A stretch of DNA of 64,000 bases. Source: Aquila chrysaetos chrysaetos (Eukaryota > Chordata > Aves > Accipitriformes > Accipitridae). Every line of letters starts with the position of its first letter. Position 1 is the first letter of the stretch. Both the position numbers and the translations under genes were made by a program. This document shows positions 1 to 64,000 of this stretch, in pieces. Location of the stretch: NCBI RefSeq assembly GCF_900496995.4, contig NC_044004.1, positions 83,521,538 to 83,585,537 on the forward strand. The letters run 5' to 3'. The notes below the pieces were generated by a model. The model was not told where the DNA came from. It did no database searches and worked only from the letters and a program-made list of their open reading frames with translations.

Positions 1-3000
1 CATCAGAAGAAGCGTTTAGAAAATGGTCGATACCGCTCGCACGACGTGACCGGAGCCGTCACGGTGGCGTGCAGCCGCCACGGACGGCCTGGGGAGAGAG
101 GATTTGCACAGCACCTTCCACCTCCCGGGAGCTGCGCGGGCACTTTGCCATCGGGCGTTGGGCAGGGTGTGAGAGCAAGCCGGAGGAGATGTTTGCCGAG
201 GACCGGCGCGGCGAAGCCGTCCTGCGCGGCTCGGATACGCCAGCCTCTGGCTTCGAGCGCTCCATCGTGGTGCTGCTTCACCCCGTCGTTTGGTGGGCAG
301 CGGGACCCTGGGTTTTGGGTGATGCCCCTTGTCTGGGGGACCGGCCGTGGGATCGGGGCCGGAGGGTGGCCAGGAGGAGCCATGCAGCATCAACCTGCCC
401 AACTCTAGCACCTGCAGACAGGTAAGGGTGAGCCCAGGACGGCCTGGGCTTCTCCAAGAAACTTCTGCTTTCTGGGCTGAAACTTGTCATAACCAAACTT
501 TGCTTCTTGCGGTCGCTGTTCCTTGGCCAGGAAAAACTGTCGGTGAGGACGTGGGGCTGGGGGAACAGCAAGCATCCACACCTCTCCGGCTCCACCAGCA
601 CCGCCAGCAGCCATCCCAATGATGGAGAAATGGAATGGGGCACCAACTCCTCCAGAAACCCCGTCCCTCCCTGCCACAGGAGGAGATGGGGTCGTTAAAA
701 CACCTACATGGGTATTTTGAGCTAACTTTTTAGTAAGGAATATGGGTTGTGTCTTCTTGATGCAGGGGTGGTGCTGGACCAAGCTGCAGATCCCCACACC
801 CTTCTCCCCTTGGCTGCTGCTCTCCCGTACCTGACCTGGCAGGCTTGGTTTAGGCAGCACCAAGCCCTACACTCTTAAACTGGGACCAAAAGCCATGTAT
901 CATCCAGCATCTCTCCCATTTTGTCAGTGTGGAAAGTGTTTTGTGGTATTTTGGGACTCTGCTATGTTTTGGGCAGCTACTTCTGCCCTGGGGTACCAGG
1001 ATTATCCCCTGGGGAAATAAATGACTTAACTCCTTGCAGCTGCAGAAAGCCCTGGGTGTGAGCTGGGTGGCATAAGCATCACCTGTGAGCTGGTCCCCTC
1101 CCTCATAAATTGCTGTTTTTTCTCCTGCAAGTTAATCAGAAACCTTTGCTGAGCCTGTCTCCTGGGGGGAGGTTTGGGGTGTCTAAGCCAGGAGGAAAAT
1201 ACTTGCTGCTTCTTTGAGGAAAGCACTGTATGCGGTATAGAAGAAGAATAAAATTAAAAGGAGGTATGAGCCTATTTATTTGCTGGTTTTCTGTGTAGCT
1301 GAAGTTGAAACTCAGGTCTGAATGCCTGGGGAAAGGAGTCACTGGGAAAGCAAACAGCCTTGCAGGTCTTGGAGGCAGATAAAACTAATATTTTTAATGG
1401 TTTTTTTTTTAATGCTTTCATAGATCTAGTAACTGATTTTAAAAAAAGAGACATAAGTTGGTCAGCTTATTTACTTCTGTACTGGGTTAACCTGCTCTTC
1501 AGGAACAAATCACTTACCCCACATGTTTGGCGCCTGGCAGGGAGGCAGAAAACCCCCTGGGTTCCCCTGAAAGGCTGGGTGATGCCACAGGCTCGCTGCG
1601 GCAAGATTGGAGGAGGTTTTTTTACCAATTTTTAGGAAAACCCACCCTGCTGCATGTCAATTAATGAACACTTCCATGCTTTCCTCTCTGCAGGAGCTTG
1701 GCCATCGCTGGATGGGTTGCGAGCACCAGCAAGGTAAATATTGGGAGCTGTTTTATTCAGAGCCGCCGGTTTTTAGTGCCTCGAGCAATTTGCAGCATGC
1801 TTTTCCCATCGCAGCCCTGCTTTCCCTGGTTGGAAGCTTTTAGTGATGTTACTCCCACCCTGCTGCTGTGCCTGCAATGCATTGCTGCTTAATTACTGCT
1901 GTACCAGCTGTGCAATTAGTGTGACTAACAGCTTGAGACAGCTGTGGTTGGGAATGGTATCTGCCTGGCAGAGGCATTTGGTTTGGGGTTTTTTTTGGTT
2001 TTTGTGTTTTGTTTTGTTTTGTTTTTTAATTGGTCCTTGTTCCATTGCCTGCTCCAACCTCATGGCACGCTCTGCCTCAGGCTTTGCAAGCCGCTTGGCA
2101 GAAAGGCACTGGAGGCAGCCTGAGATTTGCCGGGTACCCCGATATTTGGGTGATGAGCGGGCAGACTGGCCAGGAAGGGTTGCTCTGAGCACAAGGATGG
2201 GTTGGGGTTTTTTTGTTTGGTGGGGGTTTTTTTGGTTTTTTTTTTTTTTAATAGAGACTTTACTACTTCTTCTGAATCTTTGGAAGTGGGTTAGAGAGCT
2301 GCCAAGATAAAAACGCAGGAGGCAAATCTGCCTTGTGCCTGTTACGGTGCTGAGGGACGGAGAAAGGAGACCCAGGAAAAGAAATTAAAAGAAGAACCAA
2401 ACAAAAAAGCCCCACAGCAATGAAGAGCAGGAAAGGAAAGCGCTTTCTGCCCGGGTTGGCGGAGGGCTGGATGGGAATCCCTCGGGAGTGTGTTGCTGGC
2501 CAAGTCGATGCTGCTGGGTGGCATCAGCTGAAAGCAGATGTGCTGCTGTACCAGCCAGCCCGGGCTTTCTCAGAAGTTGACTGGTTTTAATAAAAAAAAA
2601 AATTGTTGTGTTTTTGTTGTTGGTTATTTTTGAAACAGTAATTGATTATTTTTGGGGGTTGGGGTTTTTCTTCCCCCACGAGGTGCCCACGTAAGCAGTG
2701 ACAGTGGCTTTGCCGTCATGGGGTGCATTCGCCTTGTGCAATGCCCGTGCTTCCCGGGTGCTGCGCAGGCTGCCGCGGGCAAAGTTTTTGTTTTCCCCAG
2801 GTGGGGAAGGAGCTGGGGGGGATTTCCTGATTTTATTTTTTCTCTGCTGGTGTGGTGCCAACATGTAGCTCCTTCATCCAAAAAGATGGAATCTCCCCGG
2901 GCGACTGTGGGCACCTTCTGGTGGAAAGCGAATGGGATGTGTCCTTCGTGCCAGGCTGGGATGGAGAGGGCTGTCAGCTCGGGGATGAATCCGTGGGGAA

Positions 3001-5500
3001 GGTCCCAAGAGCTGTTTCAGAGCAGCAGCCCATTGCTAAAATGAAATCCATAATAACAGATCCCATCTCTTTAATGGTGTGGTGCGATCACTTGCCTGAT
3101 TAGTCAGCAGGGAGGACGATGCGGCACAATGAGGCTTTCCCATACAGAATTAAAGCTCACGGGAGCCCAAACACCAATGCTAATAAACACACTCAGTAAA
3201 TAAATACGTCGGGCAGAGCGTGCGTGTCGATGCCCAAAGCCTCCTGCCAAGGTAGGCAGCGTTTTCCCATGTGCTTTAGGAGTCAAAATGCATCGAGTGC
3301 GGGTGGGTTTGGGCAGAGGGGCCCTGTGCCAAGCGCTGGGGAGCCGGGGGCCAAAAGCCCTGCCCGGCGTCCCCCTGATACCCGCCAGCGCGGTGGGGGT
3401 CAGCGGCCCCGTACCCGCCGTCGTGCAGATGGAAACCCCCTGCCCGGGTGCGTTTGCAGGTGAGGGAATAGCAAGCAGCGAAACATCCTCACGCCCTTTG
3501 GCTTCGCGGGCTGATTGCTGGCAGGGCTTCAGGTTTTTTAAGCCCCTGATAGCCAAGAGGATGGGACATCACAGCAGCGAGTGATGCCTAGTCCCGAAAA
3601 TGTGCCTTTGCCAAAAGTTGTGTGCTGCGGGGGTGAAGGGGTCAGTGATGCAGGCTGCTCCGGAGAGAGCCTGGGCTTGGCCTTCTGCTCTCTCCAGCGT
3701 GCCCAGGCTTTCGGCATTGGGAAACACCCTTGGGGCATTGCAGTGCGCACTTCTCGCCTGGAAAACTGCAATGGCGATAAGCACTGGTCTTCTATTTTCC
3801 TTTTTTTTTTTTTTTTTATATCCATCAGCACATTTCCTAGAAACAGGCACAGAGCAGCTGAGATGTTCTTGGCTTACTTAATTGTATTTCTCCAACTTTT
3901 CTTGGAAACCCAGAAGGTCGCTGGGATGGTTACCCCTTACCATGTGCATCCTGAATTTGACGGATGCAAACGTGACGTTGGAAGGGAGCGAAAGCTCAGG
4001 CTGGTCACTAATACCTTGTGCCTGACAGAGTAAACTGCTTTTTGGGATAGAGCCCTCTGTCCGGCCAGGACCCGGAGGCACGGTGGTGACCGTGGTTGGT
4101 GCCCAGAGCTGCTGCCTTGGGTACCACCCCGAGCGAGAAGCTGAAATGGAAACACATCTCCATACGTATCGATGTACCGGGGGAGCTGAGCTTGGCAATG
4201 CCAAGTACGCGAATGAGACGTAGGTCTCCCACCCCAACAGAGGAGGATAAAAACCCAACCGTTAATTATTTTGGGAAATAAACGCCAAAAAGCACCATGT
4301 AAGACGGTGGTGGGCGGTCAAAGGTGGGGACCCAGATGATGTGTTTGCTAGGAAACGCTCTGAGCAACGATGGCGGCTCTGGAGCAGCGTCAGCCACCAG
4401 CTCGCGGGCAGGGGGGGAGGAGGACGGTCTTTGCTGATCCCCCCCCCCATCTTTCTGCAGACGAGGTTGTCAGCGTTGCGGCTGCCGGAGGGACTCTGGC
4501 AGGGACCGACCTGCCTGCAGCCCGGGACGCAATCCCGCACCATCCCAGCCGAGTCCATCTCATTTCGTGGGGAAACCGAGCGCAGACCTGGGGGGTACTG
4601 GTGCTCTCCTGTACAGAGGGGAACCAACGTGAACGGGGGTTTCGTCTGGGTTTTCCTTGAGGTCGGGTCTGGTGAGTGTGGCAAGTCTTGGCTGCTAATG
4701 CTGTCTGCAGAGTAATTACTCTGGGGCCTTAATTAGCTTTAAATTGATTTCCCCTGATTCTGCCCACTGATCCTCTGCCTCTTGCAGAGTTTTCCCTTTC
4801 TGGATGGAGTCCCTCTGCCCCGTTGGTAAGGGCATTGCTGCTTTTGTATCCCTTTATTTCATTTATTGCTTTCCTTTGCCCATCGCTTCAGCTCATCCGT
4901 GTTTTATTGCTACAGCACAGGCTGTTTTAATTTGCTGGTTTATCTTTGCCCGGCACAGCTCTGCGCGCTGAGGTATTGTTATCTGCTTTCCTTGGCATGT
5001 TTAGATCTTGTTCTCCTGCAAAAAAACCTGCCAAATTTAGGCTCGGGATTTTCCCCGTCGTTTTCCCTGCTGGGCTTGCCATCTTCCTGCCTCCCAACCC
5101 GGGGCTGCTTCGCCCGCAGCACCCCCAAAACTCAGCCGGTGCTTGGCAGGGCTCGGCAGGCGGGGGGGAGGCTGCGGGGGTCTCACACGGGCAGGGCAGT
5201 CAAATTTGGGGTACGGAGCGGGGAAGTCGGGGCTGCCCAGACGCCCCATCTCCGGCGATGGGCTAGTGCCTCCAGCTAGCTGAATATCCAAATACCCACA
5301 GAGTGCCGTCTTTGGGGGCACTTGATGAGTGTCTTTTAGCGTTCTTGCTTAATTTTTTTAGACCATTAGGTCCCAGGACTAGAGCTGGGACCCCCTCCTC
5401 TTCCTCCCGCCTGCAGAGCCGGGGCTGTGCCCCTTCCCAGCCCTCCCCACCGCCCCGGGGGGGTGCAGAAAGCCTGGCCAGCAGCAGCGAGGGTGCTTTT
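1..5500. other. intergenic region downstream of GC, no gene recognised
   Basis: No exon, RNA gene or intact mobile element is recognisable. The first 400 bases are GC-rich with several CpGs. The rest is mixed sequence with short homopolymer runs, for example T/G-rich stretches at 1985-2025 and 2205-2250 and a T run at 3800-3818. The open frames here are short, lack splice context and match no family I know. In mammals SLC4A4 lies on this side of GC, but none of its exons is seen. Confidence 0.6.
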
Positions 5501-5507
5501 TTAAGTC

Positions 5508-5846
5508 TTTATTGCGGCTGCAGGAATACATCGGCGGCGTTGCCGGCGGGCGGCAGGGAGCCGCGGGTTCGGTGGCACCTTCCCGTCCCGGTGCAAGGAC
5601 AAGGAGCCGTCTTGCCGGGCGTCCTCCAGCCTGGTTCCTTCGTGCTCCCATTCGGCATCCCGCTTCCCTGTGTGCCCCGTAGAGCTCAGCCCCGGCTGCG
5701 TGGCCGTGACCCTTTTCCCCAGCCCCGTAACTGCTCCCTCCGTCCGTGCGTGACCGGAGAAGCCATCCCCGATGTCGGTATGCCAGAACCCCCCCCCCCG
5801 ACCCCAACCCGGCGTGTCGGACCCCCGGCAGCTCACCTCCGGGCTC
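5508..5846 (-). terminator. GC: GC 3' UTR and poly(A) signal
   Basis: A minus-strand AATAAA (TTTATT at 5508-5513 on the plus strand) lies about 335 bases beyond the GC stop codon. The stop-containing exon has a consensus donor just after the stop (GGAG then GTGAGC; last exon base 5837), so the 3' UTR is probably split by one more intron into a non-coding last exon, as in mammalian GC. The acceptor of that exon was not placed with certainty. One candidate is a CAG near 5730. Confidence 0.6.
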
Positions 5847-8800
5847 CTAGCTCAGCAGGCACGAGTCCCCGTCGCACACCTCTCCCAGCTCCGTGCTCAC
5901 CTGCAAAACGGGGGGGTTTGGAAAGAGCCGCAGGGGCCGGCCGCCGGCACAGCACAGGGTGGTGTGTCCTGGGGTTGGGGGGGGGGGGGCCATGGCTTTA
6001 CCTTGGAGGCGCAGTAGAGGGGGGGTGAGTTGGGTGGGCAGCAGGTCGAGGCGAAGTCGGCTCGCTGCTCCACCAGCTGCCCCAGCAGCTCGGGGCTGGC
6101 GTCCGGCATCTTCTGCGTCAAGCTCTCCCGCAGCCTGCAGCGTGGGGGGCCGCGGGTTTTAGTGGGGACCCGGGGGCGTTAAATACCCATATGGTGGTTT
6201 TTTTTTTTTTGGGGGGGGGGGTTGAACACGCACGGACGGCGGCGGGAGCGGGGCGGGATGCCCTGCAAGGGGTGCGTTACGTGCTGCTGTTTGGGCTCAA
6301 AATCACCGGCTCCGTTCGTGCACCCTCAAAATTTTTGGCCAAATTTTGATTGCGCCTGCTGATCCAATTGGGGCGGGGGGAGGAAGGCTTACCTCTTCTT
6401 GAAGTCGAGGAAATTTAATTCGGTGTACTGCCTGCAGAGCTGGTTGGCCTTTTCCAGGAAGGGGGGCAGCTCTTCTGCCATCCGCTGGTGCTGGGTGGCA
6501 GAGGATGGCTGTAACCAGGCTGGGAAAAGCCCCTGCGGGGATTTTGGGGGACGCAGGGCCGGGGGCGGGGGCGAGAGCAGGGTGATCCAACCCCGCCGCT
6601 CACCTTGCTGTCCAGGCAGGCGGAGGGGTCCTTGGCAGAGCAGCACTCCCCCCTGACTTTTTTGCAGGTGTCGTACAGCTTGCCGAGGAAGGCGTCGGGG
6701 ACGCCGGTGTGCCTCCGCGTCAGCTCAAACAGGTACCTGGAGCGGGGAAAACGAGTCGCCGTATCATCTTTTGTTACCGGCGCGGCTCAGCGTGGGATGG
6801 GGGCTGCTTTTCGCGTCTTTGCGCGGCCCCCGGGGGCGATAGCCCTGAGGGAAGAGAGGATGCTCCCCCGGTTATCCTAATAATAATGAAACCACGTAAC
6901 GAAGACAAGGGGAGAAGGAAGGGTCAGCAGCTCGGCCGCCGTGGGTACCGCTCACCTCTTGGCGTGGCGAGCCCCCTCCTCGCCGCAGAGCTGCTCGTTC
7001 GTCGGCTTCTGCGCCTCCGGCAGTTTGGGGGTGGGCGCCGGTGGCAAGGCCGAGATGCAGAAATAGTTTTGCATGAGGTTTTGCCCCTGGCAGCAGTCAG
7101 CAAACCTTTCGTCTCCGGCCGACAGCGCGCCGCAGACTTTGGCCGTGTGCTCCGATAACTGCAAAGAGGGGAGCAGAGGGTGCGCGGGGGCTGCCGGGGC
7201 CGGTGAAGCTGCAGACCCCCCTCGCCACGATGGGGTTCGCTCGCTAAACCCCTGTTCTGACCCGGGAGGTGGTTTCGGGGTCGGCTCCGGGCTCCCCTAC
7301 CTTCTTCTGCATGCAGTCCTCGGCCACCTCCTCGCAGCACTGGGAAAACACCTCGGCAGCGTCTTCTGCCAGGGGGAAAAGGTCCTCGAAGGACGCGCTG
7401 GGCATCTTCTGAGCGAGCGAGGTGAGGTAGCTGGGCAGGCACAAGGCGTACGGGGGGCTTAGGGAGCTCAGCTCCCCCTTCCCCTGTTAACAGCTCCAAG
7501 CGGGGGTTTTGCCGTCTAGAGGTGCGGGAGGGCGATGACGGGGAGCCACGGGGCTCGCCCGGCACCTCTGCTATATGCCGAGCGTTTCCACGGGATGCTA
7601 CAGCACGCTTGGTTTTGCATCTTAATTGAAATTTGCCTTTGCGAACGCTGCCTCCGAACAGGATCCGCAGCTCGAAATAGGAACGCGCTCCCAACCGGAC
7701 CCATGTTCGAGGAGAGAAAAAGCCATTTTCCCCCCTCTTTTACCTGAAGGTGACTTTATCCTTCCCGTACGCTGTGAAGCGGGAGCAAACCCGGTTCGAC
7801 ATCAGGGTGAGGAGGGAGAGGGTTTTCCTTTCCAGTTTCTGCCACAAAAAGAAGGCAGAGGTGTCCTCCAAGGGAAAGGCCAGCCTCTCCCAGCCACCTC
7901 TCCTCGGGCCATCGGCACGGCGCCGACGAGCCCGGCGGTCCAAACGGGCTCACCTCCTTCAGGAAGCAGGCGGTGGGCGCGGGGGAGATGCAGCAGGTAG
8001 AGACCATGGAGAGGAAGGTCCTGGTGGAGCCCAGGAGCACGGGCAGGGGTGCCTGGCTGTAGCTGCTGGCGTACTCGTGCAGAAACCTGCGGGAGAAGCG
8101 GGATGAGGAGAGCCGGCACCCCGGGACGAGGGTGCTCGGCTGCGGACAGACGCGGGGTTTTAGGGGTGTTAGGGTGGGAGCCCTCTCCGGGTACCACGCC
8201 GTGCCGCCCGCCGGTCGCACCGAGCCGTCAGCGAGAACCGAGGGCCGACGTTCCCCCAGCGCGGCTTACCGGTCCGCGAAGTCCTTGGGGTCCTTCTTGA
8301 AGTCCTGGCAGAGCTCTTCGTTGGAGGGCTGGAGGTAGCGGGGCAGCTGCTGGGGTGGGTGCCGCAGGGCGGCCAGGCACAGCTTCTGCTCCAGCCCCTC
8401 CTGGGCGCAGCAGCCGGCCGTGTCGGGGTGGGCCGGGAAGGGCGAGCCCTCGCCGCAGGATTTGGCCGACAAAGCTGAGGACTGCAGGCGTAGAGAGGAG
8501 GTTACGTGCCAGTGGCCATCCCACCCCGTCCCATCCCATCCCGTCCCACCCCGTCCCATCCCATCCCACCCCGTCCCACCCCGTCCCCATCCCATCCCAC
8601 ACTGTCCCATCCCACCCCGTCCCACCCCATCCCACCCCACCCCATCCCATCTGAGCCCACCTCATCCCACCCCACCCCATCCCATCCCATCCCCCCAAGC
8701 CCCGGTTTTGGGGTCCATCGCCCGGTTTCGGTCGGCCTCACCCCGGCATCGTAGCAGGAGGGGTCGGCACCTTCGGCGCAGCAGGTTTCAGCCAGGGAGA

Positions 8801-8927
8801 CGATTTCGTGGACGAGGTGGCTGATCTCCTCGAAGGTGGCGTTGGAGAATTTCCTGCTGCTGGTGATGATGGTCCTGGGAGCAAGGAGCAAGGAGAGGAT
8901 GAGCTGGCGGCATGTTTCTCTCTCTTC

Positions 8928-8968
<41 letters not shown>

Positions 8969-11120
8969 CATTGCAGCATCATTCTGCCAAAAGGGAGTTT
9001 AACGCCGTCAGCCAGAGAGGAGCAGCTGCGGCGCTGCAAGAAATAGCAGCGTATTTCTTGGAAAACAGCCGGGAAAGACCCAGAGCGGGTCTCAGGCTGG
9101 GGGGTGCCCAGGGGATCATGCGCCAGCTCTGTTAGAATTCCTAATTATTTAGGCACCTAATAGGTTTTGAGGAGTTCAGCAATGAAGCTAACTTTTCTGC
9201 TCTTAAGAGCCATCGGAGTCCTCATTTGCAGGGAGTGAATAAAACTTCCCCTTTCTAAGATTATTTTAACGCAATTTTTGTGGTCTTGGCTTAGGTGCTG
9301 AGTGTCCTGGGAGGGCAAATACGGCAGAAAGTACCTACAGGGTTCGGAAGTCCTCCTTCCCCAGGGTCTTGAACTCCTGGCAGACTTTGTCCCGGACATA
9401 AGCTTTACCTGTAAGCACAGAAAAAGGAGGATTTGTGAGCAGGATTTGTGCCTTGGCTTGCTCGGGTGCAGCCTGGGTGGTGCGTGGGGAGCCGGGACCC
9501 GGTGACCCTGCATCTGCTGGGGCTGGGGTTTGGGGAAATCCCGGCTTTGCTTTCCCCTGCAGTACCGCCTCCGATGCCCTTCTCTTCGAGTGGCAATACA
9601 CCTCGTTTCCAGCAACCTTCCCCCTTGCAGGATTAAAAAAAACCAACACCAAAGCAGCATGGTTCTGCTTAATTGAGTCTCCTATAGAAAATAACTCAGG
9701 GTTTTTTTGCTTTTCGCCAGGGAAAATGATCTTTTGGGGAACAGCCTGCTCCCACTTGACTCCCTATTTTGCTCTCGCTTTCCACTTCCCACCCCGGCAG
9801 CAGCGGCGGCGTGGGAGGGAGGGATGCTACGCCACCGCAAAACACGGTCCAAAGGCTGCGGGGCTCTTGCTTTCTTCACTTGAGGATTGTTCTTCTTTCA
9901 CAGACTTGCTTCTTTTCTCAGTCCAGACTCGGTGGCAGTCCCTGGGGAGATGCTGGCACGGTGCTGCGGACCGGCAAAGGCTGCTGCCGCGCTGCCAGTC
10001 GCGGAGAAGCACCGCCGGTACCCAGGCTGCTGCTCCAGCTCCGCAGCCAAAGAGAGGGGCAGGAGGGAAAAACCCATCCCTGTAGCTGGGACAGCTATAG
10101 GGAAAACATGAGGTGCGTCTGCCCCTCGTCCAAATGGACGTTTCTGTGCGTTTGAAACATGTGGTGTCGGTTTTTCTGGCAGGGTTTGGGGACCGTAAGG
10201 GCTGGGAGCTCTGGAGACAGGACCACGGAGGTCAGGAGCACCCAGCGGCGGACACATCCCCGGCGACTCTCTCATCCCTGGAAAAATGCTATCGATTTTT
10301 GCTACCGACCGCGTTGGTTAGACTTTGGTACCGGCAGGGTAAATACTGATACCAGTATTTACCGGTATTACAGTGCAGAGCAGGGTCATCTCCCCAAAAC
10401 CGAGGGGTTATGTGCCGTTACACTGAAGGTCACGTTGTTTTGGTGGGAAAGCAAGGGTGAGGGGCCTTTCACAAGGCTGGTAGCACCGGGAAAAAAGGGG
10501 AAGCCGTGGTAAAAGGCAATTATCTTTCCTCGCAGGAACAGCGGCTGTTGGTCCTGCTGTAAGTGCCAACTCATTGCATTTCTTTCCATTTTTGTGAAGC
10601 GGTATGGGAGAAATAAGATTCAAGGGGTTTTTTTGGCAGGTGGGTGATTCCCTGCGCAGCTGTGAAGGCAGCAAGGGGTGGCACAGAGCATCGTTTCCAT
10701 CCGAGGGGTGGGTTTTACAGTGAAATGGTGCTTGTGAAGGGGGGGCAGAAAAATCTCGTTTTCCCTTGCAGAGGGAAGAAGCCGGGCCCCGCAACACTGT
10801 CCTCTCCTCCTGCCTCTGCCCCCGACCCCAGCCCAGCCTTTTCCCCTCCCAGCTCCTCCAGCATCACCCCGAAGGGGCATCCCGGGTACTGAAACATCAT
10901 CCCACACCTTCCCTTTCCTCTCTCTGATTCCTGCCCAGCAGTTTGGCAGTGGGCCGGGGAGAGGGCAGGCCAACAAAAACCTCCGGAGCTGACAGACCCC
11001 AGCCTCGCACCCCGTGTCCCCGGGGGAGAGCGAAGCCCCAGGCGCGTGATAAATGCCCTTACCTCGGTGCTCAGCACGCACGGCGGCTAAAAGCAGCAGC
11101 AGGGTGAGAGCTGCCCTCAT
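5847..11120 (-). CDS. GC: vitamin D-binding protein (GC/DBP), complete, 12 coding exons
   Basis: Secreted liver plasma protein of the albumin family that carries vitamin D sterols and scavenges G-actin. Coding exons, in transcript order: 11063-11120, 9339-9408, 8742-8874, 8270-8481, 7954-8086, 7744-7838, 7301-7430, 6956-7158, 6604-6736, 6393-6490, 6002-6134 and 5847-5900 (stop TAG 5847-5849). All introns are GT/AG and the phases join without a break to 1452 nt, or 483 residues (human 474). The four 133-nt exons reflect the triplicated albumin gene plan. Residues 1-16 form a Leu-rich signal peptide, and the mature chain starts near Glu17. Paired-cysteine motifs of the albumin fold recur (TCCAEGADPSC, GCCAQEGLEQKLC, STCCISPAPTAC, ECCSAKDPSAC, TCCPPNSPPLYC), and the third domain is short, as in DBP. 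Asn54-Ala-Thr is a possible glycosylation site. I count 31 Cys against 28 in human: one extra in exon 9 and two in the C-terminal tail. Assignment is by recognition of the homologue; splice sites were read by eye. Confidence 0.96.
8517..8694. repeat. CCCAT/CCCGT/CCCAC pentamer minisatellite in GC intron 3
   Basis: About 175 bases of CCCAT, CCCGT and CCCAC pentamers on the plus strand lie between GC exon 4 (acceptor side 8481) and exon 3 (ends 8742). They fill most of this 260-base intron. The minus-strand transcript reads as ATGGG/GTGGG repeats, which give spurious Gly/Trp/Asp-rich open frames. Confidence 0.9.
8929..8965. repeat. 37-base poly(A) run (poly(T) in GC transcript)
   Basis: An uninterrupted A run on the plus strand in GC intron 2. 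On the transcribed strand it is a T run about 55 bases before the exon 3 acceptor (exon starts 8874), so it adds to the pyrimidine context there. The length is likely polymorphic or prone to sequencing error. Confidence 0.85.
9409..11062 (-). other. GC: GC intron 1
   Basis: The largest GC intron (about 1.65 kb), between the signal-peptide exon (donor GTAAG just after 11063) and exon 2 (acceptor CTTACAG just before 9408). No other gene or repeat is recognised in it. Confidence 0.85.
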
Positions 11121-11178
11121 GTTGAGGCTGGTTTCCTTCCTCCTGCCGAAAAGCGGCGCCGGGAAACCCATCCCGGCG

Positions 11179-11184
11179 TTTATA
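11179..11184 (-). promoter_or_regulatory. GC: GC TATA box
   Basis: TATAAA on the minus strand (TTTATA at 11179-11184 on plus), 59 bases upstream of the GC start codon at 11120. This predicts a transcription start near 11150 and a 5' UTR of about 30 bases. Confidence 0.75.
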
Positions 11185-11206
11185 CGGAGGCAGTGCCGAT
11201 GGCCGT

Positions 11207-11219
11207 GTGAATGATTAAT
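11207..11219. promoter_or_regulatory. GC: HNF1-like site, proximal
   Basis: GTGAATGATTAAT matches the palindromic HNF1 consensus GTTAATNATTAAC at 11 of the 12 informative positions allowing one half-site change, or with two mismatches if counted strictly. It sits just upstream of the GC TATA box. HNF1 control of mammalian DBP promoters is established; binding here is inferred. Confidence 0.55.
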
Positions 11220-11299
11220 CCCGTCGGCGGGGCAGAGGGCGAGCATCCTTGGCCTGCCTGCCATAGCCTGGGTGCCAGCGCCTCCAAAACCAGACGGAT

Positions 11300-11312
11300 T
11301 TTAATCATTAAC
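11300..11312. promoter_or_regulatory. GC: HNF1 site, distal
   Basis: On the minus strand it reads GTTAATGATTAAA, one mismatch from the HNF1 consensus. It lies about 150 bases upstream of the predicted GC start site and about 90 bases from the proximal HNF1-like site. This fits liver expression driven by HNF1. Confidence 0.65.
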
Positions 11313-11319
11313 TCGGCAA

Positions 11320-12968
11320 AACGGGGATGGGTTGCTGCGGGACCTCCGGCAGGGTCTTCCTGCCCGTGATGGGTGATGGGCGCAATGTGAACAAGAAGAG
11401 GAGACGTGCTGGGGCAAGCGCCCCGCGCATCCCTCAAGTGCGAAGCCGCGTGGGGTCGGGCCAATAAACGGTCCTCCCGACCCCGTGCGAGGAAGGAGCC
11501 CGCGCTTTTGGGGTGCTGGCACCCCAAACTCTCCCGGGGCGGTGATTCGGTGGAGCGCCCTGCTCCGCCGTGACCGCGTTGCGCCGGTCAGGGTGACTCC
11601 CACCCAAAAACGACCGAGGGGCCGGGTGTCGCGCACGCGCGCGCCCCAAGGTTTGCTGCTTTCGGAGAGCGTGCGTTGCTTTTTCCCCTTTTTGGGCTGA
11701 CGGCAGAGCCCCGGCCCCCCCCCCCCCCGGCTCCCCGGGATCTGCAGCAGAAGAGGCAGCGGGTGCTGTAACGTGACACTGGCAAGGTGCCGGGCTGGCG
11801 CTTGGGCTCGGGGAAAGAGGGACTGCGGAGCCAGCGGGGTCAGGAACAGCTTATTTATTCAGCCTTAGGAAGGCAGACGGCAGGCATCACAGCCCGAGGC
11901 TGCCGCAAAATAAATATCGAGCAAATATTGCCCTGGGTTAGCGGTGTTTGCTGAAGCAACCTGCTCCTCTGGGGTGGCTTCCCACCGGCGGACATACCGG
12001 TGCCACCCTGGGGCTTTTTAAGATCTCGGTCGTGACTAAAGCAACCAAATCTTAAATATCCCTTTTTCCAGGCAAGCAAACCGAGAGTTTGCAGCTGTTT
12101 GGAGCAAGTGGCGTGTGAGCGGGTTGCTGCTAGTCTTGGGCCACCCTCCAAATCTTGCAGTGGCGGGCTCATTTCTTGGGACAGTCCTGCGATAGCTGTG
12201 GTCTAGAGGTGGCTCTGGGTTAAAGCAGAGGTGACTGACACTGTGTGCACATCCAGATGTGTGGGGAAGTGGGTTTTCTTGCTTTTACTGGGATTAAAGG
12301 TGCTTTTTGCCCGCGAGCAGCCCTACCTGGGTGAAGGTGCCAGCTGAGATGCTTTTCAGCGCAGGGACGATGTTTTTGGAGCTGGGGAGTAATAAAACCA
12401 GAAACATGGGCCTAGTGTGGATGCTAGGGAGGATTCAGGGCCATTAGAGATCAGAGGAGGGTTTGATTACATGGTGCTTGTGGAAGAAACCTGGGTAATG
12501 GGCTATTTGGGTATAAACACAGAAATTCAATCTCTTTTGTGACTACCCCATATGAGTCAAGCTGTAATTTCCCAGCAGCTTGCTGTTGAATCGCCACCTA
12601 TTCAGCCTGTTTTGGACAAAACCCCGGGTATGGGTTAAACCAAATGGAAGATAATCGCTTGTAAAATCACAGCAAACCAGGGGGATGCTTAACAGCTCAT
12701 CAGCCGGTGGGGCGGGATGTGAAAAATTATGAAAACTGGTGGTGTGCTAGGCTGAAACCAGCCAGCCGTCCTGCCCCGGGCACAGTGGCAGCCTCCTGCC
12801 TGTGCCCCCCCAAATTCAGCCCCCCTGGGATGAGCAGCTGCCTTCACCATCCTGCTGAGCCTTAACCCCCTGTGATTTGGGTTCTGCAAGGTGCCTCGCT
12901 GTAATAAAATAAGGGGAGGGTGCACTCACCTGTGCTCAGATGCTCTGTAAGGCGTGCGTATATGATGC
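11320..12968. other. GC upstream region, no gene
   Basis: No coding exon is recognised. At 11850-11935 there are several A/T-rich forkhead-like words (TTATTTATTC, AAATAAATATCG, GCAAATATTG) in otherwise GC-rich DNA, so this could be a liver enhancer for GC. A C-run lies near 11708-11728. Confidence 0.4.
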
Positions 12969-13552
12969 TGTCGTGGTTTAACCCCAGCCGGCAACTAAGC
13001 ACCACGCAGCCGCTCGCTCAGTCCCCCTCCACCCAGTGCGATGGGGGAGAAAATCGGGAAAAGAAGTAAAACTCGTGGGTTGAGATAATAATGGTTTAAT
13101 AGAACAGAAAAGAAGAAACTAATAATGATAATGATAACACTAATAAAATGACAGCAGTAATAATAAAATAATTGGAATATACAAATGATGTGCAGTGCAA
13201 TTACTCACCACCCGCCGATTGATGCCCAGTTAGTCCCCGAGCAGTGATTCCCCCTGCCCCCACTCCCCCCCAGTTTCTATACTGGACATGACACCACATG
13301 GTATGGGAGTACCCTGATAGCCAATTTGGGTCAGCTGTCCTGGCTGTGTCCCCTCCCAACTTCTTGTGCCCCTCCAGCTTTCTCGCTGGCTGGGCTTGAG
13401 AAGCTGAAAAATCCTTGACTTTAGTCTAAACACTACTGAGCAACAACCGAAACCGTCAGCGTTATCAACATTCTTCTCTTACTGAACTCAAATCACAGCA
13501 CTGCACCAGCTACTGGGAAGACCCTAACTCTATCCCAGCCAAAACCAGGAGA
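12969..13552 (-). mobile_element. solo LTR of an avian endogenous retrovirus
   Basis: A 584-base sequence recognised as an LTR widespread in neoavian genomes. On the minus strand it begins TCTCCTGGTTTTGGCTGGGA (the family normally starts TG; the second base is changed here) and ends CCACGACA. Inside, also on minus, are a TATATTCC TATA-like word, an ATTAAA poly(A)-like signal and an A/T-rich ATTATTATTA segment. No gag, pol or env sequence flanks it, and no clear target-site duplication was seen. It lies 1.8 kb upstream of the GC promoter in the same orientation as GC. The family name (ERVL- or ERVK-type) is not certain. Confidence 0.85.
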
Positions 13553-13679
13553 GGCCCCGAGACCCTGCCCCGCTCTCTGGCCCTAAAAGCAGCCGGGGGT
13601 GGGGGGGCACCTGGGGCGATGCAGGGGGGGACCCCGGCCAGGGCTGCCCTGCCTTGGTTTGGGGGGCTTGGGGGCCAGT

Positions 13680-14160
13680 TTTTGCCAGGCTTTGTTCTTT
13701 TCCCCTTTTTCAGCAGGTCAGTCTATTTTCCTGCTGGTTTTCTGAGTTGTCTGGCATGGGCAGGTTGAAGGGGCTTTGGTTTGGTTTGGGGTTTTTTTTA
13801 TTTTGTTTTTAGGCGGGGGCTTTGCAGGGTCAGTTTTGCTGCCTTGGGGCTTTTCCCCATTGGGTGGGGCTGAGGGGGGTGTGTGTGGTTCATTTCACGT
13901 CTTTTGCACCTCTGCTTTTTATTTTTGTGCTTTTTACTTTCCTCTTTTTCCTCTTTTCCTTATTGCTGGGGTTCCTTTTTTATCATCCTCTTTTTTCTCC
14001 TTTTTAATCTGGTTTTTTCTGCTTTTTCCTTTTTTCTTTTTCCTGTTTTTTCCCCTTTTTTCTCTTTCTAAATATGTTTTTTCTGGGTTTTTTTTCCTTT
14101 TTTCCCCCCTTTCTTTTCCTCTCTTTTTCCCCCTCATTTTTCCCCTGTTTTGTCCCCAGC
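13680..14160. repeat. long pyrimidine-rich (T/C) tract
   Basis: The plus strand from about 13920 to 14155 is almost purely T and C (TTTTTCCTTTTTTC-type runs). A T/G-rich stretch precedes it. The matching A/G-rich minus strand gives spurious Lys/Glu/Arg-rich frames. No coding signal is seen. Confidence 0.8.
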
Positions 14161-16560
14161 CTCTTGCCGGTGCAGCCCCACAGCTGTGGGCACTCGGCCG
14201 ATGAGAAAGGACCCGCACCTGGGGTGGGCTTGGCTGGGGGTGGGCACAGGGAGGGGGTCGGGGGCTGCGGGGAAGCCGTGGTTGGGGTCTGGGCTTTTCT
14301 GCCGCCCTCCCCGGTCCTGGGGTGCCCAAAGCCCCGGCAGCTCTCGGCCGCGGGGGTGGCCGGTCCCCAGCGAGGGCTGTGGGGGTCCCTGTGCTCGTGC
14401 CGGGTACGTTCGTTAGCTGTACGGACGTAGGCCATCTATGAAGACCACCGGCAAAGCGAACGGCCCCTCTCGGCTGGCTGCGGCCGTCTGACCGAGCTGC
14501 TGCCGCGAGAGAACCGGGGCCGCGCATCGGCCTCTGCCTCCCAACCTCGGCCGTCTCCCCGGGAAATCTGTTCATTTCTCTCCTCTTTCCCCCGGGAAAC
14601 GAAAAAGCCAACGCGATGGTGCTGGGCGGCTGAGCTGGGACGGGCTGGCACGGGGAGGGCAGCGCTGCGGGGAGCTGCCCCGCAAACTGGAAACGAAGAG
14701 CCGGGCACTGGTCTGTGCCTGTGGCCGGTGGCGTCTGCGACGGGACGGGGCTGGAGACGGGGCCGCCGTGCCGCGTGTCGGTCCTTACCGGAGCCGGCGA
14801 CCCGACTTGCTGCCCGGGTCGCGTTTGTACCCGGTCTGGCTGCTCTGGGCTCTCCGCAGCCACGTTTTACCGAAAAAAGCTCGCGTGGCGTTCCTGGGTT
14901 CGGTGACGATGCCGTCGCCGACGGGTCGAGCGCGGCTTCTCCCGGGAAGGAGCGGGACGGCTTTCCTGCCAGCGAAGCGGCCTGGGGCGGCAGCCGGCCC
15001 CCCGCGAGGGCTTCGGCCGCTGCATCAAGTCGCGGGGCGTAGCGTAGCTGCCCAAATAATTCAGGTCGGTGCGTCCAAAGGTAAAGGAGAACCCCTCCCA
15101 CTCTGTTTGCCCGCAAGCCGGACGCCGGGGTTCGCGGCACAAAGGGCTAAAGGGGGGCAAGAGCCCCCCGTGATCTCCCTGCCCTGCCGGGGCAGGGGGG
15201 AGAGCCCGGCATCTGCTTTTTTATCCCTGTCCTCGTCGGTGCCGGCCCCCGCAACCCCCGACCTTCGCCGCCGCCCCGACGGAGCAGCACCAGGTAGGAC
15301 GCGGGGGGACCGCAGGCGGGACGCGGGGCGTCGCGAAGGGCTTTAGCGGGGTTGAACGCGGGAGACCTCGCTCTGCTCGACGCGGGCTACGGGCACGGGG
15401 CTGCCGCCGGCGTCGCGGTTAAGAGCAGCGCTGGGGGACGGCAGCGCCGGCGAGACGGTCCCCGAGCGGGAAAGCGCCGGCGCGAGGGACGACGGGGACG
15501 AAGCGCTCGTCGCCTCTCGCGGGTCGCCGACGGCGAGGCACGCGGCAGCTCGTGGCCCTGCTCCGGAGGGACCGTGGGGCTGCCGCGGCCGGGGGACCGG
15601 GGCACCCGGGGGGGTCAGTGCCCGCGGCCCCGCTCGTGGGGGGCTGGCGGAGCTCCTGTGCCACCACCGCCCCGTTACGGGCCAGGCTTCAGAACATCCC
15701 GTCGCCCTTCCCACTGGGAAGGGACCGCTCCTGGTAGCTGGGATCCCAACGGTGCCACGTGTTCGGGTGGGTCTGAAACGCGATTGAGCGGCCATAAATC
15801 AGTGCGGGGAACAGCAGACGTGCTCAAGTCCTGCCCCGGGGCTCTGCTGATGCCGGGAGCAGCCGTGTTCCTCCCCGAAACGAACAGCCAGGGGTTCGCG
15901 GTCCCGCTCCGGGGGTTCGCCCGAGGGCCAAAGCGGCCTCTCCCCGGGCTCCAGTTCCCCTTCCCCCCGGCCAGCGGCTGCACCGGCGGGACGGGTCTCG
16001 CCAGCCTCAGGCTGAAGCGAAGCGGTTTCTCCCGGGAAGCGCGTTTCGGCCGTGCCTGTGGAAAATCCGGGGGCCGCGCGGCACGGAGAGAGGCTCCCCC
16101 GAGTGCTACGGCTGAGTTTGAATGGGAAGAACGGAGTGAAACCGATGCGAAAACCAGTCTCGCTGTCTTGTTTCGGAGTCGGCGTTCCTCCCCCGCGCCC
16201 CGGCTTTGCGCGCTCTGCCTCCGGAGCGAGGGGAAGGAGGGAGAAGTGGAGGTGAGGATGAGGAGGGTGACCCCAGCGGCCGGCGGCGCCTCTCTGCCCG
16301 GCCCCGGCCCCTGGGGGCGGCGGGCAGGACGGGCTTCTGGGAAAGGCGGATGCCTGGCACCGCAAGGGAAGGGCCGGCTGGCGTCAGGCGGGACGGACGC
16401 GTGTTCCCCGGCCGGGCCGGGCCGATCTGAGTCTCCGCAGGCACCGGGGAACCTCCTCTTCTTCCCCGGGGGGAGGAAGGCGTCGCAGCTCTGCGGCGCT
16501 GCACTGGGGCCACGGGCCGGGGGCCGAGCGGGCGGGCGGCGGGACCCGGGGCGGCCCCGG
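14160..16560. other. GC-rich, CpG-island-like DNA, no recognised gene
   Basis: CpG-dense sequence. Long open frames occur on both strands (up to about 400 codons at 15352-16581), but this is expected where stop codons are scarce. Their Arg/Gly/Pro/Ala-rich translations match no family I know. Donor-like words exist (for example CACCAG before GTAGGA near 15294), but no exon chain could be built. It may be the 5' shoulder of the promoter module at 16.6 kb. Confidence 0.5.
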
Positions 16561-16576
16561 CGGGCGGGGCCGGGTG

Positions 16577-16735
16577 CGTGAATGGCGGGGGCGGGCCCCG
16601 GTCATTGAATGGAGGGGGCGGGGCGGTCCCATTAAAGGAGGGGGCGGCCCAGGTCTCTCAATGGAGGGGGCGGGGCGGTCCCATTAAAGGAGGGGGCGGC
16701 CCAGGTCTCTCAATGGAGGGGGCGGGGCGCGGGGC
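16577..16735 (+). repeat. 52-bp GC-box tandem repeat
   Basis: The unit carries GGGGGCGGGGCGGTCCCATT followed by AAAGGAGGGGGCGGCCCAGG and TCTCAATGGA. TCCCATTAAAGG begins at 16627 and again at 16679, a 52-base period with near-perfect identity; partial units flank it. Each unit has two Sp1-type GC boxes. The array ends about 20 bases before a TATA-like word at 16756. Confidence 0.85.
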
Positions 16736-17030
16736 GGGGCCCGCGGCTGCCGGGGCATAAAGCCCCGAGGGCCGCAGCCCCTCGCTCCCGTTCTCGCCCC
16801 CGGCCCGTTCCGTTCTGCTCCCGGCGCCGGGAACCGGGTTCGGGGCTCCAGGCCGGGCCCGCGGCGGGCCCGAGGCTCAGCGGAGCCGGAGCCGGGCCCG
16901 AGAGCCATTCCCGCGCTCCCGGGCCGCGCCAGCGGCCGTTGCGGGGTCCCGGCCCGGCGCCGAGTCGGAGCCCGGTTCCCGCGCTTGGGGGGCTCGATGC
17001 CAGGGTCGGCGGGCCGGTTTGGGGGCTCTG
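16736..17030 (+). promoter_or_regulatory. CpG-island promoter module 1
   Basis: A TATA-like CATAAAG at 16756-16762 lies directly after the GC-box array. It is followed by a CpG-rich leader (GCCCCGAGGGCCGCAGCCCC, CTCGCTC, CTCGCCC, CGGCCCGTTCC). The arrangement resembles a core promoter reading to the right, with a start near 16785. A second copy of the same order of words lies at 20272-20420. Transcription is inferred, not shown. Confidence 0.5.
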
Positions 17031-19250
17031 AAAGAGAGCCCGGGTCCTGCGCTGGGGGGGCTCAGTGGGTCAGGGCCAGAGCTGAGAAATGGAGCCCAGT
17101 CCTGCACCTGGGGGCTCGACACCAGGGTCACTGAGCTGGTTTTGGGGCTCCGGAAGGGGGACCGAGGGCTGCGTTTGGGGGGCTGGAAACTGAGAGCAAG
17201 TGCTGCGTGTTTGCGGCTTGAAACCGGGGTAACTTGGCCAGGTTCAGGGCTCAGACTCCGAGTCCTGCACGTTTGGCCAAGTTGGGGGCTCAGAAACAGA
17301 GTCCGAGCCCTGCGTTTTGGGGTCCTAATACCAGGGTCACTAGGTGAGTTTTGGGGCTCACAAAGGGGGAACAGTGCTGTGTTTTGGGGGGCTGGAAACC
17401 AGGCTCATCTGGTCAGTGTTAGAGCTGAGAAACCGAGATGAAGTCCTCCATTTTTGGGCTCAGAAACAAAGACCAAGTCCTGCATTTTGGAATCGTGACA
17501 CCGGGCTCATTTGGCCATTTTGGGGGCTCAGAAACAGAAACCAAAAGTCCTGCATTTTGGGGGTCCTGACAACCAGGGTCGCTAAGGCAGTTTTGGGACT
17601 CACAAACCAAGACTAAGTGCTGCATTCAGAGGGCTGGAAATTGAGACCAAGTCTTGTGTGTTTGGGCTCAGAAAGAGAGACTAAGAAGTCCTGTGTTTTG
17701 GAGTCCTGACACCAGGCTCATCTGGCCAGGTTCAGAGCTCAGAAACAGAAACTAAAAGTCCTGCGTTTTGGGGTCCTGACACCAGGGTCACTAAGCCAGT
17801 TTTGGGGCTCACAAAGGGGGACCAAGTGCTGTGTTTGGGGGGGCTGGAAACCAGCCTCACCTGGTCAGTGTTAGAGCTGAGAAACTGAGACCAAGTCCTG
17901 CATGTTTGGGCTCAGAAACAGACTGTGTCCTGCATGTTTGGGTCTCAACACCAGGCTCAGCTCAGAGACTGTGTCCTCCTCCATTTTGGAATCATGACAC
18001 CAGGCTCATGTGGCCAATTTTGGAGCTCGGAAACAAAAAGTCCTGCATTTTGGGGTCCTGACACCAGGGTCACTAGGCCAGGTCTTGGGCTCACAAAGAG
18101 AGACTAAAAGTGCTGCATTTTGGGGGGCTGGAAACCAAGTGCTGTGTCTTTCTTTGGGCTCAGAAACAGCGACTTACCCTGCACATATGGGATGTGACAC
18201 CAGGCTCAGCTCAGAAACAGAGACTAAGTAAGTCAGTCCTGCGTTTTGGGGCCCTGACACCAGGCTCATCTGGCCAGGTTCAGAGCGCAGAAACAGAGAC
18301 TAAGTCCTGTGTTTTGGGGTCCTGGAACCAGGCTCATTTAACCAGTTTGGGGCTCACAGAGAGACACTAAGTGCTGCGTTTTGGAAGGGCTGGAAACTGA
18401 GTGCTGTGTCTTTGGGCTCAGAAACAGAGACTTATCCTGCACATGTGGGGTGTGACACCAGGCTCAGCTCAGAAACAGAGACTAAAAGTCCTGCATTTTT
18501 GGGTCCTGGAACCAGGCTCATTTGGCTAGTTTGGGGGCTCACAGAGAGACACTAAGTGCTGTGGTTTTTTTTTTTTTGGGGGGGGGGGGGGGGGTCGCTG
18601 AAAACTGAGTGCTGTGTCTTTGGGCTCAGAAACAGAGACTTAGCCTGCACATGTGGGGTGTGACACCAGGCTCAGCTCAGAAACAGATACTAAGAAGTCC
18701 TGCGTTTTGGGGTCCTGGAACCAGGCTCATTTGGCCAGTTTGGGGGCTCAGAAACAGAGACTAAGTCCTGCATTTCAGGGTCTTGGAACCAGGGTCACCA
18801 AGCCAGTTTTGGGGCTAACAAAGAGAGACTAAGTGCTGTGTTTCAGGGGCTGGAAACTGAGACCAAGTGCTGTGTGTTTGGGGCTTGAAACTGGGCTCAT
18901 ATGGCCAGTGTTAGAGCTGAGAGCCCAAGTCCTGCATTTTAGTGCTCAGAGACAGTGACCAGGTGCTGTGTTTTGGGGGCCTGGAAACCAGGCTCATGTG
19001 GCCAGTGTTAGAGCTGAGGAAAAGAACTTAATTTCTGTGGGTCAGGGTCTTGGAGCATGGGTCAGGGAGCCACTTTCTGGGCTCCCAGAGAGAGACCAAG
19101 TGCTGTGTTTTGGGACCCAGACAGCCAGGGTTGGGGCTTAGAAACCGAAACCAAGTCATGCGTTCTGGGGGCTTGAAACCAGGCTTACCAGACCCCACTT
19201 ACAGCAAAGAAGCAGAGCCAAGGCCCCGTGTTGTGGGGACTCGCAGCCGG
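17030..19250 (+). repeat. hierarchical minisatellite (about 70-bp basic unit)
   Basis: Diverged head-to-tail units of two main types plus a short form. Type A contains AAGTCCTGCATTTTGGGGTC, then CTGACACCAGGCTCAT and GGGGCTCAGAAACAGAGACT. Type B contains AAGTGCTGTGTTTTGGGGGG, then CTGGAAACCAGG and AGTGTTAGAGCTGAGAAA. The short form joins AAGTCCTGCATGTTTGGGCT to CAGAAACAGAGAC. Type A landmarks recur at 17319, 17560, 17770 and 18052, so a higher-order period of roughly 210-280 bases is overlaid. A T13/G17 homopolymer junction sits at about 18565-18594. Reading frames break repeatedly and the array is judged non-coding. Confidence 0.85.
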
Positions 19251-19950
19251 GCTCCCTCAGCCAGTTTTAGGGCTCAGCCACCGGGCGCCCGTTCCGCCTT
19301 CGGGGGCTCGAAGCAGAGCCCCAGCCCCGCCTGTTTGGGCTCCCACTGGGCGCCCGCGGCTGCTCCCGGGATCCCCCCGGGGCCCGGCTTGGCCGCGGCT
19401 AGAGGGGAGCAGCGCCTGCCGCCCCTCTCGGGCCCTGGGCTGCCCCGGCCGGGCGGGACCGGGACCGGGACCAGGACCGGGCTGGGGGCACACACGCTGC
19501 CCGCCGAGCCCCCGCCGCCTTCCGCCTTTATTCCGCGGGACCAGCCCGGCACCCCCGCCCGGCGCAGGCGGGGGCCGCCGGACTTCGGCCCCGGGGCCCG
19601 GCCGCCGCTCCCCGCCGAGGCCCGGCCCCCGGTACCGCCACTCTCCGGCCGCGGGCCCGCGTCCCGCCCGGGGAGAGGCGGACACCGGCCGCGCACGCCC
19701 GCGAGGCGAGAGCCAGGCTCAGGCCCAGGCCCAAAACCAAACCAGACCCGGCCTCGGCCCCAACCCCAGACCCACCTCACCGCCCCCGGGCTCCGCAGCG
19801 CCCCGGAGAAGCCGCCGGGCCCGGCCGGGGCTCCGTCCCCGCGTCCCGAACCACGGGTCCCGCCCGGCGCCCCCGACCCGCTACCGACGGCCACCGCGGC
19901 CGTTGCCGGGGCCGGTCTGGCGGCGGAAGAGGAGGCGAGGAGGGGCGTGG
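19250..19950. other. CpG-rich flank between minisatellite and second promoter module
   Basis: GC-rich DNA that begins with CpG-containing relatives of the minisatellite words (TTCGGGGGCTCGAAGCAGAG, CCTGTTTGGGCTC near 19300-19345), then continues without recognisable repeats. Long open frames on both strands overlap one another and are attributed to base composition. Confidence 0.55.
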
Positions 19951-19955
19951 CCTCG

Positions 19956-20094
19956 GCGCGCATGCGCGGGGCGGGGCAGGCACAGGTGCGAGCGGGCGGG
20001 GCCGCAGGGCGCCTGCGCGGGGCGGGGCGGGCACAGGTGCGACCGGGCGGGGCCGCGGGGCGGGGCCTGGGTGCGCCTGCGCGGGGCGGGGCCG
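19956..20094 (+). repeat. 51-bp promoter repeat with NRF1, GC-box and E-box words
   Basis: CACAGGTGCGA begins at 19981 and again at 20032, a 51-base period. Units combine a TGCGCGGGG NRF1-type half-site, GGCGGGGC boxes and CAGGTG. The first unit holds a perfect NRF1 palindrome GCGCATGCGC at 19958-19967; later ones read CCTGCGCGG. A third, partial unit ends in GATTTGAACC. This is typical proximal-promoter content for a CpG-island gene. Confidence 0.8.
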
Positions 20095-20550
20095 AGCAGA
20101 TTTGAACCCCGGCGGCCGCCGTCGGCCCCCTCTTTTCGTTCCCCCGCGTCGGTGGCGGTGGCGGCGGCCAGGCCGGGCCGGGCTGGGCTGGGCTACCCCG
20201 GCGGGGCCCGGGGCCGCGGAGCCGGGAAGGGGCCGCGGGGTGCTGCCGGCGGAGGAGCGGCGGGGCTCGGGGAATAAAGCCCGGAGGGCCGGAGCCCGGC
20301 GACCCCCGCCGCGTCCTCGCTCTCGCCCGCGGCCGGGCCCGCCCCGCCGGTCCCTCCGGCCCGTCCGCTCTCCAGCAGCGCCCGGTCCCCCCGTCCCGGC
20401 AGCGGGGGGGGGTTTGGGGCTCCGCCGGGAGTTCTGGAGACGCGAGAGCCGCGGGGCCCCGGCCCGAGCCGGGCGTTTCCCCGGGCGGAGAAGGGAGCCC
20501 CGGGGCTGCGGTGGTGGGGCCGGGCCGGGGGTTGGAGCAGAGCCCGAGTC
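20095..20550 (+). promoter_or_regulatory. CpG-island promoter module 2 (paralogue of module 1)
   Basis: A GAATAAAGCCC TATA-like word at 20272-20282 is followed by GGAGGGCCGGAGCCC, CTCGCTCTCGCCC, CGGCCCGTCC and GGGTTTGGGGCTCC, in the same order as in module 1 at 16756-16850. One CpG-bearing copy of the minisatellite short form (GAGTCCTGCCGGTTTGGGCT, then CAGAAACGGAG) follows at about 20545. It probably starts a rightward transcript of unknown function. Confidence 0.5.
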
Positions 20551-20589
20551 CTGCCGGTTTGGGCTCAGAAACGGAGCCCTGGGCGGCTG

Positions 20590-20785
20590 CTGCTGTGGCC
20601 AGAGCTGGGGGGTGTTGGTGGGAGTTGGGGGATGTTGGGGAACTGCGTTGGGTGTTTGGTGAGGGCCTGGGTTGGGTGTTGGGGGGGCAGTGGGTGGTGG
20701 GTGGGAGGTGTAGGGGCCTGGGGTGGGTGGTGGGAGGTGGTGGTGGTGGGTGGGAGGTGTAGGGGGGTGGGTGGGCAGGGTGCGT
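20590..20785 (+). repeat. GGTGGG/GGGTGTTGG-rich tract
   Basis: About 190 bases of the plus strand are nearly all G and T, with many runs of three or more G (GGTGGGTGGTGGGAGGTGG and similar). The GTGGGAGGTGTAGGGG word occurs twice. Many G-quadruplexes could form on the plus strand, or in an RNA read rightward from module 2. Confidence 0.75.
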
Positions 20786-20916
20786 GGACCCCCACCGGAG
20801 GTGGGGGTCCGGTCGCGTTGGTCCCCGAAGCTTGGGAGGCTGGCATGCACCAGGCCGAATTAAACGTCTGAGATAGTCTCTGGGGGAAAAGGTGCTTTTC
20901 GCTGCGGGTTTCCAAC

Positions 20917-20965
20917 TCTTTATTCAAGGGGTGTCCCACCCCCGGACCAGTGATTGAACAATAAA
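20917..20965. terminator. facing poly(A) signals on both strands
   Basis: A minus-strand AATAAA (TTTATT at 20917-20922) and a plus-strand AATAAA at 20960-20965 lie within 50 bases of each other. A rightward transcript from module 2 and a leftward one from the 21-24 kb block could both end here. No transcript evidence is available. Confidence 0.4.
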
Positions 20966-21059
20966 CACAAACACACCAGTCACTGCCTGTACAGTTATGA
21001 CATTTAATATTCATATTCAAGTCATGACAGTGATTGATTTACGACCTTGCCAAAAGCCA

Positions 21060-21485
21060 AGATCGTTTTAACAAGCACGAGCTGGAGCTGGAGCTCAAAC
21101 CAACTGGAGTCTATAACATGCTGGAAGCCCGAACCAGCTGGAGCCGTCCATGAGCCGGGGCAGAAACAGATGAGCTGGAGCTGGAACAAGGCAGCGCCAT
21201 CCATGAGCCGGGGCAGAAACAACCAACCTGAAGGTGGAGCTGGGCCTGAAATGAATGGAGGCAGAAACAAATGAGCTGAAGGTGCAAATGAGCCGGAGCT
21301 GAAAACGGGGGGGGGGGGAGCCAACATCAACAGGGGCAGAAACAACCCACCTGGAGCTGCACATGAGCTGGATCCGAAACCAGGGCAGAAACAAACTGGT
21401 GCCACAAAGAAACTGGAGCTGTCCATGAGCTGGACCTGCAAACAAACGGGAGCCTGAACCAACAAACTAACAAAAACAAATGGGG
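21060..21485 (+). repeat. GAGCTGGAGCTG / GGGGCAGAAACA minisatellite
   Basis: Degenerate tandem repeats. CCATGAGCCGGGGCAGAAAC occurs at 21148 and 21201 (period 53). GAGCTGGAGCTG, GGCAGAAACAA and CAAACAAA words recur to about 21485, with an intervening G run near 21307. The AGAAACA core resembles the 17-19 kb array, but relatedness is not established. Confidence 0.7.
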
Positions 21486-21489
21486 GCCC

Positions 21490-23500
21490 AAACAACCGAC
21501 CCGAAACCACACTGACCTGGAGCCGCACAGTCCCCGGGCAGGCGCAGGCAGCTCAGCTTCTTCCTGGGGCTCCGCTCCCGGCGTGGCTGGGGCTCGTCTG
21601 TCCGTCCGTCCCTGTGCAGGGATAGATGTGGGACAATCAGCTCCTGGCAGCGTGGCCGGGACCAAAGAGCCCCGGAGCTGCAGCTCTGCCCGGCCCCTCG
21701 GCAGCAGCAGCCCAGCACCGCACACCCACGAGTGGAGTGGTGGAAACGGGGACAGGACACGAGAAACGTCCCATTTCTCCCCAGATCTGGCTGAACCCCC
21801 CTGCCCTGTGCAGCAGCAGCGGCACAGACTGACAACCAGCAGCCCCAGACTGGGGACAGGCCAGCACCGCACCAGTTCCCAATGCCCCTCGCAGCCACAG
21901 CCCCCTGAAACGTGCGGCCCAGACCTGCCCGGCCCTGGCTCAGCGCGGGCTGTGGGCATGGGGACCCCAGGGTCCCCACCTGCGCCCACAAACGGCCTCT
22001 GGCCACGGGGGGACCCTGCCCGGGCGGGTGCAGGGCCTGGCCCTGCGGCGCTGAGCCCCAAGGGACACGCACCGGCACCCCTCCTTCCCCGGGCACCGGG
22101 ATGAGCTTTCCCACACGGCATCGCCTGGGCCGCAGCACCAGGACGGCCGTCGCCCGGCCAGACCGGTTTCACTGACGGGGCCGCAGGAGCCGGTACGGGT
22201 CCCTGGAGCAGCCTCTGCTCCCACCGCAGCGCGTTTTGAGCTGAAAAGTTAGCTCTTAAGTAAAACGATGGCTTCACACGGAGCCCAGACCGCCCTGCTG
22301 CGGGATGCCCAAGGATGCCCTGTTCAAAGGTGTCGCCCTGCACGGCCGTGCCGTCGGAGGAGCCCGGCCGTCCCCACCTCGGCTGTGCGGCCCCGGTGCC
22401 TCTGCCCGTGCCAGCTCCCCGCAGGCAGCAAAACCCGTCACCGCAGGCAAACCCCGCTTTTACGGGGAGCGCTCGTACTCACCCCGGGCTGCGGGCAGGC
22501 GTGCGAGGTCCACTGGCGGCTGTGCGAAGGCCCCTCCGCGGCTTCTCCACGGCTGCGGCCCCTCTGCGGCGGGTTCGGAGGCGGACAGGAGCCCCTCTTG
22601 TCGGGGACTGGACCGGGCGGGAGTCCGGCCTGTGGAGCCCGTACAGCCGCTGCCAGTTCATACTTTGAGCAGGCCTTGATCCCGCGGCCGAAATGCGGAG
22701 CTGCCGGGGACCCCCAGCCCCACAGGCCGAGCTGTAGCTGCTGCCCCGGACCCCAGAGGGTCGGTGCCCAAACCCACCGGGGAGGTCACCGGGTCCCAGC
22801 CGGGCACCCACGGCGGGTCCCGCACCGGGGGGGAGAGGGAAAGGGACCGCTCGCCCCCGGCTGCCCCGCGCGCCTGCCCCAGAGCGGAGCGGGAACCGAG
22901 CGCCCAGGATGGGGTACCCGGCTGGGAAGGGGGGCTCAGCTCCTGTCAGTGAATCCACAACTGGCCTGTGCTGACGCAGGAGAGAGCCTGGGACGCAAAG
23001 CACAGAATCACAAGAGAAAATACTTATCCGTGCGCTTGAGGCGTCTCAGCCACATCGGGGCATCCCAAACGTGGGTTTACCCGGAGCTCTCGCACCCTTC
23101 AAACGTTCGGCTCATCGCTGGCACCCACACTAAGGATTCCTGCTCACAGAAAAACTCGGCACAGCAACTCGATTTCTGCAGCGTTCTTGCTGCTTGTCTG
23201 TGGATCCAGACGGCCCCGGAGTCCGTCTTGCCAGAGTCACTTCTCCGTGCCGCCAGCCGATGCCGGGAGGGTTTCAAAGCCGCGTCAGAAGGGCTGGGAT
23301 GGTGGCGTTACCTCGGATGTCCCGGGGTGTCCTTTATCCTTCAGGGACAGCTCTCAGCTTCCACAAAGCAAAGTCCTCGAGTGCGGGGCTCGGCCATCCT
23401 TCAGTTTGTTTTACTTCAGCACGAGCACTACCCACGTCTCCAGTAAAACCCCACAGCCTCATCACTCTGCGGTGTAGAATAGGAACTAGTAGAGATCAGC
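21490..23500. other. GC-rich DNA without a recognised gene
   Basis: CpG-containing sequence with overlapping long frames on both strands (for example 22268-23446 plus and 21327-22343 minus). None resembles a known protein and no consistent exon chain was found. A donor-like GGGGTGAGTACG on the minus strand lies near 22480. It may belong to a non-coding transcript. Confidence 0.45.
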
Positions 23501-23740
23501 AAAGTTAATACGCTTTCATATGATAAAGACCAACCGATGTCATCGTTAAGGAAGAGCATTTTCTTAACACACCCCGGGCAGGGGGCATGTGCAGCACATG
23601 CCGCAGCTCCCCCCGAGGCCTCTCAGAGCGAGCCCTGCAGGGAGGCATCAGCCCCCGGGACTGCGGCTGAGGGATGGATCTGCGGTAGCCCCAGACCCCC
23701 AGGAGCTCCACTCCTCCCCCTCCCCGAGCAAAGTCCCCGC

Positions 23741-24000
23741 TCACCAGTGCTGGGAGCAGCCATGGCGTCGGCCAGTTCCCCCGAGCCGCGGCTGCCCCGA
23801 TGCCGGCAGCCCCGTGAGCAAGCAGCCCTCATGCCCGGCACGCAGCAGAGCCCCGGGGAGCTGCCAGAGCGCAGGCAGCGCGGCGACGGCAGCTCCCGCA
23901 GCCGGGAAACGTCGCGGCCGACAGCCAGCGCCGCGTCTGCCCGCGGTCGCTTGCGGGCTCCCGGCAAAAAGCCAGCGGCTGAGGGGCTGCCGGGTCAGGC
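23741..24000 (-). other. candidate first exon of a leftward transcript
   Basis: On the minus strand a CpG-rich stretch of about 250 bases ends in GCCATGGCTGCTCCCAGCAC, then TG, then a donor-like GTGAGCGGGG near 23741. The ATG has a fair Kozak context and would give MAAPST before the splice. No downstream exon could be joined in frame, so the transcript may be non-coding. Recognition is by pattern only. Confidence 0.25.
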
Positions 24001-24036
24001 ACACGGACGGGGAGGGCTCGGAGATGGACACGGCAC

Positions 24037-24042
24037 AATAAA
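24037..24042 (+). terminator. plus-strand AATAAA in GC-rich block
   Basis: A canonical AATAAA followed by T/G-rich CTCTGTTTGGGCCTG, as expected for a cleavage site. It faces the minus-strand ATTAAA about 100 bases to the right. It may end a rightward transcript through 22-24 kb; no such exon chain is demonstrated. Confidence 0.3.
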
Positions 24043-24119
24043 ACACTCTGTTTGGGCCTGCGGGGGGGAGAGAAAAGCATGGTAAAAATTAATGCACAAA
24101 CGCAACGACTGCTGTGCGA

Positions 24120-25530
24120 AGTCAACACTTTAACCTTTAATCTTAAGTTCCAACTGTACATCTCAACCGTAACCTGTGGCTAGCAAGCACACACAGGGGA
24201 CTGGTAAACAGCTGCTTAACACATCAGCTAACGAACGGTGTTAAGCAAAAGGAAACAGAAATGCATTTAATTATACCCTTGATCTCACCAGAACGCCTAC
24301 AGACAGGCTCTTCTTGTTTGGGTGACCTGAAGAACCGCTGCACCAGTTCTGGTCCCAGTCCCGCTTGCCCCCAGCAGCATGGGGGACGCGATCCCCCCCA
24401 GCTCCGGCCCCACTGGGAACCAGCTGCAGCTCTTGGGTTTTTGAAGGAAGCAGCAGAAAGCATTCTTCAGAGTAACTGCCGATACCCGAAGCTGGGAACC
24501 AGAAGAAACTGTGGAGAAAGCCAGGCAAGGGAAGACAGGTGGAGCCGAACGAGGTGCCTGCAGCTCGTGGTGGCTCTCCTCGTGCCTCCCGTTACTCACC
24601 ACGATTAGGGCAGTAACCAGCCTCTCCTCCCTGCGCCCCCTCTTTGGAGAGCCCCAGGAACGGCTGACAGTCCGTGGGTCATCCAGTCTGTGGGTTTGGG
24701 TGCCAAGACCACGTCCCCGCGTCCAGGGAACGCCCCGCCTGTGCAGCCCAAACCGTCCTGGCCTGGAAACGGGGCTGGAAACGGGGGTAGCCCAGAGCAA
24801 TCGAGACAGAACGTCTCGCAGCCTGGGGTCTCGGCAAATCCAGCAGCACTTGCGTTACACGGGGACCACGCAAAGCGCACCAAAACGGCCTCAGCTCCAC
24901 CGAAGGGGACCTCAGACACGGCTCCCGGCACCGCTGCGGAGCCCGCGCCCACCGCCCCGGCCGGCCCCCGAGAGCCCTCCGGGCACGGCAGCACCCGCCC
25001 CGGCGGCCCCCGCCCCGAAGCCCCCCGTCCCGAGCCCGCGCGGGGGACGGACGCCCCTGCCCGGGCCGCTTCGGCCCCCGGCGGGGACGGGCGACGGCGG
25101 CGGCTTTGGGAAGAGGGAAAGCGGCGGCGGGGCCGACGGCAGCCGCCCGGCCCGGCGTGAGCGGTGCCCGAAACGCTGCCCCGAGAGCCGGGTGCGCGGG
25201 TGCCGGTGCTCTAACGGACCCGGGACGCCGCCCGAGGAGCAGCGGTGCAGCCGCGTCCAGTCATGGACCCCCCTTCGGTCGGAGACCCCCCCTTCCAGTC
25301 AGGAACACCCCCCTTCCAGTCAGGGGACCCTCTTTCCAGTCAGGGACCCCCCCCTTCCAGTCAGGGACCCCCCCCTTCCAGTCAGGGACCCCCCGCCCCG
25401 CCCGTACCTGCTCCCGCCGCGGCGTCCCGCTCCGCTGGGTCCCCTCACGACGGCGCCCCCTGCCGGCGGCGTCCGGTACTGCATCCCCAGGGCTTGTTAA
25501 AGCCTCGGCGGAGGGGGGGCGGATCGGCAC
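24120..25530 (-). other. candidate leftward non-coding transcription unit
   Basis: Signals on the minus strand, in order: inverted CCAAT boxes near 25567-25610; a CpG-rich possible first exon ending in GGGAGCAG before a GTACGGGC donor near 25405; a strong pyrimidine tract with acceptor (TTTCTCCACAG, exon from 24508); and an ATTAAA poly(A)-type signal at 24136-24141. No conserved open frame links them. The model is inference from splice-like words alone. Confidence 0.25.
25262..25398 (+). repeat. 21-22-bp CCAGTCAGGGACCCCCC tandem repeat
   Basis: About six head-to-tail copies of TTCCAGTCAGGGACCCCCCC with small changes. The left-hand copy (CTTCGGTCGGAGACC) keeps CpGs and is the most diverged. 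The array abuts the candidate minus-strand donor at 25405. Confidence 0.85.
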
Positions 25531-25539
25531 ACCCATGCC

Positions 25540-25760
25540 GAGCGGGGGCGGCCGCCACCCGCTCTGACCAATCAGCGGTGCGGGCGCCTGCGACGAACAG
25601 CCAATAGCGAGGAAGGGCGGGAACACACACCGTCCCGGTGATGCCGCCTAGCGTTCGCCCCGCCGCGGCGGCCGCAGCCCGGCCGGTGTCCCCGGCTGGC
25701 TTGGCTCCGTCAGCTTTCCTTGATAAGTAATTCCCTGTCCTCAACGTGAGGAGTGGCCGC
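25540..25760. promoter_or_regulatory. CCAAT-box CpG-island promoter candidate
   Basis: GACCAATCAG and AGCCAATAGC on the plus strand (near 25567 and 25601) are two CCAAT boxes 34 bases apart in CpG-dense DNA with GGGCGG words. CCAAT boxes work in either orientation, so it could serve the candidate leftward unit or an unidentified rightward one. The GC-rich block ends shortly beyond, near 25970. Confidence 0.45.
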
Positions 25761-25999
25761 CTCTGCTTGCCCCTACGTACCCTCTCAAAAGCCCTCGGCT
25801 GAGAGCGAGGGGGGGCAGGTGCTGCGCCTTCCCCTGGGCGATCGATTCCTCCCTGCCCCACGGCGTACACGCACGAAGCGGCCACCGTTCCCGAATTCCC
25901 CCCGTTCGCCATAGGAAGGCAGGTGGGAAATCAGAGGAGGAACTCGCCGGACCGCCGTCCAGTCCCGGCACCCCTAAATCTTTTTTGCGACGGAGCCCG

Positions 26000-28900
26000 A
26001 TTTCTCGTTAAGGAACGCAAAAGCAGGGTGCGGGTGGGTGTTCCGAAGCGGACGGCCTTTGGTTAAGCAGTACCTGCTGGAGGGGCCCTCCCAGGCTGTT
26101 GCAAAGAGACCCAACAGATAGATCGCTTCTGGGTACCCGTTTTCAACACACATTACTCGCAGAAGGAGTGACACCCGGCAGCGAGCTGGAGGGAGACGAC
26201 AAAACGTGACGCTTGGAAACACTCGGGAGCGGAGAGCAGAGGAGACCCGAGCTTCCACTTCTCTCCAAAGAGAGGAAGCTGTCAGGACAAAGCAGACTTT
26301 ACCGGGTAGCAGGACTGAGGACGCACGAGTCCAACCCCGCAGAGCGTTAATAACAACATCCCAGGGCAGTCGGCTACACCACCCTGCCTGCATCTATTAC
26401 AGGGGCAGTGGGGGAGCCAGCAAGAACCTGCGGAGAAAACAAGTGCTGTACCAGGAGCGAGGTACTGTGAGAAAATCATTTCAGGACTGCCCGGAGGACC
26501 TGGAAGCCCAATTGCTGTTAGTTTTGATGAAAACTGAGTAACCCTCACCCTCAAGCAACGGTGTAGCAGCAGAAAGAAGTACAGAGAAGTCAGTTTTGTA
26601 CTGACTAAGGGAGAACAAGATATGTATTTCTCGGAGATGGATGCGTCCATCCTGCAAATGAGAGAAAGCCGATAAAAGAAACAATCTACAGATTGGTGTC
26701 AGTCTGCCACAAGTGAGGTTAAGCATAGAAATGAACCCAAAAGACAGGTTTGCAATTGCAGCAAGCTTCAGCTTTGTATGTGGTCATTCCCTCCTAAGCC
26801 ACAGTAAGTCAGTAAAACATCTTTCATAGTGAGAAATTAAGGCAGGAACCAATGCATGCCTAAAACCCATTCCAGCCAGATTTCCAGCAACAGCAGTCCT
26901 CCCTTGTCTGTTCAGACAGCTGAACCCCAGTTGGTTTTTTAAGATGCTATGTTTAGTAATGTGCTTGGAAGCATCCAGGGCTTACCTGCACCTCTAATGT
27001 AGTCTCCCTGTAGCTGAAATGCAAGTTTCAAGGCTGTCACATTTCAGTAACATCACATTTCAGTAATGAAGTCAAATGCTGAAGGTCTCAAGTGTCTCAG
27101 ATCAAACTCCTCTGCTGTCCAGCAGTCGCACTACATCTTACATCCTAAATACACGCATATCTGCTTCTGAACTCAGTTTCTAGAAGTGATGCTTCCTTCA
27201 TTTCTTTCCCCGCCCCAAAAAGTCCGTACTCCCCAGACACCAACAAAATCAGTCCAGGCCCGTTTTATTCCCAGCTCTGAGCAACCTGTCTGACTTGAAA
27301 TGAATCTCCAGTTACAGCTGTTGTCACTGGCTATAGAAAATTACTGTAGCCAAAACCAGTTTCCTTTTAAATTCTCATCTAGTAAAAGATGGAGTGAAAG
27401 GGCAGTTATGGCATACCAGGAGGAAAGAAAGCATGTAGTGTAAAAGCTGGCTGTTTTAGTTTTTGAAATGCCATTCAGGAAACCTTTTCCAGTGTTCACT
27501 CTTTTCTTGCCTGCACAGGTCAGAGCGTATTTGCTCACACACAGCAAATACCACCATGTCAGGACAGCTGCACAGGAATCTCACCGGCTTTACTGAGGGT
27601 TGAGAATTCTCAAGGGAGCATTTCTTTCAGGCTGAAAAAATCCCATATTAAAAATATTTGGGGGTACTGTTTGGTTATGTTTTTCCTAAGAAAAAGCTTT
27701 CTAATTTCCTACCTAAATTTGCTCATTGCCAGCTTATACCCAATAGGTACCCTTTCAAGACTTTCCTGTAGCTAAACATGTTGTTTTTGTTTCCTGGTAG
27801 TTACTTCTGAGATTCAAGAACAACAAAAAATGAGATCCTGCCTCAGCATGTGCTATACGGGCTACACAATGGGGAGCTCTTGGCAGTTTCTCTCCTACAA
27901 AGGGCATCCTCTTCCAGTCCTTCAGCAGCATCTCCGTGAATTTGTTTTAAATTAACCTTTCCTGAATGTGGGGGCTTTGGCTAATGCAGACAATTCCAGG
28001 TGAAGGCTTTCTAATACTCCGGGGAACTGTCAAAACCACCACCTCCGTCAGAAATACTTCATGTCATGTTGTCCTAATATCCCACTGAGTTACTAACTTG
28101 CTCTTACTTTCCTTGAGTTAATAAAACCAGAGCTTCCTTCTTCCCTGGTATTACTTACTGATGAGCTCCCAGACTTAACAGACAGAAGTCATTGCTGCGA
28201 CATAAACCGTGGCCTTACACTCAGTATGAAGGTTGATACCATTTTTATTATTTTACCTGCCAAGGCCACCCTACCCTCTCAGCCAGTCCTCACACAGTAC
28301 CTAACACGCATGCCTGTGACACTGTGCTTGAGAGGACAGGTAACCCCCTCTAACAGGCACAGTGGCAGACAGAAAGCAGGCAAGCTGCAACTCACACACA
28401 CACACTATTTGAAGGTAAAACCAAAAGCACTCACCCTGAGCTGGATATATTTCGGGAATGATTGCTCCAGTATACAGAGGAGAGGGGATCATTATCCTCT
28501 GAGCTCTCACAAGCGTCTACAGTGACAACAGCAATGTCACAGTCTGTTTCAGGCCCTACAAGAACAAAACCAAGTCTATAACCTCAAGTCCAAGCATAGT
28601 TCATCTCCTGCACAGCAACTTCCCCTTTAACAGCTGAAAGACTTTCACATTAGAAGAAATTAGACCACAAGATAGCCCCACAATGCATCGACACTTTGTG
28701 AGCCATTCTGAGGCAGAGAAAGCAAACATTCACACCACCACATCCGTGAGCAGCTCACCTGGGACACAAATCCAAATCCTGCTCTGCTGGTTGCAGGTTC
28801 CCATACCCGAGGCAGCAGCACATCTTAGTGTACACAGACACACAAAAACAGCACTTCCAGCTGAAGAGGGACATTTCAGTTTTTTCCTGGCAGAAAAGGG

Positions 28901-30880
28901 TTCTTTTGAATGAGGTGTTTCCAATTTCAGATTATTTTTTTTCTTCGTCAGGCCAGATGGGACTGTTACAAGCCTCATGATGTATTCTCGGGCGTATAAC
29001 AAAATACACATACCTAATCCAAGTGTGAGATTGATGCTCTCATCCCTGTACAGAATCCACAGAGACCTCCTCGCTTCTGCTACAGCCATCCGTGCTGCTG
29101 GCTGCAAATTGTGACAGCCTGCTACTTGCACTTAATGTGCTTGGGATGGGTCTGGGATCTGGAAAAGCTGAAAGCATTTCTCCCTTGCCTGTCTCTCCCC
29201 ACGTTTATTATTTTAAATGGATCTTTCTAATTTCAACTGTTGTTGATTGATTTGAAGGACAGTAGGCAAATCAAGTAGTAAACATTCCGTTCATAGTCTG
29301 TGCCCAGCAATTGTTTTCCTGTCAGCCTGGGAATTACCATGAGAAAAACAAGGACTGAACTCACCACATAGATCTAATGATATGGATGACAGAGGGTAAC
29401 TCTGTTAACAGCACATATACCGCACACAGACTTCTCACTGCTCGCCCTCACTGCACCTCACTGCAGAGAAGACACTCGGACACATCCTAAATTAGAGATG
29501 ATGTTTCTGCCTCACCCTTCACTCCACAGGATGCTGTCAGCCTTGCTGGGAAGCCAACACGGGAGATGTCAGTGGAGGCGTCAGAGCTGCTTGGTTTCAG
29601 CTGCTGGTAGAGGCATTCGGAGTGCCCCACCAGGTCCCCATCACCCTGACAGCCTCACCTGGAGCCTCCACCACCCACACACCCTTCCCCATTGGACACA
29701 GATCTGCATTTAAGCTCAGGCCGGAGGGTTCATTTTTCACTTCAGTGGTAGCTATGTTGTAAATTCTCACTTTTTTTGTTTGTTTGTTTTGTTGGTTTTG
29801 CTATTTTATTGCTCTCTTTATTTTCTGCTTTTATTTGGATAGTGTTATTGATACGCCTTTGACCCTGCTTAAGTACTGTGGGGCTGTGCATGTGGAGGGG
29901 AGGTTTTTGTTTCCTGCTGTCATTCGGTTTAAATTTGTTTGTCTTCCAGTTTTATTGTAATCTGTCTGTATTGTCAGAATTAGTGGCAGTAAGTGAGGTA
30001 ATGAAGGTTTCTTTTATTTCTACTGGCTGATACAATAAGGTAGTAGAATCTTCTTTTTAAAGCATGCTTGTTAACTTTTGCCTTACTGTTTATGCTTAGA
30101 AATACCCAGTCTGATTATAGTATTATGGCAGGACTTCTTGTTCTCCTGATTTCTAGCAAGGTTTCTATTACCTGTTTAAACCTAGGCCAGATCAAGGGGC
30201 AGTTTTGGTAACCTATACCCATGGACTGGTACTGTGGGGAACCCCCTGAGAGCAGGGGTGTTTTTTCCAGTGTAAGTCAAAGCCCAGGAGCTTCTTTTCT
30301 TGCTCTGGATGTGGAGATGTAAATTGGGCCTGGGGCAGTCATTGGCCCTCCTGAGATTCCCTTTTTCCAGCTTTTAGCTGTGTGAGGAGGGAGAAAGCTC
30401 CTAGTGATCACGGTGGGATGACTATTACCAACTTTGGCTGCGGGATCTGGGTGGGACTTGGATTTTGGGGAGGCAGAAGGAGATAAGGCAAAACCTGTTA
30501 TCTCAGATACAAGGGCTAATGAGTTTAACCTGGGCCATATAGACTGTTATTTTTTCCCTAGTTCCTGCTGTGAATTTAAAAGCTACCCTTGCCCTCTCTA
30601 GAGAGGCTTGATCTAAATGCTGTAGCTCAGCATGCAGGATGAGCCTGATAGGTGCATGCTGTGCTGGGGAGCACTCAGTGCATTGGGGATGGCCCTGGAC
30701 TGCTGTTTCTCCCCCCAGCTATAATAGCTGGGGGTGAGTGCCAGAGGGCTGGCATATGCAGAGGTTACTGTTAGTCCCTGGCCCTGATAACAAGCTTCTG
30801 ATGGCAAAGGGATGCCTCAAAAAGAGCAGAAGGGGGAGGCTCTGCAATGAAACACAAGCAAGAAACCCAGCCCTGATGCA
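26000..30880. other. intergenic, AT-richer, no gene recognised
   Basis: Past the GC-rich block the composition drops to ordinary intergenic levels. No exon, RNA gene or intact repeat is recognised. Open frames are short and isolated. A CA run (28391-28405) and T/G-rich runs (29770-29800) are the only simple repeats of note. Confidence 0.6.
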
Positions 30881-30929
30881 CAAACTGGGCATCCCCCTCC
30901 ACCCCAGGGCAGCAGTGGCTGCAGGTGAC

Positions 30930-31125
30930 AACCCTCTAGCCCCAGGGCTTGGCAGCTTGGCTTTGGGCTGTCCTCTCCAGTCCCTCCTTCCTCCTCCTCC
31001 TCTCCCTCCTCCCTGCATCAGGCAGGAGCCGCAGGGTCTCTTCCCTCTCTGCTGTGCCTGGGGCTGCAGCCTTCCTCCTCACTGCGCTGAAGGAGCGGCT
31101 GCTGCGGAGCTCTGGCACCTGTAAG
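30930..31125 (+). other. candidate 5' exon upstream of NPFFR2
   Basis: A GC-rich, pyrimidine-rich segment ends with AGCTCTGGCACCT and a consensus donor GTAAGTGGGG at about 31124. An open frame from 30949 starts with a hydrophobic leader. It could be a non-coding first exon of NPFFR2, which lies downstream on the same strand, but it shows no similarity to human NPFFR2 N-terminal sequence. A second donor-like AGAGGGGTGAGTAG is at about 31733. Confidence 0.2.
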
Positions 31126-31139
31126 TGGGGGTATCCTGT

Positions 31140-34100
31140 GTGAATGGGGTGGGGGGCTACTTTGAACTGGGGTTGAGCTGTTCCTCCCTCTCTGCTGTAG
31201 CTGGGAGCAGAGGTAGAACTGCAGGTGCTTTGTTAGCAACAGGTTTTTGTGTCTGTGAGGTGGGATGCTGACCCTGCTGCTCTGAGGTGTGTGGGGGGGG
31301 GTGCCCCAATTTACTTGGGGAGGTAACAGTGCTTGCATGGGGCTCCTGGTGATGCCAGGCATCTGCCTTCTGGTAAGCAAGCCCCCCCCTGCCCTCCATT
31401 AGCAAGCTGCTGAAGTTGGTCCCAGGGAGTGCAAGGCTGCAGTAGTGACCAGTTCATGTCCTGGGGGGGGATAAGGGGGTAGATGCTTCTAGCCCAAATG
31501 GCTTTGGGGTTCTAAACCTGGGACACACACACGACAAGACTCCCCCCCCCGCCAGCAAGGACAAGGCAGCTGTGTGGCCAGCGAGAACCACTGTGCACGA
31601 TGGGGGAAAGCATCTGTGTTGCTGCTGCTGAAAGCGCCAATCTAAATGGGCTGGCTGCTTAATGCCTGCGCAGAGCTCCAGGTTTTTATGAAGATAAGCC
31701 TCTTGCCACTACGAGCACTGCTCTGCAAGAGGGGTGAGTAGAGCCATTTGGATGACTTGCTTTGCTTTTTCCCGATTGACTCTACAAATGGCTGTCAATT
31801 TAAAAGGGCTGAAATGTTGTAAGGGTTAGTTGTCAAATGCTGCTAGTTAACACAGTTGCCCTGCTGAGTCTGGGAAACTTATATGCCAGGAATCAGCGTT
31901 ATGTTAATTTTGCTGTGAATGCAGGTGCGGGAAGCCTAGTATGGTATTTTAGAGTAAGTTTTGTGTTGGCTCTACCTCTAATAGTCCACACTGTATTTCT
32001 GTTACTGCTAGCAGTGTAACTGTGTTCAGATCAAACACCAAATGTGCATAGATGTACAGTGGAGAACTCAACCTGAATTTAGATGTTATTTTGAAAGGAA
32101 TCAACATGCAAACTTTTAAGTTACATATGGGATGTTTTAGGTCAAGGACAACCCCTTTTAGTCCAGTGAACTACTCATTTCAATTGGAATAGCTCACCAA
32201 GGGCTGACTTTGTCATTTTTTTTTTTCTCAGTGACTAAGTTCTACAGGCTCTTATTTTTTTATATATCAATAGCAGACTACCTCCACTAGGAGAAAAGTA
32301 TCTGGAGCTTGAGGTACTTTTTGTTATGTAACTCTATCTACAGAAGATCGTGCCTTGTTCTTAAAATATCACCCATACTCGGGGGCTGCCAAGTTGACAT
32401 GGCATGGGATCAGTTCTGAATATTTTGCTGTAGAGAGGCTAACTAATTGGAGGCAACTCCCTGCAAGGGAGATCCAGTTCTTGAGGCTTGCAATTAGGTA
32501 CCTGTAAGATGGCATCTTAAACCAAAGGAACAGACCTGTGCTGCTGCTTTTCTCAAAAGGATAATCTTAGCCAGGTAAACTTACTTGCAGTCCTTGCTGC
32601 TTGAGGCACAGCAGCAATCTGATTATTTTCCCTTATGGCTATGACACCTCCCAGATCTTGGCTTAGTTTACCTTATGACTATTGCACATCCTAAATTCTG
32701 TGGTGTGTTGATGTTAATCTCTTTTTTTTTATGAACATTTCAGTAAAACTTATTTGCTTCCACAGAAATCCAAGACTGCTGAAGGTTAAAAGTTGAATTT
32801 ATGTACCATGTGATTTGGTAAGCAACCTAACTATGTAGACCTCAGACTGAAGTGTACATCCTGCAGATCCTCATGTGATGAGCTTCTGTCATCCTCATTC
32901 GTTTTGTTTGCATCTGGACTTGCACTTTTGCTGAATGCACTGAGGCTGATGATATAGTGACGTTCAGCAGTGCTAAAGGCGAAGGTACTCACAGGCTTTT
33001 TAAGAGGGCTGTGGAGAGAAGTGGGTAGCAAACTGCCTGGGGTGGTGTGACTGTTGCTGCTGTATGAGCTTGCAGAGTTCCATAAAGGAGGAATGAGAAG
33101 ATGGGGATAAGGCTGCCACAAAGCTCTAAGTTTATTGACCTGGGTCAACTGCTTCTGTGGTGTTGCTCTACTGATGTTGTGACCTGTGATCTGACCTCAT
33201 CAAGCTATATCAATGGGTAGTTTTTATGTGAATCACAGTGCTTGTGAAAACTGACCCTGAACTTGCAGTTCTTCATTAGATGAGGGTGTCTGTAGGGTAC
33301 AGCCATTGCCACTGAAGAAATAGAATGGGATTTTCTACACTGGCTGTTGCTGCTCATGGGACTGAGGTACCTCAAGGGTAAACTGGATGTAGGCTGAGTC
33401 TAACCGGGTCATGGCCAGCAGGACATTTGTGCCTTGACCCACTGACCTGCTGAACACCCTGAACTCCTGCAAACTGAAGGCAGGACTTTGTGTGTACTGG
33501 GTGAGAATTCCATTGTTTATATGGAAATTTAACAGTTGGTAGTCTGGTAGTAGCTGATGCCAGTATTTGATGCATTAATGCCCTTAAACCAGGAGAGGTG
33601 ATTAATTAATTGTATAATGTCAGATGACTTTATAGGCTAAAATTTCCTACATGGCCTTTAAATTTAAGGATAAGGTGTTTGAAAATTTTGGCTTGACCTC
33701 TCCTTGTGACAAGATTACTTATCTTGAACTTCTTGACTATTTCCAGCTTTCTGGCATGGTAAATGGAAGGTATCAGGAGTCCTGCATTGACAGAGAAGCA
33801 ATTGTCTCTCTTGAAGGAGATCATTAACTCTCTCTTTAGAAGGGAAAAGTTACTGTCCTGTTTGTCTTTAACTGTCCCTAGAATTGAAGCCTACAATCCT
33901 GAGACTGTTTCATTAAAATGCTACTAGTCATCAGGTAAGCCTAGTCAATATAGTTACAGGGTGCTTGTTTTGCTGCTGCTGCCTTCCAGTGCATAAACCT
34001 AGGTTGTTATAGCAACTTGCTGGTAGCAGTGTTATGGCTGGTACAGGTGATGTTACTGAAGGTACATAACCAAACTCGGAGGTGAAGACAGCTTAATGGC

Positions 34101-37100
34101 CCATCAAATAAACTACACTTAAGCATAAGCTGCTTTGAATACAGAAGCAAATGCTATCGGGAACAATTATGACACACTTGAGTTTCAGCTAGCACTTGTT
34201 GAACAGAATTGGCTTTAGGGGAGTGGAGAGAGAGCTTGATTCAAGATGTGAACTTGGGTTTGTTGTGATGGAGACCTTAGAGTGCAGGGGCAAACCAGAA
34301 CAAACCCTTTTTAGAGCTGAAATACATATGCGTGCTTAACTTGCAATAGGCGCATGCTATGGTAGTTTCCAGTAGCTATTTTCATTGAGGTCTTAGGGTG
34401 GTGGTAACCTGGTGCAATAATATTAATGCTAATCAGTGATAAAATGGATCCTCAGAAAAGAGGAGATGACAAAGCAGGACAGCTTACCATGTCACTAGTG
34501 CTGCATGTCGCAATCCCCTTGATCCCCGACAGGATGCTGTGTACCTGGAAAAACACAGAAAAGGGGACATGGATGACTCTGTGGGGAATAGCCTATGTTT
34601 GGACAGAGAACCACCTCAAACTTGACAGCTTGAACCCCACAGGTTACTGAGAGGTAACCTCTTGGCACGATAGGAGTATGTAAAATTTCTGACCTCTGTT
34701 AGAGGTATTTATCCATGTTGTACAGGTGAGGCTTAAAATTTGAGTGGTGTTAATTGCTCAGAGCATAATGGAATCAAGTCACTGAGGCAGTAAATGGGAA
34801 TTCAAGAGTACTAAATGGATTCAGATGAATAGAGCAACTCACAGAAAGAATCAGTGGATTAATCTATAAGTGAGTATTTAAAGTAACTGTGTAAATGTAG
34901 ATGCTGGTGTGCCAAGTCCGTAGAAGTGAACAGTTAGCAAGTAGGAAGGTATAAGAAGAGTTCAGTCCACTTCTTTGATCTACTGTCCTTCTACAGACTA
35001 TTAGCTCTTTCTAGAGAGATGCTACTATGCAGGTTAAACCCTTGCTATAAGCTGAGTAGAGAATTTTTTCTTCTGTTTAGTCTATACAGTTATTTAAGAT
35101 TAAAGGTAGTGCCTCTGGACAAATCTGACCTGTGGTTGCAGCTAAGCGTTAAGGATTTGGCACTGACGGGCTGCATAAGTAGTCCACCTATGCTGCCTTT
35201 TGTCGAGGCAGACTGTTCTGTTTAATTTTTAGTGAAGCCTAATCAGGTATTCCACTACCTGGGAACTTCGGTGAGGAGGTAAAATGCTATTTAATTGTAA
35301 TAAGCTCTTAGTGATCCCTGATATAAAAAGCAAACTATGTAAACTCCACAATTAGTTTCATGTTAAGCATGCAGCTGGCTGGTTTATAGTATATACCAAG
35401 CAGTAGGGGGTGGGGGGGGTTAAAGGATGTGGTTTTGAGCTACAGCCTCCAAAACAATATCAGTATTATTACACTTCAGGTATTAATTGCATGTGACAGA
35501 AAGTCACCCTAAAAGCAGCATTAGCTCAAGCCCTGGCTGAGAACAAGCAGGGCTTGTAGCTGTTGTTCCAAGACTTACTTCTATCTGGAGTAGGCTGAGT
35601 TTTTCTTATGTAGGGGGAACATCTTATTCTTTTTTTTTAATGGTATTTCACACACACCTTGATTTGTGTGTAATCACAGCAAATATCTGGAAGGAGGGTG
35701 TTGGTCTCATAACTCCGGACCTGTTACTATCACTTTTGTCAAAAATGGATGCTTATTGGGTAGCTTCACCTGGTTTTGATATATATTCCCCTTCCCCCTT
35801 GATTTGTAAATAAATTACTTGTATTCTCTTGTATGTAGACCAAACAGAGATTCTCAGCATGACTATTGTATTGAGGTGGGTCTTCCAGCTACGGAAAAGA
35901 AACAAATATACTGCAGATCATGGGCTCTGTTTGCTTTCATGCTTATCTCATATTGGGCAATAGCACTTCCATGCTAAAATAGATATAAATCAAATAATTA
36001 TATGGCTCTTGCTCATTTTTCACAATAAGCATATGTATAATCTAGTGCAAAGAACCTTTGTGATGTGCTATTTGCATTGGTATTGTTTTGGTTCTAGCTG
36101 TTGGCAGCTCACATGTTCTTAGGTAGGAGAAAGGAGGCTGGGAAGGGCAAGAAAAATTTTTCACTTCAATACCTCCAGATAGAAACCAATTTTCTGGGTA
36201 AAATAAAACAATAAATAAAAAATCCATTTCTCTTTCCAAGTTCTGTTTTTATAAAGTTTAAAAAGCCATGCAGGAGGTTGTCATAAATACTGCCAAAATC
36301 TATTGTCCCAGCCCTTGGTTTCAGAAAAAAATGCTATCCTGTTAGGATTGAAACATCAGTGTTCTGATGTCTGGCCTGAGGATAGCACTTAAGGAAGCTG
36401 TCACAAGCACACTGATTCTTTAGTTGTCTTAATTTATGCTTGTATAGAGGTGTTTGGGTTTTGTTTGTGGTTTTTTTTTGGTTTAGTTTTTTTTTAATGC
36501 TGGTTTTGTACTGAGTTTGCCTTAGCGAGAGTAACTATTTGATGGCCAATCAGATCAGAATTTTTAATGCTGGACTCCACCTGGAGGCTTGGCTGCAGTA
36601 ATCTCTACCTGCATTTGCATCTCCAGTTCCTATTCTCCTGGCATGAATTTTGCCATTCTTTGTTGCCCACACAGCAGTACCTGTCTCCCGGTAGGCTTCT
36701 GTAGTTACCATAAAATACAATTTTAACTTGGACACAAAATAACATTAATGAAGGTTTATAAATGGACAGAATTTTTTTAAGTGTTATTGTTAAAATAGAA
36801 GTTGTGTTTCAGCTGTGTCTGTGTTTGATCCAAGGAGCACTCTGACAGTCTGAGCAAATTGTTCTGTTTTGGGAGCTGAACCACTTGCACTGTTCCCAGT
36901 TCTGTCTGGCGTTTGCAAGTGAGGCAATGCTGGCTTTTCAGCTGCCTGGAGCATTTGAGAGCAGGGAAAGGATGGGTGGGAAATTGGGCTAACCTGCTTA
37001 ATTATTTACTTGGGACCCTGCCTTCCCAACAGCATCATTCCATGTCACAGAATGGGACTTCCTGCAGGGACAAGTACATGGTGTGTGGGGAAGCACTTAA

Positions 37101-40100
37101 CTGCTTCCGCAGAGGCTCACTGCAGAGGACACAATACAGAGCAGATTGGTTTGCCATATGTCTTGGCAGCCTGTGGCTCTGCAGCAGTTTAAAATGGAAG
37201 ACGTCCATGCCATGTTTCTGTATGGACTAATAACTCGGTGTCAGTGAACCTTGGGCTGAGTTCTGGTCATTCACTTTGCAGTGATTACAGCATCCTCTGT
37301 GCCTCCCCCCCCATTTGTGGGGGAGGAAAAAACTACACCATGACAGTTCCTGCTTCTCTCTACCTAGTGAATTAGCTTGCAACCTGACCAATGGGCTTCT
37401 AAATTGCTTATTTTGTTTGCCAATTTTATTTTCCACTGGGATTATCTCATGGCTGTCCCACCTTTCAGCTTCTACCTAAACTATGATTACTCTTGCTTCC
37501 TCCTTCTATCTGCTTACTTTCAATACTCCAAATGACATGGCTGTCTTGTCTACCTGAGTGGTCTGACAAGGAGTGACTCATGTGCAGAGCCTTAACTTGC
37601 ACATAAGATCAGATGATTCAGCTTTCTGCCTACCATCCAGCCAATATTAAAGGACTAGTGATGGTAAAAATCAGCTGCTGTGCTGGAAGGTGGCAATTTA
37701 GGAGGCTGGTCTCCCATTAGTGGGGAATTTAGTGCTGCAAAAAGCCCAGCAGTGACCATGTAACTGTTCCTATAGCTTAATCCACAACACTTACTGCTAA
37801 GTGCTCACGGGAGTATCTCTCCAGTGAAAAAAGCTCAGACCAGTTCAGATTATTTTTAGTGGGGTCCCTGGCCACTTACCCATGACAAATGGGAAGCTGC
37901 TACTTACAGTTTGGATCTCAGGAGAACTTAACTGAAATAGTTTAACTCTACTGAAATCTTCTCAACTAGGGACTTATTTTCCCTTCTGAATTCAAGTAAT
38001 ACATTAAAATGGACTAATACAAGCAAGGTCTGAGGAGGTAGCAGAGGGTGCCAAGCATGTCATGTTCAGTGTCTGGCTCAGAGGGCTAGTGGACATGTTT
38101 GATCAGCCAACATCAGCGAAGGATAAGAGAGAGCTGACAGGTTTGCTAGCCTACTTTCAAAACACTGGTAATGCTTGCTGCACTCGGTAGCTATGCGTGT
38201 ACTGGGAGAATGCTGCTCTTGGTTTATTAGCTTTCTTCTACAGTGCTTTCTTTGAAGGTTTACTGCTCTGCCACAAAGACCCACTTAATGAGAAACTCAT
38301 CATCTCTCTGCTCAATGCATGTCTGAATAGCAAAGGCGAGGTGGAATGAGTGCGCTTGGCTTTCTGCACAATTCTGGCTTGTTTAGCATAGTGAGCCCAG
38401 TATTCTTCTGGATAGTGCTAGATTATGCAGTGAGGTGGGGATGAACCCTCTAAAGGGAAGGTACCCTAAGTATTAATATCTTTAAACGTGTCCTAAGCAC
38501 CAGGTAAATTGCACTAACTTACGAAAGGAGATTTCTCGGAGTCCTTGTGTTTTCAGTATAATACTACATCAAGAGAACAAGAGCACTATCAGGGGGCATA
38601 ACAGAAACACAGGAAGCGTGTTCTAATACCTTCACTTAGCCTCAGTAAGAATTGCAATAGCTCTCAATTAGGTTCTCTCCAATTTCTAAACAGATTTTCT
38701 CTCTCATACATGCTACGCTTCTGACTTGGCAGCTATTAATTTAAGGCTTGGGTGTAAGTCTCTGTTAACATGACCAGGCCAAGCCCTCTACTGAATGCAT
38801 TGTGTAATTTTCTTACACTCTACTCAACTGAGAGCCTTATGATTTTTTTCACCTGTGCTGCTGGCATTAGGGGTAGTACCATCCTTGTTTCTCAGCCTGC
38901 TGCTGGCTGAGAGAACTAAGGCTAAAAAGACTCCTTAGATTCCAGTTGCAAAAAGGCCACTAATAGATGCAAAACTTTAAGACTTGGGCTGTGAACAGTC
39001 TTGGGGCAATTCTTCTGAAGATGAGAAAAAGCCATTTCCAAGTATAAGGGAGCTAAAATCTTATGACTTGCCTGGGCTTCTTAATAAAATGGCTGGATAA
39101 GTGTGCCTGTGTGTGGAAGTCTTACTTTAACCTCATTTCAGGGAACAGTTGGCTGAGATTTTAGTTAAAATTTATAACAGCTTGTGACACATCGAACAGA
39201 AAAACTTTAAATTCAGAAGCTTAAAGCTTGACTAAGCATTAAGCAAAACCATAGGGGTAAAATGACAAGCAATAAGTAAACAGCCTAAGCTCTAATTCTC
39301 CAAGAATTCATGTATGTTATGTTATCATAGTATAACATGCATGCAGAAAACATTTTCTCTGTGTTGCTTTGCTGCCAAAGTGTTAGGTAACTTTCATTTT
39401 ACTGTATAACCAAGGACTCGGCTCATGTTAAAAACACTGTCACTGCATCTGTTTATGCTACCAATCCCTGTTCTCCTTGTGCAGTATGTCATACAGCTTC
39501 ATAATGGATAAAAAGGCAAAACAAGTAACTGACAAACTTCCACACCATATTCAGCTATTAGCCAAATGAGATACTTCAGATTTTGAATGTTTCTGGGCAA
39601 ACTGGTAGAAGTCATCTATGTGCTTGAAAGGATAGAATGCATACATTACCATCTTAAGGTCAGCCAATAGCAAATAGCAGAAAATGCTTAGCTATAGCAA
39701 GGTTTTGCTATGATAAATTTTCAGCTTTACTCTTCCTCATTAGTGTGGTAATAAACCCCATGTTTGACAGGAAAACTGTGTCTTATTATTTGAATGTCAG
39801 AAGAATGAACCAGGGTGGGAAAAATTATATATTCTAGAGAAATGTAACAGACTTGCTGTGAATGCCTCACCTTCCATTAGCATCTTCTGATATACATTTG
39901 AGATTTCGCTTTTTGGTGAAAGGTTTTATATTCCCACCTCAAGTGGATGAGTAATCTGCAACTAAGTCTTGTTTTGTTTATTATAGCAATCCTACTGCTA
40001 GCATTGCTCTTTATAATTAGACAGGATAGGAAAAGTTTAAGATCTTTTAAAAAAACCAAAAACCTTTGACAAAATATTTTCCTTGGTCCCAGCTCAGGCT

Positions 40101-41015
40101 ACCCAGATAAATGACAGTTAGGGGAGGATAAACAGTTTAAGGCCATTCATAAGAGCTCGGCATGCAACTTTAAGATTGGTATGTCTCCCTGGGATTGCTC
40201 ATTTAAAAATGAGAGATTTGCTTCTCATTGTATACTTGTTTTTCTTCATGGAAGTAAACATCAATAAGAAAAAAATTTTATATTGCAACTTGCTATTTTT
40301 AGTGTAGCTTTTCTATCACAGCTCCTTTTTCCTAGCTGAAAGCCTACTGCTTCCATGTGATATTCGGGGCTTATTTTGAGATAAGACACTCTGAGGTATT
40401 TCATATAAAATATCATTAAAATGCTGATGCATGAAAAAGTAAATAAAATACTTTAAGTTCTGATACCTTATTTCATAAATATCCTCAGAGTTTGTACTTT
40501 GAAGTTAAAGTCTTGTATTACACAGACTGAACACTTCTGCTTATATGGGAAGCTGACATGAAGTGCAAAATGAAGTTAAAACATACCTTAAAACAATTTC
40601 CATGAAGTTAATGATACTCTGATGAAATCTTGACGTAGGAAAAAGGCTGTCTTGCCTGTGGCATTTATCTTGGCAAACCCAGGTGCTCCTGTTTGTTAGC
40701 GACAGCTTCTGCACTTCTGCCTGTCACGTACTCGAGCTTCAGTCTGGAACTTGGTGTTTGGCTGTTGCTGAAGCCTTGCTCTTTCTCTGGAAGAGAAAGC
40801 AAAGATAAGCCCTGCTTGCAATGAACTGCAGACATACATCCTTCATGTCTAACCTACTGACATGTATGATGCTATGCTAAAGTATTTCTGAAATTTGCAG
40901 CAAAATGGGAGAATATATTGCCACATTTCACCTTTTTAGATTAAATGACCCCTTATCTTACAATATTTCCCTGTAGGTCATACTTTGGAGTCCTCTGGTC
41001 TTTCCTGTGACTTCC
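31140..41015. other. intergenic or NPFFR2 upstream region, no gene recognised
   Basis: About 10 kb of AT-rich sequence without recognisable exons, RNA genes or transposons. Only short isolated open frames and small homopolymer runs are present. If NPFFR2 has distant 5' exons, this would be intron. Confidence 0.55.
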
Positions 41016-41021
41016 TATAGA

Positions 41022-41462
41022 CTTATAGAATCATTTAGGTTGGAAAATACCTTTAAGATCATCGACTCCAACCGTCAACCCAACACCACCATGCCCACTC
41101 AACCATGTCCTCAAGTGCCTCGTCTATGTGTTTTTTGAACACCTCCAGGGATGGCGACTCCACCACTTCCCTGGGCAGCCTGTTCCAATGCCCAACAACC
41201 ATTTCAGTACAGAAATTTTTTCTAATATCCAATCTAAACCTCCCGTGGTGCAACTTGAGGCCGTTTCCTCTTGTCCTATCACTAGTTACTTGATAGAAGA
41301 GACCAGCACCCACCTCGCTACAACCCCCTTTCAGGTAGTTGTAGAGAGCAATAGGGTCTCCCCTCAGCCTCCTTTTCTCCAGGCTGAACAACCCCAGTTC
41401 CCTCTGCTACTCCTCATAAGACTTGTGCTCCAGACCCTTCACCAGCTTCGTTGCCCTTCTTC
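41022..41462 (-). mobile_element. CR1 LINE, 5'-truncated 3' end
   Basis: On the minus strand this reads as the C-terminal part of CR1 ORF2 ([60 protein letters not shown]) followed by the typical CR1 3' end (TTGGAGTCGATGATC, then AACCTAAATGATTCTATAAG). About 440 bases remain. The frame is intact from 41391 down to 41059, so the copy is moderately young, but it lacks endonuclease and most reverse transcriptase and cannot move. CR1 is the dominant avian LINE. Confidence 0.93.
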
Positions 41463-41464
41463 CT

Positions 41465-44400
41465 GCGCTTGATCCAAATCTGCGTTGAATTAAATCGAGC
41501 AGAACTAAATACAACAAACGAAATGAGCCCTGAGTACTGAACAGCGTGGAAGTATTTCATGTGTTCTGTAAGCTGCTGTCCTGCTTACGTGCCGTTAGGG
41601 TGCCTGCCACTTTTGTACGTCATGCTGCTGTCGCCTCCTGTTGAGCTGGTAGCTTGGTACAAACCCCAGATCCTTGTCTGTAGTTCTACCACACAGTCAG
41701 TGGTTCCCCTGGTTTCTTCCTGCCTCGCTGCATACTGCTGTGCAGTGTGTCCCTGTTGAATAACATTTTGGTTTTAATCTGGTTTCCATAGGAAATGGTC
41801 TTTTGCAACCAAAATGCCTGGCTGGCAATCGGACCGCTTTCCCTGCTATTGCTTCCTCCAAAACCATCACTTTTCATTAAGGCAGAGGTCACCTGTGAAC
41901 ACTGCCCGTTCTCATACTACTTTACATGCCCCTCTTTATTCTTAAAAATAGCTGCTAATAGCACTTCACTGAGTTGGGAATGTTGACAGTTGATCTTTTT
42001 ACATTTTGTTTAGGCAAGAGCAATTTGTTTGTCTTGGTCAATAGCTTTTTCTGATCCACTGAGTCACAGGATAATCCATGCATTTGTCTCTTATTTCTAA
42101 GACACTTACAGAATGAGGCACCGCTATTTTTGCCATCCCTCAGTGGCTGCATTTTGCAACCAGGATTTTTGAACTTTTCGGCAGACCAGAGATGCTATCA
42201 TTGTCCCAGGTCTCCAGGAAATTGCTATAGTTGACCCATTACTGAGTATGAAGCTCAGGACAAGGGAAGAACAATTTTTTTACCACTTACCACATTAAAT
42301 TTTCTTTTTCCATGACAACAAGCTTCTGTTCTTCATGTCTCTGAAAGGTCCTTGTCTTTGTTTCAGCTTCTAAAGCCTCAGAGGATTCTGTGATGAGATT
42401 TCACACACACGAAAATCAAGACAACAAACCCAGATGGCTGTGCGCAAAGGTGAAGCAGTGTTGGCTGGCTCCAGTGGTTACTAGACTTCCTCCATGTGGC
42501 CAACAAAAATAACTGCATTCACTTCGTAATTACCTTGAACTGTTACTGTAAAAACGGGAAATAGATTTTCCATATCCAGTGGCATGAGATTGTCCTGGTT
42601 ACGCCATAAGACTTTATACTGCATATTTGTATATGGCTGCTTTTAACTGGGATTTCAACAGTATATGAGCCTCACGTGTTTAAAAACCCAATGTGTGGGA
42701 CTGGGCAGTTTTTCACTAGTGGAGCCTCTTGCTTTACTTCTTTGCAGATTTTCCCCTGATATGTTAAATAAAGTAGTGAGGCCACGCCCTTATTAGATTA
42801 GCGTGTAGAAGCAAATTACTTTTATTTATCATTTTATAATATTTACGCATTGCATTATTTTTCCCTTTTCTTAGATGACTTATGTTTGTCTTCTGTGCCT
42901 CTCTTGATTATTTACCACTGTCTGTTTTAGCTGGCAAGTACCTTGTGAAAACACAAGGCACTGCCTTCATTTCTCCTTCCAGCCAATCCTTTTCCACCTC
43001 AGCTTCAATATGATAAAAATCCGTGTACCTTTTCCATTTCCTGTAAGCTACGGTATTTGTATGGCAAATTCACTGTGTTTGCCACAGCCACAATGCTACA
43101 AAATTTCATTAGTGCAACTGTGATCAGACTACATAAGACAAACAGTTTTGCCTTGAGGCTGTTTGCAACTTGTTCATCAGTTACGAACAAAAACTATTCC
43201 AGAGTTCATTACTGAAGAGATTGAAAGCTGTTGCTTTACAACACATTGTCAGAAAAAGAGAGAAAATCCAAGATATGTGTCCAAAGAAAAATCATAAATT
43301 ATTCCTCCTGCTTTTAGTGTGATAAGGTACCATTTCAGTTGTCTTAATGGACAGAATTATAAGTAATTGATTCACTAGAATACTGCCATTGCACAGGAAT
43401 GACCCACAAGGGTTTGTACTCCTGGGTCCAAAGCCTCATATTAGTACTACCTGCATAACAATTTGTACTCGTAAAAGCCTCGCAAAAGCCTGTGTGGCCC
43501 ATGAACGGTTGTGTATATATGGTGTAAAGCAGCAATAAAACCTGAACTACAGATATTCCTTCTCTGTTCTTGCACAGAGCAACAGGGCATGGAATGACAA
43601 AGAACTTCTCCCTCATACCAACAGAGACCCCTCAACCTCTCAAAAAGCCAAACGACAGAAGGCAAGGAAGGATAGCCACCTCTATCTCATCTGCAGGGCT
43701 GCTTCATGACAGCGCAGGTCCTCTCGGTCATGGGGACTGGGAACAAACACAGCGTGAGGCAAAGGCCGTCTTCCCCAAGCTGGAGTGTCTTTTTTGCAAC
43801 ACCACCTCTGGGAAGCAAAGGATTACCGAAGAAAATTAGCATTAATTTACAATAATAGTAGTAAAAAAGAATACATTTGTGGCCATTCTATTTGCAGAGA
43901 AATGCTGGAGAACAAGAACTTAGGTGGAACCTCAGAGAAGCCAAAACAAAGGAGCCAAATACATGTTTATTTTCATTAGAGGATGAGAAGGGGCAGATGG
44001 CCTGACTTTTTCCAAACTCTTGGGATTGAGTGTGTTGCTACTCTTTGCCAAAATTTTCAAAACCGGACAGGAGACCTACCAAGAGCACAAGTCTTGTGCT
44101 TACTCTGCACAGAGCAGAACTCCCATTTTCTCGCAGAGTGGCATTTACTCTCTGAAATCCAGCAATTAGCCTAGTGTAGCTCCATCCCTTGCTTCGTTCG
44201 CTCCAAACGTCTAACAAGTGTCAGATTACTGGCACCATCTGCTCTGTTTCTTGCTATTTCACTTCCCCTGTGTTAAACCAAGCTCCTTGCTTACTCTCAT
44301 CACTAGCCATCAGGAAAAGAAGGCTTGACTGCAAGAGCCCTTGCATTTCTAACTTGGTTAATACCATTGGTTGGCAGCTTCAGAAGTGACTTAGAGCTAC

Positions 44401-46470
44401 AGAGCAAACACTGGCGTGTTAGATTCCTCGTTACAGATTTGGGCCTCATCCCGCAGAGCATGTCAAGCCTTTCCCAGTGAAGGACGCTCCCGTGGTAAGC
44501 TCTGCTTCTCATCTAGATGGCCATCTCCCCGGGCAGGGAGAACTTGGGCTCCTGCTCCTTACTCCCTGGAGAAACTGGCTGGGGGAAGAAGAGGAAAGCG
44601 AGCCACAAAAAGTCTATTTCTTCTCACGGGCCAAGAGGGAGCACAAGAGATGCTGAGCTTTAAATGGGGTTTTGGTGACGCAGCATCTCCTGGGATTTAT
44701 AAAGCACAGCTCCAGATCTGTGATTAAAGGAACAGTGTAAACTCCTATTGTCAAATACCTATGTTTGAATTCTGCCAACACTCTTCATCTTGGGCATGTT
44801 TGTATACAAATGCATCAGTGCCTGCTAGCTTGTAAAATTGGCATTAAAACGCTTTCCACGGCAGTTGACTCTGATCTCCGGCTAGTTAAAACATTTGGCA
44901 TGTAACACATCTGAATAAAAATATTTTCAATCGTTTTGAAAATATGTTGGACAAAACCAGTAAAGGTAAATAAATAGTCTTTCTCCATAAGGACAGCCAA
45001 AGCGAATATACAACTATTACAGCTAGCTTGTATATACTGCTTTCTTAAAAGATACAAGCAGCCATTTTTTTGCTAGAGATTTCAGATTCTTGTCTACCTA
45101 CCTTAATGTGCAGACATTTTAATGAATATGTAAAAATACAGACCCATTACAAACATCGTACTGCTGTTGACTTCTAAAAAGGCAGAAGACACCAGAACAC
45201 GATGTTTTTTTCACTACTCCACTTGTTTCAAACCTGAGGCGTATCAGAATAAATATTTTTTTACTGTGCTTGCTACCTGGAAGTAAAACACTTGCAGAGG
45301 CTTTCATGTTGTTGAGTTTCATTGACAAGCAAAATATAGAAAAGCTGCAATGCTTTCCTGAGATTTAGGTGTGATTATATCAGGGAACAACAGGCAGAGA
45401 CAGAAGGTAAATTAGAAACCTTGTTAAGTAAAACCCAGCAAGAAGAAAGAAGGAACACCAGCTGCCCTTTTAGCGTTGGTACCTAACACTCTTTTTCTTA
45501 TCCTGGGGAGACGCCTGCCCTACGTGGAGGGACAACAGAACGTCACCTTTCATCGTTACTCCACAGACGCGGGGAAAACCATCACACGCCTCATCATCGG
45601 GTATCTGGGGAGGCAGCTGAAACCTTAGCTGCATAAAAAAGGGTCCGCTCCACGTTTCCTTTCATAAGGAAAGAGGTGTAGCCAGAGCTTTCCTTCCTTC
45701 ACATACAAGCTCATTAGGATTTGGATACTTGTGCCTCAATTTAGATTTCATTTATACTAAGGAATTTGTAAGGGTCCTAAAGGCACCTACACCCATACAT
45801 TAATTTTATGCCTTCTGCCACCAATTAATTTTGCTGTTCTTTTAAGTTAGGAATACCTCATCCCCCTGCCTCTTCAGGCATCTCCATCTGGTAGATAAAA
45901 ATAAATGTAGAAAAAAAAATTGAATGCTGCTTTGAAGTTATCTGGTGTCAGCTGTAAATGTCAAGATGCCAGAGTTGGCCTGTTATGTAAACCAATACCA
46001 TTTCTGTGTGAGTTGTATAATATACATGTTAGAATTTTGTCATGGTTAAGATTTGATTTAGAATTTCGGTGCAGTGTCTCATTTAACTATAGGTTATACA
46101 GGGCAAGAAAACAGATTGTGGCCTACAAAGTTCATCTCAATCAGTTAAATTTGGAAGTAAGTATGTTTGGGGCATAAAAATTCTGTACCTGCTTTAAATT
46201 GGTTCTTTCAGCTTCATCAAGCGGTCAAATCAAGTCTTGCGTCCCGTATGTTCAAGCCATCACACCAGCAAAAGCATTGCTACTATAACACAGCAGGTGT
46301 AGATACTTGTAGCTTGAAACTGAGAAGACACAATATCAAGAAAGTTTAGACTTGAAAAAAGTCTCTTTTAGAAAAAGCTTGTAGTTTTTGCCAACTGTAA
46401 TCTAATAAAATATAAAATGGGAGAATTTACTTTAAAGTGTGAATAAACCATGTGGGAAAAGTATTACTCA
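41465..46470. other. intergenic, no gene recognised
   Basis: No exon, RNA gene or repeat family is recognised between the CR1 fragment and the NPFFR2 region. A slightly GC-richer stretch with short frames occurs at 43570-44700. Confidence 0.55.
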
Positions 46471-46478
46471 CGTTTTAT

Positions 46479-46620
46479 TGCAGGAAAACCGCAACATGGA
46501 GAGATTACGAATTCCCCAAGATGGCATGGGAATGCAGTAGCAGAGCTAGGAAATGAATCCAACTGTCCTGTACTTCAGCATGTTTTAAACACAGCATAGT
46601 CCTTCGTGTTTGCAGACTCA
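46479..46620 (+). mobile_element. ancient MIR-like SINE remnant
   Basis: Words such as GCAGGAAAACCGCAACATGG, AGAGATTACG, CCCCAAGATGGCATG, GTAGCAGAGCTAGGAAATGA and ATCCAACTGTCCTGTACTTC follow the order of the amniote MIR/core-SINE consensus (tRNA-derived internal region with the CCCAAGGTCACA, GCAGAGC and GTCCTG landmarks). It is heavily diverged, as expected for a fossil copy. Assigned by memory of the consensus. Confidence 0.5.
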
Positions 46621-47269
46621 TCTCCTGATCTATGTAGCTTGTAAGCAGGGAAGTAAAATCAACTGTGGTTTAATACCAGCTGTACATGAAAATATTTCAT
46701 TTTCAATGAAATGGGATTGCATTTGGATACATTCAGGCAAAAGGTTTGTGCCGCTTCAGAAAGCTTTAATTTAATCACTGTTTTTCATGGCTCAGCAATC
46801 TCACTGTTGCTTAAGTGCCAGATTACTCAAGCTGTTGAGTAAATGGATTTCTCAAGATTTCTGATTATTTTTTTTCTCAAAATAAGCTGTTCAAGTTGTT
46901 GGTTTGTTTACTTGACACAACAAGGTTGGCAAGTTTACATCCTGTCTGGCTTTCTTCTCCTTTGGGAGAAGGAGGACTTAATTTACAGAGCCTGCAGAAG
47001 GAAGAAAACCTTCAGCAGTCTTACTGGTCACCTTTGTATGCCTGTGTTGTAAAATCAAACTAATAGTATTTGTTGCTTTTCCTATCTGGGGAGGCTCAGG
47101 ACGTGGACTGTTAAAATAAGCCATGGAGGGATGAGTATACATAAGCTTTGCATGTATTTCAGCACACAGTATACCCAAACTAGTCACATTTCTTCAGCTC
47201 AATTTCAAGCATAGTAAAATGACCTTTGTAAAAATATCTTTTAAGGCACGTTGCAACACAAGTAAGAAA

Positions 47270-49653
47270 ATGGACTCAAACTCTTCATTCGATTGGCCTC
47301 ACGCGCTGAATTATAATGGGACATACAAGTACCTCTACTTAGAAGGCAATGTCTCCTATGTGGACTTCTACCTTCACCAGCCTTCAGTGGCAGCTGTCTT
47401 CATCGTCTCTTACCTCCTGATCTTCCTGCTCTGTATGGTTGGCAACGGAGTGGTTTGCTTTATTGTCCTGAGGAGCAAACACATGCGTACAGTCACAAAC
47501 CTTTTCATCTTAAACCTGGCTGTCAGTGATTTACTGGTGGGAATCTTCTGCATGCCCACCACCCTCCTGGACAACATCATTGCAGGTAGGCTGGTTCGCA
47601 CCATGTGGCAGAAAGGGCTCGAGGGGGACTCGCCTGCATTTCTGAGCACTGGCCTCCCTAGGGGTCCCGAGAGCCGGGAGCGTATTTTGGAGCAGGCTCT
47701 GTAGGCATTTCGAGTCACTGGAAGTCAGAGGTGAGGAAGACAAGCCTCTAATCCACCTTCTGACTGGGGCTGTACGTGCTGACTTCTGCCTCCGTTGCCT
47801 TTAGGAAGGGATTCTCCCACTACCAGGTTGTACATTCAGGAAAACTTGGCAGATGCTACGAGCCAGATGCAATCAACTGTAGCGGTCGGTTCCCTTTCTC
47901 GTCTTGAGGTCTTGTTTTAAAAGGATGTTAAACCACAAACGTTTGCTTTGCTGTTTTTTGGAACATCAGAAACTCACCCAAGGCGTTTGGCAAAGCATTT
48001 GTTTACATAACCTCTGTCTCCCCAACCCCTGCTATGGCCTGATAGAGCAAAAGAAATGTATTAGTTCTGGGGTGGAAATTTCCTCTTATGCATATAAGCC
48101 TAGCGCTGCAGTGGGATGGCGGCGATTTCAATTCTCTGTGTCCTTCCAGGATGGCCGTTTGGGAGCCTGGTTTGCAAGATGAGCGGGATGGTCCAAGGAA
48201 TCTCTGTTTCTGCCTCCGTCTTCACTCTAGTTGCTATTGCCGTAGACAGGTAAGATGATGCAGAGACTGTAAACTGTCACTTCCATCTCTCTCTGGCCAC
48301 CTGACCATGCTGAGGCTGATTCATTAATCCATACAACACTGCAATACATGAGATGTACTTTGCTCCTGAGGCTATTGAGCAAAACAAAACGCGGCCGGGT
48401 CTAAAGAGCAGCCATAGCAATTTGCTCCTCCACAGGTATCTCTTAAAGATGGTACAGCTGTGCTACACCTGGCTGCCTAGAATTGGTTTGTTCCTTAGCT
48501 ATTAAGCTAGATCGCAGAGGCACTAGTACCGGCTTTGGTTAAATGAAGTAGCAGAAGCAGCAGGCTGATATGGAGACAGATCAAAATGAGGAAATTTTAA
48601 CAACAAATGTGTTTTTAAGGTTGTTTTTACCAACACAGCTCTTAAATGGAGCAACTAAATGCAACTCCATGGGTTTATGCAGGATGAGGAGATGATTCCA
48701 TCTATACTTTCTAAAAAACATACAATTTAAAATGTGTGTGTGTGCTCACCTCTTTGTTTAAGCTTTCCTTAAATGGCTTCTCCACATATGTCCCCGGGTG
48801 TCTTGGCCACAGGTTTCGATGCATTGTTTATCCGTTTAAGCAGAAGCTGACCATTTCAACTGCAGTCGCCATTATAGCGGTCATCTGGATTCTGGCCATC
48901 GCAATCATGTGTCCTTCTGCGGTCATGCTGCAGGTACAAGAAGAGAAGCATTTCAGGGTCATCCTTGGCGATGGCAATGAAACCCGCCCTGTATACTGGT
49001 GCCGGGAGGACTGGCCTAACCCAGGAATGCGAAAGATCTATACAACGGTTCTGTTTGCCAACATCTATCTGGCTCCCCTGTCGCTCATTATTATCATGTA
49101 TGCTAGGATAAGCATTGCTCTTTTCAACACAGCAATGCCCGTGGTGGGAAAACACAGACAGAGGCAGCGGCACAGCGTGTCTAAGAAGAAACAAAAAGTC
49201 ATCAAAATGCTCATTATTGTGGCTTTGCTGTTCACCCTGTCCTGGCTTCCCTTGTGGACTCTGATGATGCTCTCAGACTACGCCAACCTTTCAGATATCC
49301 AGTTGCAGATCATCAACATTTATATCTATCCCTTTGCTCACTGGCTGGCCTTTTTCAACAGCAGCATCAACCCCATCATCTACGGTTTCTTTAATGAAAA
49401 CTTTCGCCGAGGATTTCAGGCGGCCTTCAAACTTCAGCTCTGCTCCGGGGAGATCGTTCACAGGGAGGTCTATTCTCAGCGAGGTCAAAGCAATGCCATT
49501 TTGCCAGCTGCCAACTGCCAGACACCCCAGGATCAAGCTTGTCAAAATGCTAAGGAGGAGGGGAAGACAGTTAAGAAAGGAAATTGGGTGAATAACCAGC
49601 AGGATTTGATAATGGAGGATCTAGAAGAGCCCTGCCACGATGAAATTAAGTGA
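47270..49653 (+). CDS. NPFFR2: neuropeptide FF receptor 2 (NPFFR2), three coding exons
   Basis: Class A G-protein-coupled receptor for RFamide peptides (NPFF/NPAF), acting at the plasma membrane, usually through Gi/o. Exons 47270-47585, 48150-48249 and 48813-49653 join at GT/AG sites to 1257 nt, or 418 residues. Human isoforms without the long N-terminal extension are about 420. The N-terminus has three sequons (Asn4, Asn16, Asn27). TM1 carries MVGNGVVCF and TM2 [11 protein letters not shown]. Exon 2 supplies [11 protein letters not shown] with the conserved TM3 cysteine. AVDRF (Asp138-Arg139-Phe140) replaces DRY, as in human NPFFR2, and YWCREDWPN holds the partner cysteine in loop 2. TM6 has SWLPLW and TM7 [12 protein letters not shown]. 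The start at 47270 was chosen because MDSNSS aligns with the human DTNSS region. An in-frame ATG at 47219 would add 17 residues, and upstream exons cannot be excluded. Confidence 0.95.
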
Positions 49654-50420
49654 AACATGCTATGAACTACCTAAACAGTTTATGCCTAGCAGAGTTTATT
49701 TATTGTGTTGTGAAACTCACGCTCTGTAAGCCCTTTCTGACAAAAAAGTCAATATGTTTCTGTTTTGAAGGAGATAAGTAACTTGCATAATATCTGAATG
49801 TTTGATGTAAGTAGGAAAGCAAATTCAGCCCTTTGCGTTACCAGCTTAAACCAGCGGCACCTCCCCTGCAGTCCGTGATGACTCATTGCTCTTGAACTGG
49901 GCTGGAGCAGAGACGTGATTAAAATGGGATTACCTTCCACTTATTGTGACATAAGAGAAAAAGAGAACTATAGTTATTGACTCGGATACAATTACTCTGG
50001 ATACTCACTGATGAAGAGGACAACATTCATTCATTTTCTTCTGTGAATCTCTCAGAGCAGCCGAAACAGGGTTGCTTGAACAATATTTACGGTAACGTTT
50101 CAGCATGTAAGGCTAGCTGTTGTTAATACCTACAATTTTCTTCTGATATCAGAGAGTGGAAACATCGCTGCTGTTTGTAGCATCCAGCTAGACTGTGGAG
50201 CTGGAAAAAGGAGGAAATCACAAGACTGGCCAGGACCCTGAGCGTATGGCCCCTCTGGGGGGTTCAACTTTTGGGGCTCAGGGCAGCTCCGAGCCAGTGC
50301 GTCTGAGGGTGTCCCTCTTGTTGCATTAAGAAATAATTTTATCTGTAGACCAAAATACCTGCTAATGAGATTTATAAAAAAGTCCTCCACCAAAAGCAAG
50401 ACTAATCCAATAAACCCACT
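49654..50420 (+). terminator. NPFFR2: NPFFR2 3' UTR and poly(A) signal
   Basis: The first plus-strand AATAAA after the stop is at 50409-50414, which would give a 3' UTR of about 770 bases. A T/G-rich stretch (TTTCTCTTTGTTCG) follows within 40 bases. Later sites are possible. Confidence 0.5.
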
Positions 50421-50429
50421 CCTGGATTT

Positions 50430-51540
50430 AACATGAATTTCTCTTTGTTCGACAATGGATCCTTGGTACTACTCTTTTAGCTTCTTCTGTGAAGTGTAAG
50501 CCTGTTCCTCGAACTTGTCAATCTGTTATTCTGTAACTCTCCTTAACTGAAATATTGGTGATACAGTCTGAATATTTGAACTGAACTCACTGGTTCCTGG
50601 GTCTTCTTGTGGTTGATACTCATGTTGCTTCTGCCTGGACATTTTGAGTGCCAGCTGGTTCCTACCCAAATGACAAGAAGTCATCACTGACATCTTCAGT
50701 CACATTCCGTTTATTCCCCTTTCTGGTTGCCCCTCTTGTTAATTCTGTGACAGTAATTATTGTTGCAGCTAGAGAAGTAAATAGGAGTGAAATTTGAGAA
50801 ATAAAGGATAAAAAATGGCTTTTGTGGTACATTTTTGGGGGGAACTCAATTCTATCTGGGGGGATAGAAGTCACCTAAAAAGACTGCAATTTCAATACTA
50901 GCAGGAGATAAAACACCTTTAGGGCCCATTCAATCTGACAGAACTCAGCAGGTACAGCGAGCAACCTTGGAAGCATCTCACCAAGGCTCCTGAAATCAGT
51001 GAGGAATGGGGGTCAGCGCAAGGACGAGCCTACACAGATCTGCTACCGGATTAGAGCCTCACCATGCCTTATCCTGGGAGGGTTTATAGAGGCCAAATAC
51101 CAGGTAAGGTCACTCCCCCATACAGTCCTTCTTCAGGTAAACTGGAGTACCTTTCAGATCGTGACAAATTTGCACAATTAAGGAAAACTGACAACTTTTC
51201 AAGCTGTGTCGTCCCCAGCTATGTTCCTTACCAGAAAATAAGGAAAACATTTTGGGAGTAATGGGAAGAAAAGCTGCTGGAACAGCTCTGATTTCGCAGG
51301 TGGTTTTTATAATGCATTTTATCTAGGCTGGGATTTTCAAAGGATCTAATCAAATATGGATGCCTGATCCTGTTGCGCTCTGTTGAAAACCCCACCACAA
51401 AGGTTTTCGGAGCTCCAGGTGTTTCACACTTCCTGCACCCCTTCCATCCAGTCCTTTGTCCTTCACTTGTTGTTTGAGAAAATGAGACCTGTTTTGCCTG
51501 TCAAACTTTGCCTTGCCTGGATTCCCAAAGCTTATTGCTA
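50430..51540. other. intergenic, no gene recognised
   Basis: Ordinary AT-rich sequence between the NPFFR2 3' end and the second CR1 fragment. No exon or repeat is recognised. Confidence 0.6.
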
Positions 51541-51547
51541 TGTCCAT

Positions 51548-51940
51548 ACTGGGACCGATACTATCTAATATCTTCATCAGCGACACGGACAGTGGGATTG
51601 AGCACATCCTCAGCAAGTCTGTCGACGACACCAAGCTGTGCGGTGCGGTCGATGTGCTGGAGGGAAGGGATGCCATCCAGAGGGACCTTGACAGGCTTGA
51701 GAGGTTCGCCTGTGCAAACCTCATGAAGTTCAACAAAGCCAAGTGCAAGGTCTTGCACGTGGGTCGGGACAATCCCAAGCACAAATACAGGCTGGGCGAT
51801 GGGTGGATGGAGAGCAGCCCTGAGGAGAAGGACTTGGGGGTGTTGGTGGATGTTAAATTTGACCTGAGCTGGCAATGTGCGCTTGCAGCCCAGAAAGCCA
51901 AGCATATCTTGGGCTGCATAAAGAGAAGCGTGGCTGCTAT
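51548..51940 (+). mobile_element. CR1 LINE, internal ORF2 fragment
   Basis: The plus strand encodes a stretch of CR1 reverse transcriptase and the region beyond it ([85 protein letters not shown]), open for about 140 codons. Both element ends are missing: the 5' end by truncation, and the 3' end breaks off into unrelated sequence after AAGAGAAGCGTGGCTG. The catalytic core is absent, so it cannot move. Confidence 0.93.
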
Positions 51941-51944
51941 ACCT

Positions 51945-54900
51945 TTTGCAGGGCATGCCATGTATTGATTTTAGAGTAATATTTAATATGCTCATACTTG
52001 AGGCAGCCTTCTTGTTGTAGTAGGTGGGTTTTTTTTCTTAAAAAGCTTTTGCCAAAGACGTGTTTTCCTGATTAAAACTAAGGACCAGATGAGCTCCAGA
52101 GATCCTGTCCAACCTGTATCATTTTGTGCTTCCGAATGATTCAGCAATGTTTCAAGAATATTTTAAAGTGTAAGTATATGCTCATGTTCATCCCTGTTCA
52201 GCAAAACACTCAGAAAAAACGTACTCAAAATGAGTGCAAGGAAGACACAAAAATGCCCCAAAGCGTTTGGCTCAAGCTGGTGATTCTCAAGACAGCCTTA
52301 ACATTTCACTGCAGAAAAAGGATGCTGAAGTAGAAGGCATCAAATGGTTTGCCTTCACTAGACACTAGCCTGTGCTAAACGCAGAAGTTATGCTTGTAAG
52401 ACAATTTCAAAATTTAAAACTTCTGCTTTTTAAAAATTGAAGTTCAGAACATTCTCTGAATGCCACCCTGAAACAACAAACCCCACTGTGACAGATCTGT
52501 AACTACCTATAACAAAAAATGTAAAAAAAGTTTTTAAAATATTAGTTTAAAAAGCAATGTTTCATCCTGGAAACACTGTCTGATGAAGTAATTAGCCTTT
52601 GCGGAAGGAACTGGAGGGACACTGACAAAAGGAAAAGAAACTTCTGTAGGCTGACAGGATGTCATGAAGTATTGCGATTTTTTCAGGAGTACAGTACACT
52701 TTGTAGTTGGACACACAGCTACCAACATTTTCCCATTTGCCCTACATAAAAGGCACATTTGTAAGACAACATCTATGAGCACAGCTTGTCCTCTGGATTC
52801 CTGGCAATCCTTGCCACAATTAGATCCTTATTTCATGTACTGCTTTTTCTTCTATTGTGATTTCAGTAGCACTAATGAAAAGTCAGCATGTTTGGTTACG
52901 CGCTTCACAACCGCACAGCCGTTTAGACGTCACTGCACTTTCAATAGGTAGCTGAGAGTTTAATCATAAAACCCCAAGGTTTACCAAACTGAGCTGTTTT
53001 CAAGAGACGCCCTTATTTCCTCTCATTTCACAAGCACAAAACAACTCCCACTAGCAGCGATTCAGGATTATTCTAACACCTGACCTGCCTTAACCCTCTC
53101 CAAGTGTCTGCTTTACATCTACTCAAGTCACAAGCTTCTCCAGCAACTGCTTTGTTTCAGAAAAGCAGGAGGAGGCCTACGTCTCTACTTAGGTTTCTGC
53201 TGTTCATGCCCAGCATGCTCACAAGCAGGCTTTTAAGATATACCTAAATGACTTTTTCAGCAGCACTGACTGATTCAAAAACCAGAGTATCTGGTGGTAC
53301 TTCATTAGACACTTGTTTTTCATATAGGATCTGTTCAGGGAACTTAATGCCACTTGCTTGTCCTCGGGACCAGTAGCGTTCATGAGTTACAACCCACGGC
53401 TCAGAAGACCACAGACCTCAAAGCACAACAGATACGGCTATTGTTTATCAACAAAAACCCAAATAATAAACATATGCCTTCCACTCTCAAGCTCAAATAG
53501 AATCAAACATCCTTTGTTTGCCACAGGCAAGGTACTAATTTTCCAGAGTCTCATGTTTTATAACCTGCCTGGTCACATTACTCCTAAATGCTTATAATTC
53601 CCACACATTAAGCATCCTCATTAGCCTAAATGCCATTGATTCATCTTCTTGTACTGCTCTGCTTTTAGACAAACATCTTAAATTACTGTTAAATAACTTG
53701 GAAATCCAAGTCAACAAATCCCTAACTGAAACCTGTAAGCATATTTCTTTATCTACATTCAGGCCTGATAGCATTTTTAAAATAGGCTCTGAATGCAAAT
53801 AGACTGCGTTGTTCAAACAAATAGCAGTTTTAAATTATTATAAATACATTTCTATTTTTTGTGGTTTACTGGACATTCCTATGCTGCCTATGGATGTAAT
53901 ACAGCAGAGCAAGCCGGCTATACAGCACTGTTGTCGCCAAATTTGATACTGCCATACAGGCTCTAGAAGCTGTGGTTAAGTTTCTTTCCACTCCTCCCTC
54001 CCTCTGCAGGCATCCCCATTTAGGTAGAGTAATAAATTGCTGGTACCTCTGCTCTAACTCCTTGTAGTGGCAGTGCTCCTACAGAACAGTCATTTGGACT
54101 GTATTCAGGATCAAGAAAACTTCAACAAACGCGTGGAACTGGATGAACACCTCTTTGGAAAAATACAAGAATAAAGAAGTGTAGGGGAGCTGGTAGTTAA
54201 TGGATGAGAAAACAGTCTCAAAAGAAAACTTTCCCTATGATGAAGAATAATATGAAACCAATACTGGTTGCGTCAAGAGCTCTTTACTGACGTCGAAAGG
54301 AAATTGCCTGGAACAGGAAAAAGATCATGTTAAAATAGAGATTGGTTTGGAAGCTGAAGCACATTACTAAATAGGGAGGTAAAGTACGTAGATGACAGGG
54401 ATATGGTTAAAATCCTCAATACATCGTGTTGCCTCAGTTTCTCTTTTAAAGAAAAAGTTTAAGCGTGTCCTCAGGCAGAACACAGGGGACATGAAGAGAT
54501 AAAGATCGTTACGCAGCCATTACAACCTGCAACTGAAATACTCGGGTATTGATCGTCTGGCAGCCTCTTCAGAATTTACTAACTTATGGACGTTGTAAAG
54601 ACCAAACTCCCAAACGGAGAGGTATAAATACATCGGCTTATCCAAAAGGTTTCTGAAGCGGGTCCAACAGCAGCCGAACTGCTAAGGCCTTCACGCTTCC
54701 CCTTGCGATACAGGGAACGCTGTCAGCGAGAGTACGGTGAGACCACCTCCATCATTCTTTTTCCTCTGCGGATTGAGTGATTTGTGTACTTTTAAAAATC
54801 AGTGTCTAAATTACGATTTTTTAATCGCACGCTGATTATTAAGAATTTGACCTGATCTGCAGAGGGTCCAGGTGAGTGAAAAGTCTAGGTAAATGAAATT

Positions 54901-57900
54901 TTATGTGATAGGAAAGCTATACTAACTGCTTGAAATGCTGTGTAATGAAAAGCTACACTGCTTGCTAAAATCTTTATATAATGATAAAACTCTAATTATA
55001 ACTACAGTCCTGTGGTCAGTTGTTCTCATTCTACCAAGCATCCTCAAAAGAACCTGCCTGTCCCCATAGCATCAGGTGACAAAACCCCAGAAAACCACCC
55101 TCCCAAAAAGCTAGCAGGGATTTGCAAAGTACAAATCATCTCAAACTCATCGCGCCGCAATCACATTTAATTGCAGGACCAGGCTCTCGCTGTGTGGGTG
55201 TGCTATGTCATACCCGGCTTTACCGACCTTGCTTGACGTCAGACCTTCCTCATTGCTCCCGGCTGCTCGGGCAATTCCCAGGCTGTGGGTGACCCTGGGC
55301 AGGACCAGCTCTGCTCTTCTCATTTGGATGCCATGGGGCCGTGCCCTCGTTTGGGAGGTCCTTGTCCCTCTGTCACCCTTGGGTCCCGGCTTGCCTCCCT
55401 TGTGGGGCAGCCTGCCTGCCCCTGCTCCTCCCTGCATCATAAAAGAAAACGGTCACGTATAAACTGTGTTGAGAAGAGTATGCATTTTACAGTGCTTTCT
55501 GTTTACTTGAGTGAACTAAGGAAGGGTGCTATGAAGGAAATCACTTTAAGTCGGTGACACTGGACACTGACTCAAAAACTGTGTTCAAAACTTACTTACC
55601 ACTTTTTCATTCTCAGTGGAAGATGCTTCAATTTGTGATCACACCAAGGTCTGTCCAACGTCAAATAGACTAAAATATTTTTACCGATTACATCGATCAT
55701 GCAAAATATCCTCTTCACTACAGAAGTGATTTAGTCCTGAAAACATTTAACAGCTTATAAAAGCAAGTAATGAAACTTATTTTACACAACGCTAGCTTTA
55801 GGAGAGGGTACAACATCCCTGCTCAAAGACACAAATTGTCCAAAATCAGCAAGGATTATTTGTTGCATGGAAGACAGCCAAGCGAAATGTAAAAATACAA
55901 CATGGGATTACTTTAGATAACAATATTGCAAAATAGATCTGGGGGTTTTGGAGAGCAGTGAAAATGTAGTAACAGTGATGGTGCAGCAAAAAGAAAGGCT
56001 AATATTAACTGCTGGGAATATTATCAGGACCGTCATTCTACTCCTTTCAGCACTAGTATGATTTGTGTTGGGCACTGCAATTTCAGAAAGCTGAGAACAG
56101 ACTCAAAAGAAGTCTAAAACACAGCAAGAGGGAGGAGAAGAGGCTTAGAGAGTATCACTGCAAAAGAAGTCCTTAATCATGGAAAATCTTTGACTTCATC
56201 AAAGACTTGTGCTTCCTAAGAAAGAGAAGATGGGAGAGGGGTGAAGGACAAAATACAGTATTCTTCCAATATTTAAGGATTCTTGTAGAGGAAATGGCAA
56301 ACAATTACCTTTTCTTTGCATGGAGGGTACATAGATATGGAAGACACTTAAATATGGAACAGTTTAAACTTTAAACATGGTTCAGATCTGGACCTGATTG
56401 GTTAGGAAAAAAAAAAATATCTATAAATCCCTTATTGAATCTCGCTCCCCGCCCCCCCCCATCCGAAAAAGACCAACCCAAATCCAACCCCCCCAAACAG
56501 TTAAAAAGTTACACCTATTTCATGGAGGGGCAATAATTCAAGCCAAAATGACAATATCAGCTTTCAAGGTCAGTGTAAACTCTGTTGGATTTTTTTTTGG
56601 GGGGTTTTTTTTTAAGAAAAGAGGGTATAGAAAGGGAGCAGCTGAGCTAACCCTAAATTTCTGCCTGTGTGCACAGAGATATAGCGCAAGAGGCAGAAAG
56701 CTGAGACCAGTCTAAAGGAACGTATACACACTCTTAAGGGTCTAGTGTTTGAGCCAGGTGGGTGACGGGAGGTACGGTGTGCCGAACCTTCCTTTGCTCA
56801 AGTGGGAGAAGCTGGTGGTTTTGGAACCGGTGGATTTTAGCTCTCTTGTTCGTAGTGACTCACCTCTGTTGGGACATAAACTGCAAAAGGAAGGCAGAAT
56901 GAAGAATAAAGAGCACGAAACAATGCAGACGATAACACAGGTAACTGAGCACAAAGAGACTGACATTAAGGATATAGAAGGGAAATAGTTTCCCAGGGAG
57001 GTTTTTGTGGAGGGAAGGCATTTGGCAGCTCTTCATGTTTACAAAAAAGCAAAATAAAGAGCTTAGCAATATGAGAGAGGTGCAAGAGATGGGGCTGGAA
57101 GCATTGAGGTAACTGGAGTAATGACACAGACCTGTGATGAGGGAGCCTGCAGTTAGAGGTCCTGGCACTGCAAATAAAAACTCTATTTGATTATGGAAAA
57201 AGTAAAAAGGACTTTGAAGAGGAGGAGAGACAGGTGAACTGGGAGGCGAAAACAGCTAGACAGCAAGTGGATTTTTCAATAGTCCAAGTAAGTAAAAATG
57301 TTTTTAAAGGTAATAAAAAGATCTTGCCAAAACCTCTTTCCATTCCCATCCAAAAATAAAATTGTAGGCAATCTCCATGAACCTCAGGAACTCAAGATGC
57401 AGAAGCAGTCCATGTGTAATACATCTCTTTCGCTTTTACAACAGCTCAACATTCAAATGAAGAACTGGTGTCGGTAGATTTACTACTAGTTTTGATCCCA
57501 CATAAGAGAAAACTAAACAAGACTGAACTGTACGTACTGGATCAAACCTAACTGATTCTTCATAGTCCATTAGCTCATGGAAAATAAAGTTACTTTCTGC
57601 CTAAAGCTTTGATTCTGCAGATCAGATGACACCGCATATTACTGCAGAATACTGAAGTCCTAAATTCCATTGAAAATGTGAAGGATTTCCTGCCACAGAG
57701 CAGACTTGACCTAGAAAACTGCCCAAGTCAAACAGGATGGAGAAGAAATCTCTTTGCAGCTACTAAAGACACCGCTCTGGAACTGCCAAGTTCTGGGTCC
57801 TGCAAACGTGAATTCTTTGTAACCTCACTGATGCGAATCATGCCGGAGAAGTCCATGTCCATGACTGCACCCACTTTTCAGGTGATAAAAATGGTTAGGT

Positions 57901-60900
57901 GCTTTGTTCCTTGGGCATTGCTTTGAGACTCTCAGCAGGCTCCAAAAGCGTGGAGGCAGCTTAGCCACAAGTCGGTTTTGAAAATCTTGTCACGAATTGC
58001 TCTTCAGTGAGAGTAAACTGATTCTGTGTCATTGTAGTTTTCACCTGCCTGTGGTGATAAGAGAGACAGCATGGGAACTTTTATCAAAATGCCAGCAGAC
58101 ACATCTTCAGAAGGCTCCTCTGATGCAGAGAATTTCTTTATTTCAGCATTCCTTTAGCAGACAACTCATTTAGCGAGTTCCCTGTTTATCAGTGCCCCAC
58201 ACCACAGTACGGTAATAAGCGATTGACTGCAAGGCTGTGGCAGAATCCTCCTGGCCCATCTTTTGGTTCAGATCTTTCCTTTTTACTGCGTCTCTGCTGC
58301 TGTCCTTACAGAGAGCCGCCAGTTTGACCGAGATGTTAAACTGTTTGTGAACTGCTCCTCGGAAAAGGAACCAATACCGAAAAGGTACTAAGTATCCCCC
58401 CCCCACTGCCGTAGGGTCACAGCAAGGCTTGCAGGTACTCAGTCCTGCTGAGCGTGGCGGTGCTGGTGCCTCACACAAGTAGTCGTACGGTATTTGCCAA
58501 AGATGAGGAGATCCAAGCTGACAGCTTCCGTGAGAATAAAAATGCTGGTCCACCACCTTCCATGCTTTGATTGCTAATTATAGAAATCCCTCCGTCTCCA
58601 GAGGAAGAAAAAAAAATCCTAAATGACTGGGAAAAGATATGCACCTGTCAACACATAAGTTCTCTGAAGAACAGGGCATGGAAGTAACAGCTGTATTTGC
58701 ATTTCTCTAACCTCCTGCTTTCTCACCACAGTATATTTTAGTGGCATCAGGCAAACTTCAGTTTCCAGGGATTAATTTCTTCTATCAGCTTGGGCTGAAC
58801 AGAACTGAACACTATATACATTCTAGCATTTTACACTGTATAGCACTCTGGTCTGAATTTGCAGCAGCAGCTGACAACCAGAAAGAACTGCCTGAAAACT
58901 ATAAAAACTATTTGCCCCACCATGGGCAAGAAGCTTTCTTAGAGTCTTCAGTCTCAAAGATGACCATAGACATGTTTTCTGTGAAAGGAGAGAATTAAAA
59001 AAGCAAGAAAGAGGAAGAAAAATTTCCTCCAGCTATGCTATACCTTCACAATTTTAATAAAGAAATTTTTGAAAACCAGGGAGTGTATGTGGTTTACCCA
59101 CACTGTAAAGCTGCCTGTTCTGTGGTTTGATAAACACTCTCAGTTTGCAAATACTGAGCTTTCCAACAGCTGTCAGGATACAAAGATAGAATCATCGGCT
59201 GTTCTGGGGATTGTAGTGACAGCAACCACCTCCCAAAAAGATGAATTAATTTGGGTGTCACCAAACATCTGGTGGCATGATTACACATCCCTCTCTTACT
59301 CAGTACCGCCTTGAAATAATTCACATGGCTAACAGTTCCCCTGAGCTTTGAATTAATCACCGGGTCCCACGCAACCTCAGTTCCCCCCTCCTCGCCATAT
59401 ACACACACAAACACGCTCCTCCTGCCCTCCGGGTAGGTTGTAGCTGTGGCTGGCGGAGGTGGAGCAGGGAGTTCAGCAGAGGAGCAGCACCTTGTGTTTC
59501 CTTACCATGTCTCACTCCCAAAGTGTTGCTCTACTACAGGGGTCTTCCAGACATTCAGACGGGGACCGTCATGGTCAAGACAGACCTTTAGAAGAGCTGG
59601 AAGAGACTTGCCCTTGCTGAAGACAGAGAAAAAGCCTCCAGATAAGTATTTATGCTCTAATCTGGTGGACAATGCTTACAGGTGTTAAAAACCTCGTAAC
59701 TGATATAAATCATTCCTGCCTATTCGATTAACAAGAAATCAAGTCTCCAGCCACAAGTGCCAGACTAGCAGATGCCACACAGAAATAACTCTCTAATCTC
59801 CCCTTCGCAGTGCTCAGCAGCATCTTTTTTTCACCAAGGCAATAATGACTGTTTCATCTCCCTGGACACGTGCCTCCGAAGCTGTCAGCACCCTGGCTCC
59901 ACAAACGGAAGGAAAACATCTGTTCCCACAGCTTGGCCAAGGACTCAGACTGCATTTCTGGCCCTTGACTTCAATACTCATCTCTAAAACTGTTTCGTGC
60001 AGTAATAGAAATATTCTTCTATCCCACGCTCTAGACCTTCCAGAAACAGTCAAGACGGGCAGTAATGGACAAAGATCCCACGAAGCCTGCTTTCTTTAGT
60101 TTACGGGGTACGGTGGTAAGCAGGCTGACGACAAAGTCCTGCTGGTAGAATGGCTTTCATTTCATTTGCCCAAGGGACTGCAGGAGCACCAGACATCAGG
60201 GGACACCACTGATGGTAAATCATAGCCTTTGCCACCTGTTTGGCGTGTGCCTGCACACGTGTTTGTTCTGTGGCACTGTCACTGCTCTACCCTAACAGCC
60301 AAGTTACCTGGAGAGATGCGAGAGGAAGGCTTAAGGAACGAACACGGCATTTGCAGAAAAGAAATTCTTTCCAATCCATTGTAAGGCTCGCTCTCTCGAA
60401 GTGGTGGAAAACACTACTCCCTATGTCCAGTCGCTGCACCACAACTTTCTGCGCTGGGCTAGACCTCCAGGCTCAGGACACCTGCTTAGAAAGTGTCGCT
60501 TGCTTAGAAACAGATTCCTGCACAAATTGGAGGAAACACACAGCTGGTGACAAAGCTAATATTTCTCTACAAAGGGACAGCAAAGCAAAACTACGCTGAC
60601 AAAGGCCCTGCACCTTGCTGCGGCGTTTCCACACTGTCAGAAAACTGCTTTCCCCTCTCTGTTTTCTGTTGCTGATCAGCAAAAATCTCTCCTGCACCAT
60701 GCCTGAGGCTGGAATTTTACAGTTGGACACCCTGTTCCTGATACCTCACTCGGGACCCTGGGGATACTGCTATCAGCAGTGACTTCCAGGACTCTCTCCC
60801 TCCAGCTGCCATCTGTGACTTACCCTGCTGTCCCATCACCGCAGACCTCTGGGACTGAGGTCTCTCTTTACTACAGAAATGAGCTGCCTGGAATTCTTCT

Positions 60901-63900
60901 CCTTCCTATGGTTTCCTTCTTCTCAGTCTCACAAGCAGCTCTCTTCTGAGGACTTGTACTCACTTGGCATAATTTTCTGTCTAAACCCATGTCATAAAAG
61001 TAACCCTTCAGCATTCGCATGTACTCTAAACAAGATTCCCCCCTGCCTTTTCAAGTTTATCACAACCTCTGCAGCCTTCACCTCACTGTCACTGTTCAGG
61101 AATTTCTTCATGACTTGAGGCTAAACAGGATGAGGTAATTCCTTTTCACCTTGCTCTTTAATTGCTGATAAAAGGTAATCTCTTCAGGAAACGTTTTTCC
61201 TCACAGGGTTTTTAAAACTGCCGATTAGGGCTGTTAGTGCCAATGGTTTCTTTTATAGTTATCCTAGAAGGCATCTCTGAATTCTGCCTCCCTAAAGAAC
61301 AGAATTGCTCCGCTTGGGTCAAGAGACCGGACCTGGTGGCATCCAGCCAAGAACCGTACACCTTCAGGTAAGGCACTCCAGATTTAGGCTCCAGTTGCCT
61401 GGTTTCTGGCAAAAAAATGGAACACCCTGGAGAGAGTCTCATACCATTCACAGGTGTTTTAAGGACAGTACATGGTCAGCAAGCTCTAGAACCCACACTG
61501 TGCCTTACTACTGTTGGGTGGAGGAAGACAACATTTAAACCTGCGATAATAAAGGATGAAAGCCATCCTCTTTCAGTGAAAAATCATATCAGGACTCTGG
61601 CCTTGGATTCTCCTTACCAAAGCTCTTAAAGCACAGAAAGGGCTTCCCAGTGCAAACACAGTGTCTCCAAATTTTCTGTTCCGTAGCACTGAAACTGAAC
61701 GTGAAGTTGGAGCAGCTCCAATGGGGCAGGTGCTCTTCTTCTTCTGACCTGATGGGGACCTGTAACAAAAGCAACAGCGGCTACCACAGCACCGTATGGA
61801 TGGGCGCAGCCACATTACGACACCGCGGACCCTCGCCCCACCAAGTAGGGACATTGCGGGGCATTCAGACTAAAAGATGTATGCGGACAAAGCCGTGACT
61901 GAAGGGGTTAACATGACCAGCACACGCTTGCTGACCACCAAAAATTACTCGAGTCCATGTATCGTGTCACCTCTGAGTTCCTCATTATGTCACATCTCTG
62001 GGACTCCCGTTAAAGTGTCCTGCTTTACACTTGTCCCCCTGCTAGAAGTAGTTCCAAAGCAAGTGTGCTTTTAAGAGCTCAGAATCAAAAAGGCAAATAA
62101 AAAGAACCCAGTGCTGCTTTGTTTTTTAGAGAGAAACAAACTAAGGATTTCCCAACATTTCTCCTTCCCTCTGCACACTCTGAACCAACGCTGACGTGCT
62201 CTTCTAGGCTTGCTCTCTCCGGCATTCTCTTCATTAATTTACCTGCAGCCTCGCCGTCGCAAGATTTTGGGCGCAAGGGCTCTTTCTCATTAGGCATCTG
62301 TATGTTGCCTAGTGAAAGAGGTCCTCTTTCACACATGACATTTGTAGGCGTACTGTTAATATTAACAACTGACTCATCGCTATACTGCTAAGTATTAAGG
62401 GACAATTTTGCCATCTTCCAAAAATTGAGTATTTCATTGCCTGTCTCATTTGAAAAATAAACAGAACCTGTCATAGGCACTGATACTAAAATGATTCAAA
62501 AACCACTTAGCACATACCCTCCATTTAGACACTTATTGCTCTCCCATTCTGCCAAGAATAAGAAGCAAAGAGCTAAAATTTCTGCCATAAGGTAAAGACA
62601 ATGTTATAAAAGATTAAGCCGACGTAAGGAAAAAAAAAAAAAAAGAAAGGATGCTAATTGGCAGAATTACACTGACAAGGAAAGTAAACATTGTTCCTGG
62701 ATAGTGAAAAAACACGTCATTAAAATGAAATGATCCAAAGCCAGCAGAATATCAAGGGAGTAAAGTAAATTATGCAGTAATAAATGTGTCAAAATCCTTA
62801 GCAATGATGCCGCTGTGTTCTGTTTGTTTTTCCATTGCTTGTTTTTGTTTACTAAATGCAAATAAAATAGTTTTCCTCTAAATTACTATTAGACAACATC
62901 AATTTCTTTACAAGCTTTTAACTTCAAAAGAAAAACATATTCCACTGAAGCCTGGCTTTGAAAGCTGCTCTTATTGATTTTTAAACTCCTTTCTAAATTA
63001 AAAAAAAAAAAAAAAGAAGTGCTAAAAAGTCTTCAAAACCAACCATGTATGCAATTGTCAAGCAGTTCCTGCAGAGAAGATGAAGAGAAAAATCAGATAC
63101 AAGCCATGCCACTTAAGGTACCCAGTTAATACTTAAGTGAGAGCAGCAATGAGAAAATTGTAAAGAGGAGATAATGGAACTGCTAATTGCAGTACAGACT
63201 GTTTGAATTTACACTAGTGTAATGGAAATCCTGTGCTTTAAGAGAAATTTAAGTTTGTCCCTTACAATCAACACATGTTATCTACAAATTTTAAAAACCT
63301 AATGCATTCTCTTTTTTTTGGGGGGGGGGTATAGTTGGATGGACAATGCAATTTTCATTGAAAAAAAATGACTTTTAGGAAGATTTAGCCTCTTTTGCCA
63401 AATGAGAATTACTGTTATGATAGCTCTCCTAACACCTCTGTCAAGATTCAGCTATATGCTGCGCCAACATCTTCTCTGAAGGACAGATTACAATCTACCA
63501 TCCTACCTCCAGAAACATTCGGGAGAGAGGACATCTGTGTATTTATGCAGTTCCTTTAATGCTGGAGGAATCTGTAACAGTTAAGTTTACACACTGACCA
63601 TTGCATCTGGGGACAGAAGGAGGAGAAATAATTTCTTAGAAACTAAACACCAAGCACTTACTCATTATAGTCAGTTACCAACATAATAACATGCGTGCAC
63701 ATCCATGTCCAAAAGTCCTGCTAGAAAAAGACCTCATGTGTGTGCGTGTGGATGCAAAAACATTGCATGGATGTGAAATGAATCCTCCTAGCTGGAAATA
63801 AAGCTCATTAACTGACACTAGTCATCTCTGCAGACATTGCATTTCAGGGGCCAGAGAGACCGCAGCAAAGTCTCAACTGAGGAGGGAAAAAAGGGTTGTA

Positions 63901-64000
63901 AGCTTTCAGCTCACCCTGGTAGAGGCTCACAGGATCAGTGCTAGGTGAGAATGTCAACAGCATCAGGAGAGAGCAGACTGAAAGTACTCATCAAGGTTAA
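51945..64000. other. intergenic, no gene recognised
   Basis: About 12 kb without recognisable exons, RNA genes or intact transposons. In mammals ADAMTS3 is the next gene beyond NPFFR2, but no thrombospondin-repeat or metalloprotease exon is seen, so it must lie further right. A locally GC-rich stretch with a CRE-like TGACGTCAG is at 55147-55440. Homopolymer runs occur at 56405-56417, 56590-56615, 62629-62644, 63000-63015 and 63311-63330. Confidence 0.55.

Follow-up and report, generated by a model that had tools for sequence, protein, structure and literature searches.

The stretch of eagle DNA analysed here (Aquila chrysaetos chrysaetos, 64,000 nucleotides, hereafter the window) contains two CpG-island modules that are paralogous, as supported by their alignments, and that enclose a minisatellite. 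We see about an even chance that module 2 is related, as an interstitial copy, to a subtelomeric element that is non-coding, CpG-rich and promoter-like and works in the manner of a TERRA promoter, module 1 being a partial copy of module 2. The anatomy of the element is strongly established, in the order of its parts, its family, its location, its orientation and the low divergence of its core parts between the arms of an inverted duplication; we infer its transcription, telomere proximity and function. A duplicated CpG-island promoter had been proposed in the preliminary description: the alignments uphold the paralogous CpG-island modules, and calling them promoters is a reading of their composition, motifs and conservation.

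Module 1 lies at the right end of CpG island A (14,261-17,110, CpG observed/expected ratio 0.8-1.2) and module 2 within CpG island B (19,351-20,570), both islands being detected by a strict CpG scan; the ratio is 0.8-1.0 for the modules themselves. The core of module 1 (16,751-16,805, plus strand, CGGGGCATAAAGCCCC...) aligns locally with 20,268-20,334, in the core of module 2 (20,261-20,334, plus strand, GGAATAAAGCCCGGAGGGCCG...), with a score of 47, which is reached by none of 300 dinucleotide-preserving shuffles (24.7 ± 3.9, maximum 41). Widening the stretches makes the local score less extreme (49 and 54, reached by 2/300 and 1/300 shuffles, respectively), and in the latter case the reverse-complement control attains the same 54. 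End-to-end alignment of 16,735-17,110 with 20,245-20,600 scores 64, compared to 30.0 ± 4.6 and a maximum of 43 for 200 two-base block shuffles. The two modules are thus homologous and collinear, with an identity beyond that of shuffled sequence, as had been claimed. When the module 1 core is placed across the window (2,534 placements), the top three placements fall on module 2 (48, 48 and 46) and the next one scores 38. The reverse search with the module 2 core is less clean: the highest score, 54, belongs to a minus-strand placement at the GC-box array (16,501), ahead of module 1 (47) and the next best (42). The word ATAAAGCCC is found at 16,757 and 20,274 and at no other site between 10 and 27 kb. 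Beyond the cores, the best local match of the leaders scores 37, within what shuffles produce (300 shuffles, maximum 51), and corresponds to a minisatellite unit. The best reading is that module 1 is a local partial duplicate of the module 2 core.

Each module is preceded, on the plus strand, by a GC-box tandem array. Array 1 (16,562-16,729; TRF and arm alignment) is made of 52-bp units, which TRF reports at 16,587-16,729, and as 26 bp when read from 16,562. Array 2 (19,943-20,094; TRF, pattern scan and arm comparison) has 51-bp units at 19,943-20,062 according to TRF and carries three NRF1-like sites (19,958, 20,009 and 20,073), found by a pattern scan for the NRF1 motif. The arrays described earlier are therefore real, but they are not demonstrably the same sequence, their similarity score of 48 being reached by 14/300 shuffles; their common ancestry was discarded as not demonstrated. 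The distance from array to ATAAAG is also unequal, 28 bp in module 1 versus about 180-210 bp in module 2. Upstream of the module 2 core, a pyrimidine-rich segment (CCCCCTCTTTTCG, 20,115-20,178, plus strand) is a candidate start-site segment, to which a relative at 60.3 Mb on the same contig aligns (78% over 64 bp, E 0.004) before continuing with AG/GTGAGG.

The minisatellite (16,977-19,339, plus strand, units of about 34/68 bp), delimited by TRF, HMM and composition, gives 41 HMM rows, some of them weak, and is CpG-depleted across most of its length (observed/expected ratio 0-0.36). After module 2, a unit at 20,537-20,580 (plus strand) gives two HMM rows with E-values of 0.033 and 0.13 in the 64-kb window; it is considered real because its counterparts at the matching position in the 60.3 and 61.3 Mb relatives score E 2.7e-8 and 5.2e-8 with the same HMM. 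Minisatellite words do follow both modules, as first described, and an expansion of the array between the copies agrees with the layout. Database contamination was also considered and rejected, the exact 23-base minisatellite pattern having 0 matches in viral contigs.

Both modules are part of arm A of an inverted duplication (12,968-25,394, plus strand), whose blastn pieces are 94.3-98.5% identical to arm B (C1:83,625,574-83,639,065, minus strand), located to its right across NPFFR2 after a gap of about 79 kb. Homology between the arms ends at 12,968 and at position 117,528 of the numbering extended beyond the window. The left edge of arm A coincides with the 5' end of an LTR-like interspersed repeat (12,968-13,500, plus strand), presumably an avian ERV LTR, of which incomplete copies exist on C3 and, on C1, near 61.3 Mb. 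At its right end lies a 21/41-bp minisatellite (25,256-25,394, plus strand; TRF), which is longer in arm B; array 1 is shorter there by one 52-bp unit. No mismatch is observed between the arms over 80 bp at the module 1 core or over 155 bp at array 2. Over the aligned stretch 12,968-23,406, 1/611 positions differ in the arrays, cores and hairpin block (see below) and 215/9,561 elsewhere, in five bins pooled post hoc with the table already known. A simple repeat tract also shows 0/459 differences between the arms, and the low divergence of the core parts could result from gene conversion.

Gene conversion would equally explain arm conservation in a passive repeat, that is, a subtelomeric stretch rich in GC that segmental duplication and recombination have dispersed, with biased conversion preserving its GC content and with no effective transcription. 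CpG islands are proposed to act as recombination hotspots in birds, and the minisatellites, the LTR-bounded inverted duplication and the similarity of the contig-end copies could all be products of chromosome-end exchange. We nevertheless consider this explanation the less likely one, as the arrays and cores diverge less between arms than the remainder, and as core, units and hairpin block keep their order and spacing between groups that are about 20% diverged.

Within the family, matches are most widespread for a 168-bp hairpin-forming block (20,738-20,905, plus strand), located about 440-495 bp downstream of the core; 42 match rows to 20,738-21,094 are found in the window's own genome (1.23 Gb). 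The fold of 20,770-20,905 has a z of -2.29 on the plus strand (3/200 shuffles as good) and of -3.67 on the minus strand (0/200). Using 20 distinct rows from 26 copies, identical ones being merged, alifold gives -38.0 on the plus strand against -31.0 ± 3.1 (0/100 column shuffles as low) and -18.9 against -18.2 ± 3.5 on the minus strand. Alifold favours the plus strand, but its support for an RNA gene is weak, since double-sided pair changes are few and the consensus fold differs from that of the single sequence. No known RNA family reaches its gathering score across the window, and the block itself has only chance-level matches to RNA families (E up to 10). The alignment of the block contains indels of one and four bases, which argue against coding.

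Module 2, the units and the hairpin block recur together at 60.3 and 61.3 Mb, where the core matches at 84%. These two relatives have the core, units, hairpin block and further pieces in common over about 2 kb, and a degenerate GAGCTG-rich repeat tract (21,031-21,550 in the window, plus strand) is also present in them. Near contig ends, there are further sequences 77-82% identical to the hairpin block. Twenty copies are found less than 50 kb from a contig end (12 at left and 8 at right ends; distance 1.5-46 kb, median 14.0 kb), all of them facing outward (sign test 1e-6), and four contigs (C10, C16, C21 and C24) have the element at both ends. On four small contigs (145-937 kb), seven copies show mixed orientation. 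Blastn aligns the window to contig-end copies mainly in the hairpin block alone, and their core and units were assigned by order, spacing and HMM. In the 17 copies read (16 of the 20 contig-end copies and an internal one on C5), minisatellite units always precede the hairpin block, GGGAAATAAAGCC is found upstream in ten and ATACAGCC in one, the core word is absent from six, and the CpG observed/expected ratio is 0.46-0.81. A looser NRF1 pattern has three upstream matches in the C3 copy (two overlapping) and none in the C15 copy. The contig-end copies are mutually similar (85-97% to the C10 copy; 97.6% over 2.1 kb between C3 and C15), and two longer contig-end stretches contain no large array of units. 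(TTAGGG)5 is found at no contig end, its sole matches being at one internal place on C4. By eye, several of the eight contig ends read appear retroviral. For both reasons, the contig ends are not proven telomeric.

As the same genome holds an inverted copy, additional copies on this contig and a larger contig-end family, the idea of a locus special to this interval is not supported. Macrosatellites such as DXZ4 and D4Z4 carry a promoter in each unit. Like them, the eagle genome repeats promoter-like CpG-rich DNA, but as dispersed single or paired copies; a promoter-bearing macrosatellite, also suggested at first, was rejected, as copies are dispersed or inverted and not tandemly arrayed head to tail at a kb scale.

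The core could alternatively be the 3' end of an outward-pointing gene, AATAAAG being a poly(A) signal and not a TATA-like box. Indeed, AATAAAGC is present in 13/20 copies (10/17 contig-end or C5 copies, module 2 and those at 60.3 and 61.3 Mb), and the minus strand carries AATAAAG as well, at 19,526 and 20,918. We hold this to be very unlikely, since module 1 has CATAAAG and the left C10 copy AATACAG, no coding exon is found among the ORFs scanned, and hundreds of bases of conserved DNA lie past AATAAAG.

The locus is apparently non-coding, as had been supposed: 20 long ORFs from 10.6-25.9 kb have no Pfam match at E 0.1, and 10 others from flanks and relatives give a single match, far below its cut-off. 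A coding gene at the element was set aside on this selection of 30 long ORFs. The GC gene is not confirmed, a minus-strand ORF at 10,620-11,300 with a signal-peptide-like stretch having no Pfam match. The nearest confirmed gene downstream is NPFFR2, on the same strand as the modules; its coding exons at 47,263-49,652 (plus strand) hit Neuropeptide FF receptor 2 chains of PDB in phmmer, with E-values of 1.6e-45 and 2.1e-115. Modules 1 and 2 might be far-upstream alternative promoters of this gene, whose 5' exons would splice into the coding exon through an acceptor upstream of it, near 47.2 kb. Besides strand and gene order, donor-like words at 16,252 and 17,344, a weaker one at 20,659 (scored with a splice donor matrix) and acceptor-like sites at 47,163 and 47,198 are consistent with this. 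It is unlikely in view of the relatives of this multi-copy element elsewhere in the genome, of the position of donor 17,344 within a minisatellite unit, and of the roughly 27 kb between module 2 and the coding exon.

The reading as an outward promoter-like element is best appreciated by comparison with human TERRA promoters, which combine CpG islands with 61-29-37 repeats, occur on many subtelomeres and have NRF1 sites in the 29-bp repeats (PMC6600276; PMC12242772). By anatomy, the eagle element resembles human type I TERRA promoters: (i) it is multi-copy, with copies near many contig ends, which may correspond to chromosome ends; (ii) it is CpG-rich with tandem repeats, namely the window arrays and at least one minisatellite unit in 17/17 copies; (iii) it points outward, toward the contig end and thus the presumed telomere side in 20/20 copies, the seven small-contig copies being mixed; (iv) the window copy, at least, has NRF1-like sites in a GC-rich array; and (v) the downstream strand is G-rich, with a G over C skew of +0.28 to +0.34 at 250-500 bp past the core in 13/13 copies measured (11 contig-end copies and those at 60.3 and 61.3 Mb). 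The 250 bp upstream are only 59-62% GC with a C-rich skew in 9/11 contig-end copies measured. In contrast to the human promoters, unit lengths are 51/52 and 34/68 bp, the strict NRF1 pattern is found in just 1/17 contig-end or C5 copies, and the element, 1.5-46 kb from the contig end, is probably farther from the telomere.

On this reading, module 2 with its downstream block (about 20.1-22.3 kb) belongs, as an internal copy, to a multi-copy and non-coding family. The biggest set of copies is found near the ends of large contigs, facing outward. The order of parts is a GC-rich or CpG-island upstream segment (in part of the copies), the ATAAAGCC core, a short leader, minisatellite units and the hairpin block. 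Module 1 would be a partial duplicate of the core, the minisatellite having grown between the modules, and 12,968-25,394 has its inverted counterpart beyond NPFFR2, with one endpoint at the LTR-like repeat. As a putative RNA polymerase II promoter, the element might recruit activators through its GC boxes and NRF1-like sites while unmethylated, and its start sites might lie either close to the pyrimidine-rich segment or some 30 bp past ATAAA. The predicted product is a G-rich, R-loop-prone non-coding RNA heading to the contig end, in TERRA-promoter fashion; internal copies would keep promoter-like sequence yet be unable to reach a telomere.

A chicken study measured telomeric RNA by RT-PCR (PMC8532957), its main text being free of the words subtelomer* and promoter, and no bird promoter for telomeric RNA was found in the literature searched. 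Judged on sequence, the element family may hold the start sites of RNA made at bird chromosome ends. We propose only tentatively that this family, built from a ATAAAGCC core, a leader of repeats and a block of structured RNA, supplies the promoters of telomere-ward RNA in a bird, facing outward at numerous chromosome ends, analogous to the human 61-29-37 repeats yet independent of them; its internal copies, among them those on either side of NPFFR2, would be former chromosome ends or transposed subtelomeric segments, perhaps still starting transcription. Being sequence-defined and outward at 20 contig ends, the family indicates precisely where starts, methylation, NRF1 binding and R-loops could be sought, and it flags possible former chromosome ends within chromosomes.

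A known non-coding subtelomeric repeat of birds is PO41 of chicken and quail, of which both strands are transcribed at chromosome ends (PMC4301066). Compared by unit length only, PO41 has a 41-bp unit and the main eagle array units of 34/68 bp.

The two CpG-rich blocks flanking the minisatellite, module 1 (core 16,751-16,805) and module 2 (core 20,268-20,334), had been described as paralogous, and alignment bears this out: their cores score 47, higher than any of 300 shuffles (maximum 41), and cores plus leaders aligned end to end score 64, against 30.0 +/- 4.6 with a maximum of 43 in 200 block shuffles. Between 10 and 27 kb, ATAAAGCCC sites are found at 16,757 and 20,274 only. A local match past the cores, in the leader, is no higher than in shuffles and corresponds to the minisatellite unit. 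For the module 1 core, nothing matches better than module 2; the module 2 core, as GC-rich DNA can, aligns more strongly to the GC-box array on its minus strand (54) than to module 1 (47). A GC-box array does precede each module, but homology of the two arrays is not demonstrable, 14 of 300 shuffles equalling their score. The minisatellite words said to follow both modules were recovered, as 41 HMM rows at 16,977-19,339 and, after module 2, as a further HMM-detected unit at 20,537-20,580. Both modules lie, as proposed in the preliminary description, inside CpG islands (CpG o/e 0.8-1.2 around them), and the minisatellite between them is mostly CpG-poor and TpG/CpA-rich (0-0.36). Islands unmethylated in the germline around a methylated array would leave such a pattern.

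When the genome (1.23 Gb, 144 contigs; window at C1:83,521,538-83,585,537) is searched with module 1, the matches listed include at least four places: itself, its counterpart in an inverted duplication (arm B, see below), and 66 bp at both 61.3 and 60.3 Mb on C1. The latter two copies are of the module 2 type, with core, ~34/68-bp minisatellite units, hairpin block and pieces over ~2 kb downstream all aligning; module 1 thus appears to be a local, partial duplicate of module 2. In both, a donor-like AG|GTGAGG precedes the core, and the 60.3 Mb copy has an array of the same units 5' of its island. The hairpin block downstream of module 2 (20,738-20,905) has 96-97% copies at C1:82,154,704-82,155,054 (minus) and C1:82,321,667-82,322,012 (plus), another oppositely oriented pair ~167 kb apart, and an 85% copy at 84.50 Mb.

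The arms of the inverted duplication, arm A (12,968-25,394) and arm B (C1:83,625,574-83,639,065, minus strand), are 94.3-98.5% identical per piece and spaced by ~79 kb, with NPFFR2 inside. As the left edge of arm A coincides with the beginning of an LTR-like repeat, partial copies of which lie near 61.3 Mb on C1 and on C3, the endpoint was probably a recombination within such a repeat. On the right, identity drops to about 80% near 25.3-25.5 kb. Past the high-identity arm, an island at ~25,450-25,700, similar by eye in arm B, contains a CTCF-like word together with what we take to be two CCAAT boxes. The GC-box array at 16,562-16,729 is longer in arm A by exactly 52 bp, one unit, a possible promoter VNTR. 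Over 12,968-23,406, arrays, cores and hairpin block differ between arms at 1 of 611 positions and the rest at 215 of 9,561 (2.2%), in bins fixed from earlier results but chosen for summing after the table was seen. Conversion is able to produce such low divergence, since a simple repeat tract also shows 0 of 459 differences. Inverted duplication may be recurrent on C1.

Genome-wide, window 20,738-21,094 gives 42 match rows, two being fragments of neighbours, and a search with 441 bp of the C10-left copy gives 36 matches: 20 less than 50 kb from contig ends, 7 spread over four small contigs, 3 in the interior of C24 and C5, and 6 on C1. The end copies, on C3, C6-C10, C12, C14-C16, C18, C21, C24-C26 and C37 (17.7-88.2 Mb long, C8 left out), lie 1.5-45.6 kb from the end (median 14.0 kb) and are all oriented outward, the 12 at left ends being on the minus strand and the 8 at right ends on the plus strand; both ends of C10, C16, C21 and C24 carry one. 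Orientation is mixed among the 7 copies on small contigs, whose ends need not be chromosome ends. Units stand 5' of the hairpin block in all 17 copies inspected (the C5 copy and 16 of the 20 at contig ends), the core word being GGGAAATAAAGCC in 10, ATACAGCC in 1 and neither in 6. The C3 and C15 copies are 97.6% identical across 2.1 kb; between window and end copies, blastn aligns in the main the hairpin block alone (81-83% over ~132 bp). The core-to-hairpin-block distance is similar between end copies and window (~450 against ~495 bp) and is ~440 bp in the 60.3 Mb copy. In the interior of C24, at 7,736,540 and 7,772,397, two copies of the type seen at contig ends lie 36 kb apart in the same orientation and possibly mark a former chromosome end.

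The element appears non-coding, as Pfam searches of the long ORFs scanned gave no support for coding and indels across copies break the reading frame. We read it as a promoter that would send RNA outward, in view of its GC boxes and NRF1-like sites, its CpG richness, an A/T box set in GC-rich DNA, and a GC skew of +0.28 to +0.34 that all 13 copies measured show from 250 bp past the core. Against it, the segment just upstream is pyrimidine-rich and not a CpG island in 9 of 11 end copies measured. The features listed in its favour resemble the build of human TERRA promoters (PMC6600276, PMC12242772). We propose by analogy that it may work like a TERRA promoter and do not claim membership of that class, because no telomere repeats were found at contig ends, several ends look retroviral by eye and the upstream segments are mostly pyrimidine-rich. 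Transcription of the subtelomeric PO41 repeats of birds (PMC4301066) and quantification of TERRA in chicken (PMC8532957) are known; no bird TERRA promoter appears in titles and abstract openings of the literature searched, which mostly excludes subscription journals. The only (TTAGGG)5 place found in the assembly, C4:54,501,934-54,501,993, is an internal, interstitial telomeric sequence. The element stands at nearly equal distances from the starts of C18 (15,096) and C6 (15,097), and the first 200 bases of both contigs look retroviral by eye.
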